From: Rhodococcus sp. W8901
Lineage (GTDB): Bacteria > Actinomycetota > Actinomycetes > Mycobacteriales > Mycobacteriaceae
Reading direction: 5' to 3'
NCBI RefSeq assembly: GCF_013348805.1
Contig: NZ_CP054690.1
Span: 1,426,001 to 1,490,000 of the forward strand
DNA length: 64,000 nt
The translations under genes were made by a program, and so were the position numbers. The notes below the pieces were generated by a model. The model did not search any database. It saw only the letters and a list, made by a program, of their open reading frames with translations, and was not told where the DNA came from. Positions 1-64,000 of the stretch are shown here, piece by piece. Positions within the stretch are counted from its first letter, which is position 1; each line of letters opens with the position of its first letter.

Positions 1-279
1 GGCGAGCCCGTCCATGTCACCACCGGACGCCGGCTGCGCGAGGGGCTGCCCGACGGCGTCGGGACCGCCGTCGTGATGCTCGACGCGGACTGCAGCTTCA
101 CCCACGTCCCGGACCCCGGCAACGAGGTGGAGATCTGGTGGGGTGCGTACCTCGGTCTGCCCGACGAGGTACTGATCTCCGGCAAGCTGCGCGAGGTGGA
201 CGACGAGATCGTGCGCGTGCGCGCCGAACTGCGCGAGCGCAAGGGCTGGATCATGGACATCTACCTGATCCGTCGCTGA
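1..279 (+). CDS. C-terminal 92 residues of an unrecognised protein (partial, runs off the left edge)
   Basis: The reading frame is open from the first base of the window and stops at 277-279, so the start lies outside. The visible part carries a patch around EIWWGAYLGLPDEVLISGKL, a charged helix and the ending GWIMDIYLIRR. I do not recognise the family. There is no signal peptide or membrane segment in this part. A short GC-rich inverted repeat follows at 288-303, so this may be the last gene of an upstream transcript rather than the first gene of the acyl-CoA-dehydrogenase-like cluster at 457. Codon use (high GC at third positions) supports a real gene. Confidence 0.6.
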   Translation, partial: GEPVHVTTGRRLREGLPDGVGTAVVMLDADCSFTHVPDPGNEVEIWWGAYLGLPDEVLISGKLREVDDEIVRVRAELRERKGWIMDIYLIRR

Positions 280-287
280 CAGGCCCG

Positions 288-303
288 CCCACCCCAGGGT
301 GGG
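288..303 (+). terminator. Possible hairpin terminator
   Basis: CCCACCC (288-294) and GGGTGGG (297-303) are perfectly complementary and are followed by ATTT. They lie 9 bases after the stop of the partial gene. The literal loop is two bases, so one or two terminal pairs would open. There is no long T tract. Confidence 0.35.
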
Positions 304-456
304 ATTTCCTCACCCCTACGAGTGTGTGGGTCCACCCTCGGGTTGCTGTTCAGCGGGACGCCGTCGGACGAGGTTGGAAACCGGGAGATTTGGACATCCG
401 ACCTTGGAGCGTCACCCTCGCTCCGAGCCCTACACCTGGACGGCGGTGGAGGAGAT

Positions 457-1590
457 ATGAGGTTTCTCGAAACTGACCGCGGCGTGCTGCAGCGCAGTCT
501 GCCCGGTCTGGACGAGGCGCTGACGCCGATACCGCCGGGCGACCTGGAACGGCGGGGCAGCCCCGGCACCGCGGTGTTCCGGGAGGCCGGTGGGCCGGGC
601 CTCCTCGTGCCCGCCGATCTGGGCGGCATCGGGGCAAGTCCCCTCGAGGCCGTCCGGGTGCAGCGCGCGATCGGCTCGCGGTCACCGTCGCTGGCGGTCG
701 CCACCACGATGCACCACTTCTCGGTGGCGAGCCTCGTTGCGGTGAGCGAGACGAACACCGGTATGGACTGGATGCTGCTGCAGGCCATCGCCGCCGACAG
801 TCTGCTGCTCGCATCCGGCTTCGCGGAAGGGCGCCCGGACGGGCAGATCCTGAAGCCGACCATGACCGCCACCCCCACACCTGACGGCGTCCGGCTGAGC
901 GGGGTCAAGAAGCCATGCAGCCTGTCGCGCTCCATGGATCTGCTGACCGCCAGCGTCATGCTCCCTCGGCCGGACGGCCCGGGAGAACAGCTCGCGGTCG
1001 CGCTCATCCCAGCGAAGGACGACGGCGTCTCGGTCAGCTCGTTCTGGTCCAGTTTCGCGCTGGCCGGTGCCGAAAGCGATCAGGTCACCATCGACGACGT
1101 GCTGGTTCCGTCGGATCTCGTCGTAACCACGTCGGTGAGCGAGGGCGAACAACTCGACGACATCCAGAATGCCGCCTTCCTGTGGTTCGAACTGCTCATC
1201 ACCGGTTCCTACGTCGGAGCCGCCAGCGCCCTGGTGGAGTTGGCGCTCGGTTCGGACCGGATCAGCGAATCCGACCGGCTCCGACTGGTCGTCACGTTGG
1301 AAGGTGCGATGGCGTCGGTGGAGAACATCGCCCGCCGGATGACCGACGAGCTGAACAGCCGGCAACTGCTCGTGGACGCGCTCCTGGTGCGGTACGCCGT
1401 GCAGGATGCGATCGCGGCCGCCGTGCCCCGGGCAGTTGAGCTGCTCGGCGGGATGAATTTCATCACCTCGGACCGGATCGGCTACCTCGCGGCCGCGGTC
1501 AACGGACTGGGCTTCCATCCGCCGGCCCGAGCCAAGATGGCCGGCCCGTTGCTGGGTTACTTCGCCGGGAACCCGCTGGCCATCGCGTAG
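457..1590 (+). CDS. Acyl-CoA dehydrogenase family protein, non-canonical
   Basis: A 377-residue protein with the acyl-CoA dehydrogenase fold order: an N-terminal helical part, a middle beta domain (PDGVRLSGVKKPCSLSRSMD, about residues 142-161) and a C-terminal helical bundle ending ELLGGMNF. Members oxidise acyl-CoA or acyl-carrier thioesters with FAD. The C-terminal stretch after LLGG reads DRIGYLAAAVNGLGFHP. It lacks the YEGT-type glutamate used as catalytic base in classical members, so a biosynthetic or altered reaction is possible (inference). The ATG at 457 is preceded by GGAGGAG. The longer frame back to 322 has no such site. It leads the co-directional cluster that runs to 4522. Confidence 0.82.
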   Translation: MRFLETDRGVLQRSLPGLDEALTPIPPGDLERRGSPGTAVFREAGGPGLLVPADLGGIGASPLEAVRVQRAIGSRSPSLAVATTMHHFSVASLVAVSETNTGMDWMLLQAIAADSLLLASGFAEGRPDGQILKPTMTATPTPDGVRLSGVKKPCSLSRSMDLLTASVMLPRPDGPGEQLAVALIPAKDDGVSVSSFWSSFALAGAESDQVTIDDVLVPSDLVVTTSVSEGEQLDDIQNAAFLWFELLITGSYVGAASALVELALGSDRISESDRLRLVVTLEGAMASVENIARRMTDELNSRQLLVDALLVRYAVQDAIAAAVPRAVELLGGMNFITSDRIGYLAAAVNGLGFHPPARAKMAGPLLGYFAGNPLAIA

Positions 1591-1665
1591 CGCCGATAGC
1601 GTTGCCGCGCAGCGTGATTCCCCGGAACTATCGAAGAAATCGAAACGCATCGAAGGGGTGCCGAC

Positions 1666-1740
1666 ATGAAGATCGAACAGTTCGATCACGCTTCCCGTCA
1701 CGGCCCGAAGGGTGGGGTCTTCGCCCCTGATTCCCGATGA
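1666..1740 (+). CDS. 24-residue small ORF translationally coupled to the next gene
   Basis: The ATG at 1666 is preceded by GAAGGGG with a 7-base spacer. The ORF encodes 24 residues starting MKIEQFDHASRH and ending FAPDSR. Its TGA (1738-1740) overlaps the ATG of the following SDR gene (1737) as ATGA. That SDR start has no Shine-Dalgarno site of its own at a useful distance, which argues that ribosomes arrive by translating this ORF. It could be a leader or coupling peptide, or a small precursor peptide. I recognise no RiPP precursor motif in it. Being short, it could also be chance. Confidence 0.5.
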   Translation: MKIEQFDHASRHGPKGGVFAPDSR

Positions 1741-2786
1741 CCCGGAGCAAGCGAACTCTGCTGCTCACCGGTGGCTCCGGAGTCATCGGCAGGGCCGTGC
1801 TCGACGCGATGGCCGAGGACTTCGACATCGTGTGTCTGCGCGGCAGACGCCCGATCGACGACCCACGGGTCAGCGAGTTTGCCGGTGATTTCACGCACCC
1901 CACGCTGGGCTTGCCGGCCACGGACTACGCCGCTCTGGTGAACCGGGTCGATGTCGTGCTGCACGGAGCAGCGGTCACCAAATGGAACGTGGATCCGGAG
2001 CGCCTCCGGGCGGTCAACGTCCAGGGTCCCGCGTCCATGCTGCGTGTGGCGGCCGACGCCGACGCCCCGCTCTACTACCTGAGTACGGCCTTCGTGATTC
2101 GTCAGGCCCCGGCCGACGAGCGTTTCGCCGGACTGGCCGCCTATTTGGAATCCAAGACGGAGGCGGAGGAGTTGATCCGCGCCGGTTCGGTTCCGGCCGT
2201 CATCCTCCGGCCGTCGGTGGTGACCGGAGACTCCCGTGACGGTCGAATGGCCGCCTTCCAAGGGTTGCACCGCATGTTGGGTAACGCGGTCAGGGGCAAT
2301 CTCCCGGTGGTCCCGGGGGAGATCGAATCCCTGGTCGACACAGTTCCCCTGGACATCGTCGTCGAGGCCGTCGGCAAACTGATTCGTGAGGACGTGACCG
2401 AGGGCGAGTACTGGCTGACCGCGGGAGATCAAGCACTCACGTTCACCGATATCGCCGAGCTGTGCGAGTACGTGTCCCGGCTCGCCTGGATCGGCGCGGT
2501 GCGGCCACGGTTCATGCCCTTCGAGTCCGTCGACCGGTTGTTGTTGCCGCTGTTGGACGACCTGATCTCGGACGGACGACGACGGATGTTCATCGACTTT
2601 CTCGAGTCCGTGTGGGTGTTCCAGTCCAGCGATGCCATGCCCAGTGACCTGGACAGGCTGGGATTCGGTGATCGGGCCACCAAGGACGCCCTCACCGAGG
2701 CGCTCAGGCGCTCGCTGATCTACTGGGCCCAGGTCAAGAAGCTGTTGCCGGCGGAGCCGCCGGTGGTCGAAAGCGCAGTCCGATGA
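1737..2786 (+). CDS. NAD(P)-dependent SDR, thioester-reductase/epimerase-like
   Basis: A 349-residue extended short-chain dehydrogenase. The Rossmann glycine motif TGGSGVIG lies at about residues 11-18, right at the N-terminus. Strand motif YLSTAFV and the catalytic pair in YLESK (Y-x3-K) follow, then RPSVVTG. This pattern matches the thioester reductase/male-sterility NAD-binding group, which releases carrier- or CoA-bound acyl groups as aldehydes or alcohols, and also some sugar epimerases. The overlap with the 24-codon ORF upstream (ATGA) and with the aminotransferase downstream (stop 2786, start 2783) implies one transcript. Producing an aldehyde for the next enzyme is my inference. Confidence 0.8.
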   Translation: MTRSKRTLLLTGGSGVIGRAVLDAMAEDFDIVCLRGRRPIDDPRVSEFAGDFTHPTLGLPATDYAALVNRVDVVLHGAAVTKWNVDPERLRAVNVQGPASMLRVAADADAPLYYLSTAFVIRQAPADERFAGLAAYLESKTEAEELIRAGSVPAVILRPSVVTGDSRDGRMAAFQGLHRMLGNAVRGNLPVVPGEIESLVDTVPLDIVVEAVGKLIREDVTEGEYWLTAGDQALTFTDIAELCEYVSRLAWIGAVRPRFMPFESVDRLLLPLLDDLISDGRRRMFIDFLESVWVFQSSDAMPSDLDRLGFGDRATKDALTEALRRSLIYWAQVKKLLPAEPPVVESAVR

Positions 2787-4030
2787 GCACCGGCATGCTG
2801 CTCGATTCCGATGTGCTGACCGACCGATACCGGAGGCACTTCGGCAGCGGCCGGGCGGCGCTCGGGCGGTTGATCGGTGACCTGGTCGAGGTCGAGTCGT
2901 CGGGTGCCTGGATCACGGTCGCGGACGGCCGTCGGGTCCTGGACTTCGGTGGCTACGGCGTCTATCTGCTGGGGCATCGTCACCCGGCAGTCGTGGAGGC
3001 GGTGTGCGATCAGGTTCGGCGGCACCCGATGGCCTCCCGGGTGTTCTTGGACCCCGTCAGTGCCGGTGCCGCCGCCGCCCTGGCCGAGATCACCCCCGGT
3101 GATCTGGACCTGGTGCACTTCGTCAACTCCGGTGCGGAAGCCACCGAGTGCGCGCTGAAGTTGGCTCGCGCGCAAGGCAAGACGGCTGTGATCACAACCC
3201 GCGCTGGGTTCCACGGCAAGACGCTCGGCGCGCTGAGCGTCACGGCGAACGGCGTGCTGCAGCAGCCCTTCCGACCGTTGCTTCCGCACATCATGGAGGT
3301 CGCCTTCGGCGATCCGGCCGAGCTGGAGGTGGCGTTACGCGCAACCGGCGGCCACGGCTGCTTCATCGTCGAACCGGTGCAGGGGGAGGGCGGCGTGAAC
3401 GTGCCGCCCCCGGGCTACCTGCGCGACGCCGCCGAATTGTGTCGCCGCTACGAGGCGTTGCTGATTGTGGACGAGGTCCAGACCGGTCTCGGTCGGCTGG
3501 GTCGCTGGTGGGGTGTGGACGCCGACGGCGTGGTGCCCGACATGATGTTGGTCGGCAAGGGCCTCTCCGGGGGCGTGATGCCGATTGCCGCGGTGGTGGC
3601 CACGCGGGAGTCCTACGAGCCCTTCGCCCGGGACCCCTACCTCCACACCTCCACGTTCGCGGGGTCGCCGGCGGTGTGTGCGGCCGCCCGTGCCGCCATC
3701 GGCGTGATCCGCGACGAGGACCTCACGGCTCGCGCAGCAATGCTCGGCGAGCACCTCCTCGCGGGCATCCGGACGGCTGTGGCCCGGTACGGCGGCGGCC
3801 GCGTGGCCCACGTGCGTGGCCGCGGGCTGTTGCTGGGCCTCGAGATGGCCTCGAGCGGCCTGGTCGGGGAACTGTTCCTGAACCTTCTGGAACGTGACGT
3901 CCTGGCCAACCACTCACTGAATGCGGCCAACGTGCTGCGCTTCACCCCGCCGGCGATCCTGACCACGGACGAGGTCGAACTCTTCCTCCGCGTCCTCGCC
4001 GAAGCCCTCGAGGACCTGACCCTCACCTGA
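2783..4030 (+). CDS. Class III PLP-dependent aminotransferase
   Basis: A 415-residue fold-type I aminotransferase of class III (acetylornithine/GABA/diamine group). Visible motifs are HFVNSGAEATECALKLAR, the PLP aspartate in LLIVDEVQTGLGRLG, and the PLP lysine in MMLVGKGLSGG followed by MPIAAVVA. It moves an amino group between a glutamate- or alanine-type donor and an aldehyde or keto acid; the substrate cannot be read from sequence. It starts inside the stop of the SDR gene, so the two are translationally coupled. A reductase then transaminase order suits conversion of an acyl thioester to an amine (inference). Confidence 0.88.
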   Translation: MSTGMLLDSDVLTDRYRRHFGSGRAALGRLIGDLVEVESSGAWITVADGRRVLDFGGYGVYLLGHRHPAVVEAVCDQVRRHPMASRVFLDPVSAGAAAALAEITPGDLDLVHFVNSGAEATECALKLARAQGKTAVITTRAGFHGKTLGALSVTANGVLQQPFRPLLPHIMEVAFGDPAELEVALRATGGHGCFIVEPVQGEGGVNVPPPGYLRDAAELCRRYEALLIVDEVQTGLGRLGRWWGVDADGVVPDMMLVGKGLSGGVMPIAAVVATRESYEPFARDPYLHTSTFAGSPAVCAAARAAIGVIRDEDLTARAAMLGEHLLAGIRTAVARYGGGRVAHVRGRGLLLGLEMASSGLVGELFLNLLERDVLANHSLNAANVLRFTPPAILTTDEVELFLRVLAEALEDLTLT

Positions 4031-4051
4031 ACACGATCCTTTGGAGTTCTC

Positions 4052-4522
4052 ATGCGCCACGTAGTCATGCACATCCGCGCCGAGCACGTGCAGCCCGAAG
4101 CGGCCTACGCCCGGATCAGCGACTTCGCCCGCTATCCCGAACTGACGGAAACCGTCCTCGCCCTCGAACTCGAACCCGCGCAGGCGGACGGGTCGGTCAT
4201 CTCCAGTTGGCTGGTCCGGTTCCGCAAGGGCACCTTGCGCTGGACCGAGCGGGACGTGCTCGACCCGATCGCCCGCCGCATCGAATTCGCCCAACTCAGC
4301 GGGGACTTCCTGACGATGGAAGGGTCCTGGCAGCTCGACCCGGAGCCGGATCGTGACGGTGTGCTGATCCGCTTCGAGACCCGATTCGACCTCGGGATAC
4401 CGAGCCTGGCGGAGATCCTCGACCCGGTTGCGGAGTCCACCTTGCGCAGCAACATCGTGCTCATCCTGACAGGCTTGCTCGGTTCCGTGGTCGACGTCGG
4501 GCCGCTCAACGAACCTGTCTGA
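4052..4522 (+). CDS. SRPBCC (polyketide cyclase/lipid-binding fold) protein
   Basis: A 156-residue protein with the START-like helix-grip pattern: an N-terminal strand ending in IRAEHVQPEAAYARISDFARYPE, a central RWTERDVLD strand and a long C-terminal helix. Members bind hydrophobic ligands or act as cyclases or aromatases. It starts 21 bases after the aminotransferase, with TTTGGAG upstream, and ends the cluster that begins at 457. A role in binding or shaping the pathway's lipid or polyketide intermediate is inferred from context only. Confidence 0.75.
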   Translation: MRHVVMHIRAEHVQPEAAYARISDFARYPELTETVLALELEPAQADGSVISSWLVRFRKGTLRWTERDVLDPIARRIEFAQLSGDFLTMEGSWQLDPEPDRDGVLIRFETRFDLGIPSLAEILDPVAESTLRSNIVLILTGLLGSVVDVGPLNEPV

Positions 4523-4561
4523 CCCCGCCCGGCTGTCGGCGCCGGCGCCTACGCTGAGCGC

Positions 4562-5428
4562 ATGCCCGAACTGCCCGAGGTGGAGGCCCTGGCCCAGTTC
4601 CTGCGTGACCATGCCGTGGGGGCGGTGGTCGGTCGCATCGACGTCGCCGCGCTGAGCGTGCTAAAGACGGTCGATCCGCCGATCACGGCGCTGCAGGGCC
4701 GCGACGTCACCGGGGCGCGGCGGTTCGGCAAGCACCTCGCGATGGACTGCGACGGGCTGTGGCTGATCACGCACCTGTCCCGCGGTGGCTGGTTGCGCTG
4801 GGCCGACAACCCCAGCACGGCGCCGCCGAAGCCGGGGAAGGGCCCGCTGGCGCTGCGGGTGCACTTCTTCACCCCCAACGGCGCGACGCCGGCCTTCGAC
4901 CTCACCGAGGCCGGTACCAAGAAGCGGCTCGCGGTGTGGGTGGTGACCGACCCGCATCAGGTGCCGGGCATCGCCCGCCTCGGACCCGACGCGCTCGAGG
5001 TGGCCCGTCCAGAGTTCGGGGAACTGCTCGCCGGGACGTCGGCCCGGATCAAGACCGCGCTGGTGGACCAGTCCCTGCTCGCGGGAATCGGGAACGCGTA
5101 CTCCGACGAGATCCTGCATGCCGCCCGGCTGTCGCCGTTCGCGACGGCGTCGAAACTGACGTCCGACGAGGTCGACGCGCTGTACGACGCGATGCGGTCG
5201 GAACTGTCCGACGCCGCGGCGCGCTCGGTGGGGCAGGAGGCGGCCCGGCTCAAGGGCGAGAAGCGGGCCGGGATGACGGTGCATGCGCGAACGGGAATGC
5301 CGTGCCCGGTGTGCGGCGACACGGTACGCGAGGTGTCGTACGCGGAGCGGTCGTTCCAGTACTGCCCCACATGCCAGACCGGCGGCAAGATCCTCGCCGA
5401 CCGGCGGATGTCACGACTGCTGAAGTAG
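4562..5428 (+). CDS. Fpg/Nei family DNA glycosylase/AP lyase
   Basis: A 288-residue bifunctional base-excision repair enzyme that removes oxidised bases and nicks the abasic site. It begins MPELPEVE, giving the catalytic Pro2 and Glu3. A helix-two-turn-helix region (LVDQSLLAGIGNAYSDEILH) binds DNA, and a C-terminal zinc finger has CPVC near residue 245 and CPTC near residue 268. Full length for the family. The zinc finger reads YCPTCQTGGK where Fpg usually ends in an R-containing loop, so it may be an Nei-like paralogue. Its last 18 bases overlap the convergent gtrA-like gene. Confidence 0.9.
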   Translation: MPELPEVEALAQFLRDHAVGAVVGRIDVAALSVLKTVDPPITALQGRDVTGARRFGKHLAMDCDGLWLITHLSRGGWLRWADNPSTAPPKPGKGPLALRVHFFTPNGATPAFDLTEAGTKKRLAVWVVTDPHQVPGIARLGPDALEVARPEFGELLAGTSARIKTALVDQSLLAGIGNAYSDEILHAARLSPFATASKLTSDEVDALYDAMRSELSDAAARSVGQEAARLKGEKRAGMTVHARTGMPCPVCGDTVREVSYAERSFQYCPTCQTGGKILADRRMSRLLK

Positions 5429-5851
5429 CGGCTGCCGGCGGCCGAACACCCAGCCGCGCAGTGCGATGAACCGGAGCCCGCCGACGACGCCGCTCACGGC
5501 GATCACCAGCGCGATCGACACCAGGCCGCCGACGTCGGGGAAGAAGAAGTGCAGCAGCGCCAGGGCCAGGGAACTGATGAGCAGGCCTAGCAGGGCCAGC
5601 GCGCCGCCCTCCCACTGGGCGGCGAACCAGGGCACCCGGTCGGCGGCGCGGAAGGTGCGGCGTCGATGCAGCTCGTTGGCCAGCACCGTGCTGGTCGCGA
5701 CACCGACGGCGTTCGCCAACAGCGTCCCGTAGGCGTCGAGAACGAGGAACGACAGCGCGTACAGCATATTGCTGGATCCGCCCACCAGGGCAAACCTGGT
5801 GAGCTGGGCGGCCCATCCGTCGCCGCCCAGACGCCTGTCGAGCACGGACAT
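5411..5851 (-). CDS. GtrA family membrane protein
   Basis: A 146-residue protein with four predicted transmembrane helices (around ALVGGSSNMLYALSFLVL, LLANAVGVATSTVLANEL, LALLGLLISSLALALLHFF and GLVSIALVIAVSGVVGGL) and the GtrA signature ANELHRRRTFR after helix two. Family members are thought to help move polyprenyl-phosphate-linked sugars across the membrane during cell-wall glycan or glycolipid synthesis. The start at 5851 is chosen because GGGAG lies 6 bases upstream; a longer frame to 5902 lacks this. It is tail-to-tail with the glycosylase and overlaps it by 18 bases. Confidence 0.82.
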   Translation of the reverse strand: MSVLDRRLGGDGWAAQLTRFALVGGSSNMLYALSFLVLDAYGTLLANAVGVATSTVLANELHRRRTFRAADRVPWFAAQWEGGALALLGLLISSLALALLHFFFPDVGGLVSIALVIAVSGVVGGLRFIALRGWVFGRRQPLLQQS

Positions 5852-5909
5852 CGAGGTCTCCCACAGCCTGAGATTTGGTTGCAGTTCGCAACCGTAGCTC
5901 ACGGGGGAT

Positions 5910-7391
5910 TCAGTGACGGTGCCGGTATCCGAGCCAGGCCTCGCGGCGGGTGCGCAGCGGATCGGTCTCCACGCGGGACTCCGCGTCGATGATCAGGGTG
6001 TCACGGCGCTCCAGCGAGTAACGCGGCCACGTCCCGAGCGGCCGCCCACCGCGCGCGAAGCGGAGCCAGTGGCTCTGCATCGTGTCGGTGACGACGCGCA
6101 GGTCGCGGCGGCCGCCGAGCGAGGTGAGGGTGCGCGCCGCGGGCCCCCGTGCACCGAACACCGCGAACAGTTCCGTCGCGTGCGTCGCCCCCAGGCCGGT
6201 CAGGCGCAGGAGGCGGGGCGCGAAGTCGTACCGGTACATGTAGGTGTCGCTGTGGCGCGTGTGCGCGTGTGCGCAGCGCACCGACGGCTCCCAGAAGACG
6301 ACGTCGCCGCCGAGATCCGCGGCGGCCCGCCGGCCGGGGTATCCGGGATACGCGCCGATCGCGCGAGCCTTGATCGCGGGATCGGTGTCTTCGAACATCT
6401 TCTCGATCCGATCCCGGTTCGTGGGAAGGATGTCGAGGAAGCGCGGGAAGATCCGGCCCTCGTGCGCGTTGGTGCCGATCAACAGTGGCACCCGGTGTTC
6501 GGTTCCCGCCTCGAACGCATTCAGTGGGTGCTCCGGCAACAGGTCACCGTCGGCGACCGCAGCGAACGGACGGGTGCCGGGCACCTCGTCGGCCCCACGG
6601 GTACTGAGCGTGGTGGCCGCCTGCACGAGGAGTTCGGGTGCGGCGGTGGTCAGGAACTCGGTCACGTCGGACCCGCAGACGCCCGCGATGTCGAGGAACT
6701 CGCGAGCCCACAGCGCCGCCAGTTCCCGGCCGTTCGAGGTGGCCGGGGGCGGGCTCTGGGCGATGGCGCGCGCGAACAGGCCCTTCGCGGCGGGCGTGCA
6801 CATCAGGGTGACGACCGCGTCGGCGCCGGCGGACTCGCCGAACAGTGTCACGTTGGCGGGGTCGCCCCCGAACGCGGCGATGTTGCGCTGCACCCACTGC
6901 AATGCGGCAACCTGGTCGCGCAGGCCGAGGTTGGTATCGAATGGTCGTTCGGGCGTGGAGAACTCGGAGAAGTCCAGGTAGCCGAGGGCGCCGAGCCGGT
7001 AGTTCAACGAGACGAACACGACGTCGCCGCGGCGGACCAGCGAGGCGCCACTGTACAGCGGCGCCGACGAGGTTCCGGCCGTGTGTGCGCCGCCGTGGAT
7101 GAACACAATGACCGGCCTGGCGGCGCTGCTCGGGTCGGCCGACCTCAGCACGTTGATGGTCAGGCAGTTCTCGTCGCCCTGTCTGCGCTGCTGCGGCGCG
7201 GAGGGACCGAACTCGGTGGCGTCGCGGACGCCGGCCCACGGCTGTACCGGTTCCGGAGCGCGCAGCCGGAGCGCTCCCACCGGCGGTGCAGCGTACGGAA
7301 TTCCCCTCCACGACAACAGATCCGGAAGTCGGCGCCCACGGACCACGCCTTCGGCGAGGGTGACCTCGACCTCGAGGCCGCCCCCGGTCAT
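5910..7391 (-). CDS. Type B carboxylesterase (copy 2 of a tandem pair)
   Basis: A 493-residue alpha/beta hydrolase of the carboxylesterase/lipase type B family. It has RGRRLPDLLSWRGIPYAAPP at the N-terminus, the oxyanion motif VFIHGGAHTAG, the nucleophile elbow FGESAGA, LIGTNAHEGRIF for the acidic region and a C-terminal GATHATELFAVFG carrying the catalytic histidine. It hydrolyses carboxylic esters, probably in the cytoplasm since no signal peptide is seen. The ATG at 7391 overlaps the TGA of the upstream paralogue (ATGA). The two proteins share most motifs, so this is a tandem duplication. It is the last gene of the fadD-led operon. Confidence 0.88.
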   Translation of the reverse strand: MTGGGLEVEVTLAEGVVRGRRLPDLLSWRGIPYAAPPVGALRLRAPEPVQPWAGVRDATEFGPSAPQQRRQGDENCLTINVLRSADPSSAARPVIVFIHGGAHTAGTSSAPLYSGASLVRRGDVVFVSLNYRLGALGYLDFSEFSTPERPFDTNLGLRDQVAALQWVQRNIAAFGGDPANVTLFGESAGADAVVTLMCTPAAKGLFARAIAQSPPPATSNGRELAALWAREFLDIAGVCGSDVTEFLTTAAPELLVQAATTLSTRGADEVPGTRPFAAVADGDLLPEHPLNAFEAGTEHRVPLLIGTNAHEGRIFPRFLDILPTNRDRIEKMFEDTDPAIKARAIGAYPGYPGRRAAADLGGDVVFWEPSVRCAHAHTRHSDTYMYRYDFAPRLLRLTGLGATHATELFAVFGARGPAARTLTSLGGRRDLRVVTDTMQSHWLRFARGGRPLGTWPRYSLERRDTLIIDAESRVETDPLRTRREAWLGYRHRH

Positions 7392-8947
7392 GCCCGGTGC
7401 TCGGGTACGGCAGGGTGCCTGTCCCCGTCCTCGTCGAGGTATCCGCGATAGTCCGCCCACGCGAGTCGGCGTTCCCGGCCCGGATCGCGTTCGACGCGGG
7501 TGGGAACGTCGAGGATGAGGGTACGGCGCATGTCGGTGTCGTACCGTGGCCACCACGGCGCAGGGATTCCGTTGCAGGCGAAGGAGATCCAGTGCTCCTG
7601 GACCCGGTCGGTGACCACGCGCAGTCCGCGTCGACCACCGGGGGCGGTGAGCGCACGTCCGGCGGCGGAGTCGCCGTAACCGAACACCGCGAACATCTCG
7701 AACGCGTGTGTGGCGCCGAGGTCGAGCCAGTGCATGAGGCGCGGCGCGAAGTCGAAACGGTAGCTGTAGGTGGGGGCATGGACGGAGTGAGCCTCGGCGA
7801 TCTGGACCGACGGCCTCCAGAACGTCAGATCGCCGCCCAGATCGATCGCCGCTGCCGGACCCGGGTAGCCGGCGTATGCGCCGACGACGCGCGCCCGGGC
7901 CTCCGGATCGGTGAGCTCGAACATCGCGTCGATGCGTGCCTCGTCGGTGGGCAGACCGTCGAGGAACTTCGGGAAGAGGGTGCCCTCGCGGGCGTTGGTC
8001 CCGATGATCAGCGGTACTCGGTGCGCGGTGCCGTCAGTGAATGCCTGCAATGGCGCCACGGGCAGGAAGTCGCCGTCGACGGTCGGCCCGAACGGGTGCA
8101 GGCCGGGAGTCTCGGCGAGCACCTTGGCACCCAGCCGATGCCCCGCCTTGCCGAGTTCTGCCGAGGTGGCGTCGTCCAGGGCGCGGGCGGCCGCCGCGGG
8201 GTCGTCTGCGTTCGATCCGAGCAGCGACACGAACTCCCGGGCCCAGCGTCGCGCCCGCGGTGCGTCGTTCACGAGGACGGGTGCGGAACTCTGGGCGATG
8301 GCGCGGGCGAACAGTCCACGGGCGGCCGGCGTCGCCATCAGCGTGGTCACCGAGGTGGCGCCGGCGGATTCGCCGAACAGCGTGACGTTCTCGGGATCGC
8401 CCCCGAAGGCGGCGATGTTGCGCTGCACCCACTCCAGCGCGGCCAGCTGGTCGCGCAGGCCGAGATTGGCGTCGAACGGCCGCGCGGGCGTGGAGAACTC
8501 GCTGAAGTCGAGGTATCCCAGCGAGCCGAGCCGGTAGTTGACCGACACGAACACCACGTCGCCCCGGCGCACCAGACGGTCCCCGTGGTAGATCCCCAAG
8601 GCCGTGGTGCCCATCGTGAAGGCGCCGCCGTGGACGAACACCATGACGGGCCGCGGCGTCGAGCTGGGCGCCGCCGGGGCGAGCACGTTGAGCGTGAGGC
8701 AGTCCTCGGACATCGGCTGGTACTTGCCCGGTCGCAGGGCGGTGCCCATCCGGTGCTGCGGTGCGGCATTGCCGAACGCGGTGGCGTCGCGGACGCCGGT
8801 CCACGGCTCTACCGGTTGCGGTGCCCGCAGGCGCAGCGGGCCGACGGGTGGAGCGGCGTAGGGGATACCGCGCCAGGCCAGCAGATCGCCGACCCGTCGG
8901 CCCCGAACGACGCCGTCGACGGTGGTTACGTCCAGCCCGGGGGTCAT
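7388..8947 (-). CDS. Type B carboxylesterase (copy 1 of a tandem pair)
   Basis: A 519-residue paralogue of its downstream neighbour, with RGRRVGDLLAWRGIPYAAPP, VFVHGGAFTMG, FGESAGATSV, LIIGTNAREGTLF and GATHAFEMFAVFG marking oxyanion hole, serine, acid and histidine regions. Compared with copy 2 it has an extra segment after the first strand (around RMGTALRPGKYQPMSED). The ATG at 8947 is taken because the homologous domain starts there; the frame extends to 9175 but that stretch is arginine-rich out-of-frame-like sequence. It lies 68 bases downstream of the amidohydrolase in the same operon, which suggests ester and amide hydrolysis steps on one substrate class (inference). Confidence 0.88.
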   Translation of the reverse strand: MTPGLDVTTVDGVVRGRRVGDLLAWRGIPYAAPPVGPLRLRAPQPVEPWTGVRDATAFGNAAPQHRMGTALRPGKYQPMSEDCLTLNVLAPAAPSSTPRPVMVFVHGGAFTMGTTALGIYHGDRLVRRGDVVFVSVNYRLGSLGYLDFSEFSTPARPFDANLGLRDQLAALEWVQRNIAAFGGDPENVTLFGESAGATSVTTLMATPAARGLFARAIAQSSAPVLVNDAPRARRWAREFVSLLGSNADDPAAAARALDDATSAELGKAGHRLGAKVLAETPGLHPFGPTVDGDFLPVAPLQAFTDGTAHRVPLIIGTNAREGTLFPKFLDGLPTDEARIDAMFELTDPEARARVVGAYAGYPGPAAAIDLGGDLTFWRPSVQIAEAHSVHAPTYSYRFDFAPRLMHWLDLGATHAFEMFAVFGYGDSAAGRALTAPGGRRGLRVVTDRVQEHWISFACNGIPAPWWPRYDTDMRRTLILDVPTRVERDPGRERRLAWADYRGYLDEDGDRHPAVPEHRA

Positions 8948-9015
8948 GGTCGCGACTATACGACGGATCGCGTGCCCGGCGGCCGCCGAGCACGTCGACG
9001 TCCCGAGGTGGCTCG

Positions 9016-10758
9016 TCACCGAGCCTCGAGGAACCTCCCGGTCCGTGCGCTGCCCAGGGTAGGCGCGGGCTGCCCGTCGCCGAAGACGTACTCGCCGCCG
9101 ACGAAGACGGCCGAGACGGTGTCGTCGTTGCGGTTCACCATCCGGGAGAGGTTGTCGTACTCGGGGATCGGGCACTCGGCGTACGTGTCGAGCGAGGCGT
9201 CGAGATGCTCGGGGTCGACGACCACCAGGTCGGCGCGGTCGCCCTCCCTGAGGTGACCCGCGTCGAGGCCGTACCAGTCGGCGAGCTCACCGGTGACCCG
9301 ATGGACCGCCTGCTCCACCGACAGGAACGGCGTACCCGCCCGCTCGGCGTCGCGCACGCGTCGCAGGAAGCGCAGTCCGAAGTTGTAGAACGCCATGTTC
9401 CGCAGGTGCGCGCCTGCATCGGAGAAGCCCAGCTGCACACCGGGATCGGCGGCGAGCGTATTCAGCACCTCGGGGCGGTGGTTCGAGATCGTGGTCCGCC
9501 AGCGGACCTTCGGTCCGTACTCGACCACCAGGTCGAGGAACGCGTCGACGGGATGCACGCCGCCGCGATCCTCCCCGACCTGACCGAACGTCTTCCCGAT
9601 GACCGATTCGTCCGGGCACTCGACGATCTCGGCGTCGAAGAAGTCGCGGTGCCACACCCGGGGCCCGTACTTCTTGTCGTAGTCCTTGCGGAAGCGCCGG
9701 CGATAGTTCTCGTCGGCCAGCAGATCGCGGCGCGCGTCGATCTGGTTCGACAGGTGCAGGGCCGCCGCGCCGGAACCGAATTCCTCGAACACCGGCAGGT
9801 CGATGCCGTCGGAGTACACCTCGAACGGGACCGGCAGGTGCTGCCAACGGAAGTCGCCGCCCAGGCCGTTGATGACCTTCGCCATCAGCGGAAAGACCTT
9901 CACCACACCGGGGATCGCCTTGACGTCGGCGGCCGATAGCAGGCTCGTCTTGAGCGGCTTGCGGAAGATGCCGAGGCTGCTGAGTGCCATCACCACCATG
10001 CTCTGCGGGCGGGCCACATCCGGGCCGCCCTGCAGCGCCCGGCGGCGGCGTCGCAGGATCGCGTTGAGTCGGCGACGCTCCTTGGCGGTCGCGTACGTCG
10101 ACGGCAGCGTGCGGGACCGGCAGACCTCGCCGTCGAGCTTGTCGAACATCAGCTGCTGCGAGGACATCCCGACGAAGCCGGCGTCGAGCGCCTCGGTCAA
10201 CTGCTGCTCCATCGCGGCGAGTTCGGACGCGGTCGGCTTGATCTCCTTGCGAGTGGCCCGGTCCAGGCCCATCAGCGCCGCCCGCATGTCGGAGTGGCCG
10301 ATGAACGCCGCGACGTTCGCTCCCAGCGGCAGCGATTCGAGCGCGTCGACGTACTCGCGTGCCGAGTTCCACGTCTTGCGCTCCTCGAGCCCGTCGACGA
10401 CGTGGCGACGGGGGATCGCCTCGACCCGGCCGAACAGGTCACCGGCGTCCGACGGCCCGACATGGACCGTCGACAGCGAGCACGAGCCCACGAACACGGT
10501 GGTGACGCCGTGCCGCACCGACTCGTCCAGTTGGGGACGCAGCAGGACCTCGACGTCGTAGTGCGTGTGGATGTCGAGCATGCCCGGGATCACCCACTTG
10601 CCGGCCGCGTCGATCACCCGCGGGCAGTCGGTCTCGTCGAGCGCGGCGGCCGAGACTGTGGCCACCCGGCCGTCTCGGATACCGAGGTGTCGGGTTGCGG
10701 ACGGGGCGCCGGTGCCGTCGAACCACCGGCCGTTCTTGACGATCGCGTCGTAACTCAT
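9016..10758 (-). CDS. N-acyl-D-amino-acid deacylase-type amidohydrolase
   Basis: A 580-residue metal-dependent amidohydrolase. The metal motif DIHTHYD follows VIPGML near residue 60, GHSDMR lies near 145, ISNH near 425 and the catalytic aspartate in GFSDAGAHLRNM near 455. The C-terminal beta part has LREGDRADLVVVDPEHLD. The D-aminoacylase family uses a cysteine after strand two, and here the spot reads FVGSCSLS, a variant of the usual GNCG. Known members deacylate N-acyl-D-amino acids or related amides. It sits between fadD and the esterases on one strand with 45- and 68-base gaps, so it is probably co-transcribed with them. Confidence 0.85.
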   Translation of the reverse strand: MSYDAIVKNGRWFDGTGAPSATRHLGIRDGRVATVSAAALDETDCPRVIDAAGKWVIPGMLDIHTHYDVEVLLRPQLDESVRHGVTTVFVGSCSLSTVHVGPSDAGDLFGRVEAIPRRHVVDGLEERKTWNSAREYVDALESLPLGANVAAFIGHSDMRAALMGLDRATRKEIKPTASELAAMEQQLTEALDAGFVGMSSQQLMFDKLDGEVCRSRTLPSTYATAKERRRLNAILRRRRRALQGGPDVARPQSMVVMALSSLGIFRKPLKTSLLSAADVKAIPGVVKVFPLMAKVINGLGGDFRWQHLPVPFEVYSDGIDLPVFEEFGSGAAALHLSNQIDARRDLLADENYRRRFRKDYDKKYGPRVWHRDFFDAEIVECPDESVIGKTFGQVGEDRGGVHPVDAFLDLVVEYGPKVRWRTTISNHRPEVLNTLAADPGVQLGFSDAGAHLRNMAFYNFGLRFLRRVRDAERAGTPFLSVEQAVHRVTGELADWYGLDAGHLREGDRADLVVVDPEHLDASLDTYAECPIPEYDNLSRMVNRNDDTVSAVFVGGEYVFGDGQPAPTLGSARTGRFLEAR

Positions 10759-10803
10759 CGGGATCTTGCCTCTCTCACCGCTGGGAGCGGGGAACGTGTT
10801 CGC

Positions 10804-12465
10804 TCACAGAGCGATTCGTGTGCGGATCGTCTTTCCGGTCGCGTTGCGCGGCAACGAATCGGTGGTGATCTTCCATCGGGTGGGCACCTTGAAGTACGCG
10901 AGACGCTCGGACGCGAACTCCCGCAATTCGTCCTCGGTCACCTCCATCCCGGGCCGGACGACCACGATCGCGCCGACCTCCTGCCCCAGGTCGGGGTGGT
11001 CGACTCCCACCACCGCGGACTCCGCGACCGCCGGATGCTCGTCGAGGCACTGCTCGATCTCCACCGGGTAGACGTTCTCTCCGCCGCGCAGGATCAGATC
11101 GGAGCGGCGTCCGGTGAGCCGAACCATCCCGTTCTCGATCACCCCGAAGTCGCCGGTGTGCAGCCAGCGTCCGGGACGGATGGCCGCGGAGGTGGCCGCG
11201 TCGTCGTTCCAGTAGCCGAGCATCACGTACGGGCTGCGCGCGCAGATCTCGCCCTCGGTCCCGTCGGGCACCGGCTCGCCGAACGGGTCGCGGATCTCCA
11301 CGCTGACACCGATGATCGGCCGGCCGAGCGTGCCGGGGAACGCCTGCAGATCCATCGGCGTCGCAACCGAGATCGCGGTACTGCACTCGGTGAGCCCGTA
11401 GCTGTCGACCAGTGCGTTGCGGGCGAACGGCAGCTTCTCCCGCAGGCGCTGCTGGAAACCCGGCGACGACGGCGCCGAGGCGAGCGCGAACGAGGTCAGC
11501 GACGACAGGTCGTAGCGAGTCACATCGTCGTGTTCGAGCAGGCGACCCGCCATGGTGGGGACCGCGCCCCAGTTGGTCACCTTCTCGCGCTCGATCAGAC
11601 GCAGCACCCGGTCCGCGTCGAACGAGCCCTGATAGATCACCACGGCGCTGCCCGTGCCCAGACGCGGGACGACGAGGTTGTGCAGGCTGGCGATGTGGAA
11701 CAGCGGCGACGTGAGCAGGTAGCGCAGATCGCTCGGCGCATCGGAGCTCGGGTCACCGCCCGTGAAGGCCGCGACGAGGCCGTCGCTGTAACGGTGATAG
11801 CCGATGACGGCCAACAGGTTCCGGTGCGAGTGCACCGCGCCCTTCGGGCGGCCGCTGGTGCCGCTGGTGTAGAGGATCACCGCCGGATCGTCCTCGAGAA
11901 CGGTCGTGTCCGGCAGGTCGGCGCCCGCGAACTCGGCGATCAGCCTCGGCAGGTCGTCCTCCATCGTGAGGACGGGGACGTCCAGGTCGAGCCCGTCGAG
12001 GAGCGCGGCGCGCTTCGCGTCGACGATCAGTACCGACGGCTGGGCGTGGCCGACCCCGTACTCGATCTCGCGCGTCGTCCACCACGCATTGAAGCCCACC
12101 GCGATCGCGCCGAGCGCCTGCGCCGCCCAGAACGACAGGACCCACTCGGGAGTGTTGGCGGCGAGGATGCCGACACGGTCGCCCTTGTCGACGCCGTACC
12201 GCTCCCGCAGGGCGCGGGCCAGTGCCGCCGCGGCGGCACCGTGCTCGGCGTAGCTCATCCGGCGGTCCTCGGTGACCAGGTAGTCGCGGTCGCCGAATGC
12301 GATCGAGGCCGCCAGGGCGTCGCCCAGGGACCGATCGCGGTTCTTCATCACCGGCATGCGGACGCCGAGGACATCCTCCTCGTGGAGTTCGAACGGCCCG
12401 CCCGGGCCCGTCAGTCCGGCCATGACGGACGCGATGTAGGCCTGCGGGTCGACAGACTTGGTCAC
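10804..12465 (-). CDS. Acyl-CoA synthetase (FadD-type, ANL superfamily)
   Basis: A 553-residue adenylate-forming enzyme that activates a carboxylic acid to its CoA thioester. The P-loop motif [30 protein letters not shown], the hinge motif [19 protein letters not shown] and the C-terminal catalytic lysine in [14 protein letters not shown] are all present. The GTG at 12465 is preferred because AAAGGAA lies just upstream; the frame continues to 12522 but would run into the palindrome. It is first in the - strand operon with the amidohydrolase and two esterases, and divergent from a tetR gene that likely controls it. Confidence 0.9.
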
Positions 12466-12515
12466 GGGTAGTTCCTTTCGATGCGGGCAAGGATCGTCGC
12501 CGTGCTCGACACCGG

Positions 12516-12537
12516 CGCACATCTATAGTGATGTGCG
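12516..12537. promoter_or_regulatory. 22-bp palindrome in the fadD/tetR divergent promoter (likely TetR operator)
   Basis: Arms CGCACATC (12516-12523) and GATGTGCG (12530-12537) are perfect reverse complements around TATAGT. The spacer itself resembles a -10 hexamer. It lies 51 bases upstream of the fadD start and 106 upstream of the tetR start. Binding by the adjacent TetR protein would block RNA polymerase in one or both directions (inference). A second weaker signal, the direct repeat TGACGAT at 12556 and 12575, is nearby. Confidence 0.6.
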
Positions 12538-12642
12538 TCATACTTTCTGATTGACTGACGATGTGTCAAGTGAATGACGATCCGTCCTTCGAGCGGCGAT
12601 TCGACTTGCCTGCGCCCGTCCGGGTGCGCCATCGTCTAGGGC

Positions 12643-13278
12643 GTGGGAGTTGCTGCGGACGAGATCAAGAGCCGGCGCGGAAGTCTGCGAGAAGAACAGA
12701 AGCGGTGGACCCGGACCAAGCTCATGGAGTGTGCTCGGGAGTTGTTCTGCGCGCGCGGCTACGCGGCGGTCACCGTCGACGACATCGCCGCTGCGGTCGG
12801 CTGCAGCCGCGCCACCTTCTACCTGCATTTTCCCGGCAAGGTGGAGATCCTGCGAGCCATCAGTGCGGAGAAGATGGTGCCGAGTGTCTTCGCGTTCTAC
12901 GAGGACCTCGATCGGGTGCTCGAGACCGGATCCCGCGCCGAGTTCACGGCCTGGGTGAACCGGGCCATCGACTGGTTCGACGAGTGCAAGGACATCCTGC
13001 CCGCGTGGGACGAGGCGGTCGCCCTGGAACCCTCGTTCCGCGAGACGTCCCGTGACGGGATCCTCGCCCTGCCCAACTCGATGACGCAGTACCTGGCGCG
13101 CTGGCCGCAGGACCGGCAGGACGAGGCCCGGTTGCGTATCGAACTACTGGTCGCGCAGCTCGAACGGTTCTTCACCCGATGGGCCCTCCAGGGGACGATC
13201 GAGGTTCCCCGCGAACAGGCGGCGGAGGTCCTCACCGACATCTGGTTCCCGGCGCTCAGCGCCCCGGGCGGTGACTGA
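12643..13278 (+). CDS. TetR family transcriptional regulator
   Basis: A 211-residue regulator. The N-terminal helix-turn-helix spans about residues 25-70 with LFCARGYAAVTVDDIAAAVG and CSRATFYLHFPGKVEIL, the standard TetR DNA-binding signature. The C-terminal helical domain is a ligand and dimer domain with no recognisable ligand motif. A GTG start at 12643 gives a normal N-terminus. It is divergent from the fadD operon, with a palindrome between them, so acyl-CoA or free acid sensing and repression of that operon is the simplest reading (inference). Confidence 0.9.
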   Translation: MGVAADEIKSRRGSLREEQKRWTRTKLMECARELFCARGYAAVTVDDIAAAVGCSRATFYLHFPGKVEILRAISAEKMVPSVFAFYEDLDRVLETGSRAEFTAWVNRAIDWFDECKDILPAWDEAVALEPSFRETSRDGILALPNSMTQYLARWPQDRQDEARLRIELLVAQLERFFTRWALQGTIEVPREQAAEVLTDIWFPALSAPGGD

Positions 13279-13308
13279 CGCCGGCGCTCGTCCCCTGGGG
13301 GTGCGCGG

Positions 13309-14682
13309 TCAGGCGGGCTCGCCCGACAGCATCCCCGCGGGGGACGGCTCCACCGGTGCGGGTGTCGTCTTCTTCGATTCGGACTGCAGTCTGCTGACCG
13401 CGATCGCTCCGAGGATAAACGCGCCGGCGACGAGGATGTACAGCTGTGTGGGCGTCCAGTCCAGATCCAACAGCTTGCCTGCGACGATGGGCGAGACGAT
13501 GGCGCCGATCCGTCCCACGCCGATTCCCCAGCCGACGCCGGTCGCTCGGACGGACGGTCCGTACACCGACGGGGTGATCGCGTACAGCCCGGCGACGCAG
13601 CCGTTCACGAAGACCCCGATGAGGGCTCCGAGCGTGAATCCGACCACGATGGAGCTGGTGGCGGGCACGAAGACGACCAGGAGAACACTTGCGATCACCA
13701 TGTAGGCGGACAGGACCGATCGCAGCGCGAACCTGGCGGACAGGGCGCCGAGCAAGGTGGCCCCGAAGATTCCGCCGAGGTTGAGCAGCACGCCGCCGGT
13801 GATCCCCTGGTTCGCGGAAAGTCCCGCGGCCACCAGCAGTTTCGGCGTCCAACTGGTGACGAAGTAGAAGCCGAACATGATCATGAAGAACGCGAACCAG
13901 ATCAGCAGGGTGGGACGAAGCAGTTCAGGCGAGAACAGTTGCCGCAGTTTGCCGGCCGACTCGGTCGGCGAAGTGCCGTCCTCGGTCGGGTCCGGAAGCT
14001 CGGACAGTTGCGGCTGCCCGATTCGCGCGGCGAACTTGTTGATGCGCGCGAGTGCGTTGGCCGGCCGCCGGGTCAGCAGAAAGTCGAGTGACTCGGGCAG
14101 TCGCAGGAACACCACGGGAATGATGGCCGCGGTGCAGACGCCGCCGAAGAGGAAAACGGAGCGCCACCCGAAACTGTTCTGCAGCACCACGGCGATGATG
14201 CCGCCCGACGTGGCGCCGATCGCGTAGCCGGTCGAGTTCAGGCTCACCGCGAGTCCGCGCCAGCGGGACGACGCGTACTCGCTCGCAATGACGTTGCTGC
14301 TGGCCAGGATTCCGCCGATTCCGACTCCGGTCAGCGCGCGGAGGAGGCCCAGTGCGAGGGCGTTGGGGCTCAGCGCCGACAGGGTCATCCCGGCGCTGGC
14401 GATGGCCAGGCAGAGCAGGATCATCCGGCGTCGGCCGATCGTGTCGGCCCAGGGCGCGAGTAGCAGTGATCCGCCCGCCATTCCGAACAGTCCGGCGCTC
14501 AGGAGTAGTCCGACCTCGGAGCCTGATAGTCCCCATTCCTGAGATACCGACTGTGCGGTGAAGGCCATCACCAGCACGTCGAAGCCGTCGAGGACGTTGA
14601 GCAGGACGCAGATCGCCACCGCGCCCCATTGGAATCGCGACATCGGACTGGAATCGATGCGCTCCCGCAGATCAATACTCAT
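13309..14682 (-). CDS. MFS transporter, aromatic acid:H+ symporter (AAHS)-like
   Basis: A 457-residue transporter with 12 predicted transmembrane helices. It has LNVLDGFDVLVMAF in helix 1, the loop 2-3 motif WADTIGRRRMIL, and RALTGVGIGGILASSNVIASEY in helix 4, which are typical of the AAHS group that imports benzoate-type acids with protons. A long cytoplasmic loop separates the halves. The start at 14682 has AAGGGA upstream. It is divergent from the Rieske-P450 operon, so import of a methoxylated or hydroxylated aromatic acid for that operon is likely (inference). Confidence 0.85.
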   Translation of the reverse strand: MSIDLRERIDSSPMSRFQWGAVAICVLLNVLDGFDVLVMAFTAQSVSQEWGLSGSEVGLLLSAGLFGMAGGSLLLAPWADTIGRRRMILLCLAIASAGMTLSALSPNALALGLLRALTGVGIGGILASSNVIASEYASSRWRGLAVSLNSTGYAIGATSGGIIAVVLQNSFGWRSVFLFGGVCTAAIIPVVFLRLPESLDFLLTRRPANALARINKFAARIGQPQLSELPDPTEDGTSPTESAGKLRQLFSPELLRPTLLIWFAFFMIMFGFYFVTSWTPKLLVAAGLSANQGITGGVLLNLGGIFGATLLGALSARFALRSVLSAYMVIASVLLVVFVPATSSIVVGFTLGALIGVFVNGCVAGLYAITPSVYGPSVRATGVGWGIGVGRIGAIVSPIVAGKLLDLDWTPTQLYILVAGAFILGAIAVSRLQSESKKTTPAPVEPSPAGMLSGEPA

Positions 14683-14768
14683 GTTCGGTCCCTTGATCGA
14701 GTGATGTGATGTGAGCCGGATCACTCGGCAGAACATTTGCGGATCGCCTCGTCTCGATTCCACCCCCA

Positions 14769-14812
14769 TTCCGGATATCGGAAGACGGCACACAGTCTTC
14801 CGATATCCGGAA
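14769..14812. promoter_or_regulatory. 44-bp perfect inverted repeat between the MFS gene and the Rieske operon
   Basis: An 18-base arm starting TTCCGGATATCGG (14769-14786) is repeated exactly in reverse complement at 14795-14812, with an 8-base spacer. Each arm is itself nearly palindromic around GATATC, so the element could hold two dimer sites. It lies 86 bases upstream of the MFS start and 112 upstream of the Rieske start. The IclR-type regulator at 18428 is the obvious candidate binder (inference). There is no T tract, which speaks against a terminator. Confidence 0.7.
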
Positions 14813-14924
14813 GTCGAGTGGTCTCGGTCATATCGGTTCCGTGACAGTGGATGCAGTCACCGGGCCTGCCGGCCCCACCCGAAGTCGAGGTGCGCGAGAC
14901 GCGCCGCCCAGTTGGGAGCACACG

Positions 14925-15989
14925 ATGACATCGATAGCCCGAAACCAGTGGTACGTGGCGGCCTACGGTTCGGAGGTGGGGCGCGAGTTGTTCGCCCGAA
15001 CCATCTGCGGTGAGCCGATCCTGTTCTGGCGCACCGAATCCGGAGAAGTCACCGCGATGTCGGATCGCTGCGTGCACCGCAGGTTTCCGCTGTCCCAGGC
15101 GCCGAGTCGCCTCGAGGGCGACACGGTGGTCTGCGGTTACCACGGATTCACCTACGGCCGTGACGGGGGCTGCGTGGCGGTGCCCGGCCAGAGTCGGATC
15201 CCGCGTACTGCGCGCTTGAAGAGCTTCACCGTCGTCGAGCAGGACTCTTTCGTGTGGATCTGGATCCCGGACCCGCACGATCCGACGGAGCCCGATTCGG
15301 CCGAGATTCCCCGTGCCCCATGGCTGGACAGCCCCGACTACGCGGTCGTGCGAGGCATGGAGCCGCTGCGGGCGCGATACGGCCTCCTGGTGGACAACCT
15401 GATGGACCTGTCCCACGAGACCTATCTGCACGGCGGATACATCGGTACACCGGAGGTCGCGGCGACACCGATCAGCACCGAGGTGGACGAGGATGCGGGC
15501 GTCATCTGCATGAGCCGGCACATGGACGATGCGGAGTGCCCCCCGTTCTACGCCGAGTCGACCGGCATCGAAGGGCGCATCACCCGATGGCAGGACGTCG
15601 AGTACACCCCACCATGTCTGTACCTGTTGCACAGTCGTATTGCCCCCGTCGGTGTGATGCCGCCCGAGGAGGGTCCCGACAGCCAGGCCTTCCACGTCGA
15701 GGTGGTCTACGCCATCACCCCCGAAACCGAACACTCGACGCACGACTTCTGGTCGGTGGCGAGAGATTTCGCGCTCGATGATCAGGACGTGACCGACTTC
15801 CTGCGGGAGAACAACCGCACCGTGGTGCTCCAGGACGTGGTCGCCCTCGATCTGCTCGAGACGGTGATCGCGGGCGAACCCTCGGGTTATCAGGAACTGA
15901 GCATCAACATCGACGCCGGTGCGCTGGCCGCGCGCAGGATGCTCGAGCAGATGGTGAAGCGGCCCTCTCGATCCGTCCCGGTCGGCTGA
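14925..15989 (+). CDS. Rieske non-haem iron oxygenase, vanillate O-demethylase oxygenase-like
   Basis: A 354-residue oxygenase subunit. The Rieske [2Fe-2S] ligands are CVHR near residue 48 and CGYH near residue 69. The mononuclear iron site is NLMDLSHETYLHGG, giving two histidines, with a downstream aspartate. This is the VanA-type architecture, which hydroxylates or O-demethylates aromatic acids using electrons from a VanB-type reductase. The start at 14925 has GGGAG upstream; the frame continues back to 14841 without such a site. The reductase, a small protein and a P450 follow on the same strand. Confidence 0.88.
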   Translation: MTSIARNQWYVAAYGSEVGRELFARTICGEPILFWRTESGEVTAMSDRCVHRRFPLSQAPSRLEGDTVVCGYHGFTYGRDGGCVAVPGQSRIPRTARLKSFTVVEQDSFVWIWIPDPHDPTEPDSAEIPRAPWLDSPDYAVVRGMEPLRARYGLLVDNLMDLSHETYLHGGYIGTPEVAATPISTEVDEDAGVICMSRHMDDAECPPFYAESTGIEGRITRWQDVEYTPPCLYLLHSRIAPVGVMPPEEGPDSQAFHVEVVYAITPETEHSTHDFWSVARDFALDDQDVTDFLRENNRTVVLQDVVALDLLETVIAGEPSGYQELSINIDAGALAARRMLEQMVKRPSRSVPVG

Positions 15990-16002
15990 CGAGAGCGCAT
16001 CG

Positions 16003-16236
16003 ATGGCCACCGAACCCGCCGTAAGGCCGAAGGGCCGCAACGTCGTACGAATCGTCTGGGTGCCGGGATCCGACAGCCTCGAAGGCACGTGTCACTGCGG
16101 CGCCACCAGGGTCGCCGACGATCCGATCGAGCTGTGGAACTGGTTGCTCGGCCACCCGACCGGCCACACGACCGGCTCCGGGACCAACGAGACAGCGACC
16201 CCCTACATCCCTCCGAGAGTGTTGGTGAACTCATGA
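16003..16236 (+). CDS. 77-residue Cys/His-containing protein of unknown function
   Basis: A small protein with a basic N-terminus, EGTCHCGATR near residue 30 and LLGHPTGHTTG near residue 50. The Cys-x-Cys and two histidines could bind metal, but there are only two cysteines, so a full zinc ribbon or iron-sulfur site is not evident. It begins 13 bases after the Rieske gene, and its TGA overlaps the ATG of the reductase (ATGA). Tight packing inside the oxygenase operon implies a part in the same pathway. I do not recognise the family. Confidence 0.65.
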   Translation: MATEPAVRPKGRNVVRIVWVPGSDSLEGTCHCGATRVADDPIELWNWLLGHPTGHTTGSGTNETATPYIPPRVLVNS

Positions 16237-17195
16237 CAGTCCGGTCACACGAATTCGAGGCCGACCTCGAAGTGCATCGCAAGAGCGACGTCGTCGACGG
16301 CGTCGCCGTCCTCGAACTACGCCACCCAGCGGGGGTTGCGCTGCCGCAATGGACTCCGGGCTCGCACATCGATGTCGTATTGCAGCCGGACCTCGTGCGG
16401 CAGTACTCCCTGTGCGGCGATCCCTCCGACCCCGGCTGTTGGAGGATCGCGGTGCTCCGAGAGCCGGACGGCCGCGGTGGGTCACAGTACGTGCACGACA
16501 AGCTCGATGTGGGTGACTCGGTCCGGGTCCGCGGTCCCCGGAACAACTTCGAACTACGCGACGCGCCGCGGTACATCTTCATCGCCGGCGGCATCGGAAT
16601 CACCCCGATGCTGCCGATGGTCGCTGCCGCGCACGCCGCGGGATCCGACTGGACGCTCACGTACGGCGGCCGCCGTCGTGGCTCGATGGCGTTCGTCGAC
16701 GAGCTGACGACGCTCTACCCGGACAGCGTCGAGGTGTGCGCGCAGGACGTCTCCGGGCGGCCCGACCTCTCGGCGATCCTCGGTACACCGCTTCCGGACA
16801 CCCTCGTGTACTGCTGCGGTCCAGCCGGCCTCCTGGATGCGGTCGCCGAGAGGTGTGAGCAGTGGCCCGCCGGAACGCTGCACGTCGAGCGTTTCGCGGC
16901 AAGGGAACTCGGCGCCCCGGTCCTCGACGAGCCGTTCGAGGTGGAGCTCGCGCTCAGCGGCACGACCGTGACCGTGCCACCCGGTACCTCGATCCTCGAG
17001 GCGGTCACCGCGGCGGGAGTCCAGGTGCTGTCCTCCTGCCAGGAGGGTACGTGCGGGACCTGCGAGACGTCGGTGCTCGGCGGCGTCGTCGAGCACCGGG
17101 ATTCGTTGCTCACCGACGAGGAACGAGCGGCCGACGACACGATGATGATCTGCGTTTCGCGAGCAGCGTGCCCGCGACTCGTTCTGGACCTGTGA
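16233..17195 (+). CDS. PDR/VanB-type ferredoxin reductase (FMN, NAD(P)H, 2Fe-2S)
   Basis: A 320-residue one-protein electron-transfer chain. The flavin motif RQYSLCGDP lies near residue 52, the nucleotide-binding GGIGITPML near residue 115 and the C-terminal plant-type [2Fe-2S] motif CQEGTCGTC near residue 270 with a last cysteine in MICVSRA. It passes electrons from NAD(P)H to a partner oxygenase. The start at 16233 overlaps the small gene; the longer frame to 16089 is antisense-like. Both a Rieske oxygenase (upstream) and a P450 (downstream, 13-base gap) flank it, so it may serve either or both. Confidence 0.9.
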   Translation: MTVRSHEFEADLEVHRKSDVVDGVAVLELRHPAGVALPQWTPGSHIDVVLQPDLVRQYSLCGDPSDPGCWRIAVLREPDGRGGSQYVHDKLDVGDSVRVRGPRNNFELRDAPRYIFIAGGIGITPMLPMVAAAHAAGSDWTLTYGGRRRGSMAFVDELTTLYPDSVEVCAQDVSGRPDLSAILGTPLPDTLVYCCGPAGLLDAVAERCEQWPAGTLHVERFAARELGAPVLDEPFEVELALSGTTVTVPPGTSILEAVTAAGVQVLSSCQEGTCGTCETSVLGGVVEHRDSLLTDEERAADDTMMICVSRAACPRLVLDL

Positions 17196-17208
17196 GGAGA
17201 GCGGACAC

Positions 17209-18423
17209 ATGACCACCGAGACCTCGACCGTGCGGCTGGACCTGCCCGGCCTCGACGACGACCCGTTCGACGATGCGACCCTGGCGAATCCGTACGAATT
17301 CCATGCCAGGCTGCGAGCCGCCGGACCGGTCGTACGCCTGCCCCGATACGACGTCCTCGCGATGGGCCGCTACACGGATGTGCACGCCGCGCTCACCGAC
17401 TGGCGCACGTTCGTTTCCGGCCGGGGCGTCGGTCTGAGTGACTTCCAGCATGAGAAACCCTGGCGAACACCGAGTTTGCTGCTCGAGGCCGACCCGCCGG
17501 ACCATACCCCGGTGCGGGCGGCGATGAGTGCGATCCTGTCGCCGCGATCGGTCCGCCAACTGCGAGACCACCTCCAGGAGCAGGCGGATCTGCTCGTGGA
17601 CGCGTTGGTGTGTCGTGGCGAGTTCGATGCGGTCACCGACCTGGCCGAGGTGTTCCCTCTGCAGGTGTTCCCGGATGCGGTGGGCGTGCGCGCAGAGGGC
17701 CGCGAGAATCTTCTCCCGTACGGCGCGATGGCCTTCAACGCTTTCGGCCCCCGCAACGACCGGGTGACGAGGGCGCTCGAGACCGCCGAGCCGATCCAGG
17801 CGTGGATCTCGGAGAGCTGCGAGCGTGCCAACCTGTCGGCCACGGGATTCGGTGCGCAGATCTGGGCAGCCGCCGACCGCGGCGAGATCACACATGCTCA
17901 GGCGCCGATGCTGGTGCGCTCGCTGCTCACCGCGGGTGTGGACACCACGGTGTTCGGTATCGGGAACGCCCTGCACGCGCTGGCCGCGCACCCCGCCCAG
18001 TGGGGCATCCTGCACGAACGGCCCAACCTGGCGAAGTTCGCGTTCGACGAGGCGCTGCGCTTCGAGTCCCCTGTGCAGACGTTCTTCCGGACCACCGCCG
18101 CGGACACCGAGTTCGCCGGTCACCGGATCGCGGAAGGCCAGAAGGTGCTGCTGTTCCTCGGATCCGGAAACCGCGACGAGCGGCACTGGGGCGACCGGTC
18201 AGAGGAGTTCGACATCCAGCGCGCCGCGAGCGGCCACGTCGCCTTCGGAATGGGCATTCACCAGTGCGTCGGACAGCCCATCGCGCGGCTCGAGGCCGAG
18301 ACGATCCTGACTGCCCTGGCACGCCGGGTACGCCGGATCGAGCCGACGGCCGCCGCCGTCCCGAGGCTGAACAACACCCTCAAGGGCTGGGCTAGCATTC
18401 CGGTGCGGGTGCATCCCGTCTGA
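17209..18423 (+). CDS. Cytochrome P450, CYP199-like (para-substituted benzoate O-demethylase type)
   Basis: A 404-residue soluble bacterial P450. The I-helix motif LLTAGVDTTVFG lies near residue 240, the ExxR of the K-helix in FDEALRFESP near 282, and the haem-binding loop FGMGIHQCVGQ puts the ligand at about Cys353. The N-terminal PYEFHARLRAAGPVVRLPRYDV and the MAFNAFGPRND region resemble my memory of CYP199 enzymes, which demethylate 4-methoxybenzoate. GGAG precedes the ATG. It is the fourth gene of the Rieske operon and directly follows a VanB-type reductase, which would be an unusual redox partner for a CYP199. Confidence 0.85.
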   Translation: MTTETSTVRLDLPGLDDDPFDDATLANPYEFHARLRAAGPVVRLPRYDVLAMGRYTDVHAALTDWRTFVSGRGVGLSDFQHEKPWRTPSLLLEADPPDHTPVRAAMSAILSPRSVRQLRDHLQEQADLLVDALVCRGEFDAVTDLAEVFPLQVFPDAVGVRAEGRENLLPYGAMAFNAFGPRNDRVTRALETAEPIQAWISESCERANLSATGFGAQIWAAADRGEITHAQAPMLVRSLLTAGVDTTVFGIGNALHALAAHPAQWGILHERPNLAKFAFDEALRFESPVQTFFRTTAADTEFAGHRIAEGQKVLLFLGSGNRDERHWGDRSEEFDIQRAASGHVAFGMGIHQCVGQPIARLEAETILTALARRVRRIEPTAAAVPRLNNTLKGWASIPVRVHPV

Positions 18424-18427
18424 GTCG

Positions 18428-19258
18428 ATGAAGGCCTTGAGTGGGGTGTTGGACATGTCCGTGGTCGGGAGTCGCCGGGGCCCAACCGGTTCCGTCACCG
18501 TGCGGGCACTGAACCTGCTCGAGGTCTTCTCTCCGGACCAGCCCGTTCTGACGCTCAGTGAGATGTCCCGCCTGACGGGCTTCCCACTCACCACCGTGCA
18601 CCGGCTGGCCGCGGACCTGACCGGGTGGGGCGCGCTCGAACGGGACGGTTCGGGCCGGTACCGGATCGGGCTGCGGCTGTGGGAGGTCGCGTCGCTCGCG
18701 CCCCGCGGCACCATGCTGCGCGAGCTCGCCATGCCGGTGATGGAGGACCTGTCGCAGATCACGCAGGAGAACGTTCAGCTGGGGGTACGCGAGGGTTCCG
18801 AGATCATCTTCCTCGAACGAATCGGCGGCAAGCGCGCCGTTCCTGTCCGAACCCGGGTCGGAGGACGATTCCCGATCCACGCATCGAGCATCGGACTCGC
18901 GCTGTTGGCCTTCGCGCCGGTCATGGTGCAGGAGGAGGTGCTGTCGAGACCGCTCGAACGGTTCACCGAGAAGACCATCACCTCCGCGGACGAGCTGCGT
19001 CGAACACTCGCGGAGGTTCGCAAGCGGGAACTGGCGATCAGTGACCGTCAGGTCACGATGGAGGCGCTGTCGATCGCCGCACCGATCTTCGGACGCCCGG
19101 GTGTGGCCACGGCCGCCCTCGCGATAGTCGTCAACGCCGAGACCGCGCAGACGACTGCACTGTCCCAGATGGTGCGCGCTGCGGCGCGGTCGATCGGCCG
19201 TTCGTTGCAGCCGGGCGGCCTGACGGCCCGTGGTTACGGAGGCGGGCTGCCGGACTGA
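18428..19258 (+). CDS. IclR family transcriptional regulator
   Basis: A 276-residue regulator. The winged helix-turn-helix (VRALNLLEVFSPDQPVLTLS to LTGFPLTTVHRLAADL) occupies about residues 25-85, and the GAF-like effector domain follows with QENVQLGVREGSEIIFLERI. IclR proteins of this kind control aromatic-acid catabolism and often bind aromatic effectors. It starts 4 bases after the P450, so it is encoded in the operon it probably regulates; a second in-frame ATG lies at 18455. The inverted repeat at 14769-14812 is the likely operator. Confidence 0.9.
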   Translation: MKALSGVLDMSVVGSRRGPTGSVTVRALNLLEVFSPDQPVLTLSEMSRLTGFPLTTVHRLAADLTGWGALERDGSGRYRIGLRLWEVASLAPRGTMLRELAMPVMEDLSQITQENVQLGVREGSEIIFLERIGGKRAVPVRTRVGGRFPIHASSIGLALLAFAPVMVQEEVLSRPLERFTEKTITSADELRRTLAEVRKRELAISDRQVTMEALSIAAPIFGRPGVATAALAIVVNAETAQTTALSQMVRAAARSIGRSLQPGGLTARGYGGGLPD

Positions 19259-19269
19259 ACGATGTCGGG

Positions 19270-19286
19270 CACGGGCGTCACCCGTG
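19270..19286. terminator. Short hairpin between convergent genes
   Basis: CACGGG (19270-19275) and CCCGTG (19281-19286) pair around a 5-base loop, between the end of the iclR gene and overlapping the stop of the convergent SRPBCC gene. There is no T tract, so termination is only suggested by position. Confidence 0.35.
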
Positions 19287-19736
19287 TTCGACGATCCCGG
19301 CGAGCCGATCGAGCGCCTCATTCCAGCCGAGTTCGTTGTCCGCGGGATCGACCCCAGGCGGAATGCCTGTGTGCAGGACGTCCAGTTCGGTGCCGTCGGC
19401 GTGGTCCCACAGCTTGATCGACACGTTCATCATTCCGCGCATGTCAGGGTCGTCGGTCTCGAACTCCATCTGTTCCTTCACCTGCTTGCCGTCGGTGATG
19501 GACTGGAAGTAGCCGTGGTACGTGTCGGTGTGGGCCGTGGTCTTGCCGGCCACGTCGGGGGAGTCGTAGGTGAGTGAGATGCGGTAGTGCCCGCCGACGT
19601 GGGCGTCGAACCGGTGCACCTGCGCGGTCATGTTCGCCGGGACGCGCCAGGTCGCGATCGCTTCCGGATCCAGCAGGGCGCGGAAGACCCGTTCCCGCGG
19701 GGCGTGCAGGACCCTGATGGTTCGCGTCGACGACAC
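19278..19736 (-). CDS. SRPBCC/AHSA1-type protein
   Basis: A protein of about 152 residues with the AHSA1 (Aha1 C-terminal-like) pattern: RTIRVLHAPRERVFRALLDPEAIATW at the N-terminus, GGHYRISLTYDSPD, KEQMEFETDD and a last helix GWNEALDRLAGIV. The fold binds hydrophobic ligands; function is unknown. The GTG at 19736 is chosen because the fold begins there; the frame also opens at an ATG at 19796, which would overlap the upstream RES gene by 20 bases. It may be co-transcribed with the toxin-antitoxin pair upstream. Confidence 0.7.
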   Translation of the reverse strand: MSSTRTIRVLHAPRERVFRALLDPEAIATWRVPANMTAQVHRFDAHVGGHYRISLTYDSPDVAGKTTAHTDTYHGYFQSITDGKQVKEQMEFETDDPDMRGMMNVSIKLWDHADGTELDVLHTGIPPGVDPADNELGWNEALDRLAGIVEHG

Positions 19737-19776
19737 ACCGTGAGTGTCGCACTCGTGCGGTCCCGGGCGGGCGTGA

Positions 19777-20415
19777 TCAGGGCGCGAGAGCGGCATTGTG
19801 GGCGGTGAGTAGCGCCCCGAGAAGGTAGTGCCCGTCCGCCGAATCGAGCGGAACGACGCCGCCGACCGCCGTGACCGCGGGGTGCGCGATGGTGGTCGGG
19901 GAGCCGGCGAGCATCCAGGCGAGGTTGTTCTCGTCGTGCCGGGGCCGGTATTGCAGGCCGTCGATGCCGGGATTGGCGGCCAGGACGGCTGCGGCCCAGC
20001 GCCGGGTGTGGAGGTAGCCGGACGGGTCGCACTTGGTGAGCCAGACCCCCGCGTTCAGGCGCGCCGACCCGGTGCCGGTCAGGTCGGCCACCCGCACCGG
20101 GCGGGTGGTTCGCAGTTCGCTCAGTACGCGTCCCCGGATCTGCACCCGCGGAATCAGTCTGGGGGACTGGTCGACCGGCAGGTTCCGGCACAGCGTCTCC
20201 GCGACCGCGGCTGCGGGACTGTCCCCCAGATACAGGTAGGCGTAGGAGCCGTCGAGACTGTCGAACCTGCCGCCGGCACGCGGGCGTGGTCGTGGGGTGG
20301 GGTTGAGGTCGGCGGCGCCGCGCACGGCGCTGTGAATGCGCCACACCGACGTGTCGGCGGGAAGCGTGGTGATCAGGGCGGGTGGCAGCAGCGCCGGCGG
20401 ATCCGGGTAGATCAC
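19777..20415 (-). CDS. RES-domain toxin (NAD+ phosphorylase type)
   Basis: A 212-residue protein with the RES-domain landmarks: an early arginine in TSVWRIH, GGRFDSLDGSYAYLYLGDS with the RF and Y residues, and the glutamate in AAAVAETLCRN. RES toxins such as MbcT of M. tuberculosis destroy NAD+ by phosphorolysis and are held inactive by an Xre/MbcA/ParS antitoxin. The antitoxin gene lies directly upstream with a 7-base gap, the usual order. The extra C-terminal part (PGIDGLQYRPRHDENNLAWM) fits the family. Confidence 0.82.
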   Translation of the reverse strand: MIYPDPPALLPPALITTLPADTSVWRIHSAVRGAADLNPTPRPRPRAGGRFDSLDGSYAYLYLGDSPAAAVAETLCRNLPVDQSPRLIPRVQIRGRVLSELRTTRPVRVADLTGTGSARLNAGVWLTKCDPSGYLHTRRWAAAVLAANPGIDGLQYRPRHDENNLAWMLAGSPTTIAHPAVTAVGGVVPLDSADGHYLLGALLTAHNAALAP

Positions 20416-20422
20416 GCGATGC

Positions 20423-21019
20423 TCAGCCGTGGATCAGGTCGTCGGCCATGTCCCGCAGATCCTGCTCGTGCCCGCCCGCGACGGCGAGCTCGGCAGGGGA
20501 GCGCGGGTCGTCGGCGAAGGCGGTGGGGGACAGCCACCACGACGCGGTGCCCCATGGATCGTCCTTGGCGCCGATCATTCGGTTGATCTCGGCGACGATC
20601 GGGCGCACCTCGCGGCGTTCGGCGTCGAACTGGAAGGCAGGGAAGAGATTGTGCCCGGACGCGGGCAGTGCGATGACGGTGCCCGCCGCCGCCAGACGGC
20701 TGGCGGTGTTGCGGCTGGTGGCCGACTTGCCGAGGGCTCGGCTGACGGTGGTGGAGTCGAACATCTCGTGCTCGTCGACGAGCGACCGGAGAGCGGATGA
20801 CACGATGCGGGTGCGCGCCACCGCGGCTGCGGCGGGGTTGGCGACGGCGCGCTCGTGCTGCAGCGCCAGCGCCGGCCCCATCGCCATCAGCGCGGTCACG
20901 TCGTCGCGGACCGGCCGCAGGTTGGGCCGACGGGAGAACTCCTCTGCCAGCAGCTCGACCAGATCCTGATCGGACAGCGCGTGGATCGTGTCGCGGGCAC
21001 GGTCGCGGTCGACGAGCAT
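20423..21019 (-). CDS. Antitoxin of the RES system (Xre/MbcA/ParS-like)
   Basis: A 198-residue protein. A helical N-terminal part (IHALSDQDLVELLAEEFSRR) leads to a helix-turn-helix-like stretch (DSTTVSRALGKSATSRNTAS), and the C-terminal toxin-binding part has PAFQFD, PWGTASWWLSPTAFADD and RSPAELAVAGG, the pattern of antitoxins paired with RES toxins. The ATG at 21019 is preferred over a GTG at 21025 because GGAGG lies 7 bases ahead of it. It probably binds its own promoter and neutralises the NAD+-degrading toxin downstream. Confidence 0.8.
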   Translation of the reverse strand: MLVDRDRARDTIHALSDQDLVELLAEEFSRRPNLRPVRDDVTALMAMGPALALQHERAVANPAAAAVARTRIVSSALRSLVDEHEMFDSTTVSRALGKSATSRNTASRLAAAGTVIALPASGHNLFPAFQFDAERREVRPIVAEINRMIGAKDDPWGTASWWLSPTAFADDPRSPAELAVAGGHEQDLRDMADDLIHG

Positions 21020-21098
21020 GGTCACACCTCCGTATGTGCCACCAGCGTACCGCGTACCGACCGTGTCGGCCAGGAGGTGGGGAACGTCCTCGCGGTGC

Positions 21099-22562
21099 TC
21101 ACGACGGATTGCGTCTCGCCTCGAGCAACCGCAACCACACCTCGCTGACCGTCGGATACGACGGGACCGCGTGCCACAGCGTCTCGACCGGGACCCGGCC
21201 CACCACCGCGACCGTCGCCGCGTGCACCAGTTCCGCGACCCCGGATCCGACGAACGTCGCGCCCACCACGGTGTCGGTGGCCCGGTCGATCACGAGCGCC
21301 GCGCGCCCGGTGTAGTCGTCCCGCGACAGCGCGGCACCCGCGACGTCGATGTCGACCGCCAGCACCTCGACGTCGAGGCCGTCGTCACGGGCCTGTTCTT
21401 CGGTGCGGCCCACCGCGGCGATCTCGGGCGTCGTGAACACCACCTGCGGCACCTGCCCGTGATCGGCGGACGCGACGAACCGGGGCCCGTCGAGCGGCCG
21501 GCCCTCCGCTCGCGCCGCGATCACGTCGCCGCACACCCGCGCCTGGTACTTGCCCATGTGGGTGAGCAGGGACCGACCGTTGACGTCGCCCACCGCGTAC
21601 AGCCAGTCACCGTCGACGCCCGCCACAGTGAGGTGATCGTCGACGGTGACGTAGCCGTGAGAATCAAGATCGGGCAGACCGAGCGTCTCGAGCCCCAGCC
21701 CGGCGGTGGCGGGGGTGCGTCCGGTCGCGACGAGGATCTCGTCGGCCTCGAGTTCGGGGTCCGAGCCGTCGCCGCTCAGCGCCAGCGTGACGGGTCCGCC
21801 GTGGATCCGGCCGATGCCGGTGTCCGACGGGGCAATGCGAGTCACCGACTCCACGTTCGCGCCGAAGCGCAGGTTCACGCCGTGCTTGCGCAGTTTCTCG
21901 GCGACCATCTCGCCCGCGAACGGTTCGGTGCGTCCGAGCAGCCCGGACCCGCGGACGACGAGCGTCACCTCGTCGGCGCCGAGTTCGTGCAGCCACGTCG
22001 CGGCCTCGCACGCCACCACGCCACCGCCGATTACCGCGAGTCGTCTGGGGATCTCCCGCACGTTCGTGGCGTCGCGCGACGTCCACGGCAGCGCCTCCTG
22101 CAGGCCCGGTGTGCCGGGGACGGAGGCGGTCGTGCCGGTCGCGAGGACGACCGCGTGCCGGGCCCGCAGCACCCGGTCGCCGACGGTCACCTCCCGCGCC
22201 CCGGTGATGCGGGCGCTGCCGCGGATGACGTCGATGCCGACCGAATCCGCCCACAACACCTGTGACGAGTCGTCGAGGTTGTGCACGAAGCCGTCGCGGC
22301 GCGTGAGGACCGCCTCGACATCCAGTCCGTAGGCGTTGACCTTCTCCTCCACACCCGGCATGTGCCGCGCGGTGCCGAGCACCTCCACCGGTCGCAGCAG
22401 TGCCTTCGACGGCATGCACGCCCAGAACGAGCACTCGCCGCCCACCAGTTGGTGCTCGATCAGCGCCGCGGTGCGGTCGCTGCCGGCAATGGCGTAGGCC
22501 GCCGCGTTCTCGCCGGCCGGCCCGCCTCCGATCACGATGACGTCGAACTCTTCGGGAGCCAT
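21099..22562 (-). CDS. FAD-dependent pyridine nucleotide-disulfide oxidoreductase
   Basis: A 487-residue flavoprotein of the lipoamide dehydrogenase/mercuric reductase group. The FAD motif VIVIGGGPAGENAAAYA lies at residues 8-24, and the redox-active pair Cys-x4-Cys sits in GGECSFWACMPSK rather than the usual GGTCLNVGCIPSK. NAD(P) binding is by IGGGVVACEAATW, the second FAD contact by DVNGR, and the dimer domain has FTTPEIAAVG. The C-terminal His-x4-Glu reads HAVPSYPTVSE, so disulfide exchange is plausible. Family members include LpdA-like quinone reductases; the substrate cannot be told. Confidence 0.85.
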   Translation of the reverse strand: MAPEEFDVIVIGGGPAGENAAAYAIAGSDRTAALIEHQLVGGECSFWACMPSKALLRPVEVLGTARHMPGVEEKVNAYGLDVEAVLTRRDGFVHNLDDSSQVLWADSVGIDVIRGSARITGAREVTVGDRVLRARHAVVLATGTTASVPGTPGLQEALPWTSRDATNVREIPRRLAVIGGGVVACEAATWLHELGADEVTLVVRGSGLLGRTEPFAGEMVAEKLRKHGVNLRFGANVESVTRIAPSDTGIGRIHGGPVTLALSGDGSDPELEADEILVATGRTPATAGLGLETLGLPDLDSHGYVTVDDHLTVAGVDGDWLYAVGDVNGRSLLTHMGKYQARVCGDVIAARAEGRPLDGPRFVASADHGQVPQVVFTTPEIAAVGRTEEQARDDGLDVEVLAVDIDVAGAALSRDDYTGRAALVIDRATDTVVGATFVGSGVAELVHAATVAVVGRVPVETLWHAVPSYPTVSEVWLRLLEARRNPS

Positions 22563-22625
22563 GAATCCACGGTAGGCCCGACCGGGCGGTTTCGCGCCGC
22601 TTCCGGTCGGGCCAGGGGGTGGGGA

Positions 22626-23417
22626 TCAGCGTATCGAGCGACGCTCGAACCGGCGCTTCGCCCACACGTACCCGAAGAGGGCGATTGCGGCGGACCAGGC
22701 GACCGCCAAGGCTGCGTCGGCGCCGATCGGACCGCCCAGGAGAAGCCCGCGCAGGGTGTCGATGACCGGGCTGAACGGCTGGTACTCGGCGAACCAGCGC
22801 AAGCCGGTCGGCATGGAATCGGTGGGGACGAAACCGCTACCCAGGAACGGCAGCAGGATCAGGAACATCGGTAGGTTGCTCGCGGTCTCGACGCTCTTCG
22901 ACACCAGCCCGAGCGCGACGGACAGCCACGTGATCGCGAACGTGAAACCCGCCAGCAGCGCGATCGCCGCGATCCACTCGACGACCCCGGCCGTCGGGCG
23001 GAACCCGACGAGAAGTGCCACACCGGTGACCAGCAGCAGGCTCAGCATCGTCTGGATCATCGTGCCCACGACGTGACCGGTCAGCACCGACGCGCGCGAT
23101 ATCGCCATCGTGCGGAACCGGGCGATGATGCCCTCGGTCATGTCCGTGGCGACGGAGATCGCGGTTCCCTGAGCGGCGCCGGCCACCGTCATCAGCAGGA
23201 TGCCCGGGGTCACGAAATCGACGTAGGCGGAGCGCCCGCCGGTCGGATCTCCCAGGCCTGCACCGAGAGTCCCGCCGAACACGTAGACGAAGAGCAGCAG
23301 GATGACGATCGGCATCCCCACGAGCAATACCGTCATCGACGGGTACCGGACGATGTGCCGGAGGCTGCGCCGCAGCATGGTCGCCGAGTCCGTCAGTGTG
23401 TACGTCATCGTGGTCAT
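22626..23417 (-). CDS. ABC-2 type transporter permease
   Basis: A 263-residue membrane protein with six predicted helices. The pattern of drug-exporter permeases is visible: VGMPIVILLLFVYVFGGTL in the first pair, TPGILLMTVAGAAQGTAISV, then RFRTMAISRASVLTGHVVGT as the amphipathic coupling region and PLFLILLPFLGSGFVPTDSM-like sequence near the end. The ATG overlaps the stop of the ATP-binding gene (start 23417, stop 23414), so the two are translationally coupled subunits of one exporter. The substrate is unknown. Confidence 0.88.
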   Translation of the reverse strand: MTTMTYTLTDSATMLRRSLRHIVRYPSMTVLLVGMPIVILLLFVYVFGGTLGAGLGDPTGGRSAYVDFVTPGILLMTVAGAAQGTAISVATDMTEGIIARFRTMAISRASVLTGHVVGTMIQTMLSLLLVTGVALLVGFRPTAGVVEWIAAIALLAGFTFAITWLSVALGLVSKSVETASNLPMFLILLPFLGSGFVPTDSMPTGLRWFAEYQPFSPVIDTLRGLLLGGPIGADAALAVAWSAAIALFGYVWAKRRFERRSIR

Positions 23418-24376
23418 CGCACTGCCTCTTTTCGTGTTTCGGGTCGGCCGGTGAGTGCGAGGAAGACGTCGTCGAGGTCGGGCGTGTGGATCGACAGGTT
23501 CGCGACCTCGATCGAGTCTGCGTCGAGTCGGTCGAGAATCGACCGCAGTGACCGGATGCTGCCGTCTCCGGGAACCTGCAGCGTGAGGGTGTCGTCGTCA
23601 CGAACGGCGTCGGCGAGTGATGTTGCAGCCGAGTCCAACTCGTCCGGATCGATGAACTGCAGGCTGACGTGACCGCCCGGCACGAGGCGCTTGAGTTCGG
23701 TCGGCGTGCCTGCCGCGACCACGTGGCCGCCGTCGAGGACGGCGATGTGATCGGCGAGTTGGTCGGCCTCCTCCAGGTACTGCGTCGTGAGGAAGATCGT
23801 GACGCCGCCCGCGACGAGTTCGCGGATGATGTCCCACATCGTGCGTCGACTGCGCGGATCGAGTCCGGTCGTCGGTTCGTCGAGGAAGATGATCCGGGGA
23901 CTACCGACCAGCGTCATCGCGAGGTCGAGTCGCCGCCGCATCCCACCCGAGTAGCTCCCGGCAGGTTTCGAGGCCGCATCGACCAGGTCGAACTGCTCGA
24001 GCAGTTCGCTCGCCCGGCGCCGACCGGCGTCCCGGCCCAGGTGGTGGAGATCGGCCATCAGGATCAGGTTCTCGCGGCCCGTGAGGAGGTTGTCGACCGC
24101 GGAGAACTGCCCGGTGACGCCGATCGCGCGGCGGACGGCGTCGGGTTCCTGTGCCAGATCGTGGCCGCCGACCGTCGCGTCACCCGCGTCGGGGCGGACG
24201 AGAGTGGACAGGATGTGGACCGTGGTGGTCTTGCCCGCCCCGTTGGGACCGAGGAGGGCGAAGACGCTTCCCTCCGCGATGTCGAGGTCGATGCCGTCGA
24301 GCACTACATTGTCTCCGAAGGACTTTCGAAGCGAGCGAACGCTGATCGCCGATCGGGTGCTGACCGATGTCGTCAT
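23414..24376 (-). CDS. ABC transporter ATP-binding protein (DrrA-like)
   Basis: A 320-residue ATPase. Walker A is LLGPNGAGKTTT near residue 43, the Q-loop is VTGQFSAVDNLLTGRENL, the signature is SYSGGMRRRLDLAM and Walker B is IIFLDEPTTGLDPRSR. The C-terminal extension ends PDLDDVFLALTGR, as in the daunorubicin-resistance DrrA subfamily. The start at 24376 overlaps the TGA of the DUF4097 gene. The frame reads open to 25036, but that stretch is a shadow of DUF4097. With the permease it should form a membrane exporter of hydrophobic compounds. Confidence 0.92.
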   Translation of the reverse strand: MTTSVSTRSAISVRSLRKSFGDNVVLDGIDLDIAEGSVFALLGPNGAGKTTTVHILSTLVRPDAGDATVGGHDLAQEPDAVRRAIGVTGQFSAVDNLLTGRENLILMADLHHLGRDAGRRRASELLEQFDLVDAASKPAGSYSGGMRRRLDLAMTLVGSPRIIFLDEPTTGLDPRSRRTMWDIIRELVAGGVTIFLTTQYLEEADQLADHIAVLDGGHVVAAGTPTELKRLVPGGHVSLQFIDPDELDSAATSLADAVRDDDTLTLQVPGDGSIRSLRSILDRLDADSIEVANLSIHTPDLDDVFLALTGRPETRKEAVR

Positions 24377-25254
24377 AGCTCTGCCTTTCCGGTAGTTGTC
24401 TGCCCGACCTCTGCGCGGTGAACGATGATGTCGCCGAAGCCGGTGTGGGCCTGGAGTTCCAAGGTTTGGTCGGTCGATGCCGGTCCGGCCGTCTCGGCGA
24501 GCCTGTTGTGGACCTTGCCGAACGAGGTGTGTACGTCGAGGCGCGCGGCCGTGCCGGACCGGATTCCCACCTCGATCTCGCCGTGTCCCGTCCGCAGGGA
24601 CGCGGTGCCACGGGTGACCTCGCCGATCCGGATGTCGCCGTTCGCGGTCGCGGCGGTGACGTCGGCGCCGGCGTGGTCGACGGTGACGTCGCCGTTCGCC
24701 GTCTTGACCCGGAGACTTCCCGTGACGCTGCCGATCCGGTTGTGCCCGTTGGCATTCTTGACGACGAGGCTGCCGTCGACGCGGGGCAGTTCGACCTTGC
24801 CCGAGCCGGTGCTCACGTCGGCGTCGCCGGACACACTCTCCACCACGATCGCGCCGGCACCGGAATGCGCGGTCAGTGCGGCGGTGGCACCGAGGCGGAC
24901 GTCGCCGGTCGAGGTCTTGATCCGGCAGTCGCCGAGTCGGCCCGTCGAGCGGAACGCCGCCACCGACGCGTCGGCCTCGACCGCCGATCCGGAGGGCAGT
25001 GCGACCGTGATGTCGACCGATCCGACCTTGCCCCACACGCCGAGCACTCGGGGCTTCGGTGCTCGTACGAGCAGTCGGCCCGAGGCGAACTCGACGCGGG
25101 TCTGTTCGGCGGCGCGCACGTCCGTCTCGCGGTTCGGGTCGCTGGGGCGGACCTCCACGACCGTGTCGTCACGATCGCTCGCGGTGATGGTGGCGTCGCC
25201 GACGGCGAACTGGAGGGTTGCGGTGATCGGTTCTGTGCTGGCGAAAGTAGGCAT
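24373..25254 (-). CDS. DUF4097 beta-strand-repeat protein
   Basis: A 293-residue protein made of short repeated beta strands, with recurring cores such as GDVRLGATAALTAHSGAGAI, ANGDVTVDHAGADV, ANGDIRIGEVTRG and TGHGEIEVG. This is the DUF4097 right-handed beta pattern, which often accompanies two-component or transporter genes and has no known enzymatic role. There is no signal peptide or membrane segment, so it is probably cytoplasmic. GAGGATCACCA precedes the ATG. It lies between the ribbon-helix-helix regulator (43-base gap) and the exporter ATPase (ATGA overlap). Confidence 0.85.
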   Translation of the reverse strand: MPTFASTEPITATLQFAVGDATITASDRDDTVVEVRPSDPNRETDVRAAEQTRVEFASGRLLVRAPKPRVLGVWGKVGSVDITVALPSGSAVEADASVAAFRSTGRLGDCRIKTSTGDVRLGATAALTAHSGAGAIVVESVSGDADVSTGSGKVELPRVDGSLVVKNANGHNRIGSVTGSLRVKTANGDVTVDHAGADVTAATANGDIRIGEVTRGTASLRTGHGEIEVGIRSGTAARLDVHTSFGKVHNRLAETAGPASTDQTLELQAHTGFGDIIVHRAEVGQTTTGKAEL

Positions 25255-25297
25255 TGGTGATCCTCGGGGGTTCGATGGTGTGCGGGGTCAGCCGGGG

Positions 25298-25819
25298 TCA
25301 GCGGACCCAGCCGGTGTAGCGGTCGCCGCCGGTCGGGGCGCGCCGCTCGGGCCGTCGGGCGCCGCTGCCGTCGTCGAGCGCGGCGGCGGCCGACCGGACC
25401 AGCCAGGCGTTGACGGACAGCCCGGCGGTACGGGCCGCGTCCTCGACACGGTCCTTGAGGTCCTGCGGGAGTCGGAGATTGATGCGGGTCATCGGCCCCT
25501 CGTCGGTCTCTGCGGGACGAGGCGTCGGAGGCTCGGATTCGGAGGCCTCGCCGGGGTCGGTGAACGCCGGCGGCGCGGGCGGCGGGGTCACGACGAAGCT
25601 GGGCTCGCGTCCGCGCAGGCGCAGATCGACCGAACCGGGGGCCAGTTCACTGGTGATCTCGCTCGCGGCGGCCGAGAGCGCGTCCAGCAGTGCCAGTCGG
25701 ATCGCCGAATCCAGCGGTGCCGTCAACCGTTCCGCGAGTGCGCGGGCGTCCGGGCCGCCCGCCTCGGCCGCGACGGCGAGATCGTTGTGGAGTGCGGAGA
25801 CGTACGGTGTGAGGTCCAT
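25298..25819 (-). CDS. Ribbon-helix-helix regulator heading the DUF4097-ABC operon
   Basis: A protein of about 173 residues. The C-terminal part carries a ribbon-helix-helix domain: strand MTRINLRLPQ, helix DLKDRVEDAARTAG, turn and helix SVNAWLVRSAAAAL, as in Arc/MetJ/CopG-type DNA-binding proteins. The N-terminal half (DLTPYVSALHNDLAVAAEAG onward) is helical and a proline-rich linker joins the two. The ATG at 25819 overlaps an array of TGGCACCA-type half-sites, so self-repression is likely. A TTG at 25849 is an alternative start. No Shine-Dalgarno site is seen, so translation may be leaderless. Confidence 0.72.
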   Translation of the reverse strand: MDLTPYVSALHNDLAVAAEAGGPDARALAERLTAPLDSAIRLALLDALSAAASEITSELAPGSVDLRLRGREPSFVVTPPPAPPAFTDPGEASESEPPTPRPAETDEGPMTRINLRLPQDLKDRVEDAARTAGLSVNAWLVRSAAAALDDGSGARRPERRAPTGGDRYTGWVR

Positions 25820-25900
25820 GGCACCACTATGGCACCAAAGTGATGCCAATGGGAAGGGTTTGGCATCAAATTCTTGTCCACATGGCGCCGAGTGGTGCCA
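25819..25900. promoter_or_regulatory. Phased operator array of TGGCRYCA-type half-sites
   Basis: Half-sites occur at 25819 (TGGCACCA), 25830 (TGGCACCA), 25841 (TGATGCCA, opposite orientation), 25861 (TGGCATCA), 25883 (TGGCGCCG, imperfect) and 25893 (TGGTGCCA, opposite). Start-to-start distances are 11, 11, 20, 22 and 10, close to whole or double helical turns. It covers the start of the ribbon-helix-helix gene, so that protein is the natural ligand and the downstream exporter operon would be co-regulated (inference). Confidence 0.65.
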
Positions 25901-25906
25901 TGTGGC

Positions 25907-27181
25907 TCACCAGGTCTGCGCCGACAACCCCCGCTTCGCGAGCTGTGCGACGGCGAGTTCACGCAGTTCGTCGGCGCTGTCGAAGTACGCGGGATCGACC
26001 CCGACCAGCGACAACGAGTACGTGTCGCCGTACGAGCACAGGTACGCCGACAGCCGCGTCATGGTGCCGGCGTCGTGGTCCACGGCCAGGCGCGGGTGGA
26101 CGGCACGGGTCGCCACGCCGGTCGTGCGGTGCGGGCCGAGTGACCCGACGGAGTCGGGCAGCCGCCCGATGTTGGAACAGAGTGCATCGCGTTCGCCCGC
26201 GCCCGCAGTCAGGTGGTGCGCCAGTCGGTCGGGGAGCAGTTGGGAGATCTCCTCCGGGAACCCCGACGGCGCGCCCATCGGCGGGCGGGAGTACGCCTCC
26301 CGGCTCAGTTCGCGGATGTCGGCGAGTGAATCCTCCGGTCCGACAGTCACATCCGTCATCACGATGGAGTTGTCGGCCGTCTCGGAACTGCGCATGTCGA
26401 CCGGCAGGCAGATGTTCAGGGGCATCGGAACCCCGGCGGCGTCGGCGATCGCGGTGAGCACCGCGATGAACAGTCCGTTCGCGGTGCCGTCCTGTTCGGC
26501 GGCCACCGCGTCCCAGGCGGTCGCGTCGATGTCGAGAATCGCGCTGCACATCGCCGACGGCCTGTGGGCCTGGCCCGACCCGGGCTCCGGAGTCTGGTCG
26601 ACGAAGTCCCGCAGTTCACGGCGCCGGCGCTCGCTGAACGCCAGCCCCAGCGTCGCCGCCAGCCCGCGCCCGACGACGGTACCGACCAGGCGCGCCGCGT
26701 CCGCCACGTCCGACGTGCGCGAGATGGTCGGTGGGGTCGAGCGGCCGGTGAGGGCCGCGTCGACCGCGGAGATCAGTCCGCGGGCGTCGGCGATCACGTG
26801 CGAACACACGAGGGAGATCACGGTGCCACCGTCGGCGACCGGCGCCGCCGACAGCGCCCACCCCGGCCCGAACTCGGGGTCGACGTCGACGGCGGCCTGC
26901 CCGTCGGCCCACCGGAGCACGTCGTCGACCGGCACGGTCTCGGTGTCGTACCGCAGGGGATAGCAGTCGGTGCTGGTCACCCAGCGCAATCGGGCGCCGG
27001 GCACCCGCGGACGGACGACCCGCCGGGCCAGGGCCCCGTGCCTCAGCCCGTCGTGCACCGACGCGAGGACCGCGCCATCCATGACGTCGGCGGTGCGCCA
27101 CAAACCCTGCATCACGATCGGCAACCCGTAGCCGTGATGTCGGCGCAGGAAGATCTCGTCCACCATGGTCAACCGGTCCAT
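25907..27181 (-). CDS. Condensation/WS-DGAT-like acyltransferase with an altered active-site motif
   Basis: A 424-residue protein related to wax ester synthase/diacylglycerol acyltransferases and PapA-type condensation enzymes. It has MDRLTMVDEIFLRRHHGYG at the start, RWVTSTDCYPLRYDTE, and the catalytic region LVCSHVIADARGLISAVDAAL, where the family motif HHxxxDG reads S-H-x3-D-A. The second histidine and the aspartate remain but the first histidine is Ser and the Gly is Ala. Later motifs include NICLPVDMRSSETADN and LCSNIGRLPDSVG. It probably transfers an acyl group to an alcohol, but activity is uncertain. Confidence 0.7.
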   Translation of the reverse strand: MDRLTMVDEIFLRRHHGYGLPIVMQGLWRTADVMDGAVLASVHDGLRHGALARRVVRPRVPGARLRWVTSTDCYPLRYDTETVPVDDVLRWADGQAAVDVDPEFGPGWALSAAPVADGGTVISLVCSHVIADARGLISAVDAALTGRSTPPTISRTSDVADAARLVGTVVGRGLAATLGLAFSERRRRELRDFVDQTPEPGSGQAHRPSAMCSAILDIDATAWDAVAAEQDGTANGLFIAVLTAIADAAGVPMPLNICLPVDMRSSETADNSIVMTDVTVGPEDSLADIRELSREAYSRPPMGAPSGFPEEISQLLPDRLAHHLTAGAGERDALCSNIGRLPDSVGSLGPHRTTGVATRAVHPRLAVDHDAGTMTRLSAYLCSYGDTYSLSLVGVDPAYFDSADELRELAVAQLAKRGLSAQTW

Positions 27182-27209
27182 GGGATCGGACGTTACCGCC
27201 AAGCGGGCC

Positions 27210-27974
27210 TCAGCTGCCGAAACTGCCGTGCCTGCCCTCGCCGGCCGCGAACCGGGCGGCGCCGCCGAGCGCGTCGACGGTGACCGCCACCATGCCGTGC
27301 CGGAACTCGGACGCCAGGGCATTCTCCTCGGACAACCCCTCCTGCTCGAGCGCCGACATCCGGTCCTCGCGGAGGCAGGTTTGCGGGAATCGGGCGAGTT
27401 CGGTCGCCAACTCCTCGGCGGCGGCCCGCGACTGCCCCGGCGGCACCACCCGATTGACCAGGCCGATCGCGAGGGCCTCGTCGGCGTCGACCGCGCGGCC
27501 GGTCAGTATCAGGTCCATTGCGCGTCCCGCGCCGATGAGGCGGGGCAGGCGCACGGTGCCACCGTCGATCAGTGGTACACCCCAGCGCCGGCAGAAGACG
27601 CCGAAGACGCTGTCGGACTCCGCGACTCGCAGGTCCGCCCACAACGCCAGTTCGAGACCGCCGGCCACCGCGTGCCCCGCGATCGCGGCGATCACCGGCT
27701 TGGACAGTCGCATGCGAGTAGGTCCCATCGGTCCGTCGCCGTCGGGTGTGACGTGGTTGGACCGGTCCGTGCCGAGTGCCTTGAGGTCGGCGCCCGCGCA
27801 GAACGTGCCACCGTCGCCCCACAGGACCGCGACCGCGGCATCGGGATCGTTCTCGAACTCGCGGAACGCCTCGGCCAGCGCGGCGGCGGTGGGCCCGTCC
27901 ACCGCATTACGCACCTCGGGCCGGGACAACACGATGGTCGTCACGGGCCCGGTTCGTTCAGTGCGCACCGGCAT
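27210..27974 (-). CDS. Enoyl-CoA hydratase/isomerase family protein
   Basis: A 254-residue crotonase. It shows VLSRPEVRNAVDG, the oxyanion-hole motif GTFCAGADLKALG near residue 60 and the second oxyanion segment AAIAGHAVAGGLELALWADL near 105, followed by GVPLIDGGTVRLPRLIG, where classical hydratases keep a catalytic glutamate. Here the expected acidic residue appears as aspartate at most, so it may be an isomerase or another crotonase-type enzyme. Crotonases act on acyl-CoA thioesters in the cytoplasm. It is divergent from the tetR gene at 28053. Confidence 0.85.
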   Translation of the reverse strand: MPVRTERTGPVTTIVLSRPEVRNAVDGPTAAALAEAFREFENDPDAAVAVLWGDGGTFCAGADLKALGTDRSNHVTPDGDGPMGPTRMRLSKPVIAAIAGHAVAGGLELALWADLRVAESDSVFGVFCRRWGVPLIDGGTVRLPRLIGAGRAMDLILTGRAVDADEALAIGLVNRVVPPGQSRAAAEELATELARFPQTCLREDRMSALEQEGLSEENALASEFRHGMVAVTVDALGGAARFAAGEGRHGSFGS

Positions 27975-28052
27975 GGTTCGACGCTACCCGGGGCCGCTGC
28001 GCCGGAAGGGTTGAATCGTGGGTTCGCGGGCCGTACTGGAACACTGACCACC

Positions 28053-28661
28053 ATGGCCTACCGTCGAACCCCCGCCGTCGAGGCGCGTCTCGCGGCCCAA
28101 CGCGACGCCATCTTCCAGGCCGCGGTCGCGGTGCTGTCGGAGGAGGGCTATCAGGGGCTGACGATCGCGGCCGTCGCCACCCGCGCGGGGGTGGCGACCG
28201 GCAGCGTCTACACGCATTTCTCGGGCAAGTCGGACCTCGTGGTCGCGGTGTTCCGAGAGATCGTCGGTCGTGAGGTTGCCGAGGTGAACGCGGCTGCGGG
28301 ACCTGGTCGTTCGGCCGCCGAGCGGATCGCGGCGGTGATCGAGACCTTCGGCGGTCGGGCCATGCGAAACCCGAAGCTCGCGTACACGCTGCTCGCGGAA
28401 CCTGTCGACGCGGCGGTCGACGCCGAGCGTCTCATCTTCCGCCGCACCTTCGCCGACGCGTTCGCCGCGGCCGTCGCCGACGGTATCGCCGACGGCGAAC
28501 TCGAGCCGCAGAACGTTCCGCTGGCGGCGGCGTCGCTCGTCGGCGCCACCGCCGAGGTACTGGCCGGCCCACTGGCGTCCGGCGGTGCCGATCCCGGCGT
28601 GATCGAAGACCTGGTCCGGTTCGCCCTCACCGCGGTCGGTGGTGTCCGCTCGACGCGTTGA
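28053..28661 (+). CDS. TetR family transcriptional regulator
   Basis: A 202-residue regulator. The DNA-binding domain has AIFQAAVAVLSEEGYQGLTI, AVATRAGVATGSVYTHFSGK and SDLVVAVF within the first 60 residues. The C-terminal domain (ETFGGRAMRNPKLAYTLLAE) is a helical effector domain. The ATG at 28053 starts directly before the family domain; an open frame from 27165 is the antisense of neighbouring genes. It is divergent from the crotonase gene, separated by 78 bases, which it may control. Confidence 0.9.
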   Translation: MAYRRTPAVEARLAAQRDAIFQAAVAVLSEEGYQGLTIAAVATRAGVATGSVYTHFSGKSDLVVAVFREIVGREVAEVNAAAGPGRSAAERIAAVIETFGGRAMRNPKLAYTLLAEPVDAAVDAERLIFRRTFADAFAAAVADGIADGELEPQNVPLAAASLVGATAEVLAGPLASGGADPGVIEDLVRFALTAVGGVRSTR

Positions 28662-28725
28662 CCAGTGCGTTTGCCGTGCAGGCGCATACTGGGTGCAGCG
28701 AATTTCTCGATTCACGGAGCACGTC

Positions 28726-29523
28726 ATGCTTGTCGACACGAGATGGAGCGCCTGGAACGAGGAGATCGAGGTCCAGGTCACCGAAGCCGCGGCGCTGGGA
28801 CCCGCGGCGGGGCTGGTCGGTGCGGTCCTGTCCGAGGCGGAATCCGCCTGCAGCCTCCACCGCGGCGACGCCGAGATCCACGCCGTCAACCTGGCACAGG
28901 GGCTGCCGGTGCGAGTCAGTGTCCGGTTGGCCGGGCTCCTGCGATCGGCGCTATGGGTGGCCCGCATGACCGACGGCGTGGTCAGCCCGCTCGCCTTCGA
29001 CGAGCCGCCGTCGAGTGTTCCGTCCATCCACCCGGAGCCCACGTTCGCGGACGTCCAGATCGACGACGCCACCGTGCTCGCACCGTGGGGGGTGTCGTTC
29101 GACATCGGCGACACCGCGAAGGCGGATACCGCGGATCGGGCGGCCGCGCTGGTCGCCCACGAACTCGAGTGCGGTGTGCTGGTCCGCGTCGGCGGCAACG
29201 TCGCCACGGCCGGACACTGTCCGGCCGGGGGATGGCAGGTTCCCGTCCCGGGCGACGGGGCGGTGGAACTGCCGGCGGGTACCGCGCTGGCGACCGCCGG
29301 CGCAGATCGCACCCGGGCGAGCGAAGGTGTGGGAGGCGGCTGGGAACAGGTGTCGGTGATGGCCGGGGACGCGTTGTGGGCCTACGCGGCCGCGGCGTCG
29401 TCGCAGCGACGGAACCTCGGTGCGGTGGCCTGGCTCGAGCAGCAGGAACTGGCCGCCCGACTCGTCGACTACGACGGGCGCGTCTACACCACGTGCGGAT
29501 GGAGTCATCCGCACGCGGCGTGA
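28726..29523 (+). CDS. FAD:protein FMN transferase (ApbE family)
   Basis: A 265-residue ApbE-type enzyme. Family signs are DTRWSAWNEEIEVQV at the start, EAESACSLHRGDAEIHAVN, the GVSFDIGDTAKADTADRAA segment that binds FAD, LVRVGGNVATAG, and a late ASEGVGGGWEQVSVMAGDALWAYAAA region. Such enzymes attach FMN to a threonine in partner flavoproteins using FAD and Mg2+. No lipoprotein signal is visible, so it is probably cytoplasmic here. GGAG precedes the ATG at 28726. No flavinylation partner gene is adjacent. Confidence 0.8.
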   Translation: MLVDTRWSAWNEEIEVQVTEAAALGPAAGLVGAVLSEAESACSLHRGDAEIHAVNLAQGLPVRVSVRLAGLLRSALWVARMTDGVVSPLAFDEPPSSVPSIHPEPTFADVQIDDATVLAPWGVSFDIGDTAKADTADRAAALVAHELECGVLVRVGGNVATAGHCPAGGWQVPVPGDGAVELPAGTALATAGADRTRASEGVGGGWEQVSVMAGDALWAYAAAASSQRRNLGAVAWLEQQELAARLVDYDGRVYTTCGWSHPHAA

Positions 29524-29535
29524 GGGTCGCCGACG

Positions 29536-31185
29536 TCAGACGGTGCGGCCGCGCTGCTTCCGGTACCAGCGCACCAGTGCGTCGGTAGACGAATCGTCCT
29601 GCTGCGGAGGCGCTTCCGTCGACGTCAGGACCGGACCGAGCTCGAGGGCCTGGGCCTTGCCGAGTTCGACACCCCACTGGTCGAACGAGTCGACGCCCCA
29701 GATCACGCCCGCCACGAACACCTGGTGCTCGTACAGCGCGATGAGCTGACCGATCACGGCCGGGGTCAACCGCGGAGCCAGGATCGTGGTCGACGGCCTG
29801 TTGCCCGGCATCACCTTGTGCGGCACGAGTTCCGGCGCGGTGCCCTCGGCGGCGATCTCCTCGGCCGTCTTGCCGAATGCGAGCACCTTCGTCTGCGCGA
29901 ACAGGTTGCTCATGAGCAGGTCGTGCATGCTGCCGGTGCCGTCCGCGGTGGGCAGATCGTCGGTGGGCTCGGCGAAGCCGATGAAGTCGGCCGGCACCAG
30001 GCGGGTGCCCTGGTGGAGCAACTGGTAGAAGGCGTGCTGGCCGTTGGTGCCAGGCTCGCCCCAGAAGATCTCGCCGGTCTTGGTGGTGACAGGGGAGCCG
30101 TCGGCGCGCACCGACTTGCCGTTGGACTCCATCGTCAGCTGCTGCAGGTAGGCGGCGAACCGGGCCAGGTCGTTCGAATACGGAAGCACCGCACGGGATT
30201 CGGCGTCGAAGAAGCTCGAGTACCAGACGCCGATCAGTCCCAGCAGTACCGGCGCGTTCCGCTCGAGCGGTGCTGTCCGGAAGTGCTCGTCGATCGCGTG
30301 GAACCCGGAGAGGAACTCGGCGAACCGTTCCTTGCCGATCACCGCCATCACTGCCAGGCCGATAGCCGAGTCCACCGAGTAGCGGCCACCCACCCAGTCC
30401 CAGAACCCGAACATGTTGGCGGTGTCGATACCGAACTCCGCAACCCGCTGCGCGTGCGTGGACACCGCGACGAAGTGCTTGGGCACCGCGCTCTCGCCGA
30501 GCTCGTCGACCAGCCACCGGCGCGCGGCCGACGCATTGGTGAGCGTCTCGAGCGTCGAGAACGTCTTGGACGCGACCACGAACAGCGTGGTGGCCGGGTC
30601 GAGGTCGGCGAGCGTTCCCACCAGATCCGACGGGTCGACATTCGAGACGAACCGCGCCGAGATCCCGGCGTTCGCGTAGTGGCGCAGTGCGCCGCACACC
30701 ATGACCGGTCCCAGGTCGGAGCCGCCGATGCCGATGTTGACGACCGTGCGGATCCGTTCGCCGGTGGCGCCGCGCCACTGCCCGGACCGCAGCCGGTCGG
30801 TGAAGTCGCCCATGCGACGCAGGACATCGTGCACGTCTGCGACGACGTCCTGGCCGTCGACGGTCAGCTGCGCGTCGGCCGGCAGCCGCAGCGCGGTGTG
30901 CAGCACCGCGCGGTCCTCCGACGTGTTGATGTGGGCGCCGGCGAACATGTCGTCACGACGCTGCTCGACGCGCGCTGTACGAGCGAGTTCGACCAGCAGG
31001 TCCAGAGTTTCGCGGGTCACGCGGTGCTTGCTGTAGTCGACGTACAGGTCGGCGGCGGTCACCGTCAGCGCGGTGCCACGATCCGGATCCTGCGCGAACA
31101 GGTTTCTCAGATGGGCAGATTCGATCACTCGATGATGCGCATCCAGGTTCTTCCAGGCTGCGGTACCGGTGATGTCTGTGCTCAT
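29536..31185 (-). CDS. pgi: Glucose-6-phosphate isomerase
   Basis: A 549-residue enzyme that interconverts glucose-6-phosphate and fructose-6-phosphate. Diagnostic motifs are [14 protein letters not shown] near residue 155, the [11 protein letters not shown] loop, the ESNGKSV signature, [17 protein letters not shown] carrying the catalytic histidine, and QWGVELGKA near the C-terminus. Length and motif order are those of the single-domain bacterial enzyme. It is the first gene of the block that matches the M. tuberculosis Rv0946c-Rv0959 order and is divergent from the succinate-semialdehyde dehydrogenase gene. Confidence 0.97.
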
Positions 31186-31250
31186 GGAGGCAGCTTATCG
31201 GCACTGGACCCGAACATCTTGTCGGCTCTCATTCTCTGGAGAGGCGGCGC

Positions 31251-32714
31251 ATGATGGAGGTCATGAACCCAGCCGAATTGATTCGTGCCGTTCCTACCAA
31301 GCTGTGGATCGGCGGCACCCCCGTCGACGCCGAGAACGGCGCCACGTTCCCCGTTCGGAATCCCGCGACCGGTGACGTCCTCACCGAGGTCGCCGACGCC
31401 AGCCCCGGTGACGCCGTCAAGGCGCTCGACGCGGCGGTGGCCGCGCAGGCGGACTGGGCCGCGACCCCGGCACGCGAGCGCGGCGAGCTGTTGCGGTCGG
31501 TCTTCGAGAAGATCGCCGCTCGCGCCGAGACGTTCGCGCAGTTGATGACGCTCGAAATGGGCAAGGCCCTGCCGGAGAGCCGCGCCGAGGTGAAGTACGG
31601 CAGCGAGTTCTTCCGGTGGTTCGCCGAGGAGGCGGTCCGGATGGAGGGCCGCTACCAGTCGGCGCCGGCCGGCAACGGGCGCATCCTCGTCGGCAAGCAG
31701 CCCGTCGGGCCGTGCCTGGCGATCACCCCGTGGAACTTCCCGCTCGCGATGGGCACCCGCAAGATCGGACCCGCGCTGGCCGCCGGCTGCACCATGATCG
31801 TCAAGCCCGCGTCCGAGACGCCACTGACGATGCTCGCGCTCGCGGAACTGTTCGTCGAGGCAGGCCTCCCGCAGGGCGTGCTGTCGGTGCTGCCGACATC
31901 GCACTCGGGTGCCGTCACCGAACTGCTGCTCGAGGATCCCCGTCTGCGCAAGCTCACGTTCACCGGTTCCACCGCGGTGGGCCGGATGCTGGTCGAGAAG
32001 TCGGCGAAGGGCTTGCTGCGTACGTCGATGGAACTCGGCGGGAACGCTCCGTTCGTCGTGTTCGACGACGCCGACATCGACGCCGCCGTGGACGGCGCGA
32101 TGCTCGCGAAGCTCCGCAACGGCGGCGAGGCCTGCACCGCTGCCAACCGTTTCCACGTCGCGAACGCCGTCCGGGAGGAGTTCACCGCGAAGCTCACCGA
32201 ACGCATGGCAGCGTCGAAGATGGGCCCCGGTATCGACCCCGAGACGACACTGGGGCCGCTGATCAACCGGGACCAGCTCGAGACGGTCACCGACCTCGTC
32301 GAGGACGCCGTGAAGGCCGGCGCCGAGGTCCTGCTCGGCGGCGACGCGCCGGAGGGTCCGGGCTGGTTCTATCCCGCGACCGTACTCGCCGACGTGCCCG
32401 CGTCCGCTCGGATCCTGCGCGAGGAGGTGTTCGGCCCCGTGGCCGCGATCACCGGCTTCGACACCGAGGCGGAGGCTGTCGCCGCCGCCAACGACACCGA
32501 GTTCGGTCTGGCCGCGTACATCTACACCCGCGACCTCGACCGGGCCCTGCGCGTGTCGGACGCCCTCGAGACCGGGATGGTGGGCGTCAACCGCGGTGTC
32601 ATCTCCGACACCGCCGCACCGTTCGGCGGCGTAAAGGCATCCGGGTTCGGGCGGGAGGGCGGCAGCGAAGGCATCGCCGAGTACCTCGAGACCAAGTACA
32701 TCGCGCTGACCTGA
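31251..32714 (+). CDS. NAD(P)-dependent succinate-semialdehyde dehydrogenase-type aldehyde dehydrogenase
   Basis: A 487-residue aldehyde dehydrogenase. It has WNFPLAMGTRKIGPALAAGC near residue 160, the cofactor motif FTGSTAVGRML, the general base in LELGGNAP-type sequence (MELGGNAPFVVF) and the nucleophile in NGGEACTAANRF near Cys290. EEVFGPVAAI and FGGVKASGFGREGG close the fold. This fits the GabD-like group that oxidises succinate semialdehyde to succinate, though other semialdehydes are possible. A second in-frame ATG at 31263 follows GGAGG too closely to be sure. A hairpin terminator follows. Confidence 0.88.
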   Translation: MMEVMNPAELIRAVPTKLWIGGTPVDAENGATFPVRNPATGDVLTEVADASPGDAVKALDAAVAAQADWAATPARERGELLRSVFEKIAARAETFAQLMTLEMGKALPESRAEVKYGSEFFRWFAEEAVRMEGRYQSAPAGNGRILVGKQPVGPCLAITPWNFPLAMGTRKIGPALAAGCTMIVKPASETPLTMLALAELFVEAGLPQGVLSVLPTSHSGAVTELLLEDPRLRKLTFTGSTAVGRMLVEKSAKGLLRTSMELGGNAPFVVFDDADIDAAVDGAMLAKLRNGGEACTAANRFHVANAVREEFTAKLTERMAASKMGPGIDPETTLGPLINRDQLETVTDLVEDAVKAGAEVLLGGDAPEGPGWFYPATVLADVPASARILREEVFGPVAAITGFDTEAEAVAAANDTEFGLAAYIYTRDLDRALRVSDALETGMVGVNRGVISDTAAPFGGVKASGFGREGGSEGIAEYLETKYIALT

Positions 32715-32724
32715 CCCCGGCATA

Positions 32725-32760
32725 CGAGAACCGCCCGGTCGCAGGACCGGGCGGTTCTCG
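32725..32760. terminator. Bidirectional hairpin terminator between convergent genes
   Basis: A 16-base arm beginning CGAGAACCGCCC (32725-32740) pairs perfectly with 32745-32760 around a GCAG loop. It lies between the stops of the aldehyde dehydrogenase and the chorismate mutase. There is no T tract, as is common in actinobacteria. Confidence 0.75.
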
Positions 32761-32784
32761 TAGGACGTGTCGGTGCCGGTGAGG

Positions 32785-33078
32785 TCAGTGCCCCAGTCGC
32801 CCGCGCCCGAGGCGCAGCAGCAGCATCGCGAGGGTATGGCCCTCCTGGCCGAGTTCGCTGAACCGCTCGAGGACCTTCATCTCCCGGCTGTGGACCAGCC
32901 GCGGGCCGCCCGACGCCATGCGGGTGCGGCCGATGATCTGGGACACCTCGCTGCGGCGCTTCACCGCCGCGAGAATCTCGGCGTCGAGGCGGTCGATCTC
33001 CTTGCGGAGTTCGTCGATCTCGGCTTCGCTCGCGGGAACGGGTGACTCGGATGAAGGAGGTGCGGTCGGACTGCTCAT
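32785..33078 (-). CDS. Chorismate mutase (AroQ, intracellular)
   Basis: A 97-residue single-domain AroQ-type mutase. It has EIDELRKEIDRLDAEILAAV followed by KRRSEVSQIIGRTRMASGG and SREMKVLERFSELG, the three-helix pattern with the active-site arginines and lysine in the expected places. It converts chorismate to prephenate for phenylalanine and tyrosine synthesis. The Rv0948c enzyme of M. tuberculosis, also in this gene order, is of similar size and is activated by binding DAHP synthase. There is no signal peptide, so it is the cytoplasmic form. Confidence 0.92.
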   Translation of the reverse strand: MSSPTAPPSSESPVPASEAEIDELRKEIDRLDAEILAAVKRRSEVSQIIGRTRMASGGPRLVHSREMKVLERFSELGQEGHTLAMLLLRLGRGRLGH

Positions 33079-33413
33079 GTTCTTCTCCTCGTGTCAGAAC
33101 TAGGTTCGTTCGGTGCCCTCGAGTCGTTAGGAATCCGGGTCCAGCTCACAAGAACGCCCCGGGATCCGGTGTGGACCTCGGGGCGCGCGGGGGATCAGGC
33201 CGCGGGCACCATAGGCCGGTACCCGCTGGGAAATCGCCAGTGCTCGCGGGGCGAGCGCCATCGGGCACCCGGCTGGTGCCCCTGCGTGGCAATGATCATT
33301 ACTCCAGTTTGCCACGCGAATGAGACCAGCCCAAGCAGGGGTGACTGCCTTCACCGTCGACGGGATCGGGTAGCTGCCGAAGTGTCGGACTTCGCCGGTA
33401 GCGTTGACAGGCG
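33079..33413. other. Intergenic region upstream of the helicase, with an inverted repeat
   Basis: 335 bases between divergent chorismate mutase and helicase genes. GCGTGGCAA (33284-33292) is repeated in reverse complement as TTGCCACGC (33309-33317), with a 16-base spacer containing ATGATCATTACT. This could be an operator or RNA hairpin. I saw no LexA-type SOS box and no gene. The promoters of both flanking genes must lie here. Confidence 0.5.
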
Positions 33414-35927
33414 ATGAACACTATTTCCGGGTCCACGATCGGCGCTGCAGGTATGTCGTCAGGTATGTCGTCAGGTATGTCTCCGGGCGGTGCCCACGGT
33501 TCGACCGACGCCCTCCTCGACGGTCTCAATCCGCAGCAGCGAGAGGCCGTCCTGCACGCGGGATCGCCGCTGCTCATCGTGGCCGGTGCCGGGTCCGGCA
33601 AGACCGCGGTGCTGACCCGACGGATCGCGTACCTGCTGGCCGAACGCGGCGTGATGCCCGGCCAGATCCTGGCGATCACCTTCACCAACAAGGCCGCCGC
33701 CGAGATGCGCGAGCGGGTGGCCCAACTGGTCGGCCCCCGCGCCAACAGCATGTGGGTCTCGACGTTCCACTCGAGTTGCGTGCGGATCCTGCGGGCACAG
33801 TCGGCGCTGCTGCCCGGCCTGAACTCGAACTTCTCGATCTACGACGCCGACGACTCCCGGCGCCTGCTGACGATGATCTCCAAGGATCTGGACATCGACA
33901 CCAAGCGCTTCTCCGCGCGGCTGCTCGCCACGCACATCTCGAACCTCAAGAACGAGCTGATCGATCCCGAGGAGGCCGCGGCCACCGCGGACCGGGATCC
34001 GGCGGAGATGCCCAAGCTGGTGGCCCGGGTGTACGCGCACTACCAGCAGCGCCTGCGGGCCGCGAACGCGATGGACTTCGACGACCTGATCGGCGAGACC
34101 GTCGGGCTGCTGCAGGCGTTCCCCCAGGTCGCGGAGTACTACCGGCGCCGGTTCCGGCACGTGCTGGTCGACGAGTACCAGGACACCAACCACGCGCAGT
34201 ACGTGCTGGTTCGAGAACTGGTGGGGGAGGCCCCCGAGGGCGCTGTCGATCCGCACACGGTGCCGCCGGCCGAACTGTGCGTCGTCGGTGACGCGGACCA
34301 GTCGATCTACGCGTTCCGCGGGGCCACGATCCGCAACATCGAGGAGTTCGAGCGCGACTACCCGGACGCGCGGACCATCCTGCTCGAACAGAACTACCGG
34401 TCCACGCAGAACATCCTGTCGGCGGCGAACTCGGTGATCTCCCGGAACACCGGCCGCCGCGAGAAGCGCCTGTGGACCGACTCCGGCGAGGGTGAGCTCA
34501 TCACCGGGTACGTCGCCGACAACGAGCACGACGAGGCACAGTTCGTGGCGTCGGAGATCGACCGCCTGGTCGACGCCGGCGACGCGAAGTTCGGCGACGT
34601 CGCGGTGTTCTACCGGACCAACAACTCCTCGCGTGCGCTGGAGGAGATCTTCATCCGCCTCGGCATTCCGTACAAGGTGGTCGGCGGCACGCGGTTCTAC
34701 GAACGCAAGGAGGTACGCGACATCGTCGCGTACCTGCGGGTGCTCGCGAACGAGGACGACACGGTGAGCCTGCGCCGCATCCTCAACACTCCCCGCCGCG
34801 GGATCGGTGACCGCGCGGAGGCGTGCGTGTCGGTGTACGCCGAGCAGAAGGGGGTCGGGTTCGCGCAGGCCCTCCGCGCCGGCGCCGAGGGCGTCGTCCC
34901 GCTGCTGAACACCCGCTCCCAGAAGGCCATAGCATCGTTTCTCGAACTGATGGACGGGCTGCGGGCGTTGATGGTGAGCACCGACGCCGACGGCAACGAT
35001 CTCTCCGACATCGGTGAGATCATCGAGGCTGTCCTGGACCGCACCGGGTACCGCCGCGAGCTCGAGGCCAGCAGCGATCCGCAGGACGGCGCCCGGCTCG
35101 ACAACCTCAACGAGTTGGTCAGCGTTGCAAGGGAGTTCAGCTCCGACGCCCGCAACGCCGCAGCGTTCGCGGAGGACGAGTCCGCCGCCGGTGACGAGTC
35201 CGGCGAGGCCGGTGAACGCGACGACGAAGGCCTGCCCGACCCCGGTTCGCTGGCGGCGTTTCTCGAGCGGGTCTCGCTGGTTGCCGACTCGGACCAGGTA
35301 CCCGACTCGGGTGAGGGTGTCGTGACGCTCATGACGCTGCACACTGCGAAGGGGCTCGAGTTCCCGGTGGTCTTCGTGACCGGCTGGGAGGACGGGCAGT
35401 TCCCGCACATGCGCGCGCTCGGTGACCCGGCGGAACTGTCGGAGGAGCGCCGCCTGGCGTACGTCGGTATCACCCGCGCCCGGCACCGGCTGTACCTGAC
35501 CCGTGCGATTGTGCGCTCGGCCTGGGGGCAGCCGGTCACCAACCCGGAATCGCGTTTCCTGCAGGAGATTCCGGCGGATCTGGTGAACTGGCGCCGCGAG
35601 GATCCCGGCGTACTCGGTGCCGGTGGAGCCATCGGAGGTGGCCGGGCTCGCGGCCAGGGATACGGTGGATCCGGTTACAGCGGTTCGGGATTCGGCGGCG
35701 GTGGTGGCCGAGGGGCCGGTACGACGCCGAGCTTCGGCGCTCCCCGGGGGCGCAACAACAATCTCGTGCTCGCGGTCGGCGACCGGGTCAGTCACGACAA
35801 GTATGGGCTCGGCAAGGTGCTCGAGACGAAGGGTGCCGGACCGACCGCGACCGTGACGATCGACTTCGGTTCGGCGGGCAAGGTCCGCTTGATGCTGATC
35901 GGTGGCGTGCCGATGGTCAAGCTCTGA
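33414..35927 (+). CDS. pcrA: ATP-dependent DNA helicase UvrD/PcrA (UvrD1)
   Basis: An 837-residue superfamily 1A helicase that unwinds DNA 3'-5' in nucleotide-excision and other repair. Walker A is GAGSGKT at residues 58-64, motif II is VDEYQDTNHAQY, motif III GDADQSIYAFRGA, motif IV/IVa LEQNYRSTQNIL, motif V TLMTLHTAKGLEFPVVF and motif VI EERRLAYVGITRARHRLYL. The C-terminus has a Gly/Ser/Tyr-rich linker then a KVLETKGAGPTATVTIDFG-type domain that contacts RNA polymerase in PcrA. The N-terminus carries three in-frame ATGs in a 12-base repeat, so the exact start is uncertain. Confidence 0.96.
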   Translation: MNTISGSTIGAAGMSSGMSSGMSPGGAHGSTDALLDGLNPQQREAVLHAGSPLLIVAGAGSGKTAVLTRRIAYLLAERGVMPGQILAITFTNKAAAEMRERVAQLVGPRANSMWVSTFHSSCVRILRAQSALLPGLNSNFSIYDADDSRRLLTMISKDLDIDTKRFSARLLATHISNLKNELIDPEEAAATADRDPAEMPKLVARVYAHYQQRLRAANAMDFDDLIGETVGLLQAFPQVAEYYRRRFRHVLVDEYQDTNHAQYVLVRELVGEAPEGAVDPHTVPPAELCVVGDADQSIYAFRGATIRNIEEFERDYPDARTILLEQNYRSTQNILSAANSVISRNTGRREKRLWTDSGEGELITGYVADNEHDEAQFVASEIDRLVDAGDAKFGDVAVFYRTNNSSRALEEIFIRLGIPYKVVGGTRFYERKEVRDIVAYLRVLANEDDTVSLRRILNTPRRGIGDRAEACVSVYAEQKGVGFAQALRAGAEGVVPLLNTRSQKAIASFLELMDGLRALMVSTDADGNDLSDIGEIIEAVLDRTGYRRELEASSDPQDGARLDNLNELVSVAREFSSDARNAAAFAEDESAAGDESGEAGERDDEGLPDPGSLAAFLERVSLVADSDQVPDSGEGVVTLMTLHTAKGLEFPVVFVTGWEDGQFPHMRALGDPAELSEERRLAYVGITRARHRLYLTRAIVRSAWGQPVTNPESRFLQEIPADLVNWRREDPGVLGAGGAIGGGRARGQGYGGSGYSGSGFGGGGGRGAGTTPSFGAPRGRNNNLVLAVGDRVSHDKYGLGKVLETKGAGPTATVTIDFGSAGKVRLMLIGGVPMVKL
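33449..33484 (+). repeat. 12-base tandem repeat with three in-frame ATGs at the helicase N-terminus
   Basis: The unit AGGTATGTCGTC or a close variant occurs three times, giving MSSG-MSSG-MSPG in the protein. ATG codons lie at 33453, 33465 and 33477, downstream of the annotated ATG at 33414. Repeat copy number could vary without changing the frame. Confidence 0.7.
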
Positions 35928-36006
35928 CGCAACGAGGCCGGTCGGCAGGCTGGATATTCGACTCCGTGGCTGGGTTGCTTCTGGTCGGGGCTGCTCGGTA
36001 GGCAGG

Positions 36007-36394
36007 TCATCGCCTGAGGAGACCAGCGCGTTCGGCACGGTAGAGGATGTCTGCGCGATCGGCGCTCTGGAACTTCCGGTAGATGCTCTTCAGTCGGTAT
36101 TTCACGGTGTCCTGTGAGATGAACAGCTCGGCCGCCGCTTCCCGGGTGGTTCGCCCGTTTCGGAGTGCCTCGAGGGTGCGTCTCTCTGCCTCCGTGAGCG
36201 GGGGAACCAGCGACACCTGCAGCACTGCGGGCAGCCCGTCGAGGTTTCCCGGCACCCAACGGTCCGCGCAGGATGCGGAGCCGCGGCTGCCGGGCCTCAC
36301 CCTCGACCAGACGGATCACCCGGTCACGCACCAGCACCTGTGTACGAGCCTCGCGACTCGCACGGGAAAGCCGGCGTCCGGCATTCCCAATCAT
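36007..36394 (-). pseudogene. Collapsed LuxR/LAL-type regulator remnant
   Basis: The last 64 residues (from PPLTEAERRTLEALRNGRTT to RAERAGLLRR) are a complete LuxR helix-turn-helix, starting soon after the stop at 36007. In another frame just upstream on the same strand, 36394-36250 encodes TQVLVRDRVIRLVEG and LRGPLGAGK, the start and P-loop of a large ATP-binding LuxR regulator. The two are joined by a frame change with the whole NTPase and sensor region missing, which points to an internal deletion. A short intact LuxR protein read from 36300 is possible but would lack any sensor domain. Confidence 0.6.
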
Positions 36395-36571
36395 GCATGC
36401 ATACTCTCGGTCTCGGAGTTACCTTTCACCAGCACTCGTCAGGCGCCATCGCGGGTTGGCTGCGGCCGCACGACGGCCAGAAGTGTCAGGCCGCAGACCA
36501 ACCCGTGAACCTGGTCCGTGACGTGTCGGTGATGGACAGTTGAGACGCGCGCGGCTCGTTCAGATGTCCGA

Positions 36572-38008
36572 CTACTCGGCGCAGCCACTCGCCTCGAATG
36601 CGGACTTGGCCGTGTACTGTCCTTCCGGCAAGTACTGCCCCATGACGGCCTTTTCATCGCCGGGAGTCTCGGTATCATGCGCGGCATGGCTGAAGTCCTT
36701 GGACGGCAGCATGTTCCGCATGATCAGGAGGGAATCGTCGGGATGCCCGGCGCCATCGCCAGTCGGCGAGAGCGGCAGCCATGACACCCCGCACTCCTTG
36801 GTGGCATTTGAGGGTCGGTCTTCAGGCAGCGACGCGACGATTGTGTAACGACCGGCCGCATCAGTGGTCACCTGCTCGTCGTACAGGCATGCGATCACCT
36901 TCGTCGTTGCCAGTGATTCGTTGTTGCACATCGACCAGAACCGCATGTCGACATTGCCGTTCATATGCTGCGTGCCCGTCGTCGTCTTCGGAGTCCGCGG
37001 CAGTTCGCCACGAAGTACCAGAACGTCGCCGAACCCGCGGTTGACTTCGGCCGTGACGTAGCTGTTGTCGATGTTGGAGTACTGTCCGCCCACCCGCTGG
37101 GGTGTGCCATCACACTTGCCGAGATAGGTACACCCGAGAGTGAACTCGGCGCTGTAGTAGGCCCGCCACACAGGTGTCTGGTCCGCAGGGAATGTCGCCG
37201 GCTTGCCCGGCTGGTCGCGCAGAGCCTTGTACGTGTCCAGCGGCAGTGGAGTGGGCTTCAAGATCGCATTGTCCGCGTCGACCGCCGAACACAGTGCTTC
37301 GCCGCGCAGCACCTGACCGTCGGCGAGGTGCAACTCTGGATCCGGTAGTCCTACGCCGCCGGTGAGATCACGTCCATTGTCGGGAAGGTAAATGCGGTAG
37401 AGGAGGCTGATCCGATCCTGTCCTGGCACACCGGCATACAGAGTGTTGTGTCGCGGCTCAGCCGGCGGCGTCTCGTCGAGCACAGAGACCGTATACGACC
37501 TGCCGTCTTCATTCAGACGGTCGGCGCCCGGAAGATAGGTGTTCTGCGAACCGGCGTCCGGGGCGGTCGAAATGTCGTTGAGGACGGCGGTCGGCATCGC
37601 GGTGCCGGCGTTGTACGAGTTCAACGACTGGTAGCGCGCGTGCGCGTACTGCCCCCGGATGACCAGTTCGGCATCCTCCGGGATAGTGAACTGCGCAGCC
37701 CAATAGACCGCCGCGGTGTCGGGGAAGGCGTAGTTGAGCTGCGGGTCTGCGAGCTCGGGATTGACTGGCACGGACCAGAAGCAGGTCGACACCGGATACT
37801 CGGGATCGGGGCCGCTCGAACCGGGATCGACGGATCCGAATCCGGATCCGCTCGACGAGCCGAGATCGACGGACCCGAATCCGGATCCGCTCGACGAACC
37901 GAGATCGGCCGATCCAATCGCCGGCGCAGCGACCGCGGACCCGGTCCCGGGCAACGCTGTGATCGCGGTCAGCGCCGCCGCAGCTACGAACGTTTTCAAT
38001 GAAGGCAT
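36572..38008 (-). CDS. Secreted protein with N-terminal GS-rich repeats, DUF1214-like
   Basis: A 478-residue protein with a Sec signal peptide (MPSLKTFVAAAALTAITALP, cleavage likely after AVAAPA). Two 13-residue copies of GSxDLGSSSGSGF and a partial third follow, then a long globular part. PEDAELVIRGQYAHARYQSL and ISLLYRIYLPDNGRD resemble the DUF1254/DUF1214 type, and the protein ends near GSGCAE-like cysteine sequence. Several cysteines (STCFWS, FTLGCTYLGKCDG, SMCNNES, IACLYDE) suggest disulfides, as expected outside the cell. Function unknown. It lies downstream of the DUF1254 gene on the same strand. Confidence 0.75.
   Translation of the reverse strand: MPSLKTFVAAAALTAITALPGTGSAVAAPAIGSADLGSSSGSGFGSVDLGSSSGSGFGSVDPGSSGPDPEYPVSTCFWSVPVNPELADPQLNYAFPDTAAVYWAAQFTIPEDAELVIRGQYAHARYQSLNSYNAGTAMPTAVLNDISTAPDAGSQNTYLPGADRLNEDGRSYTVSVLDETPPAEPRHNTLYAGVPGQDRISLLYRIYLPDNGRDLTGGVGLPDPELHLADGQVLRGEALCSAVDADNAILKPTPLPLDTYKALRDQPGKPATFPADQTPVWRAYYSAEFTLGCTYLGKCDGTPQRVGGQYSNIDNSYVTAEVNRGFGDVLVLRGELPRTPKTTTGTQHMNGNVDMRFWSMCNNESLATTKVIACLYDEQVTTDAAGRYTIVASLPEDRPSNATKECGVSWLPLSPTGDGAGHPDDSLLIMRNMLPSKDFSHAAHDTETPGDEKAVMGQYLPEGQYTAKSAFEASGCAE
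37838..37915 (-). repeat. Two 39-base tandem repeats in the secreted protein
   Basis: Residues 32-44 and 45-57 are near-identical copies of GSxDLGSSSGSGF, and a degenerate third copy begins at residue 58. The DNA copies are also close to identical, so this is a recent or maintained tandem duplication. Confidence 0.7.
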
Positions 38009-38232
38009 CTCGCTCCTTGTGAGGTGGCTGACGAATTGTGGTAGATCCCCGTTCAGGTCTGTCTCGCACGCGCTCGGTCCTCTGACGAGGTTGCCGGAAG
38101 AGCGGTGCTCGGCGAGGGGACGGTGCTGCTGGGCGGTATGAGTGACGGCGACTTGTGAAGGGCACCAACTCCAGTGGTGTCTGCGCGGGCCTGGGTATCG
38201 ATGGTGAGTCCGAGTGGGATCGCATGCCGGTG

Positions 38233-38253
38233 CTGCCCCACCCGGTGGGGCAG
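38233..38253 (-). terminator. Hairpin downstream of the DUF1254 gene
   Basis: CTGCCCCACC (38233-38242) and GGTGGGGCAG (38244-38253) pair around one base, in effect a 3-5 base loop. It lies 16 bases past the stop of the DUF1254/DUF1214 gene on the - strand. There is no T tract. Confidence 0.4.
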
Positions 38254-38268
38254 TGGCCCCGCTCCCCG

Positions 38269-39210
38269 CTAGAGCGCTTCGGGACGCGGCGCCGTCCAGG
38301 TGCCGTCGAGCACGGAGGGCCGGGGGCGGTACAGCCGCAGCACGTAGTTCCAGCCCGGCATGATGGGCAGGGCGTTCGCGACACCGTCGAGGTGTACGCC
38401 GAAGCGGATGGTGGTACCGCCGTCGGCGTCGGGGGTGGCGGTGAGGCTGTTGATGCTGTTCACGCCCAGGGCGTTCTCCTCGAAGTAGCCGGCCGCGTTG
38501 TACAGCGACACCGACCAGAACGCATCCACCGGAACGTCGTTCAGACGGAGACGGTATTCCGCGACAGGGAGGCGTTCGTCGACGCTGACGTAGGTGGCCT
38601 CCTGTTCAGGGAGGCCACCCCAGCCGGAGGCGGTGCCGAGCAGGTGCATGATCGGATCGACTTCTGCTGCGGTGCCGAATGATCGGTCGTACTTGCTGAC
38701 GCCGCGAGCGAGTGCGAGGATCGCGTCGCGGGTCTCGTTCTGCGACTGCTCGTCGTAGCCGGGCAACGGGAACTCGCCTGTTCCGCCGCCGTCGATGGCG
38801 AGGACGTCCTGCAGCCGGTTCACCTCGGCGACGTCTTCGGGGCTGTTCGGATCGACGAGGATGCGCACGATGAGTGCGGCGTAGTCGGTCCCGACCAGTT
38901 CGCGCGTGAGCACGTGCTCTCCCGGATCGCGCAGGATGACCGGACCGTAATGATCTTGACTGATCACCCACACGGAGATGTAGCGCTTGCCGGTATCCGG
39001 CACCGTGATCGTGACGTCTTCGCACACGTCGATGATGCTGCTGCTGTACAGGGTGTCGCGGTTCTGGCGGATGATCGGCTGGTTGTCGAGCGGCTCGAGC
39101 TCACGAGTGTGGTTCCAGGTGCCCAGGCCGCCGCCCGCGGCCAGGCGAGCGAACATGAGATCGGATTCTGCCCGATTGAAGTTCAGGATGTTGACGGGAA
39201 TCGCGGACAT
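38269..39210 (-). CDS. DUF1254/DUF1214 domain protein
   Basis: A 313-residue cytoplasmic protein. The DUF1254 part has IIRQNRDTLYSSSIIDVCED and ITVPDTGKRYISVWV, and the DUF1214 part has DVPVDAFWSVSLYNAAGYFE and PRPSVLDGTW near the end. No signal peptide is present, unlike its neighbour at 36572. The ATG at 39210 is chosen because GGAAC lies 5-7 bases ahead; another ATG at 39222 is in frame. The family has no established biochemical role. It is 63 bases downstream of the SHOCT operon on the same strand and may share its transcript. Confidence 0.82.
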   Translation of the reverse strand: MSAIPVNILNFNRAESDLMFARLAAGGGLGTWNHTRELEPLDNQPIIRQNRDTLYSSSIIDVCEDVTITVPDTGKRYISVWVISQDHYGPVILRDPGEHVLTRELVGTDYAALIVRILVDPNSPEDVAEVNRLQDVLAIDGGGTGEFPLPGYDEQSQNETRDAILALARGVSKYDRSFGTAAEVDPIMHLLGTASGWGGLPEQEATYVSVDERLPVAEYRLRLNDVPVDAFWSVSLYNAAGYFEENALGVNSINSLTATPDADGGTTIRFGVHLDGVANALPIMPGWNYVLRLYRPRPSVLDGTWTAPRPEAL

Positions 39211-39273
39211 GGCGGGTTCCATTCGGTGTCGGGTACGGCACGGGAGCGGGTATCCCTCGCCCCGTCGGGGAAT

Positions 39274-39582
39274 TCAGCCGAGCAGTCGCGCTTTCGCGGC
39301 TTCGAACTCGGCATCGCTCAGCAGGCCTTGTGATTTGAGATCGCCGAGTTTCTGCAGCTCGGCGACGAGATCGACCGGGGCAGCGGGCGCGCGTGTGGTC
39401 ATCGCGCGTGCTGCCTGCTGCTGGGCCAACTCGTACTGGGCCTGCTCGTACTCGGCCTGGGCCCTTCGCTGCCGGCGGGTGGCCATACCGTCGCTGACGG
39501 CGGTCGCGGTACCGGTCACGATCGCGGTGCGCGCGGCAAGGCCCAGCAGTCCGGGGCGACCGGTTCTCGGGATGAAGGGCAT
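39274..39582 (-). CDS. SHOCT-domain protein
   Basis: A 102-residue protein. The C-terminal SHOCT motif is DLVAELQKLGDLKSQGLLSD followed by AEFEAAKARLLG, which is clear. The N-terminus has a short hydrophobic/small-residue stretch (GLLGLAARTAIVTGTATAVS) that may associate with the membrane, and a Gln/Tyr/Ala-rich linker (EYEQAQYELAQQQ). SHOCT domains are short oligomerisation or targeting modules. The stop of the upstream DUF6325 gene is 2 bases before this start, so they are co-transcribed. Confidence 0.85.
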   Translation of the reverse strand: MPFIPRTGRPGLLGLAARTAIVTGTATAVSDGMATRRQRRAQAEYEQAQYELAQQQAARAMTTRAPAAPVDLVAELQKLGDLKSQGLLSDAEFEAAKARLLG

Positions 39583-39583
39583 G

Positions 39584-40036
39584 TCAGACCTCCAGTTTCG
39601 GGGTGATCGTGTCCATGAGGGCGTTGACGATCGGGGCGGGAATCCGCTCGTAGCCCAGTAGCACCGCGCCCGACTCGGCGGTCCGGGCGGCGAGCTCACG
39701 CTGATAGACCAGCTCGAGCGCGACCAGCAGCGCCGCAGCGCCGGCGGGGATCGCCGCCGCGAGTTCGGTGATGTCTTCATGCCCGAGGAGACCGGACGCG
39801 CCGAGCATCTCGACATTGATCTCGAAGCCGTTCGGCAACTCCTCGACCTCGATGAGGGTGAGTTCGCCGTCCTCGGACTTGGAGATGACGATCAGATCGA
39901 GCAGCTGCACCAGGCCGGTATCTGCAAGGTCGGTGAGCGCGGAGAGTGCGGCCGGGTCGAGGCTCTCCCCGGGCAGGCCGAGAAGATAGAAGTCGACAGG
40001 TCCGAAACGCGCAGCACTCACCACGTCGCCGCTCAC
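39584..40036 (-). CDS. DUF6325 family protein
   Basis: A 150-residue protein with FGPVDFYLLGLPGESLDPAA near the start, ADTGLVQLLDLIVISKSEDG, LLGHEDITELAAAIPAGAAA and LVYQRELAARTAESGAVLLG. This matches my memory of DUF6325, small proteins found beside SHOCT-domain genes in actinobacteria. The helix IPAGAAALLVALELVY is hydrophobic. The GTG at 40036 overlaps the TGA of the upstream PLDc_N-SHOCT gene (GTGA), showing translational coupling. A longer frame to 40294 is antisense sequence. Function unknown. Confidence 0.75.
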   Translation of the reverse strand: MSGDVVSAARFGPVDFYLLGLPGESLDPAALSALTDLADTGLVQLLDLIVISKSEDGELTLIEVEELPNGFEINVEMLGASGLLGHEDITELAAAIPAGAAALLVALELVYQRELAARTAESGAVLLGYERIPAPIVNALMDTITPKLEV

Positions 40037-40407
40037 GAGAGGACCTTCAGCTTCAGTGCGGTGAACTCGTCCTCGTTGATGGCTCCTGCTTCGAGGAGTG
40101 CTGCGGCTGTGGCGATCTCCTCGCTGGGGCTCTTCCCTGCGACCTCGCGGATATACGATTCGGCAGCGTTCTCCGCGTCGCGTGCGGCCTTGTTGCTGCG
40201 TTCCGTCATCCCTTCGCCGCGGGCGACGAGATAGACGAGCGCTGTCACGATGGGCAGGAAGAGCAGGAAGAACACCCAGAGGGCCTTCAACCAACCGTTC
40301 AGCTTATGGTCGCGGAACAGGTCGGCGATGATCGCGAACAGCGCGAAGAGATATCCGATGAAGACGGTCGCCGACAGCATCCAGCCGAGGCTTTCCCAGA
40401 AGTTCAT
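40033..40407 (-). CDS. PLDc N-terminal/SHOCT membrane protein
   Basis: A 124-residue protein with two transmembrane helices (SATVFIGYLFALFAIIADLF and KALWVFFLLFLPIVTALVYL), the FRDHKLNGWLKALW loop typical of the phospholipase D-nuclease N-terminal (PLDc_N) membrane module, then a cytoplasmic coiled part and a C-terminal SHOCT motif (AAALLEAGAINEDEFTALK). It resembles toxin-immunity or stress membrane proteins of this class. It is first of the coupled trio with DUF6325 and the other SHOCT protein, and its two SHOCT partners may assemble with it (inference). Confidence 0.85.
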   Translation of the reverse strand: MNFWESLGWMLSATVFIGYLFALFAIIADLFRDHKLNGWLKALWVFFLLFLPIVTALVYLVARGEGMTERSNKAARDAENAAESYIREVAGKSPSEEIATAAALLEAGAINEDEFTALKLKVLS

Positions 40408-40480
40408 GTGTGTTGTCCGATTCGTGTAAGGGGCCGCGGGGTTCGCGGCCGATTGATGAGGGAGAGTGGCGAAGCAGAGG

Positions 40481-41158
40481 TCAGAGGGAGGCGATGGCCT
40501 TGCCGAGGATGAGTGCCGCCATGAATGCCATGAGTACGGTCATGACCACGTTGTTCTCGCGGACGAGCCACCGGTGCAGGGCATCCAGCGGTCCCCGGAG
40601 CTGCTCTGAAGCGACGATGAACGCCGAGACCAGCACCCACACCGTCGAGGTGGCGCACAGGACGAAGACCCCCGTCGCGATACTTGCCGGGAGGGCGGCG
40701 AGACCGGCGTCTCCGATGGTCACTCCGGCGCTCGCGGCGATGAGGAGGTTCTTCGGGTTGAGTGCCGAAAGCAGGAGGCCGAGGCCGAATGCGCGCTTCA
40801 ACGTGAAGCCGTCGATGGCGGCCATCCATTTCGGGAGTGCGGGATCCACGCCGGGCTTCGGTCGGCCTCGCCATTGCCTGACCGCGAGCAGCAGCAACAG
40901 GGCCGAGAGCAGGAGCTGCACGATTACACGCGGCACGTTCGATCCACCCGAGTCGCCGTGGGGTGTGAGCAGGCCGGCGAGCAACACGAACGCCGTCACC
41001 GCGATGGCGATCCCGAGGATCCAGCCGATCAGGAATCCGGGGCCGGTGCGGCGAGCGCTCGAGGAAAGCAGCATGAGAATGGCCGCGATGATCGTGAAAG
41101 GGCTGATCGCGATGCCAAGCGCGAGCGGCAGCGTCTCCCCGATGACAGAACCCAACAT
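40481..41158 (-). CDS. GAP-family (Sap-like) integral membrane protein
   Basis: A 225-residue protein with six predicted transmembrane helices. It starts MLGSVIGETLPLALGIAISP and repeats the family pattern in FLIGWILGIAIAVTAFVLLA, FTLKRAFGLGLLLSALNPKN and SIATGVFVLCATSTVWVLV. The GAP/LysE-related family includes the M. tuberculosis sulfolipid-1 addressing protein Sap, which helps export glycolipids. GGGGAAC precedes the ATG; the longer frame to 41512 is not needed. It lies 73 bases upstream of the PLDc_N-SHOCT gene and probably heads the transcript, with a lipid or small-molecule export role as inference. Confidence 0.85.
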   Translation of the reverse strand: MLGSVIGETLPLALGIAISPFTIIAAILMLLSSSARRTGPGFLIGWILGIAIAVTAFVLLAGLLTPHGDSGGSNVPRVIVQLLLSALLLLLAVRQWRGRPKPGVDPALPKWMAAIDGFTLKRAFGLGLLLSALNPKNLLIAASAGVTIGDAGLAALPASIATGVFVLCATSTVWVLVSAFIVASEQLRGPLDALHRWLVRENNVVMTVLMAFMAALILGKAIASL

Positions 41159-41169
41159 GGTCAGTTCCC

Positions 41170-41379
41170 CTACGTAGCAGTCGCGTCGGTGGGAGCGGTT
41201 GCGAGTTCGGCGACGGAGGCCCGGTTCGTCGGGTGGATCGGATCTCCTTCGCGCACGACCTCGAAACGGCCCAGCCGCGGAAGCGCGCCGCTGCGCACCC
41301 AGCTGAACGCGAGCAGCGTGACTCCGGCAAGGAACTCCCGCCCGACATTCCGCCGGCTCAACCCGGCAATTCCGTTCAT
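41170..41379 (-). CDS. Possible 69-residue hypothetical protein
   Basis: An ORF on the operon strand immediately upstream of the GAP-family gene, 11 bases from its start. It encodes MNGIAGLSRRNVGREFLAG followed by a weak hydrophobic stretch (VTLLAFSWVRSGAL). No Shine-Dalgarno site is seen and I do not recognise it, so it may be a 5' leader rather than a gene. Confidence 0.35.
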   Translation of the reverse strand: MNGIAGLSRRNVGREFLAGVTLLAFSWVRSGALPRLGRFEVVREGDPIHPTNRASVAELATAPTDATAT

Positions 41380-41416
41380 TGCGGCAATTCTCGCCGGTTC
41401 CTGCAGGCTTCGATCG

Positions 41417-41443
41417 CGGTCTCATCCGCAGCGGATGAGACCG
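41417..41443. promoter_or_regulatory. 27-bp perfect palindrome upstream of the TPR-LuxR regulator
   Basis: CGGTCTCATCCGC (41417-41429) is the exact reverse complement of GCGGATGAGACCG (41431-41443) with a single A at the centre. A one-base loop makes an RNA hairpin unlikely, so a protein-binding site is favoured. It lies 14 bases before the ATG at 41458 and 38 bases before the minus-strand ORF at 41379. Confidence 0.7.
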
Positions 41444-41457
41444 GATTTCTATGGCCG

Positions 41458-42963
41458 ATGAATGCTCGTCTCGAGTATCTTCGACACATGATCGAAGCCG
41501 TGCGTGAGGCACTCGCCTCCGGTGAGGCAGAGCAGGCTCGAAGCGTCCTACGGAAGAACTGGCTCCGTCTGATTCTCGAATCTCACACGAGGGAACTCGA
41601 GCAGCTCTGCCTTGCCCATCCTGATCCGCACGACCCGCACATCCTGCTGATACGGGCGTGCTGCCGCGACCTCAGTGGCGACCCGTACGGTGCGGAGTTT
41701 CTCCGCGGACAGGGTTTACGGGTTGCGTCTGACGATTTCGTCGTCTGCTTCACTGACCTGCTGCTCGCTCCAGACTCCTCGACCAAGGCCGTCATCGCCG
41801 ATCGCGCGCGCCACGCGCTCGCCCAGTGCGAACCGGAGGACGATTACCCATCCGCGCTTTTCCTCCTCGGATGGACCGAGGTCAGGCTTCGTCGTGATCT
41901 CCCTCGTGCTATCGCGCTACTTCGCTCCGCCAGCGATGAGGCGCAGTTGCAGTCGCGTGCGGAGACGTTGCGTCTCGCGCAATCCAATCTGGCCTTTGCG
42001 CTCACCCACGCGGGAGCATTCACCGAAGCCGAACAGATCCTCGACGGGCTCCCTTCCAGGGAGGTGGCGTCCGACTGGGAACGCTTCGAAGGTGGTCTCC
42101 CACAGTCGAATCGAGGGTGCATCGCTTTCTGGCGCGGCGACTTCGAGGAGGCGATAGCTCACTTCGACTCCGTCATCGTAGAGGGCAGCCCCGGAACCAA
42201 CTTCGAGGCGCTCGCCCGTCTCTACTTGGTGATGAGCCTGATCGCTCTGAACCGGGAAGACCGATACCACACCGCGGCGCGTTTGCTGCGAGGCGTGAGC
42301 ACTGCGGACAAGCATGGCATTCCTTGGGATACGCTGCGGCGCGTCACCACGGCCTGGCTCGCCCACGCGCAAAGGCAGGACGAGCAAGCTCGCCGTATCG
42401 CCAGGCCTGTTCTTACCCGCACAGGTGCTGCGGTTGCTCATGCGCTTCTCGCGGAACTCTATCGAGTCTTGGGGGATCCGGAACCGTCGGCTCGAGCGCT
42501 TCGCCTCGCAACATCGGCCGGGCTGCCGCGATATGCGCTGGTGAGCACACTCGTCACCTCAGCCGCACTGAACTCCGTATCAGGGCATGGTCTCCAAGCG
42601 CATGAGCAGCTGGATCGTGCGCTGGAGGCTGCACTCCCCGAACGGATTCTCGCCCCATTTCTCTCTGACGATCCGGTGATTGTCGATCTCTTGAACGCTC
42701 ACGCACTACGGGGGTCGAGACATCACGAGCTCTTGTGCACGATCCTGGAACGACGGAACCAACTGTCGGTACTCCTCGCGGGAGTCCTGACGGAACGAGA
42801 AAAGGAGATACTCACATATCTGCGTACCGCGATGACTGCAGATGAGATCGCAGCGCACCTCGGCATCGCTTACCCCACGGTGAAGACGCACATTCGCTCG
42901 ATCTACCGCAAGCTGGGCGTGACCAAACGTCGTGCTGCTGTTCAAGCAGCCGACAGCAGATAG
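41458..42963 (+). CDS. LuxR-family regulator with TPR-like helical repeats
   Basis: A 501-residue protein. Most of it is helical repeats of TPR type (ALFLLGWTEVRLRRDLPRAI, LAQSNLAFALTHAGAFTEAE, GCIAFWRGDFEEAIAHFDSV, VAHALLAELYRVLGDPEPSA). The last 60 residues are a LuxR helix-turn-helix: LTEREKEILTYLRTAMTADE, IAAHLGIAYPTVKTHIRSIY and RKLGVTKRRAAV. There is no N-terminal P-loop, so it resembles the back half of MalT/LAL regulators. One TTA leucine codon (41716) is unusual for this genome. It is divergent from the SHOCT operon. A palindrome lies just upstream of its start. Confidence 0.85.
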   Translation: MNARLEYLRHMIEAVREALASGEAEQARSVLRKNWLRLILESHTRELEQLCLAHPDPHDPHILLIRACCRDLSGDPYGAEFLRGQGLRVASDDFVVCFTDLLLAPDSSTKAVIADRARHALAQCEPEDDYPSALFLLGWTEVRLRRDLPRAIALLRSASDEAQLQSRAETLRLAQSNLAFALTHAGAFTEAEQILDGLPSREVASDWERFEGGLPQSNRGCIAFWRGDFEEAIAHFDSVIVEGSPGTNFEALARLYLVMSLIALNREDRYHTAARLLRGVSTADKHGIPWDTLRRVTTAWLAHAQRQDEQARRIARPVLTRTGAAVAHALLAELYRVLGDPEPSARALRLATSAGLPRYALVSTLVTSAALNSVSGHGLQAHEQLDRALEAALPERILAPFLSDDPVIVDLLNAHALRGSRHHELLCTILERRNQLSVLLAGVLTEREKEILTYLRTAMTADEIAAHLGIAYPTVKTHIRSIYRKLGVTKRRAAVQAADSR

Positions 42964-43155
42964 GTTGCGGGGCGGTCCGACTCGTCAACGGAGTACTTCA
43001 ACGGGGGCGCACTCGGCGGGTAGAAACGCGGGTAGTGGTTTCGGCTTCCTCGCCGCGACGCCTCGGACCGATGATCGTCGGAGGGCAAACCCATTATTGT
43101 TCCGAGAACACCGGGTAGTCGCCGGGTGGCTCGACTGATCAAGGAGACACGACGT

Positions 43156-43569
43156 ATGCGTCTGCTGTTCCAGCTCTTTTCGCAATGCGTACTCGGTGTG
43201 GTGGCGTTGATCGTGGTGCATTTCGTTTTACCCGGGGTGGATCTGAGCTTCACCGGATTCTTCGTGGCAATCGGCGTATTCACCTTGGCCCACATGATTC
43301 TCGGCCCGTTCGTGCTCAGCGTGGCGCAGCGCTATGCCGCTCCGCTTGCGGGTGGTATCGGGCTGGTCGCCACGCTGCTCGCGCTGTGGGTTGCATCCCT
43401 GTTCCCCGATGGCATTCAGATCAGCGGCGTCCAGTCTTGGATCTTCGCACCGATCATTGTCTGGGTGATCACGGCACTCGGCGGGTGGATCTTCATGGCC
43501 TTCGTCATCGACAGGTGGCTCAAACGACGCAGTGCAGAGAAGCTCGTGCGCAGTGTGAATCAGGCGTGA
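43156..43569 (+). CDS. Small holin-like four-helix membrane protein
   Basis: A 137-residue protein with four transmembrane helices (FSQCVLGVVALIVVHFVLPG, FTGFFVAIGVFTLAHMILGP, LAGGIGLVATLLALWVASLF and WIFAPIIVWVITALGGWIF). The short charged tail (RWLKRRSAEKLVRSV) and size fit phage-holin-family/superfamily IV membrane proteins common in actinobacteria. AAGGAG lies upstream of the ATG at 43156; an earlier in-frame start at 43126 lacks it. A TTA codon at 43228 is notable. Function unknown. Confidence 0.72.
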   Translation: MRLLFQLFSQCVLGVVALIVVHFVLPGVDLSFTGFFVAIGVFTLAHMILGPFVLSVAQRYAAPLAGGIGLVATLLALWVASLFPDGIQISGVQSWIFAPIIVWVITALGGWIFMAFVIDRWLKRRSAEKLVRSVNQA

Positions 43570-43711
43570 CGGTTGATACTGCTCCTTGTCGCAGCAGTGC
43601 TGACCGTGGCGATCGTCCTCGTCGGTGTCGCGCGGTTCGACGGTCCCTCACAATTGCCTCCACGCTCCGCCGAAATATCTTGTCCTGGAACCAACCCAGT
43701 AGGAGTCAGCT

Positions 43712-44515
43712 ATGACCGCTCACCCGCTCGACCGTCGTGTTCTCCTGAAGAGTGCCCCGAACTTCCGTGACCTCGGCGGTATTCCCGTTGCATCCGGCAC
43801 CGTCCGCCCGGGCGCGCTGTACCGCTCGGCGACGCTCGCGAAGCTCGACGACGACGACCTCACCGCATTCGAGGTCCTCGGTGTCGCAACTGTGTACGAC
43901 TTCCGCACCGCTGCCGAGCGCGACGGTGCCTTCGATCGCCTTCCCGACACGGTGCGTACGGTCTGGCTCGACGTGCTGGCCGACAATGCCCAGAACGCCG
44001 CGGCCACCGGACTTCTCATGACGGACCCGGTCGCATACGCCGGGACGATCAACGACGGGCGCGGGATCGGGCAGATGGAGGAGGCGAACCGAAACTTCGT
44101 CAGTTTGCCCTCAGCGCTGAGCGCATACCGCGCGTTCTATCTCGACCTGATCGACGAGAAGCGTGCCGGGGCTGCCCTCTTCCACTGCACCACCGGCAAG
44201 GATCGCACCGGATGGGCCGCGACTTCCTTCTTGCTCCTCCTCGGCGCCGACGAGACCGACGTGCGCGCCGATTACCTCGAAACGAACACCGATCTGGCGC
44301 CCATGACCGATCCGATCCTCGCCTTCGTCGAGAGCAAGGGTGTCGACCCGGAGCTGATCCGTCCTCTCCTCGGTGTCCGTGAGAGCTACATCGATGCCGC
44401 TCTCGACGAGATGCGCACCCACTTCGGCACCGTCGAGGACTACGCGCGTGACGGGCTCGGACTCACCGCCGAGCAACTCGCGACGCTGCGCGAGCGGTTC
44501 ACGCAGTCTTCGTAG
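43712..44515 (+). CDS. PtpB-like tyrosine/lipid phosphatase
   Basis: A 267-residue phosphatase. NFRDLGGIPVASG and ALYRSATLAKLDDDDL lie near the start, DFRTAAER follows, and the P-loop reads LFHCTTGKDRTGWA with the nucleophile at Cys159, then the lid VRESYIDAALDEMR. The HCxxGKDRTG form groups it with MptpB-type and lipid phosphatases rather than classical low-molecular-weight PTPs. TAGGAG precedes the ATG. There is no signal peptide. It is at the end of the accessory region, so a role in signalling or phospholipid turnover is inference only. Confidence 0.88.
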   Translation: MTAHPLDRRVLLKSAPNFRDLGGIPVASGTVRPGALYRSATLAKLDDDDLTAFEVLGVATVYDFRTAAERDGAFDRLPDTVRTVWLDVLADNAQNAAATGLLMTDPVAYAGTINDGRGIGQMEEANRNFVSLPSALSAYRAFYLDLIDEKRAGAALFHCTTGKDRTGWAATSFLLLLGADETDVRADYLETNTDLAPMTDPILAFVESKGVDPELIRPLLGVRESYIDAALDEMRTHFGTVEDYARDGLGLTAEQLATLRERFTQSS

Positions 44516-44879
44516 AAACATCCAGTCGGAGTGGGTCGCACAGCGCGGGAACCGATTCGCCCCAGCCGATTGCCGGTGTCGTCGAGGGCTGCACTCAGGA
44601 TCCGTTGCGACACTGTAGAAGTCGGCCGGTGGGCGCAGTACGGCTCGAACGAGATTTCGGTTCGGAACCCAGTTCCCTGCTCCAGGGTTCGCCTCGGGTC
44701 GAACCGACGACGAGTGTCCGACGGGGCCCACTCGTCCACGCCCTCATCGGTGCGGGCGCTGCAGGAGCTTTCCTGAATCGTGAGCAACCGCAGAGGCGTT
44801 CGAGCGGGCCGGTCGCCGGGGACGGGCTCGGCACGTCCGCTCAGTGTGGTGACGCAGGCCGTGATCGTGGGATCGAGCG
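44516..44879. other. Intergenic region without recognisable genes
   Basis: 364 bases between the phosphatase and the end of the M23 peptidase gene. Short open frames on both strands look like shadows and none has a Shine-Dalgarno site or a family motif. No clear terminator hairpin was found. Confidence 0.6.
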
Positions 44880-45989
44880 TCAGGGCTGCTCGACGCCGAG
44901 GCTGATGCCGCGGGTGGCGAGCCAGGGGAGCGGATCGATCTTGTTCTCGCCGGCCAGGTGCACTTCGAAGTGCAGGTGCGGGCCGGTGGAGAAGCCGCGG
45001 TTGCCCATCGTGGCGATCTGATCGCCGGCCATGACCTTCTGGCCCACCGTGACCAGCGTGGTGTCGATGTGGCCGTACACGGTGATGGTGCCGTCTGCGT
45101 GCTGGACGCGCACCCACATGCCGAAGCCGGAGGCCGGACCCGAATCGATGACCTCGCCGTCGGCGACCGCGTAGATCGGGGTGCCGATGGCATTGGCGAT
45201 GTCGACACCGGCGTGCAGTGTGCCCCAACGTGCCCCGAACGACGAGGTGTAGGTGCCCTTGGCGGGGAGGACGAACAGCGGGCGGCGGGCGGCGGCCTCG
45301 CGGGCGGCGCGCTCCTCGCTGAAACGCTGGCCCTTCGCGAGGAGGTTGGAGAACTGCCCCAGATCGGTGGGGTTCGCGACCGCGAGCACCTGGGGTGCCG
45401 AGCTGTCGGAGGAGGGATTCTCGGCGACGTCGCTGAACTGGGCGGCCTGCGGAACGGCGGTGGTCGCGGCGGCGCCGGAAGCGGTGAGGGAGACCTCGGA
45501 GTGATCGGAGTCCTTGGCCGGCGAACTGATTGCTGCCTGGCCCGCGGCGACGACTGCGCCGGCGGCTACCGCGATGACTGCGGCGCGGCCCTTGAGGGCG
45601 GAGGGGGGAGTGGGGAGGCGGTGTAAGCCGCCGCGTCGCGCCGGGGCGGCGACATCGCGGGCCGCGTCAGCGGATCCGGCGGGGGTGAAGGCGTCGAAAG
45701 GAGTCGAGTCTTCGAGGTTTTCGGACTTGTTCTCATTGTGGAGCATGGCGCTGCAAATCTCAGAACTTTCGGCCTCGGAGTAACGAACCTCCGGGGGCGT
45801 CGGATAGCTGGGCGTGACGCCGTCGTCCACTCGGTGTAGCAGCGTGACCGGAGACGGCTCCGCTGCTGGATTGCAACGCTCGAACTCGTGATCTGCCGCG
45901 GTCCGAAATGCCTGCGAAGGCTCGATGGATTCCGGGTCGGCGTGTTGTTTCACAAATCGACTGGCCGTGAACTGAGCGCGGTGGTGCAT
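44880..45989 (-). CDS. M23 family metallopeptidase (LytM-type)
   Basis: A protein of up to 369 residues. The C-terminal peptidase has the zinc ligands in SSFGARWGTLHAGVDIANAI and GPHLHFEVHLAGENK, with GHIDTTLVTVGQKVMAGDQ between them, so it can cut peptidoglycan peptides. One transmembrane or signal segment (GRAAVIAVAAGAVVAAGQAA) lies upstream of a Ser/Ala-rich linker and a coiled ERAAREAAARRP. Rv0950c has this place in M. tuberculosis. The start is uncertain: ATG 45989 has GGAGGA 12 bases ahead and an 81-residue extension with lower GC3, while ATG 45746 gives a 288-residue form. Confidence 0.88.
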   Translation of the reverse strand: MHHRAQFTASRFVKQHADPESIEPSQAFRTAADHEFERCNPAAEPSPVTLLHRVDDGVTPSYPTPPEVRYSEAESSEICSAMLHNENKSENLEDSTPFDAFTPAGSADAARDVAAPARRGGLHRLPTPPSALKGRAAVIAVAAGAVVAAGQAAISSPAKDSDHSEVSLTASGAAATTAVPQAAQFSDVAENPSSDSSAPQVLAVANPTDLGQFSNLLAKGQRFSEERAAREAAARRPLFVLPAKGTYTSSFGARWGTLHAGVDIANAIGTPIYAVADGEVIDSGPASGFGMWVRVQHADGTITVYGHIDTTLVTVGQKVMAGDQIATMGNRGFSTGPHLHFEVHLAGENKIDPLPWLATRGISLGVEQP

Positions 45990-46192
45990 GTGCCCTGCCG
46001 TCCTCCTGCCCGTGACCTGCCTGTGACTTAGACCTTGGCGACGGTAACGAAACGGTTGCGGCGGGGCAACCTGTAGCCCATGACGAATCGACAGATGTGA
46101 CCGGCGTCACAAGCTGAACTGGGCGGATGTCGAACATCCCGAATGGTCTCGTTCATATATCGGGATGACACGGCGGTGTTACACACCACGCG

Positions 46193-48064
46193 GTGACGTG
46201 TTCACGAGATAGCGTCGCGCGGGTGGAATCCCCAACCCAGTCGCGCGCGGTGTCCGCAGTAGCCCACCCCGATGCGGCCCGGCGCGAGCCCGCCGTCGGG
46301 TCGTCGCCCAGCATCGCTGGGAAGCTGTCGATCGCCGCCGTCACGATCGCGGCGATCGGCGCGATCGCGGTCGCTGCGGGCTCCCTGACGGCGGTGGCAC
46401 GGACCGCGGACGGCACTCGCATCCCCGCAGTGGGTGGCGCGACCCTGATCGCCGTGATGGTCGCTCTCGCGGTTCCGGCCGTCGCCGCCGCGCTGATGTC
46501 CCGGTGGCCCGCCGCGGCGGGCGCACTGCTGGCCGGCGCCGGCGCGGTGACGGTCGGGCTGTGCGTCCTCGACATCCAGTTGTGGACCGATCCGATCGAC
46601 GCCAACCGGCTGGAGCTGTTCCGTCCCGCGACTGCCGCCGGCATCACCACCGGACCCGGCGCCGCGTTGATCCTGGCCGGTCACATCGGCGCCGTGGCGG
46701 CGGGTGCGCTCGGCCTCCTGACAGTGCACCGGGCGTCGCACGCCGACGGGCACGGCGCATCGCCCGATCCGGACGCGGTCGGGCGTCCCGCGGGCTCGCG
46801 GATCGGATTCGGGCTCACTGCAGGCGTTCTCGTGTCCGCGGGTGCGCTGGCGCTCGCGCTGCTCGTGCGCCCGCTGGCGTCGAACGACCCGGTGATCCTG
46901 GTGCGTGCCGCGATCGCCTCGGACGGAGCCACCGCGATCGGTGCGGTGGTCGTCGCCGTGGCCGTTCTGATCGTCGTCGCCGCTGCGCTGGCGTCGACCG
47001 ACGTCGCGGTGGCCGCCGGGGCGATCGGGGGAGCCGGTGTGGCGGCACTCGGGCTGGTCGGCAGCCGGCTCGCCGCCGGGCTCGTCGACGACCGCCTCGC
47101 TCCCGGCCCGGGCGCGGTGTGGGGCACGGTCGGCGCCGTGCTGCTGATCGCTGAGGCGGTGTCGATCCCCGTCGCCGCGCGACGCCGCGAGCAGCGCGCG
47201 GCGGAGTTGTCCGTCGCGGGGCACCGGGATCGTGCGGTAGCCCGGTCGACACCGCGGGAAACCGTCGGCCGATGGCACACCGCCACGGGCGTCGCGGGAA
47301 TCTGCGCCGGGTTGCTGGCCGGCGCCGGCGCGCTGCTGCCCGTGCTGACAGTCCCGGATCCGCTCCCGGCTCCCGAGTTGCCCGCGACCCGAGTCGTGCT
47401 GGTCGCCGCGGCGCTGATCGCGATCGCGGCCGTGTGGCTGCTGATGTCGGAGTTCGCGGCCCTCGTCCGTCCCGTCGTCGGCGTGCTGTGGGTGTCGGTG
47501 GTCGCCGCGGTCGCGAGCGTCGCGCAGAGCGCGCTCACGGCCCTCGAGATCCCCGGAGTCGGACTGGGTGCGGGGAGCTGGCTCATGGCCGCCGCGGCGC
47601 TCGTCGCGGTCGTGACGGGGCTGCTGGCGGGATTCGCGGGCGCGGCCGAACGCGACGACGTCGACACGTCGCAACGCGTCGACCCGGTCCGTTCGGTGGT
47701 GGTCGTCGGCGTCCTCGCAGCGACCGCGGTTGTCCTCGCCTACGTGCTCCCGCTGTACCGCGGGGCCGACGGAACGGCCGCGTCCCTCGGGCGGTTCCCA
47801 TGGGGATGGGACGCGTGGGGACAGGCGTTGTCGGCCGTGGTCGTCGTCGTTGCGGTGCTGGTCGCAGTGCATGCCCGCGCGGCCCGCGCGGCCGCTCTTC
47901 TCGCAGGTGCGGCCGTGGTCATGGCCTGTCATCTCGTGGCGTGGTCACTGTCGGCGGGTCGTCTGACGGATCCGGTCGCAGGCCCGGGCGTCGCACCTGC
48001 AATCCTTGCCGTGGTGCTCCTCGCCGGGACTGCGACCCTCGCCGGGTATCGCAACCCGCGGTGA
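46193..48064 (+). CDS. Large polytopic membrane protein of unknown function
   Basis: A 623-residue, Ala/Val-rich protein with about twelve hydrophobic segments, for example IAAVTIAAIGAIAVAAGSLT, ATLIAVMVALAVPAVAAALM, VVVAVAVLIVVAAALAST, VLVAAALIAIAAVWLLM and ALSAVVVVVAVLVAVHARAA. A loop around LCVLDIQLWTDPIDANRLEL and another at PWGWDAWGQALS are polar. I do not recognise a family. Starts GTG 46193 and GTG 46223 are both possible and neither has a clear Shine-Dalgarno site. It sits between the M23 gene (divergent) and sucC. Confidence 0.72.
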   Translation: MTCSRDSVARVESPTQSRAVSAVAHPDAARREPAVGSSPSIAGKLSIAAVTIAAIGAIAVAAGSLTAVARTADGTRIPAVGGATLIAVMVALAVPAVAAALMSRWPAAAGALLAGAGAVTVGLCVLDIQLWTDPIDANRLELFRPATAAGITTGPGAALILAGHIGAVAAGALGLLTVHRASHADGHGASPDPDAVGRPAGSRIGFGLTAGVLVSAGALALALLVRPLASNDPVILVRAAIASDGATAIGAVVVAVAVLIVVAAALASTDVAVAAGAIGGAGVAALGLVGSRLAAGLVDDRLAPGPGAVWGTVGAVLLIAEAVSIPVAARRREQRAAELSVAGHRDRAVARSTPRETVGRWHTATGVAGICAGLLAGAGALLPVLTVPDPLPAPELPATRVVLVAAALIAIAAVWLLMSEFAALVRPVVGVLWVSVVAAVASVAQSALTALEIPGVGLGAGSWLMAAAALVAVVTGLLAGFAGAAERDDVDTSQRVDPVRSVVVVGVLAATAVVLAYVLPLYRGADGTAASLGRFPWGWDAWGQALSAVVVVVAVLVAVHARAARAAALLAGAAVVMACHLVAWSLSAGRLTDPVAGPGVAPAILAVVLLAGTATLAGYRNPR

Positions 48065-48099
48065 GTCGTGCCGCGACGACTGTCGACGCGTGACATATG

Positions 48100-48114
48100 C
48101 CACATAGCATGTGG
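48100..48114. promoter_or_regulatory. Small palindrome upstream of sucCD
   Basis: CCACAT (48100-48105) and ATGTGG (48109-48114) flank AGC, inside an AT-richer stretch (TTGATTGAACTAGTTAAAGT downstream). It may mark the sucC promoter or an operator. The evidence is sequence symmetry only. Confidence 0.35.
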
Positions 48115-48209
48115 GCGAGCGATAGTCGATTGATTGAACTAGTTAAAGTCCGACACGGACCCGCTCCTACCCCTCGAGCGGGCGTCAACGCAGACGAGAC
48201 GGTGAGCAG

Positions 48210-49379
48210 ATGGATCTCTTCGAATACCAGGCGAAGGAACTCTTCGCCAAGCACGACGTGCCGACGTCGGCCGGCCGTGTTACCGACACTGTCGCCGGTG
48301 CCCGCGAGATCGCCGAGGAAATCGGCAAGCCCGTGATGGTCAAGGCACAGGTCAAGGTCGGCGGCCGCGGCAAGGCCGGTGGCGTCAAGTACTCGCCCGA
48401 TGCGGATGCCGCGCAGGCGAACGCCGAGGCGATCCTGGGCCTCGACATCAAGGGCCACGTCGTCAAGAAGCTGCTGGTCGCAGAGGCGAGTGACATCGCC
48501 GAGGAGTACTACATCTCCTTCCTGCTGGACCGCACCAACCGCACGTACCTGGCCATGTGCTCGGTCGAGGGTGGCGTCGAGATCGAGGTCACCGCCGAGG
48601 AGAACCCCGACGCCCTCGCGAAGATCCCCGTGGACGCCGTCAAGGGTGTCGACCTCGCGTTCGCGCGCAGCATCGCCGAGGCCGGCAAGCTGCCCGCCGA
48701 GGTGCTCGACGCCGCGGCCAACACGATCCAGAAGCTGTGGGAGGTCTTCATCAAGGAAGACGCTCTCCTCGTCGAGGTCAACCCGCTCGTCCGTACGCCC
48801 GACGACCAGATCCTGGCCCTCGACGGCAAGGTCACGCTGGACGAGAACGCTGCGTTCCGTCAGCCCGGCCACGAGGCTTTCGAGGATCGTGACGCCACCG
48901 ATCCCCTCGAGCTCAAGGCCAAGGAGAACGACCTCAACTACGTCAAGCTCGACGGCGAGGTCGGCATCATCGGTAACGGCGCCGGCCTGGTCATGTCGAC
49001 CCTGGACGTCGTCGCCTACGCAGGCGAGAAGCACGGCAACGTCAAGCCCGCCAACTTCCTCGACATCGGTGGCGGCGCCTCGGCTGCCGTCATGGCTGCC
49101 GGCCTGGACGTCATCCTGAACGACGCGCAGGTCAAGAGCGTGTTCGTCAACGTCTTCGGTGGCATCACCGCGTGTGACGCGGTCGCCAACGGCATCGTCG
49201 GTGCGCTGCAGACGCTGGGCGACGAGGCCAACAAGCCGCTCGTCGTGCGCCTGGACGGCAACAACGTCGAAGAGGGTCGTCGCATCCTCGCCGAGGCCAA
49301 CCACCCGCTGGTGACGGTCGTCGCAACCATGGACGAGGCTGCCGACAAGGCTGCCGAGCTCGCCTTCGCAGCGAAGTAA
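48210..49379 (+). CDS. sucC: Succinyl-CoA ligase beta subunit
   Basis: A 389-residue ATP-grasp subunit. It opens [20 protein letters not shown], has [40 protein letters not shown] with metal ligands, and the conserved [20 protein letters not shown] and LDIGGGASA motifs near the C-terminal CoA-ligase part. With SucD it converts succinyl-CoA and ADP or GDP to succinate and nucleoside triphosphate in the TCA cycle. The gap to sucD is 13 bases. Confidence 0.97.
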
Positions 49380-49392
49380 GGGACACACAACA

Positions 49393-50295
49393 ATGGCTAT
49401 CTTCCTGACCAAGGACTCCAAGGTCATCGTCCAGGGCATCACCGGCGGCGAGGGCACCAAGCACACCGCCCTGATGCTCAAGGCCGGCACCCAGGTCGTC
49501 GGTGGCGTCAACGCTCGCAAGGCCGGCACCACGGTCTCGCACACCGACAAGGACGGCAACGCCGTCGAGCTGCCGGTCTTCGCGACCGTCGCCGAGGCCA
49601 TGAAGGAGACCGGCGCGGACGTCTCCATCGCGTTCGTCCCCCCGGCCTTCTCGAAGGACGCCATCGTCGAGGCCATCGACGCGGAGATCCCGCTGCTCGT
49701 GGTCATCACCGAGGGCATCCCGGTCCAGGACTCCGCTTACGCGTGGGCCTACAACGTCGACAAGGGCAACAAGACCCGGATCATCGGCCCCAACTGCCCC
49801 GGCATCATCACCCCGGGTGAGGCGCTGGTCGGCATCACCCCGGCGAACATCGCCGGCAAGGGCCCGGTCGGCCTGGTCTCCAAGTCGGGCACCCTGACCT
49901 ACCAGATGATGTTCGAGCTGCGTGAGTACGGTTTCTCGACCGCCATCGGCATCGGCGGCGACCCGGTCATCGGCACCACCCACATCGACGCCATCGAGGC
50001 GTTCGAGAAGGATCCCGAGACCAAGGTCATCGTGATGATCGGTGAGATCGGTGGCGACGCCGAGGAGCGTGCCGCCGATTACATCAAGGCCAACGTCACC
50101 AAGCCGGTCGTCGGCTACGTGGCGGGCTTCACCGCTCCCGAGGGCAAGACCATGGGCCACGCCGGCGCCATCGTCTCCGGTTCCTCGGGCACCGCGCAGG
50201 CCAAGAAGGACGCCCTCGAGGCGGCCGGCGTCAAGGTCGGCAAGACGCCGTCCGAGACCGCTGCTCTCGCTCGGGAGATCCTGAAGAACCTCTGA
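49393..50295 (+). CDS. sucD: Succinyl-CoA ligase alpha subunit
   Basis: A 300-residue subunit with the CoA-binding Rossmann part ([20 protein letters not shown]), [33 protein letters not shown] and the phosphorylated active-site histidine in [18 protein letters not shown] (about His256). It carries the phospho-histidine relay between the CoA ester and the SucC nucleotide site. Its length matches the family. A strong hairpin follows the stop and probably ends the sucCD transcript. Confidence 0.97.
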
Positions 50296-50311
50296 TCGAC
50301 GTCCGATCACA

Positions 50312-50361
50312 CGAACGGCGCTCGCAGCCAAGGCCTTCCGCCTGGCCGCGAGCGCCGTTCG
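50312..50361. terminator. Terminator hairpin after sucD
   Basis: CGAACGGCGCTCGC (50312-50325) pairs exactly with GCGAGCGCCGTTCG (50348-50361); the inner part contains further complementarity (AGGCC/GGCCT type). It lies 16 bases after the sucD stop and before the convergent YigZ gene, so it can serve both. Confidence 0.75.
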
Positions 50362-50380
50362 CGTTCGGTGGGCGGCACAG

Positions 50381-51016
50381 TCAGACGTCCACCCACTGAA
50401 CCCCCGCAGGCGTGAGTTCACCTGCGCCGGAAGTCAGTTCGGCGACGATCGACGCGAGCTGGGTGGGATTGCGGGTCGCGAGCGTGAAGGTGACCGCGGC
50501 GCCGTACGCGGCGTCGACGACGCTCACCCCGCGGGCGCGGAGTTCGGACTCCATGCGTCCGGCCGTGTCGTGGCCCACCTCGACGGACACCAGTTCGAGG
50601 CGTTCCCGGCTCAGCAACGCCGACGCGGCGACCGCCTCGTCGACGGCGGCGACCACAGCGCCCGAGTACGCGCGCACCAGCCCGCCGGCACCGAGCTTGA
50701 TGCCCCCGAAGTAGCGCGTGACGACCACCGCCACGTCCACGAGGTCCCGGGCCCGCAGGACCTGGAGCATCGGAATCCCCGCGGTACCGCCCGGTTCGCC
50801 GTCGTCGTTCGACCGCTCGATCCGGTCCGACGGGCCGTTGCCCGTGATGTACGCCCAGCAGTGGTGCCGCGCGTCGGGATATCGGCGGCGCCGCTCGTCG
50901 ACGAATTCCTGGGCGTCGGACGGGCCGTCGATCCGCCGGAGCACCGCGATGAAGCGCGAATGCTTGACCTCGGTCTCGGTCTCGACGTCGGAACCGGCTG
51001 GCAGCGTGAAGGGCAT
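50381..51016 (-). CDS. YigZ/IMPACT family protein
   Basis: A 211-residue protein. The N-terminal IMPACT domain shows VKHSRFIAVLRRIDGPSDAQ, ARHHCWAYITG, RSNDDGEPGGTAGIPMLQVL and VVVTRYFGGIKLGAGGLVRAYS, which are the family signatures. The C-terminal DUF1949-like part follows. Its role is unclear; relatives bind ribosomes or nucleic acids. ATG 51016 is chosen since the conserved domain starts just after it and the longer frame to 51070 has no supporting signal. Confidence 0.9.
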   Translation of the reverse strand: MPFTLPAGSDVETETEVKHSRFIAVLRRIDGPSDAQEFVDERRRRYPDARHHCWAYITGNGPSDRIERSNDDGEPGGTAGIPMLQVLRARDLVDVAVVVTRYFGGIKLGAGGLVRAYSGAVVAAVDEAVAASALLSRERLELVSVEVGHDTAGRMESELRARGVSVVDAAYGAAVTFTLATRNPTQLASIVAELTSGAGELTPAGVQWVDV

Positions 51017-51166
51017 GAGCCCATTTTCCCGTGCGGTGCAGCGCGACCGGACACGCGGCGTGTCTGCCACCGGAGTCGTCGCGGTCTCGCCGACACCTTT
51101 CCCGATGATTCGCGTGGATGATCAGGGTAGCGTTCATGGGGTTTGATACGTCGACTAGGAGCAGAC

Positions 51167-52045
51167 ATGACTTACACCGACGGAGGGTCCGGCTTCGGTC
51201 AGCCCTCGCAGCCGCCGGCGGCGAACGGCACGAAGAGTTTGTCGTTCTATCTCGGTATTGCGGTCCTCGCGCTGGGTGTCGTCAACTTCCTCCTCGGGTT
51301 CGCTCCCTACCTGAAGAACTCGACGAGCTCCAGGTACGGCCTCGAGTTCTCGGCGAACGCGTTCGAGAGCGACGGCACACTCCCGCTCAGCTTCCTGCTC
51401 CTCGGCGGACTGCTGGCCGGTCTGACGCTGCTGCCCAAGCAGTCCTACGCCGGCCCCGCTGCGGCGGCCTCGCTCGTCGGCTTCCTCGTGTCGTTCGTCC
51501 TGATGCTCAACATTCCCACCGGCGGCGGCCTCGCCGGCGGCGGCGTCATGATCCTGATCCTGGCGTTCATCCAGGCGGTGATCGCGACGGCGGTGTTCCT
51601 GTTCGGTGCCGGACTCGTCAAGCAGCCGCAGGGTCGACCGACGCGCACCCACGTCCACCCCGCCGCCTACGGTCACCCGCAGGGATACCCGGGCCAGGCA
51701 CCCCAGCAGGGGTACGGAGTTCCGGGTGGCCAGCAGGGCTACGCCCAGGGGTACCCGCAGCAGCCGACCTACGGTCAGGCCGGTCAGCCGCAGCCGGGCT
51801 ATCCGCAGCAGGGGTACGCGCAGCCTCAGCAGTCGCAGCCCACGGCCGGCTACGGACAGTTCCAGGCCGGTCAGCAGCCGTACCAGGCGCAGCAGCCGAC
51901 GCAGCACATTCCGCAGCAGCAGACGCCGCAGCCCGAGGCGCCGTCGGCGCCCCCCGCCGCACCGGCCGGTTCTCCCGATTCGCCGGGCGCGCCCACCCAG
52001 GCGTTCGGTGCCCAGACCGAGAACCCGGACGACGAGAAGAAGTGA
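51167..52045 (+). CDS. DUF5336 envelope/division protein (Rv0954-like)
   Basis: A 292-residue membrane protein. Four transmembrane helices (SLSFYLGIAVLALGVVNFLL, LPLSFLLLGGLLAGLTLL, AAAASLVGFLVSFVLMLNI and GGVMILILAFIQAVIATAVF) are followed by a long disordered tail rich in Pro, Gln, Gly and Tyr with repeated GYPQQ/QGYAQ units. The gene order places it with Rv0954 of M. tuberculosis, reported to take part in the division complex. AGGAG precedes the ATG at 51167; the frame upstream to 51143 lacks it. Confidence 0.85.
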   Translation: MTYTDGGSGFGQPSQPPAANGTKSLSFYLGIAVLALGVVNFLLGFAPYLKNSTSSRYGLEFSANAFESDGTLPLSFLLLGGLLAGLTLLPKQSYAGPAAAASLVGFLVSFVLMLNIPTGGGLAGGGVMILILAFIQAVIATAVFLFGAGLVKQPQGRPTRTHVHPAAYGHPQGYPGQAPQQGYGVPGGQQGYAQGYPQQPTYGQAGQPQPGYPQQGYAQPQQSQPTAGYGQFQAGQQPYQAQQPTQHIPQQQTPQPEAPSAPPAAPAGSPDSPGAPTQAFGAQTENPDDEKK

Positions 52046-52115
52046 TCGAGTGGGCCATGCCACGCCTCGGCGCGCCTGAACGCCGCCGCCGGGCACGGGT
52101 GCGACCCTCGAACCG

Positions 52116-53756
52116 ATGACTTCTCTGCTTGGTCGCGGTGTTCGCCGCGACATCTCCGACCGACCCGATCCCGACACCGATCAGGTGCGTGCGCTGCTCG
52201 GGGTGGCGCTGCGCCCGACCGGTGTCGCGATCGTCCTGATCAGTGCGGTCGTCATCGTCACGCTGGTCGCGTCGAACAGCGACCTGACCGGGGTGGTCGG
52301 GGCGATCGCCGCGTGCTGGCTGGCGCTGCACCAGGTTTCGCTGACCATCACGGACGCTCCGCTCGGGGTACTTCCGCTGTTGCCGACGGCCGTGATGATG
52401 TGGGCCGTCGCCCGCGGATGTGCCCGCGCGGTCACCGCGCGCTCGACGCTGCGTGACGCCGCACGGGTGGTTGCCGCGGCGGTCGCGGGACCGTTCGTGA
52501 TGACGCTCATCGCGCTCGCGGTGGTCACCGACGCGACGTCCGTCGTCGCGCTCGAGGCGCCGAACGCGGCCGAGGCCCTCGCATGGGTCGTGGGCATCCA
52601 CCTCGTCGCGGCGGTGGCCGGTGTCGTCGCGACGACGGGGCGTGCGGAATGCGAGCGCCGAGGCGCCCCGTCCTGGGTTCCGGAGGTGGGACGCCCGGCA
52701 GCGCGAGCAGCGCTGGCCCTGTTCGCGGTGGGCTCCGCGGTGACGGTCGCATCGCTGGTGTGGTCATGGTCCGACGTCGGGACGCTCCTCGGTGACGGTT
52801 CGGATCCGGTCGGCGTGCTGGGGCTCACCGTCCTGTCGGTGCTGTACCTGCCGAACGTCGCTGTCGGGGCGGTCGCGGTCCTGGTGGGCGGTACGGCGCA
52901 CGCCGGTGGCACCTCGGTGAGCGTGTTCGACATCGTCGCGGGCCCGGTGCCGCCGGTCCCGGTGCTCGGTGGGGTCCCCGGCGAACTCGTCGGGACCGCG
53001 TGGCCGGTGCTGCTGATCGTCCCGCTCGCGATCGGCGCACTGCTCGGACGGGACTGCGGTCGTCTGCGCCTGCCCGTGCAGGAGACCGCGTACACCGTGG
53101 GGTGCGCCGCCGCCGGCGTCGGTGTGGTGGTTGCGGCCGTCGGTTTCGTCGCGGGCGGCGAGCTGGGGGCGTACGGATTCGTCGGCGTCGAGCCGCTCGC
53201 GCTGGGATTGATCACCTTCGGGTTCCTGGCACTGCCCGGTCTCGCAGTCGCGACCCTCATCGCGCGGCGCGACGGCGTCGAGTCGGACGGCGGAGACGAG
53301 ACCGAACGAACCGAGAAGTCCGACAAGTTTGCGGAGACCGCAGCGTTCGAGGACACCGGAGCGGACGACCCGGCACTCGCATTCGAGGTGAAGCGCCTCG
53401 CGTTGCCGTCGATGCGCTACCGGTCGGAGCCGGAAGCGGGCACGGACGCGGATGCGGAGTCGGGACCGGAATCCGAGCCGGGATCGGCGGCCGGGCCGGC
53501 CGCTCCCGATACCTCCGACGGCTCCGGGGAGACGGTGCTCGAGGGCGAACTCGTCGACGACTCCGCCGCCGGCCCGACCGATGTGGCCGACACCGACGTG
53601 ATCGACGTGGAGGTCGAGGCGGTGCCGCAGGATCAGGACGAGCCGGGCGAGCCGGAGACCTCGCCGGGGACGGACGAGACGGAGACGACCTCGGACGAGG
53701 CAGCCGAGGCCGCGGAAGGCGACCTGCCGGACGGTCCGCTGACCCCCAGCGACTAG
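52116..53756 (+). CDS. DUF6350 polytopic membrane protein (PerM/Rv0955-like)
   Basis: A 546-residue protein. About nine or ten transmembrane segments fill the first 400 residues (GVAIVLISAVVIVTLVA, LTGVVGAIAACWLALHQVSL, AGPFVMTLIALAVVTDATS, VVGIHLVAAVAGVVATTG, LLIVPLAIGALLGRDCG and others), and a 150-residue acidic, Glu/Asp/Ser-rich tail follows. In M. tuberculosis the gene at this place is perM (Rv0955), needed for division under stress. The match rests on gene order, length and topology rather than alignment. It is 71 bases downstream of DUF5336. Confidence 0.82.
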   Translation: MTSLLGRGVRRDISDRPDPDTDQVRALLGVALRPTGVAIVLISAVVIVTLVASNSDLTGVVGAIAACWLALHQVSLTITDAPLGVLPLLPTAVMMWAVARGCARAVTARSTLRDAARVVAAAVAGPFVMTLIALAVVTDATSVVALEAPNAAEALAWVVGIHLVAAVAGVVATTGRAECERRGAPSWVPEVGRPAARAALALFAVGSAVTVASLVWSWSDVGTLLGDGSDPVGVLGLTVLSVLYLPNVAVGAVAVLVGGTAHAGGTSVSVFDIVAGPVPPVPVLGGVPGELVGTAWPVLLIVPLAIGALLGRDCGRLRLPVQETAYTVGCAAAGVGVVVAAVGFVAGGELGAYGFVGVEPLALGLITFGFLALPGLAVATLIARRDGVESDGGDETERTEKSDKFAETAAFEDTGADDPALAFEVKRLALPSMRYRSEPEAGTDADAESGPESEPGSAAGPAAPDTSDGSGETVLEGELVDDSAAGPTDVADTDVIDVEVEAVPQDQDEPGEPETSPGTDETETTSDEAAEAAEGDLPDGPLTPSD

Positions 53757-53799
53757 GCTCTAACCCGGCCCGTGATGCGGCCCGACCGTCTCGAAAACC

Positions 53800-53804
53800 A
53801 GGAG
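53800..53804 (+). promoter_or_regulatory. Shine-Dalgarno site that favours a CTG start for purN
   Basis: AGGAG at 53800-53804 is followed, after 7 bases, by CTG at 53812, in frame with purN. The only ATG/GTG-type alternative, GTG at 53845, has no such site. Confidence 0.5.
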
Positions 53805-53811
53805 TAGTGCG

Positions 53812-54453
53812 CTGACTGCCACGCGTGACCAGCTGCGGCCCACGGTGCCCGCTCGGATCGTCGTACTCGCCTCGGGGACGGGCAGCCTGCTGCAGGCGCT
53901 CATCGCCGCCACGCGCACCGACGGATACCCTGCGACCATCGTCGCGGTCGGCGTCGACCGCGACTGCGGAGCAACGGCTCACGCCGACGACGCGGGCATC
54001 GACCACTTCCGTGTGGCGCTGCGCGATCACGCGGACCGCGCCGCATGGGACGTCGCGCTCACCGAGACCGTCGCATCGCACCGCCCCGATCTGATCGTCA
54101 GTGCCGGCTACATGAAGATCCTCGGCCCCGCGTTCATCGAACGCTTCGGCGGCCGGATCATCAACACGCATCCCGCGCTGCTGCCGTCGTTCCCCGGCGC
54201 GCACGCGGTGCCCGACGCGCTGGCTTACGGCGTCAAGGTCACCGGCTCCACGGTGCACCTGGTCGACGGCGGCATCGACACCGGCCCGATCCTGGCGCAG
54301 GAGCCGGTGGTGGTGCTCGACGGCGACGACGAGGCGACGCTGCACGAGCGCATCAAGATTGTTGAACGGCGACTGCTGGCCGAGGTCGTGGCCTCCGTCG
54401 CCCTCCGAGGTGTTGTTTCCGACGGACGAAAGGCCGTGATCCCAAGTGAGTGA
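53812..54453 (+). CDS. purN: Phosphoribosylglycinamide formyltransferase 1
   Basis: A 213-residue enzyme of purine synthesis that transfers a formyl group from 10-formyl-THF to GAR. Motifs are [19 protein letters not shown], the [18 protein letters not shown] strand, [20 protein letters not shown] with the catalytic Asn/His, and [13 protein letters not shown] with the catalytic Asp. A CTG start at 53812 with AGGAG is favoured over GTG 53845; the latter would give 202 residues beginning at the first strand. The stop overlaps the purH start by 8 bases. Confidence 0.93.
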
Positions 54454-56029
54454 ACGCAAGGCAGTGCGCCGTGCACTGGTCAGCGTCTACGACAAGACCG
54501 GCCTGGTCGAACTGGCCACCGGCCTGCACCAGGCGGGTGTCGAACTGGTTTCCACCGGTTCCACCGCCGCCAAGATCGCCGACGCCGGCATCCCGGTCAC
54601 CAGGGTCGAGGACCTGACCGGATTCCCCGAGTGCCTCGAGGGCCGCGTCAAGACGCTGCACCCCCGAGTGCACGCCGGTGTCCTCGCCGACACCCGGAAG
54701 CCGGAGCACCTCGCGCAGCTCGAGGAGCTGGGCATCGAGGCGTTCCAGCTGGTGATCGTGAACCTGTACCCGTTCACGCAGACCGTCGCGTCGGGCGCCA
54801 CCCCGGACGAGTGCGTCGAGCAGATCGACATCGGTGGTCCGTCGATGGTGCGCGCTGCTGCCAAGAACCACCCGTCGGTCGCGGTCGTCGTCGACCCGAA
54901 GAAGTACGAGGGTGTCCTCGCTGCGGTCGAGGCCGGTGGCTTCAACCTCTTCGAGCGCACCGCCCTGGCCGCGCAGGCGTTCCAGCACACCGCGTCCTAC
55001 GACGTCGCGGTCGCCACCTGGATGACGTCCACGCTGGTCGAGTCCGTGACGAGCGAAGCGACGGAAGATTCTGCACTGTCGCAGTTCCCGCGGTGGGTCG
55101 GTGCCACGTGGGACCGCTCCGCGGTGCTGCGCTACGGCGAGAATCCGCACCAGGCTGCTGCGCTGTACGAGAACCCCTCCGAGCCTGCGGGCCTCGCGCA
55201 GGCGAAGCAGTTGCACGGCAAGGAGATGTCGTACAACAACTACACCGACGGTGACGCCGCGTGGCGGGCCGCGTACGACCACGCCGAGCCGGCCGTCGCG
55301 ATCATCAAGCATGCCAACCCGTGCGGCATCGCGGTGGGCGCGGACATCGCCGAGGCGCACCGCAAGGCGCACGCCTGCGACCCGGTCAGCGCATACGGTG
55401 GCGTCATCGCCGCCAACCGCGAGGTGACGGTCGAGATGGCCGAGCAGGTCGCCGACATCTTCACCGAGGTCATCATCGCGCCGTCGTACGCGGACGGGGC
55501 CATCGGTGTCCTCCAGCGCAAGAAGAACGTGCGCGTTCTCGAGGCCGCCGCTCCCACCGAGACGGGCATCGAGCTGCGCCCGATCTCCGGTGGCACGCTG
55601 CTGCAGGAGCGCGACGTCCTGGACGCGGACGGCGACAACCCGGCCAACTGGACGCTCGTCGTCGGCGAGGCTGCGGACGAGAAGACCCTCGCGGATCTCG
55701 AACTCGCGTGGCGCGCATGCCGTGCCGTGAAGTCCAACGCGATCCTGCTCGCCAACGACGGCGCCTCGGTGGGCGTCGGCATGGGCCAGGTCAACCGCGT
55801 CGACTCCGCGCATCTCGCGGTGCAGCGTGCCGGTGACCGCGCCAAGGGTTCGGTGGCCGCGTCCGACGCGTTCTTCCCGTTCCCCGACGGTCTGCAGGTC
55901 CTGCTCGACGCCGGTGTCCGCGCCGTCGTCCAGCCCGGTGGCTCGGTCCGCGACAACGAGGTCATCGAGGCCGCTCGCGACGCCGGTGTCACGCTGTACC
56001 TGACCGGTGCGCGCCACTTCGCGCACTGA
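54446..56029 (+). CDS. purH: Bifunctional AICAR transformylase/IMP cyclohydrolase
   Basis: A 527-residue enzyme for the last two steps of IMP synthesis. The N-terminal cyclohydrolase has [57 protein letters not shown] and NLYPF. The C-terminal transformylase has [47 protein letters not shown] and the end motif [20 protein letters not shown]. The GTG at 54446 lies inside the last codons of purN, so the two are translationally coupled. Confidence 0.97.
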
Positions 56030-56046
56030 TCGACTGCTCTACTGCG

Positions 56047-56099
56047 CTCCCTCGTCCGGGGTTCGCGTGCCGCTCAGGCCGCGAGCCCGGACGGGGGAG
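56047..56099. terminator. Terminator hairpin after purH
   Basis: CTCCCTCGTCCGGG (56047-56060) pairs with CCCGGACGGGGGAG (56086-56099) with one mismatch, enclosing a GC-rich loop. It overlaps the end of the convergent 82-residue gene and probably ends both transcripts. Confidence 0.6.
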
Positions 56100-56322
56100 C
56101 GTTGTGCTGTGCGGACTCGACCAGCGCGCGGGCGTTGGCGTCGTCGGTACCCGAGATGACCAGTCGGGCAGCGCCGCGGGCGAGTAGCCGGCTGATCAGT
56201 TCTGCCGCTGCCGCATTCTGGTCGGCGTCGATGTGACTGAGGTCGAGGGTGACGACCTGTCCGGTGAGGTCACCGGGCAGGTCCTGCTGGGGGGCGCTCA
56301 GAGCGCCGAGTCGAAGCTTCAT
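56074..56322 (-). CDS. 82-residue protein, possibly STAS-like
   Basis: The sequence starts MKLRLGALSAPQQDLPGD and contains VVTLDLSHIDADQNAAAAEL and LLARGAARLVISGTDDANAR, a beta-alpha-beta pattern reminiscent of a truncated STAS/anti-anti-sigma fold, though the key serine is missing. AGGAG precedes the ATG by a good distance, so it is likely expressed. A terminator-like hairpin with a T tract lies 29 bases upstream of the start, between the ATG and a possible upstream promoter. Function unknown. Confidence 0.65.
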   Translation of the reverse strand: MKLRLGALSAPQQDLPGDLTGQVVTLDLSHIDADQNAAAAELISRLLARGAARLVISGTDDANARALVESAQHNAPPSGLAA

Positions 56323-56350
56323 GGTGGTTCTCCTGAACTGTGTATGGGTG

Positions 56351-56397
56351 AAAGAGGCAAAAGAAAAGGCACCCGAGGCGGTGTGCCTTCGGGTGCC
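56351..56397 (-). terminator. Rho-independent terminator-like hairpin with T tract, in the leader of the 82-aa gene
   Basis: On the - strand GGCACCCGAAGGC (56397-56385) pairs with GCCTCGGGTGCC (56379-56368) with one bulge, and TTTTCTTTTGCC follows directly. The tract ends 29 bases before the ATG at 56322. It is either an attenuator of that gene or the terminator of the hydrolase gene 271 bases upstream. Confidence 0.65.
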
Positions 56398-56432
56398 CGA
56401 GAATGGTTCCGGTTACGGGTGACTCATTCTCG
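56398..56432 (-). promoter_or_regulatory. Second leader hairpin directly upstream of the terminator
   Basis: CGAGAATG (56432-56425 on the - strand) pairs with CATTCTCG (56405-56398), with a 19-base loop rich in AACC/GGTT complement. It abuts the terminator hairpin. Two adjacent stems followed by a T tract are the layout of a riboswitch or attenuator, but I recognise no known class. Confidence 0.4.
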
Positions 56433-56522
56433 GTGCCGTCGATCGAAGGCTGCGGGGCTGCGCCACGCGGGTACGGCTGCAAATACGTGATCGTGAGAAA
56501 AATGCTTGCTGCAAAGCTGCAT
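56424..56522 (-). CDS. Possible 32-residue upstream ORF in the leader
   Basis: ATG at 56522 opens a 32-codon frame starting MQLCSKHFSHDHVF; the TGA falls in the first arm of the upstream leader hairpin. Translation to its end would cover that arm. There is no strong Shine-Dalgarno site and no run of one amino acid that would identify an attenuation signal. Confidence 0.25.
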   Translation of the reverse strand: MQLCSKHFSHDHVFAAVPAWRSPAAFDRRHRE

Positions 56523-56667
56523 TGCATACTTCGCGGGGCTTTCGACGCGCATCGTGACCGTACCCTTCTCGTGTGTGCCCGTTGGTTAACGGAGAACCAT
56601 ACAGCAGTGACCGCTCGGCGACATCTCGTTTTTGCGACAGCGTGTCGCCGGCGGCCCCGCAGGGTGT

Positions 56668-57627
56668 CTAGCGGAGGGTTGCGAGCCAGCCCTCGAAACC
56701 GGTGGTGAACTCGGCGGACCACGGCAGCGGCTCGATGTAGTCGGCGCCGGTGGAGGCGGCATCGCCGATCTCCTTGAGCACGTGGTTCGCGGTCGTCATC
56801 CGCACCGGCGTCAGCGTGGTGTGGGCGAGTGCGACGTCGAGCGCGTCGACGTCGGCGCAGTCGAGCTGGATGTCCTTGGCGGAGCAGCTGGTGATCACCG
56901 GCATGCCCGTCGGCAGCTGGGCGGCCAGCTCGCGGGGGTCGAGCGCGTCCTCCTCGGCGAGCGCGCGGGCATTCGCCGGGACGAGGCCGGCGGCGCGCAG
57001 CGGGTCCGGCAGGTCGTCGCTGAGCGTCGCGTCGGTGCGCAGCGACTCGACCGCCCCGGCGAGCGCCAGACGCAGCTCGTCGGCGAGATGGACCGGCAAC
57101 TGTCCGGCCCCGACGACCGCGGTGAGCTGGCCGTCGATCTGGGTGGTGAGCAGGTCCAGCAGCCGCACGCTCAGCGGCTCGAGCAGGCCCAGGCCTGCGA
57201 CGTTCGCGCCGTTGGCGGCCAGCGCCAGGGCGATCAGGGCACCTTCGCTGTGACCGATCGCGAACACCCGGTCGGCGTCGACGGCGGACCGGCCGGCGAG
57301 GAAGTCCAACGCGGCGGCGGCGGAGTCGGTGAACACGGAGAATCCGAGGTCACCGATGTCCTCGACGTCGTACGGGCCCAGACCGGTGGAGCCGCTGCCG
57401 AGCTTGTCGTAGCGCAGGCTCGCGAAACCGTGCTCCTCGAGGACGTCGGCAAGGAACTCGAGGGTGCCGATCGAGCCGGGCAGCAGCGCGCTGTCCCCGT
57501 TGCGGTCGGTGGGGCCGCTGCCCGCGAGCAACAGCACCGCGGGTGCCGAGTCGGCGCCGTCGGGGATGCGGAGGCTTCCGTGCAGCGTGATGTCGCCGGC
57601 GGCAAAGGTGATCTCGGTATCGGCCAT
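56668..57627 (-). CDS. Alpha/beta hydrolase
   Basis: A 319-residue hydrolase. The N-terminal strand pattern DITLHGSLRIPDGADSAPAV, oxyanion LLLAGSGPTDRNGD, FASLRYDKLGSG and nucleophile elbow AIGHSEGALIALAL near residue 125 are clear. Aspartate in VITSCSAKDIQLDCADVDAL and the histidine in TTANHVLKEIG complete a triad. It acts on an ester or related bond in the cytoplasm; the substrate is unknown. It is divergent from the MoxR-type ATPase gene (57713). Confidence 0.88.
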   Translation of the reverse strand: MADTEITFAAGDITLHGSLRIPDGADSAPAVLLLAGSGPTDRNGDSALLPGSIGTLEFLADVLEEHGFASLRYDKLGSGSTGLGPYDVEDIGDLGFSVFTDSAAAALDFLAGRSAVDADRVFAIGHSEGALIALALAANGANVAGLGLLEPLSVRLLDLLTTQIDGQLTAVVGAGQLPVHLADELRLALAGAVESLRTDATLSDDLPDPLRAAGLVPANARALAEEDALDPRELAAQLPTGMPVITSCSAKDIQLDCADVDALDVALAHTTLTPVRMTTANHVLKEIGDAASTGADYIEPLPWSAEFTTGFEGWLATLR

Positions 57628-57712
57628 GCCCCGTGTTTATCAGAGCTGGGCACCCACTTCGTACGCGACGGCGGTACCGCGTGCCGAATCGCCCGAACAC
57701 TCGTAACTTGGA

Positions 57713-59107
57713 GTGGTGACTGCCACATCGCCTGCCGATCTGCCACGGACCCTCGCCGAGCTCCGCGCGTCCGGGCACGTCCAGCGTCCGGTCAAGGACG
57801 AGATGCGCGAGAACCTGCTCGCGGCACTGCGGGACGGCCTCGACCCGTGGCCCGGGATCGTCGGTTTCGAGGAGACGGTGCTGCCGCAACTCGAGCGGGC
57901 GATCATCGCCGGGCACGACGTCGTCCTGCTCGGTGAGCGCGGGCAGGGCAAGACGCGGTTGCTGCGCACGCTGTATCTGCTGTTGGACGAGTGGACGCCG
58001 GTGATCGCCGGGTCCGAGCTGGGCGAGCACCCGTACGAGCCGATCACCCCGATCTCGGTGCGCCGGGCCGCCGAACTGGGCGACGCGCTACCGGTCGAGT
58101 GGCGGCACCGCAGCGAGCGCTACGCGGAGAAGCTCGCGACGCCGGACACCTCGGTGGCGGATCTGGTGGGCGATGTCGACCCGATCAAGGTTGCGGAGGG
58201 GCGCAGCCTGGGTGATCCGGAGACGATCCACTTCGGTCTGGTGCCGCGCGCGCATCGCGGGATCGTCGCGATCAACGAGCTCCCCGATCTGGCTGAGCGG
58301 ATCCAGGTGTCGTTGCTCAACGTGATGGAGGAACGAGACATCCAGGTCCGTGGGTACACCCTGCGGCTACCGCTCGACGTCGTGCTGGTGGCCAGCGCCA
58401 ACCCGGAGGACTACACCAACCGCGGACGCATCATCACCCCGCTCAAGGACCGCTTCGGCGCCGAGATCCGCACGCACTACCCGTCGTTGCTCGAGGACGA
58501 GATCGCCGTGATCCAGCAGGAGGCGAACCTGCAGGCGCAGGTGCCGCACCACCTGCTCGAGGTGCTGGCCCGGTTCACGCGGCTGCTGCGCGAGTCGACG
58601 TCGGTGGACCAGCGGTCGGGCGTCTCGGCCCGGTTCGCGGTGGCGGGCGCGGAGACCGTCAGCGCGGCGGCGGTGCACCGCAGCGCCGTCCTCGGGGAGG
58701 CCGATCCGGTGGCGCGGCCCATCGACCTCGGCACCGTCGTCGAGGTGCTGCGCGGCAAGGTCGAGTTCGAGTCCGGTGAGGAGGGGCGCGAGCTCGAGGT
58801 CCTCGAGCACCTGCTGCGGCGAGCCACCGCGGACACTGCGCGGATCCGCCTCGGTGGCATCGACCTCGCCCCGTTGGTGACGGCGGTGGAACTGGGGCAG
58901 CCGGTGGTCACGGGCGAGCGGGTCACCGCGAAGGCGCTACTGGGCGAGCTGCCCGACCTCGAGGTGCTCGACGAGGTGGCGGGCCGGCTCGGCGCCGCAT
59001 CCGACGGCGAGCTGGCGTCGGCCGCCGAACTCGCGCTCGAGGGTCTGTATCTCGCCCGGCGGATCTCGAAGAACCCCGACGAGAACGGCCAGGCCGTCTA
59101 CTCGTAG
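57713..59107 (+). CDS. MoxR/magnesium-chelatase-type AAA ATPase (Rv0958-like)
   Basis: A 464-residue AAA+ ATPase. The P-loop reads LLGERGQGKTRLL near residue 73. GIVAINELPDLAERIQVSLL carries the Walker B-like acid, and VVLVASANPEDYTNRGRIIT with PLKDRFGAEIRTHYP contains sensor and arginine-finger regions. This is the magnesium chelatase ChlI/MoxR group that works with VWA proteins. Two adjacent GTGs (57713, 57716) are possible starts, with TTGGAG just ahead. It is 24 bases upstream of the VWA gene in the same order as Rv0958-Rv0959. Confidence 0.9.
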   Translation: MVTATSPADLPRTLAELRASGHVQRPVKDEMRENLLAALRDGLDPWPGIVGFEETVLPQLERAIIAGHDVVLLGERGQGKTRLLRTLYLLLDEWTPVIAGSELGEHPYEPITPISVRRAAELGDALPVEWRHRSERYAEKLATPDTSVADLVGDVDPIKVAEGRSLGDPETIHFGLVPRAHRGIVAINELPDLAERIQVSLLNVMEERDIQVRGYTLRLPLDVVLVASANPEDYTNRGRIITPLKDRFGAEIRTHYPSLLEDEIAVIQQEANLQAQVPHHLLEVLARFTRLLRESTSVDQRSGVSARFAVAGAETVSAAAVHRSAVLGEADPVARPIDLGTVVEVLRGKVEFESGEEGRELEVLEHLLRRATADTARIRLGGIDLAPLVTAVELGQPVVTGERVTAKALLGELPDLEVLDEVAGRLGAASDGELASAAELALEGLYLARRISKNPDENGQAVYS

Positions 59108-59131
59108 TCGGCAGTGGTGAAGGGAGACAGG

Positions 59132-61075
59132 ATGTCTCGCGGTGCGCGTTACGGCCCGTACGAGGGTGGCGATCCACTGGCCCCGCCGGTGGATCTGCGT
59201 GACGCGCTGGCCGCGATCGGCGACGACGTCCTCGAGGGTGCGTCGCCGCGGCAGGCGCTGCGTGAGTTCCTGCGGCGCGGCGCCGGTGACCGGCGCGGGC
59301 TCGACGACCTCGCCGCGCAGGCGAATCGGCGCCGACGGGAACTGTTGGAGCGCAACAATCTTGCGGGCACCCTGGACGAGATCCGTGAGCTTCTGGACCG
59401 CGCGGTGCTCGAGGAACGCAAGACCCTCGCCCGCGCTCTCGACGACGATGCGCGCTTCGCGGAGATGCGCATCGAGGAGCTTCCGCCGTCGACCGCGCAG
59501 GCGGTGTCCGATCTCGTCGACTACGACTGGCGGAGCAGTCAGGCGCGCGAAGACTACGAGAAGATCCGCGACCTGATGGGGCGGGAGCTGCTGGATCAGC
59601 GGTTCGCCGGAATGAAGCAGGCCCTGGAAGGGGCCACCGACGCGGACCGTGAAGGGATCCGCGAGATGCTCGAGGATCTGAACACGTTGCTGGACAGTCA
59701 CGCTCGTGGCGAGGACACCACGCAGCAGTTCCGGGAGTTCATGGACAAGCACGGTGAGTACTTCCCCGAGAACCCGCGCAACACCGAGGAACTGCTGGAC
59801 TCGCTCGCGCGTCGGGCGGCCGCGGCCCAACGTCTGCGGAACTCGCTCACCCCGGACCAGCGCGCCGAGCTGGACGCGTTGGCGCAGCAGGCGTTCGGTG
59901 ATCCGTCGTTGATGGGCCAACTGGACCGGCTCGACGCGCACCTGCAGGCCGCGCGTCCCGGCGAGGACTGGACCGGCAGCGAGAAGTTCCGCGGCGACGA
60001 CGGTATGGGGTTGGGGGAGGGCACGTCCGCCCTCGCGGACGTCGCGGAGCTCGAGCGACTGTCCGATCAACTGTCGCAACAGTATCCGGGTGCCCAGCTC
60101 GACGACATCGACACCGAGGCATTGGCCCGGCAACTCGGCGACGGGGCCGTCGCCGACGCGAAGACACTCGCCGATCTCGAGCGGGCACTGCAGCAGCAGG
60201 GCTTCTTCGACCGTGCACCGGACGGCCAGTGGCGGCTGTCGCCGAAGGCGATGCGGCAGTTGGGGCAGACCGCGCTGCGCGACGTCGCGGGTCGGCTGTC
60301 GCACCGCGGTGGTCAGCGGGAGACCCGTCGCGCGGGGGCGATGGGCGAGCCGACCGGGGCGTCGCGGCCGTGGGAGTTCGGGGACACCGAGCCGTGGGAC
60401 GTCACCCGCACGCTCACCAACGCGGTGCTGCGCGATCCGGGCCGGGTGCCGGTTCGGATGTCGGTGTCCGACGTCGAGATCGCCGAGACCGAGCAGCGTG
60501 CGCAGGCGGCGGTGGCGCTGCTGGTGGACACGTCGTTCTCGATGGTGATGGACGGCCGCTGGGTGCCGATGAAACGTACCGCGCTGGCTCTCAACCACCT
60601 GGTGACGACGAGGTTCCGCGGGGATGCGTTGCAGCTCATCGGTTTCGGGCGGCACGCCGAGGTACTGACCGCGGCGGAGTTGGCCGGCCTCGACGGAGCG
60701 TGGGATCAGGGCACGAACCTGCACCACGCGCTGCTGCTCGCGGCCCGGCACCTGCGCCGGCATCCCAACGCACAGCCCGTCGTGCTCATCGTCACCGACG
60801 GCGAGCCCACCGCGCACCTCGAGCCCGACGGGCAGGCGTTCTTCGACTATCCGCCGAGCGTGCGGACCCTGGGACTGACGGTGCGCGAACTCGACACCCT
60901 CGCCCGCCTGGGCGCGCAGGTGACGATCTTCCGCCTCGGCGACGACCCGGGCCTGGCCCGCGTCGTCGACCGGATGGCGCAGCGGGTCGGCGGCCGGGTG
61001 GTGGCTCCGGACCTCGACGGCCTCGGCGCGGCAGTGGTCAGCGACTACATGCGGATGCGCCGACCACCGCGGTGA
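59132..61075 (+). CDS. VWA-domain protein partner of the MoxR ATPase (Rv0959-like)
   Basis: A 647-residue protein. The last 200 residues form a von Willebrand A domain with the metal-ion-dependent adhesion motif ALLVDTSFSMVMDGRW and LIVTDGEPTAHLEPDG. The N-terminal 400 residues are mostly helical and charged, with few hydrophobic segments. MoxR-VWA pairs act as ATP-driven chaperones, often for metal loading. The ATG at 59132 is preferred because GGGAGACAGG is directly upstream; the frame starts 18 bases earlier. The substrate protein is unknown. Confidence 0.9.
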   Translation: MSRGARYGPYEGGDPLAPPVDLRDALAAIGDDVLEGASPRQALREFLRRGAGDRRGLDDLAAQANRRRRELLERNNLAGTLDEIRELLDRAVLEERKTLARALDDDARFAEMRIEELPPSTAQAVSDLVDYDWRSSQAREDYEKIRDLMGRELLDQRFAGMKQALEGATDADREGIREMLEDLNTLLDSHARGEDTTQQFREFMDKHGEYFPENPRNTEELLDSLARRAAAAQRLRNSLTPDQRAELDALAQQAFGDPSLMGQLDRLDAHLQAARPGEDWTGSEKFRGDDGMGLGEGTSALADVAELERLSDQLSQQYPGAQLDDIDTEALARQLGDGAVADAKTLADLERALQQQGFFDRAPDGQWRLSPKAMRQLGQTALRDVAGRLSHRGGQRETRRAGAMGEPTGASRPWEFGDTEPWDVTRTLTNAVLRDPGRVPVRMSVSDVEIAETEQRAQAAVALLVDTSFSMVMDGRWVPMKRTALALNHLVTTRFRGDALQLIGFGRHAEVLTAAELAGLDGAWDQGTNLHHALLLAARHLRRHPNAQPVVLIVTDGEPTAHLEPDGQAFFDYPPSVRTLGLTVRELDTLARLGAQVTIFRLGDDPGLARVVDRMAQRVGGRVVAPDLDGLGAAVVSDYMRMRRPPR

Positions 61076-61081
61076 TCCGGC

Positions 61082-61468
61082 TCAGGCCTGACTCGCGATC
61101 TGGATCAGGTTGCCGCAGGTGTCGTCGAACACCGCGGTGGTGACCGGACCCATCTGCAACGGAGCCTGGGTGAACACCACACCCAGCGCCGTCAGCCGTT
61201 CGTACTCGGCCTGCACGTCGTCGACGCCGAAGGACGTGATCGGGATACCGTCGGCGACGAGTGCCCTCATGTAGGCCTGGGCGGCGGGATGCGCGTCGGG
61301 CTCGAGGACCAGTTCGGTGCCGTCCGGCGCGTCCGAGGAGACGACGGTGAGCCACTTGTGCTCGCCCAGCGGGACCTCGTGCTTCTTCACGAAGCCGAGG
61401 ATGTCGGTATAGAACGCCAGCGCCTTGTCCTGGTCGTTGACGTGCACGCTGGTCAGGTGAATCTTCAC
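61082..61468 (-). CDS. VOC (glyoxalase/bleomycin resistance) family protein
   Basis: A 128-residue protein with two beta-alpha-beta-beta-beta halves: SVHVNDQDKALAFYTDILG, GTELVLEPDAHPAAQAYM, then DDVQAEYERLTALGVVFTQA and VFDDTCGNLIQIASQA. VOC proteins bind a metal or a small hydrophobic molecule. GTG 61468 overlaps the TGA of the ArsR gene upstream (GTGA), so both are translated as a pair. It could act on a ligand that the ArsR protein senses (inference). Confidence 0.85.
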   Translation of the reverse strand: MKIHLTSVHVNDQDKALAFYTDILGFVKKHEVPLGEHKWLTVVSSDAPDGTELVLEPDAHPAAQAYMRALVADGIPITSFGVDDVQAEYERLTALGVVFTQAPLQMGPVTTAVFDDTCGNLIQIASQA

Positions 61469-61767
61469 GGTGCCTGTCCTTGCCTGTCGCGGTCCGGGTC
61501 GGGTACGGGCCACCGGTCGGCGATGGCCCGCAGGGGAGTGGTGTCGAGATGGTGGAACTTGTAGCGGCCTTCCCGGCGGGTGTGGAGCAGTCCGGCGTCC
61601 TCGAGGACCGCGAGGTGCTGCGAGACGGCCTGCCGGGACGACCCGAGCCCGTACTTGGTGACGAGGCGGGCGCACAGCTCGAAGAGTGTCTGCCCGTCAC
61701 GGTCGACGAGTTCGTCGAGAATCGCGCGCCGCGTCGGGTCTGCCAGAGCCTTGAACAGATCACCCAC
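61465..61767 (-). CDS. ArsR family transcriptional regulator
   Basis: A 100-residue winged-helix regulator with FKALADPTRRAILDELVDR, LGSSRQAVSQHLAVLEDAG and LLHTRREGRYKFHHLDTTPL, the core of the family. There is no Cys-x-Cys metal-binding motif at the usual place, so it may sense a non-metal ligand. It is the first gene of a two-gene operon with the VOC gene. Confidence 0.9.
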   Translation of the reverse strand: MGDLFKALADPTRRAILDELVDRDGQTLFELCARLVTKYGLGSSRQAVSQHLAVLEDAGLLHTRREGRYKFHHLDTTPLRAIADRWPVPDPDRDRQGQAP

Positions 61768-61943
61768 AACCGAACGATAGGCAAGTGGTTACTTGCGTGT
61801 CAATGGTGCGGGTGGCACCGAGCCTGTTCGGTCATCTCGAGGAACCCGCCGTCATCTCCGGCGCGACGGTGGTGGCGTGTCGTACGGTGGCCAGCAGCGC
61901 CGCATCGTCGTCCCGACGCGGCCGACGACGCCGGTGGTGATCA

Positions 61944-62825
61944 ATGAAGCCGAAGGATCGAGCCTGGGATCTCGGGTACGCGGCCGGTTGGCGCCTGGTG
62001 CGCGCCCTGCCCCAGCGGTGGGCGAGGCGCCTGTTCGACGCTGCGGCCGATCGCGCGGCCCGCAACGGAGGTCCGGATCAGTTGCGGCGCAATCTGGCCC
62101 GAGTGCTGTCCGCCACGCCGGCGCAGGTGCCCGACGACCTCGTGCACGCGAGCCTGCGCTCCTACGCCCGCTACTGGTGCGAAGCCTTCCGGCTGCCGTC
62201 GATGGATCCGGTGCGGTTGGCCGAGAGCATCGAATCCTCGGCCACCGGGCTCGAACACATCCACGAGGCGGTCGCGTGTGGCAGCGGGGCGGTGCTGGCC
62301 CTACCGCACAGCGGCAACTGGGACCTGGCGGGAGTATGGGTGGCGCAGCGGGTGGGCCCTCCCGTCGTCGTCGCCGAGCGGCTCCGTCCGGAATCGCTGT
62401 TCAAGCGCTTCGTCCGGTTCCGTGAGCAGCTGGGTTTCGAGATCATCCCACTCACCGGCACCGAGACGCCGCCGATCGAGCAGCTGACCGCGCGGCTGCG
62501 GCAGGGGCGGATCGTCGGGCTGCTCGCCGAACGCGACGTGACCGGCACGGGCGTGCCGGTCTCCTTCTTCGGCGAATCCGCCCGGATGCCGGCCGGCCCG
62601 GCCCGGCTCGCGATCGACACCGGCGCACCACTGCTGCCGGTGAACTGCTGGTTCACCCCGGACGGCTGGGGCTTCCACGTCGGTGCCCCGGTCGACACCG
62701 TCGGCGGGGTGCAGTGCACGACACAGGCATTGGCAGACCGCTTCGCCGCAGGCATCGCCGCGCACCCGGCCGACTGGCACATGCTGCAACGGGTGTGGAC
62801 CGCCGACTTCGATCGCATCGAGTGA
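61944..62825 (+). CDS. LpxL/PatA-type lipid acyltransferase
   Basis: A 293-residue enzyme of the LpxL/phosphatidylinositol mannoside acyltransferase type. The catalytic motif LALPHSGNWDLAGVWVAQR contains H-x4-D near residue 121, followed by KRFVRFREQLGFEIIPL, GRIVGLLAERDVTGTGVPVS and FFGESARMPAGPARLA. It transfers an acyl group from acyl-CoA to a lipid hydroxyl. It is not next to a pimA gene here, so it may be a paralogue of PatA or a different lipid acyltransferase. Confidence 0.85.
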   Translation: MKPKDRAWDLGYAAGWRLVRALPQRWARRLFDAAADRAARNGGPDQLRRNLARVLSATPAQVPDDLVHASLRSYARYWCEAFRLPSMDPVRLAESIESSATGLEHIHEAVACGSGAVLALPHSGNWDLAGVWVAQRVGPPVVVAERLRPESLFKRFVRFREQLGFEIIPLTGTETPPIEQLTARLRQGRIVGLLAERDVTGTGVPVSFFGESARMPAGPARLAIDTGAPLLPVNCWFTPDGWGFHVGAPVDTVGGVQCTTQALADRFAAGIAAHPADWHMLQRVWTADFDRIE

Positions 62826-62836
62826 CGCTGCGGGCG

Positions 62837-63808
62837 TCAGGTCAACAGCGCTGCCACGAGGGCGATCGCGGGAATCGACGCGAGGGTGGTGACGAAGGCG
62901 GCGTCGCGGGCCAGGACCATGCCGCGTTGGTAGCGGCTCGCATAGACGAAGACGTTCTGCGCGGTCGGCAGGGTGGAGACGACCACGATCGCGAACAGCT
63001 CGTGCCCGTCGAGGCCCAGCAGGAAGCGGGCCATCACGTACGCGAGGACCGGTTGCACGCAGATCTTGAGGACCGACGCGAGTGCCACATCGCGGCGCGG
63101 ACTCGCACCCTTCTCGAGCACGCGCACGCCGTACAGCGACAGCCCGAACGCGAGCAGCGCGCCGGGGACCGAGGCGCCGCCGATGAGCCGGAACGGCTGC
63201 ATCAGTGCCTCCGGGGGCGTCCAGTTCGACACCGCGACAGCCAGTCCGGCGGCGCCGGCCAGCACGATCGGGTTCTTGAACGGCGCGGTGATCGTCTCGA
63301 GCCGGGAGCTGCCCTCGCGCATCGTGCTGACGTCGAGAACCGTCAGGGCGATCGGCGAGAAGATCATGATCTGGAACAGCAGCAGGGGTGCGACGAACGA
63401 CGCGTCGCCGAGGACGAACACCGCGATGGGAATGCCGAGGTTCGCCGAGTTCACGTACGACGACGCGAGCGCGCCGACCGTCAGTTCGGGAAGCGGTCTG
63501 CGTAGCCACAGCCTCGCGATGACGAGATAGATGCCCGCGACCGCGAATGCCGTGGCCGCGGCCACCGCGAGGGTCGGCGAGAAGACCACCGACAGGTCGG
63601 AGTTGGCGAGGGTGTCGAACAGCAGCGCCGGTGTCGCGACGAAGAACACCAGTCGGCTGAGGACGAACTGCCCGTGCTCGCCGAGCGTGCCGGTGCGCCC
63701 CAGGAAGAACCCGATAGCGATGACGACGAAGATGACCGTGAACCCTGCCACCACGCCCGACACGCCTACATCCTTCGCTTCAATTGTGGCGCCGACCTGC
63801 ATGATCAA
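62837..63808 (-). CDS. AEC (auxin efflux carrier) family transporter
   Basis: A 323-residue membrane protein with about ten transmembrane helices. The N-terminal half opens GVVAGFTVIFVVIAIGFFLG then FVATPALLFDTLANSDLSVV, with the typical proline-containing helix. LASSYVNSANLGIPIAVFVL and FPTLPTAQNVFVYASRYQ-like sequence (VVSTLPTAQNVFVYASRYQ) near the end match the family. AEC carriers export organic acids such as malonate or malate. Substrate unknown. Confidence 0.88.
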   Translation of the reverse strand: MIMQVGATIEAKDVGVSGVVAGFTVIFVVIAIGFFLGRTGTLGEHGQFVLSRLVFFVATPALLFDTLANSDLSVVFSPTLAVAAATAFAVAGIYLVIARLWLRRPLPELTVGALASSYVNSANLGIPIAVFVLGDASFVAPLLLFQIMIFSPIALTVLDVSTMREGSSRLETITAPFKNPIVLAGAAGLAVAVSNWTPPEALMQPFRLIGGASVPGALLAFGLSLYGVRVLEKGASPRRDVALASVLKICVQPVLAYVMARFLLGLDGHELFAIVVVSTLPTAQNVFVYASRYQRGMVLARDAAFVTTLASIPAIALVAALLT

Positions 63809-63897
63809 CCCAGTTCGAGAAGCTTACCGCCGCTAATCGCCGGTCGTGCGTCCGCCCGTCGAGTCACCGATTCGCCGGTCTGCGACACGACAACCGA

Positions 63898-63933
63898 GCC
63901 CCCACCTCATCGGCGCGCCGACGAGGTGGGGGC
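63898..63933. terminator. Long hairpin before the right window edge
   Basis: GCCCCCACCTC (63898-63908) pairs with GAGGTGGGGGC (63923-63933), and the inner TCGGCGCGCCGA is itself palindromic, so the stem can reach about 17 pairs with one mismatch. It lies 21 bases past the stop of the gene that enters from the right, and probably ends that - strand transcript. Confidence 0.7.
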
Positions 63934-63953
63934 CTACTTGTCGCGCAATCGGA

Positions 63954-64000
63954 TCAGGAACCGAGCGAACCGGTGTTCAGCGAGCCGAGGTCCAGCGAAC
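63954..64000 (-). CDS. C-terminal end of a protein with LGS/SLDLGS-type repeats (partial)
   Basis: On the - strand the frame closing at 63954-63956 (TGA) reads SLDLGSLNTGSLGS at the C-terminus. The rest lies outside the window. The Gly/Ser/Leu repeat resembles the tandem repeat in the secreted protein at 36572-38008 and is common in small exported proteins of rhodococci (recall, not checked). No domain can be assigned from 14 residues. Confidence 0.45.
   Translation of the reverse strand, partial: SLDLGSLNTGSLGS

Follow-up and report, generated by a model that had tools for sequence, protein, structure and literature searches.

The five-gene operon described here, which lies in a 64,000-nucleotide stretch of the Rhodococcus sp. 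W8901 genome (the window), is coherent, and its core is inherited together with a divergent regulator and an operator-like palindrome; this combination was found in seven genomes and in three chromosomal contexts. Coordinates and domain scan agree that genes for GAP, PLDc_N-SHOCT, DUF6325, SHOCT, and DUF1254/DUF1214 proteins diverge from a TPR-LuxR regulator, as an earlier note made from the DNA letters had proposed (Table 1). That note also considered the system a candidate for an undescribed one, and the open-licence literature contained no description of the gene set. Our best reading, which we hold tentatively and with slightly less than even confidence, is that a dedicated MalT-type switch governs a small inner-membrane homeostasis module.

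Table 1. Features of the operon, the divergent genes, and the region between them (positions in the window)
Feature	Position	Strand	Details
DUF1254/DUF1214 protein	38269..39222	-	39.3 + 48.2 bits, cut-offs 22.2 + 25
SHOCT protein (PF09851), usual partner directly 3' of DUF6325	39274..39582	-	32.1 bits, cut-off 27
DUF6325 protein, distant DUF1269 homologue	39584..40036	-	187.8 bits, cut-off 23.4
PLDc_N-SHOCT protein, two hydrophobic segments	40033..40407	-	PLDc_N 24.9 bits (cut-off 23.3); SHOCT 20.7 bits, below cut-off 27
GAP/SfLAP family membrane protein, LysE superfamily	40481..41158	-	PF11139, 130.7 bits, cut-off 35; 225 aa
Possible 69-aa ORF between palindrome and GAP	41170..41379	-	Without Pfam match; perhaps untranslated
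27-bp perfect palindrome, presumed operator	41417..41443	.	Between GAP-to-DUF1254/1214 operon and divergent regulator
TPR-GerE (LuxR/MalT-type) regulator	41488..42963	+	491 aa; start by codon model; domain scan used longer reading from 41458
4-TM protein, Phage_holin_4_2/YvlD family	43156..43569	+	PF04020, 29.8 bits, cut-off 28.8; start by codon model, Pfam scan on 43126-43569
Tyrosine phosphatase family protein	43712..44515	+	PF13350

The operon genes had been described as tightly coupled and as including two SHOCT proteins, and both descriptions hold in part. A GTGA overlap joins the PLDc_N-SHOCT and DUF6325 genes, and the gap between DUF6325 and SHOCT, given earlier as 2 bases, is 1 base (39583). 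Since GAP is spaced 73 bp from PLDc_N-SHOCT and SHOCT 51 bp from DUF1254, tight coupling is limited to three of the five genes. The partner of DUF6325 passes the SHOCT cut-off, and the PLDc_N-SHOCT protein scores below it. A paralogue of the latter in genome G002 scored 33.7 bits for SHOCT (cut-off, 27). The DUF1254/DUF1214 protein had no 19-residue hydropathy window above 1.5. By eye, the possible 69-aa ORF keeps its start, and not its length, in the two relatives that carry GAP.

The 27-bp palindrome that separates operon and regulator proved to be exact: it reads CGGTCTCATCCGC-A-GCGGATGAGACCG, with 13-nt arms (41417-41429 and 41431-41443) and 1 nt between them. With up to 3 mismatches allowed, the window contains its 25-bp core a single time (100 shuffles averaged 0.00), and in a 5-genome alignment 22 of 23 core positions were invariant, compared with a mean column identity of 87% for the whole aligned region. 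The palindrome contains TCATCC-N5-GGATGA, which fits the GGA(T/G)GA half-sites of MalT promoters and has a single exact copy in the 5.7-Mb genome, namely, that in the palindrome itself. The available passages of a study of Actinoplanes place this motif at 17 promoters of a MalT-dependent, uncharacterised region, where it ends 34.4 bases ahead of the transcription start (PMC7567727). Conserved -10-like elements lie on both sides of our palindrome; judged by eye, the sole one facing the operon would imply a transcription start ~42 bases from the motif.

The regulator carries a C-terminal GerE/LuxR DNA-binding domain (PF00196; 54.8 bits, cut-off 23.5) and a putative TPR region, for which the matches of several TPR families all fall short of their cut-offs. 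TPR_MalT (PF17874) was not listed for the window regulator up to E 0.1; in genomes G008 and G002, the longer regulators adjoining the module did match it, though below cut-off. An N-terminal ATPase domain is a feature of MalT. No ATPase family matched the 491-aa regulator in the Pfam scan, and this short form is retained in relatives; the protein scored far below the NCBIfam MalT equivalog cut-off (47.9 of 537 bits, HTH part only). Orthologues with 93 to 100% identity occur in 3 of 14 genomes of the genus, and these are the 3 with the same type of DUF6325 and the palindrome.

A near-match to the palindrome was found in 9 of 401 genomes of the family. Regulator, PLDc_N-SHOCT, and DUF6325 adjoin it in seven, and the other two had no reference proteins within 1.5 kb. 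This neighborhood survey upholds the proposed linkage in the case of the core, whose genes are side by side in all seven genomes and across the three contexts, but not in the case of GAP, which is present in three module copies and missing from four; a 478-aa protein likewise is present or absent depending on the copy. The gene set also turned out to be larger than first drawn, with two genes from beyond the named range traveling with the core: the YvlD-like 4-TM gene in all seven copies (directly 3' of DUF1254 in the R. erythropolis type) and the tyrosine phosphatase gene in six. A plasmid DNA search gave 13 partial matches, all of them to less than 80% of the query, and DUF6325 had no tblastn matches among plasmids.

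DUF6325 was present in 98 of 394 sampled genomes of the class, and SHOCT lay directly 3' of it in 50 of 58 loci, these being the best-scoring DUF6325 loci returned (three of them in the genome of the window itself). Profile-profile comparison shows DUF6325 to be distantly related to DUF1269 (PF06897; probability, 97.8; E, 7e-13); nine further families from these loci reached at most 1.1. The two families differ in that DUF6325 has a separate SHOCT partner and, by eye, lacks the Gly-rich hydrophobic stretch held by the aligned DUF1269 proteins. Against PDB sequences, the DUF6325 profile gave calmodulin-like matches only (E 0.35 to 0.76), one DUF1269 protein gave no matches up to E 1, and the DUF1254 protein gave none up to 0.001. 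Searches of the open-licence literature returned no mention of DUF6325 and no papers joining SHOCT with LuxR and Rhodococcus or DUF1254 with DUF1214.

A looser motif, TCAYCC-N5-GGRTGA, had 35 sites in 42 DUF6325 loci (566 kb), for which Markov simulations averaged 0; these loci were selected for holding DUF6325, related species are among them, and 15 of the sites lie in three f34 genomes. The 3.4-kb loci L001-L032 and L055-L080 are excluded from the site and gene-start counts. Although the loci were called 86% coding, 34 of the 35 sites fell outside called genes. The 50 gene starts within 350 bp of a looser site included those of 14 DUF6325, 8 MalT-like regulator, 6 GAP, and 3 PLDc_N-SHOCT genes, and the motif may serve several regulators. 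Distances from DUF6325 to GAP, strict sites, and DUF1269 were worked out manually on the printed coordinates, and a 25-genome sample was mostly chosen for holding DUF6325. At the genome level, the strict motif showed no association with DUF6325 (20 of 98 genomes with it versus 39 of 296 without; Fisher p = 0.10), and we therefore dropped that claim.

In the MalT-type switch that we favor, the TPR-GerE protein, which shares a DNA-binding part and a putative TPR part with MalT-like regulators, would bind TCATCC-N5-GGATGA as a dimer and, once bound, would control both divergent promoters, steps that we jointly consider probable. Activation is the likelier mode because Actinoplanes MalT activates from the same motif. 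The products placed at the membrane would be a two-TM PLDc_N-SHOCT anchor, the DUF6325-SHOCT pair, the DUF1254/1214 protein, the YvlD-like 4-TM protein, and the tyrosine phosphatase; that they are located there together seems to us evenly balanced. With rather less assurance, we suggest that these proteins protect the membrane against perturbation or reshape the lipids of the envelope, and that some strains add the GAP exporter to them.

Passages in the literature bear on this last step in both directions. The GAP family has been assigned to lipid export (PMC4608589), yvlD belongs to the sigma-W regulon (PMC3498285), and in Listeria a bacteriocin induces the YvlD-type gene lmo2484 and the DUF1254 gene lmo1241 (PMC12791056). 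Counting against an envelope role, extra lmo2484 left susceptibility unchanged in the same excerpts (PMC12791056), the Actinoplanes regulon responds to maltose and growth (PMC7567727), and PspA, PspC, and Toastrack had no matches up to E 0.1 among the nine proteins scanned. We also counted against the MalT-type switch its motif-to-start distance (~42 versus 34.4 bases), the genome-level p of 0.10, and the regulator's 47.9 of 537 bits. The earlier note had taken the shared SHOCT domains to suggest an assembled complex; this argument is weak, since one of the two matches is below threshold and the study that defined the domain looked for self-association and, in the text available, did not find it (PMC3581485). 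SHOCT may still bind other partners. A bolder version, which we think unlikely, is an undescribed actinobacterial envelope-response module in which an ATPase-less MalT-type regulator, acting through one palindrome of its own, controls a membrane complex of SHOCT with DUF6325, a soluble DUF1269 relative, and this complex fills the role that Psp/Yvl proteins have elsewhere; if so, the common core of such a module would be the DUF6325-SHOCT pairs found throughout the class.

The module might instead form a regulon that responds to carbon source or growth phase, as in Actinoplanes, its regulator sensing a sugar or the like and its products serving nutrient use or stationary-phase adaptation rather than stress. 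The same motif and regulator class there go with maltose-dependent expression that increases during growth (PMC7567727, as excerpted), and looser sites elsewhere adjoin sulfatase, alkylsulfatase, SulP, FGE, and AI-2E transporter genes, which suggests metabolism. However, the phosphatase is the sole recognised metabolic enzyme in the module, and other regulators may act at the looser sites (genome G005 has 8 and no match to the window regulator at E 1e-30); on balance we doubt this explanation, while giving it appreciable weight. We find it improbable that the palindrome is a repressor operator through which the TPR-GerE protein or another factor keeps the operon off: a perfect palindrome that separates two divergent promoters and is flanked on each side by a conserved -10-like element suits repression as well, and its distance from the presumed start is unlike that of the Actinoplanes activator sites, but motif and regulator class are, in the available text, those of a proven activator (PMC7567727).

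Two further explanations are very improbable. An inherited or chance neighborhood of unrelated genes would account for the variation of GAP and the 478-aa protein between copies; for the core, it is already contradicted by the recurrence of the same core and palindrome in seven genomes and three contexts and by the position of SHOCT after DUF6325 in most of the best-scoring loci. A phage-defence or similar conflict system would fit the patchy distribution, the membrane proteins, and the holin family name, but PADLOC gave no matches up to E 0.01 for seven of the eight proteins, and the regulator's match was weak and around the HTH.

DUF6325, a family without known function, thus gains a regular partner and a remote relative as well as a candidate operator, and it is linked to a class of regulators in which the actinobacterial regulon studied so far has no assigned function. 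The single exact site in the genome allows a simple one-regulator, one-site test. If the envelope reading is true, the control logic of membrane protection here would be distinct from the Psp, Lia, and sigma-W types.

Among known systems, the Psp/Yvl-type envelope-stress operons (yvlABCD of B. subtilis and lmo2487-2484 of Listeria) resemble the module in having a YvlD/Phage_holin_4_2 protein among small membrane-linked proteins, and SHOCT-like domains have been reported among Psp partners (PMC11237479, in part). They are controlled by LiaRS or sigma-W, whereas the module has a MalT-type regulator and, among the nine proteins scanned, no match to PspA, PspC, or Toastrack. The 225-aa GAP/SfLAP protein is within the size range given in passages on TC 2.A.116 transporters (PMC4608589), but it is only accessory to the module, and lipid export is putative here. 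In the MalT (ACSP50_3915) region of Actinoplanes SE50/110, the excerpts describe 51 genes and 17 motif-bearing promoters, in contrast to one exact site and about eight genes in our module (PMC7567727); the window regulator further differs in having no ATPase match, and the presumed motif-to-start distances differ. The two nevertheless share TCATCC-N5-GGATGA, a LuxR-family MalT-like regulator, and many genes without assigned function, some of them membrane linked (PMC7567727, in the parts available).

Five minus-strand genes diverge from a TPR-GerE regulator on the plus strand, as the earlier note had described, and the perfect palindrome that it placed between them is present. The tight coupling that it proposed is borne out by the GTGA overlap of the PLDc_N-SHOCT and DUF6325 genes, but the gap between DUF6325 and SHOCT is 1 base rather than 2; one of its two SHOCT proteins stands, whereas the SHOCT match of the PLDc_N protein falls under the Pfam cut-off. 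The palindrome occurs once in the 64-kb window with up to 3 mismatches allowed, and its core, TCATCC-N5-GGATGA (the strict motif), has its only exact copy in the window's genome at this site. When five genomes were aligned, 22 of 23 core positions were invariant, as were two short elements, GAGAATT towards the operon and TATCTT immediately 5' of the regulator ATG.

Features of the locus (window positions)
Feature	Position	Strand	Remark
GAP/SfLAP	41158-40481	-	
PLDc_N-SHOCT	40407-40033	-	SHOCT match 20.7 bits (Pfam cut-off 27)
DUF6325	40036-39584	-	
SHOCT	39582-39274	-	
DUF1254/DUF1214	39222-38269	-	
Palindrome	41417-41443		27 bp
TPR-GerE regulator	41488-42963	+	start from codon model
478-aa protein	36572-38008	-	
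MalT-like regulator, two ends	36007-36300; 35792-36394	-	by eye

Near-matches to the palindrome (≤2 mismatches) were found in 9 of 401 family genomes. In seven, the regulator, PLDc_N-SHOCT and DUF6325 genes adjoin the site; in the other two (G034 and G699), each near-match is without one exact half-site and no reference protein was found within 1.5 kb. The survey thus upholds the proposed linkage for these three genes but not for GAP, which is present in only three of the seven (the window, G002 and G008), where it is first in the operon and the YvlD-like 4-TM gene is on the far side of the regulator. The other four, of the R. erythropolis type, carry PLDc_N-SHOCT, DUF6325, SHOCT, DUF1254, 4-TM and tyrosine phosphatase genes without GAP. 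All seven copies include the 4-TM gene and six the phosphatase gene, which was not found in the 14 kb examined of G002. The flanks represent three contexts: window and G008, G002, and the remaining four. The window's 478-aa protein, which begins with a signal-like segment and contains a repeat of the GSADLGSSSGSGFGS type, is 90% identical in G008; it had no match in the stretches examined of R. erythropolis, G002 and Rhodococcus sp. P-2.

In Pfam scans the regulator's GerE domain exceeded the cut-off, its TPR matches fell below it, and no ATPase domain was matched; only the HTH part aligned to the NCBIfam MalT model. Orthologues (93-100% identity) occur in 3 of 14 genus genomes, the same three that have the palindrome and this DUF6325 type. 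Paralogues at 40-41% identity occur in G008 and G013; a GAP gene directly behind the 41% paralogue (G008:C1:2502201-2504950) is a further link between GAP and this regulator class. A second PLDc_N-SHOCT gene adjoins the regulator in G002 (L036:10442-10843; SHOCT above cut-off at 33.7 bits). Judged by eye and by an 82-87% match over 77 aa, two window fragments correspond to the ends of a longer MalT-like regulator, whose reading frame runs uninterrupted for 828 aa in G008 (L035:698-3184) and for 897 aa in G002 (L036:2776-5469); its middle part seems to be missing from the window copy.

DUF6325 is present in 30 of 101 relatives and, at class level, in 98 of 394 genomes (own genome included in both), but in none of 14 control genomes. 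Among the 58 best-scoring loci of ~3.4 kb from the DUF6325 searches, a SHOCT gene lies directly 3' on the same strand in 50, with no match in 8; PLDc_N-SHOCT is nearby in 16, a MalT-like regulator in 8, GAP in 6 and DUF1254 in 3. In 37 genomes chosen for DUF6325, with coordinates compared by hand, 14 of 69 GAP matches (13 genomes) lie ≤10 kb from DUF6325, where chance would give an estimated ~0.4. A profile built from 29 DUF6325 proteins matched DUF1269 (probability 97.8, E 7e-13), against a probability of ≤1.1 for nine other families from these loci; with DUF1269 built from five sequences alone, the match was weak (51.1). DUF1269 genes lie within ~4 kb of DUF6325 genes in G034:C88, G126:C33 and G119:C248. 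A ~470- to 645-aa protein recurs in seven separate regions that carry DUF6325 or sites of the motif (e.g., L036:11760-13175 and L099:3222-4778); two members scanned had no Pfam match.

A looser motif, TCAYCC-N5-GGRTGA, has 35 sites in 42 DUF6325 loci (566 kb), compared to an average of 0 in 20 Markov simulations, and 34 of them lie outside called genes in loci that are 86% called coding. The 50 gene starts within 350 bp comprise 14 DUF6325, 8 MalT-like regulators, 6 GAP, 4 of a small unknown family, 3 PLDc_N-SHOCT, 10 from other families and 5 unassigned. Across 25 whole genomes, most of them selected because they carry DUF6325, there were 168 forward-strand sites versus 5 for the backward-read control, a density of ~1.15 per Mb versus 62 per Mb in the loci. 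Across the 394 class genomes, the strict motif had 68 forward-strand sites (control, 4), spread over 59 genomes; 8 of these sites, in five genomes, lie ≤20 kb from a DUF6325 gene. By genome, it was not associated with DUF6325 (20/98 versus 39/296; p = 0.10), which counts against a simple link between the two. Because looser sites also adjoin sulfatase, SulP and other genes, and occur in genomes where the window regulator has no close relative, they are probably read by several regulators. Three looser sites in the window's own genome (G000:C1:604000-631000; loci L137 and L138) lie near sulfatase, SulP, FGE, HAD, DUF1269 and DUF6069 genes, and a strict site (locus L141, G035:C6, position 4435) lies 5' of the genes for two small proteins that are related to each other and have signal-like starts.

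Several reports point toward the envelope: lipid export is assigned to the GAP family (PMC4608589), the sigma-W regulon includes yvlD (PMC3498285), and a bacteriocin induces Listeria lmo2484 (YvlD type) and lmo1241 (a DUF1254 gene) (PMC12791056). Counting against such a role, the Listeria study describes unaltered susceptibility with extra lmo2484, SHOCT self-association is reported as tested and unsupported (PMC3581485), and the signal given for Actinoplanes MalT is maltose (PMC7567727). Weighing these pointers together, we consider control of the operon by the TPR-GerE regulator through the palindrome fairly likely, while an envelope function of the module seems possible, at somewhat under even chances. 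In Actinoplanes, the strict motif is described at 17 promoters of a 51-gene region activated by the LuxR-family regulator MalT, a region whose function the authors call unclear (Droste et al. 2020, PMC7567727). The motif-to-start distance reported there is 34.4 bases, whereas the window's operon start, if set by the GAGAATT element, would by eye lie ~42 bases from the motif.

Follow-up and report, generated by a model that had tools for sequence, protein, structure and literature searches.

A regulator-linked DUF6325-SHOCT-GAP gene cluster on a genomic island of Rhodococcus

Described systems and the genes of the cluster

The locus studied here lies in a 64-kb stretch of Rhodococcus sp. W8901 DNA that was analysed as a whole (the window), and parts of it resemble several described systems. 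SHOCT-like domains are predicted membrane anchors associated with PSP partners (PMC11237479). The cluster likewise combines SHOCT proteins with membrane partners, but none of eight cluster proteins matched a PspA, PspC or Toastrack family in a Pfam scan. Among the lipid-addressing proteins of the GAP/Sap (SfLAP) type, Sap (Rv3821) is reported to enhance surface sulfolipid-1 (PMC6463170). The GAP protein of the cluster matches PF11139 well above the cut-off, whereas no MmpL, polyketide synthase or other lipid-biosynthesis family, as beside glycolipid-export loci, was seen among nine cluster proteins scanned, and its relatives often adjoin SulP genes instead. As for SdsA1-type alkylsulfatase loci, four genomes including our own have such a gene immediately behind a DUF6325-SHOCT pair. 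The window, in contrast, contains no match to our alkylsulfatase, arylsulfatase or SulP models, so that the link to sulfate discussed below is drawn through relatives only. To our knowledge, no function has been established for the DUF6325, SHOCT and DUF1254/1214 families. An earlier sequence-only reading had called the cluster a candidate for an undescribed system, which stands as far as we searched: in the open-licence literature covered, we found no paper that names DUF6325 and none that treats SHOCT together with Rhodococcus.

Open reading frames and Pfam matches bore out the gene set and coordinates of that reading, on the minus strand and divergent from a TPR-LuxR gene. The GAP/SfLAP-family membrane protein (40481-41158; PF11139, 130.7 bits for a cut-off of 35) displayed six hydrophobic segments in a simple hydropathy window scan. 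The PLDc_N protein (40033-40407; PF13396, 24.9 bits for a cut-off of 23.3) displayed two in the same scan and has a SHOCT-like C-terminus, which scored 20.7 bits (E 3.5e-4) against SHOCT PF09851, under the cut-off of 27. Its stop overlaps the GTG start of the DUF6325 gene (39584-40036; PF19850, 187.8 bits for a cut-off of 23.4) in a GTGA, as had been described, while the 2-base gap claimed within the operon had to be corrected to the single base that separates the DUF6325 stop from the start of the next gene. The DUF6325 protein has a single hydrophobic stretch by the hydropathy scan and a predicted structure with pLDDT 84.0 and pTM 0.72, for which a comparison with the PDB gave no confident fold match. 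The next product, a small SHOCT protein hereafter called SHOCT2 (39274-39582; PF09851, 32.1 bits for a cut-off of 27), is followed by a DUF1254/DUF1214 protein (38269-39222; PF06742 and PF06863, 39.3 and 48.2 bits, both above cut-off), a relative of which, 50% identical, is found beside LuxR and GAP genes at another locus (L108).

The extent given to the cluster held for the genes named, but its boundaries were too narrow, because two further genes on the plus strand (43126-44515) belong to it at all eight orthologous loci. These encode a multi-TM membrane protein of family PF04020 (Phage_holin_4_2; 43126-43569; 29.8 bits for a cut-off of 28.8) and a Y_phosphatase3 protein with an HCTTGKDR motif (43712-44515; PF13350, 208.3 bits), which matches the PtpB structure 1ywf (E 2.7e-14) and is MptpB-like. 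The GAP, PLDc_N/SHOCT and PF04020 products look like membrane proteins. The suggestion that shared SHOCT domains point to an assembled membrane complex found no support: one of the two SHOCT matches falls below the Pfam cut-off, SHOCT2 scored zero transmembrane segments in the hydropathy scan, and the paper that named SHOCT reports that oligomerisation was assayed for one construct and not seen (PMC3581485).

Linkage, island borders and probable transfer

A survey of gene neighbourhoods found the genes linked in relatives, not unlinked, and upheld their description as a real unit with the divergent regulator: all eight orthologous loci keep most of them together. Five genes, those for the regulator, PLDc_N/SHOCT, DUF1254, PF04020 and the phosphatase, occur together in 8/8 loci, the DUF6325-SHOCT pair in seven (absent from one) and GAP in three (absent from five). 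Comparison with empty sites delimited a genomic island of about 8.9 kb (35928-44860, right border approximate), flanked by the 3' ends of a UvrD/PcrA-type helicase gene (a UvrD-helicase by family match, which we take to be PcrA) and an M23 peptidase gene. In three genomes of the same genus that lack the island at this site (G003, G013 and G002), the gap between the helicase and M23 genes measures 85, 92 and 83 bp, respectively, while the site is filled in the window and in G008. The island also carries as a passenger a gene for a 478-aa protein (36572-38008, minus strand) with an N-terminus that looks by eye like a signal peptide; it recurs in G008 and close to the copy in G002, and was not found in the compared stretches of G282 and G179.

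Identity at fourfold-degenerate sites was then used as a measure of silent divergence. Relative to the g23 genome G116, it amounted to 68-82% for the LuxR, PF04020, SHOCT2, DUF6325, DUF1254 and PLDc_N genes, to 58% for the phosphatase gene and to 46% for the flanking helicase gene. The background set comprised 24 rows, one of which was left out (35429-35962, a frame overlapping the helicase gene); it gave 36-54% for 21 of 23 genes and 72% for two succinyl-CoA ligase genes, presumably sucC and sucD (CoA-ligase/ATP-grasp by family match). These silent-site identities support a movement of the cluster between lineages. The corresponding values for G179, 53-63% compared to a background mean of 47% and maximum of 64%, weakly support a transfer to that genome.

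The regulator and the adjacent palindrome

The divergent gene (41488-42963, plus strand) encodes a TPR-LuxR regulator with a GerE match of 54.8 bits (cut-off 23.5) and TPR matches slightly below cut-off. The start kept in relatives is the ATG at 41488, and not 41458. The protein shares a TPR-like middle and a C-terminal GerE HTH with AAA-TPR-LuxR regulators of the LAL/MalT type, but is devoid of their N-terminal AAA domain. In an 832-aa AAA-TPR-LuxR relative it corresponds to residues 331-829, with 40% identity across 502 alignment columns; the AAA_22 match of that relative, at 9-142, lies outside the aligned part. The open frames of the eight island copies, 492-605 aa, are too short for an AAA part. 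At 36007-36300 (minus strand) lies what remains of a second large LuxR regulator, its C-terminal HTH, recognised from counterparts in L030 and L031 that are called at 828 and 897 aa; the L031 counterpart has AAA_22, TPR_MalT and GerE matches.

The 27-bp palindrome noted between operon and regulator is indeed perfect (41417-41443). It reads CGGTCTCATCCGC-A-GCGGATGAGACCG with the core TCTCATCC-N5-GGATGAGA, and is the single palindrome of the window with 13-bp arms and a spacer of 0-3, compared to none in 30 first-order Markov windows. It is also unique in the 5.71-Mb genome when up to 3 mismatches of 24 fixed bases are allowed. All 16 half-site positions are invariant across the eight loci, whereas 98 other intergenic positions average 5.92 of 8. 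Among 301 Mycobacteriaceae genomes the exact core occurs in eight, at one site each, and these are the same eight that possess a close regulator orthologue. We presume that the palindrome is an operator bound by the TPR-LuxR regulator. A role as a genome-wide regulon site was rejected, given one exact core per genome; G129 and G268 do have one-mismatch places some 20 kb away from the cluster, and the same places are present in G152, a genome without a regulator match. Elsewhere in the window we noticed two hairpins with 18-bp arms.

The palindrome could instead be a terminator or another element unrelated to the regulator, which we consider very unlikely. A hairpin-terminator pattern was called at 41417-41443 on the plus strand, but as one of two calls compared to a mean of 2.2 in shuffles and with a weak T-rich tail only, and both divergent genes start downstream of the palindrome. 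A further point against a terminator is that changes in the outer arm bases are not matched on the other arm, in contrast to the invariant inner half-sites. The distance from palindrome centre to regulator ATG is -54 in six loci and departs from this value in the window (-58) and in G179 (-43), a variation that fits the terminator view; the G179 shift, however, amounts to 11 bases, or roughly one turn of DNA. Closer to the gene, the sequence TATCTT (41476-41481, plus strand), 6 bases before the ATG, is found with the same sequence and place in 8/8 loci and is a presumed -10 element, in which case the regulator transcript would presumably be leaderless. On the other side, an AATTCTC block (41386-41392, GAGAATT on the minus strand), invariant at 7/7 positions in the eight loci, may serve the divergent operon as its -10. 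With one exact copy of the presumed operator in each genome, the island offers a small and clean regulon for testing the logic of the regulator in a laboratory strain of Rhodococcus; R. erythropolis NBRC 15567 is among the carriers of the cluster.

A wider actinomycete gene set and its possible role

DUF6325 was found in 98 of the 394 genomes sampled from the class. A SHOCT gene follows within 250 bp downstream in 48 of 55 DUF6325 loci, these being the best-scoring ones and including three island copies. Proximity was counted in 40 genomes chosen for holding DUF6325, over the 39 other than our own, with expected values that assume uniform placement and ignore kinship of genomes. Regulator relatives lie within 10 kb of DUF6325 in 13/35 cases (expected 0.25; the other 22 are farther), and GAP relatives within 5 kb in 8/64 (expected 0.22). 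Among the SulP matches listed, with fragments of one gene joined by hand, SulP lies within 2 kb of 17/64 GAP relatives (in 16 genomes, expected 0.22), within 5 kb of 10/35 regulator relatives (expected 0.27) and within 5 kb of 13/58 DUF6325 genes (expected 0.42; the other 45 are farther). As judged by homology, relatives of the three families are thus close to one another and to SulP permeases in Actinomycetes far above chance.

Sulfatases were sought in 25 test loci from 21 genomes, picked for close regulator, GAP or DUF6325 relatives. An arylsulfatase was present in 7/25 and an alkylsulfatase in 4/25, in a set where 16 loci (L170-L185) had been picked because the proximity counts already showed linkage and whose own loci served to build the SulP and sulfatase models; ten control regions of 197 kb contained neither sulfatase and one LuxR match. 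Twenty wide DUF6325 loci were inspected: in four of them, from our genome, two others of its genus and G033, a same-strand alkylsulfatase gene comes next after the DUF6325-SHOCT pair, and in the remaining 16 no alkylsulfatase adjoins. The pair concerned in our genome is its second one (L040), next to an alkylsulfatase of the SdsA1 type. An apparent DUF6325-LuxR fusion in G485 was rejected, the two matches being in open frames of different length. Genome comparison, with families assigned by homology, shows an actinomycete gene set in which regulator, DUF6325-SHOCT and GAP relatives are near SulP, with aryl- or alkylsulfatases in some loci.

On this basis, the explanation that we favour, with confidence somewhat short of even, is that the island is a horizontally moving, self-regulated membrane module derived from a gene set for sulfate esters or other anions. 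As a dimer, the regulator would bind the palindrome and switch on the divergent operon as well as its own gene, the latter from a leaderless promoter. The operon products would in turn equip the membrane to handle sulfate esters, similar anionic amphiphiles or their sulfate and lipid products. In this scheme GAP would act as an exporter or in lipid addressing, PLDc_N/SHOCT and PF04020, perhaps joined by DUF6325 and SHOCT2, would be accessories at the membrane, and the DUF1254/1214 protein and the phosphatase would be soluble partners. The island may represent a variant in which the membrane part and the regulator were retained but no SulP or sulfatase is included. We suggest more tentatively that the wider set, composed of a LAL-type LuxR, DUF6325-SHOCT, a GAP-type protein, SulP and optional sulfatases, is an undescribed actinomycete system for sulfate esters or anionic amphiphiles; with equal reserve, the window would hold its mobile version, with a stripped-down regulator and a single operator of its own, spreading among Rhodococcus-type genomes. 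The ties of DUF6325-SHOCT to GAP, SulP, sulfatases and one regulator clade would give the pair a testable role towards sulfate esters, which include detergents.

Other functions have to be weighed against this proposal. The module could be a general, phage-shock-like envelope-stress complex, in which SHOCT and PLDc_N would bring DUF6325 and further proteins to the inner membrane and stabilise it together with PF04020, the sulfate link being incidental. The three membrane-like products and the predicted anchoring of SHOCT-like domains beside PSP partners are in keeping with this, but the missing PspA, PspC and Toastrack families and the negative oligomerisation assay speak against it and it leaves the SulP and sulfatase neighbours unexplained, so that we regard it as unlikely. 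A module for anion, pH or osmotic homeostasis appears less probable still: its regulator would sense the ionic state rather than sulfate esters, SulP would move bicarbonate or other anions and GAP would export a small solute in a LysE-like manner. GAP does have a sub-threshold LysE match, and AI-2E-type permeases, a mechanosensitive channel, LtrA and a P-type cation ATPase are neighbours in some loci. Not every SulP-type protein carries sulfate, a point that counts against the favoured reading too, and the example tested scored below the NCBI cut-off for sulfate permease while matching the DauA and BicA models, also below cut-off. Aryl- and alkylsulfatases nevertheless recur at the same loci, for which ion balance can hardly account. 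As for an anti-phage defence island, the cluster is mobile, patchy and regulator-linked and encodes membrane proteins; a PADLOC scan of nine proteins, however, returned only two weak matches, both in the regulator HTH, and relatives adjoin transport and sulfatase genes, which makes defence scarcely credible. The favoured link to sulfate esters or other anions is illustrated by locus L118, where the GAP relative, at 57% identity the best outside the clade among the loci compared, lies in the gene order SulP-GAP-DUF6325-SHOCT-GAP.

Genes, palindrome and conservation of the cluster

The positions given in the sequence-only reading hold for all five minus-strand genes, for the divergent regulator gene and for the palindrome. 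Pfam assigned the operon products to SfLAP (GAP), PLDc_N with a sub-threshold SHOCT match, DUF6325, SHOCT (SHOCT2, encoded directly after DUF6325) and DUF1254 plus DUF1214, and the regulator to GerE with a weak TPR match. The GTGA overlap reported for the operon is real, but the gap after DUF6325, given as 2 bases, measures 1 base. The 27-bp palindrome (41417-41443) is the sole example in the window of 13-bp arms with a spacer of 0-3; none occurred in 30 of 30 Markov windows, and it is unique in the genome when up to 3 mismatches are allowed. Two hairpins with perfect 18-bp arms (14769-14812 and 32723-32762) are probably terminators. Near-identical repeats at 37800-37920 (minus strand) encode GSGFGSVD-like stretches near the N-terminus of a 478-aa protein.

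The regulator was matched at E <= 1e-40 in 14 of 301 Mycobacteriaceae genomes. Identity is 84-100% in eight of them, namely our genome with G002 and G008 of the same genus, G116, G129, G268 and G282 of genus g23, and G179 of genus g6; the remaining matches lie at 32-41%. In all eight the regulator is accompanied by genes for PLDc_N/SHOCT, DUF1254/1214, a PF04020 membrane protein and a Y_phosphatase3 protein. DUF6325-SHOCT2 is present in 7/8 copies, G179 being the only one without it, and GAP is limited to the three same-genus copies. All six operon genes are co-directional in the g23 copies, whereas the window has its PF04020 and phosphatase genes behind the regulator. Since the DUF1254 gene directly overlaps the PLDc_N/SHOCT gene in G179 (locus L107, 9459-10786), DUF6325-SHOCT2 behaves like a clean two-gene cassette. 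The G002 copy (L031, 10442-13175) contains an extra PLDc_N/SHOCT gene and a gene for a 471-aa protein with 6 hydrophobic segments.

An island between helicase and peptidase genes

In genomes G003, G013 and G002, a UvrD/PcrA-type helicase gene converges on an M23 peptidase gene, the two 3' ends being separated by spacers of 85, 92 and 83 bp with a visible inverted repeat. In the window and in G008 this spacer is replaced with ~8.9 kb containing the cluster, while in G002 the cluster lies at another genome site and the spacer is empty. The G+C content of the island is 0.643, compared to 0.685 for the window. At 36007-36300 (minus strand) lies what is left of a large LuxR regulator, its C-terminal part, with counterparts of 828 and 897 aa in loci L030 and L031.

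Fourfold-site identity between the window and G116 was 82% for PLDc_N, 79% for DUF1254, 78% for DUF6325, 76% for SHOCT2, 69% for PF04020, 68% for LuxR, 58% for the phosphatase and 46% for the helicase; background genes gave 36-54% in 21/23 cases and 72% for two succinyl-CoA ligase genes. With the other three g23 genomes, the lowest cluster value was 53% (phosphatase, G268) and the highest 93% (PLDc_N, G282), against 41-46% for the helicase and 64-70% for the first ligase gene. The phosphatase therefore does not clearly exceed the most constrained background genes. The G179 cluster reached 53-63% for a background mean of 47% and maximum of 64%, a small excess.

Regulator and putative operator

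The exact core TCTCATCC-N5-GGATGAGA occurs at one place per genome in the same 8/301 genomes as the 84-100% regulator. One-mismatch places were found in 6 of the 293 others (G011, G034, G080, G106, G137, G152), and one additional such place each in G129 and G268. This co-distribution alone is little proof, because site and regulator adjoin. Across the eight loci, half-site positions were invariant (16/16), while 98 other intergenic positions averaged 5.92 of 8. TATCTT starts at -12 relative to the regulator ATG in 8/8 copies, which suggests a leaderless transcript. The palindrome centre lies at -54 from this ATG in 6/8 copies, at -58 in the window and at -43 in G179, where it is displaced by 11 bases. 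AATTCTC, the other invariant block, may be the -10 element of the promoter on the other strand; in that case the palindrome would lie ~50 bases upstream of that start too. It would serve both promoters as one operator, in an activator position.

The regulator has an 832-aa AAA-TPR-LuxR relative at another site in G008, where LuxR, GAP and DUF1254 genes likewise stand in a row. It aligns to residues 331-829 of this relative and therefore lacks the AAA part. Open frames of the eight copies (492-605 aa) are too short to hold one.

Sulfate-related neighbours of the relatives

We read the cluster as a mobile, self-regulated membrane module drawn from a gene set found repeatedly alongside sulfate-type transport and sulfatases. 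DUF6325 was found in 98/394 genomes of the class and 17/61 relatives, and a SHOCT gene follows within 250 bp in 48/55 inspected loci; these 55 short stretches also contain PLDc_N/SHOCT (13), LuxR (7) and GAP (5). Proximity was mapped in 40 DUF6325-holding genomes, with GAP at 68 places, the nearest regulator relatives at 37 (E <= 1e-10) and SulP at 134 or more. With our own genome left out and expected values assuming uniform placement, regulator relatives lay within 10 kb of DUF6325 in 13/35 cases (expected 0.25) and of GAP in 7/35 (0.31), and GAP within 5 kb of DUF6325 in 8/64 (0.22). Among the SulP matches listed, at least 17/64 GAP places were within 2 kb of SulP (0.22), and at least 10/35 regulator relatives (0.27) and 13/58 DUF6325 places (0.42) within 5 kb.

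Gene calls in 28 loci and the window (three loci being island copies, and L048 and L170 overlapping) returned as recurring extra families SulP-STAS, a ~780-aa sulfatase, an AI-2E permease, DUF7144, an alkylsulfatase, and a ~75-aa protein and a ~440-aa membrane protein without name. In 25 selected loci (380 kb, 21 genomes), SulP was present in 15, arylsulfatase in 7 and alkylsulfatase in 4; ten control regions from the surroundings of the helicase gene (197 kb) contained none of the three and one LuxR match. Relatives of the 471-aa protein occur in 6/25 of these loci, and members of a 66-88-aa family in 14/25. This family (L162 12652-12876, L170 2368-2601, others) adjoins a LuxR gene in 11/12 loci showing it; the one member scanned had no Pfam match, and these small proteins may act together with the regulator.

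Some individual loci have a closer link to the window. The nearest GAP relative outside the clade, among loci compared (57% identity, L118 of G622), stands in the co-directional order SulP-GAP-DUF6325-SHOCT-GAP. Behind a second DUF6325-SHOCT pair of our own genome (L040 6115-8821, contig C1, ~3.293 Mb) comes a co-directional gene for a 636-aa SdsA1-type alkylsulfatase with an HxHxDH motif, and then a convergent 434-aa LuxR (GerE) gene. Along almost its entire length, the 636-aa protein matches the alkylsulfatases of solved structure PSdsA (4nur, E 1.6e-203) and SdsA1 (2cfu, E 1.5e-169). The DUF6325-SHOCT-alkylsulfatase order is also found in G001, G008 and G033 (total 4/20 wide DUF6325 loci). 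A SulP gene lies 4.2 kb from the third pair of our genome (2.239 Mb). In L048, an arylsulfatase matches 1hdh (E 6.4e-70) and a SulP protein matches SLC26/SulP structures. What the module acts on is inferred via gene neighbours of its relatives, and neither SulP nor these types of sulfatase were found in the 64-kb window itself; a role in general envelope stress or in anion homeostasis would be a rival to the sulfate-related reading.

The shared SHOCT domains may still assemble a membrane complex, as the sequence-only reading proposed, but the published oligomerisation test (PMC3581485) was negative for the one construct tried. Membrane anchoring of SHOCT-like domains is predicted in a later paper (PMC11237479). 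The open-licence literature searched contained no paper with the word DUF6325, with SHOCT and Rhodococcus, or with DUF1269 and SHOCT. The component families are each known; as far as searched, their combination and regulation are undescribed. In locus L122 of G588 (7259-10463), DUF6325/SHOCT is followed by genes for a chalcone/stilbene-type polyketide synthase, a methyltransferase and an FAD-binding protein; families F31-F33 of this locus, the one scanned with Pfam, recur in L183 of G656.
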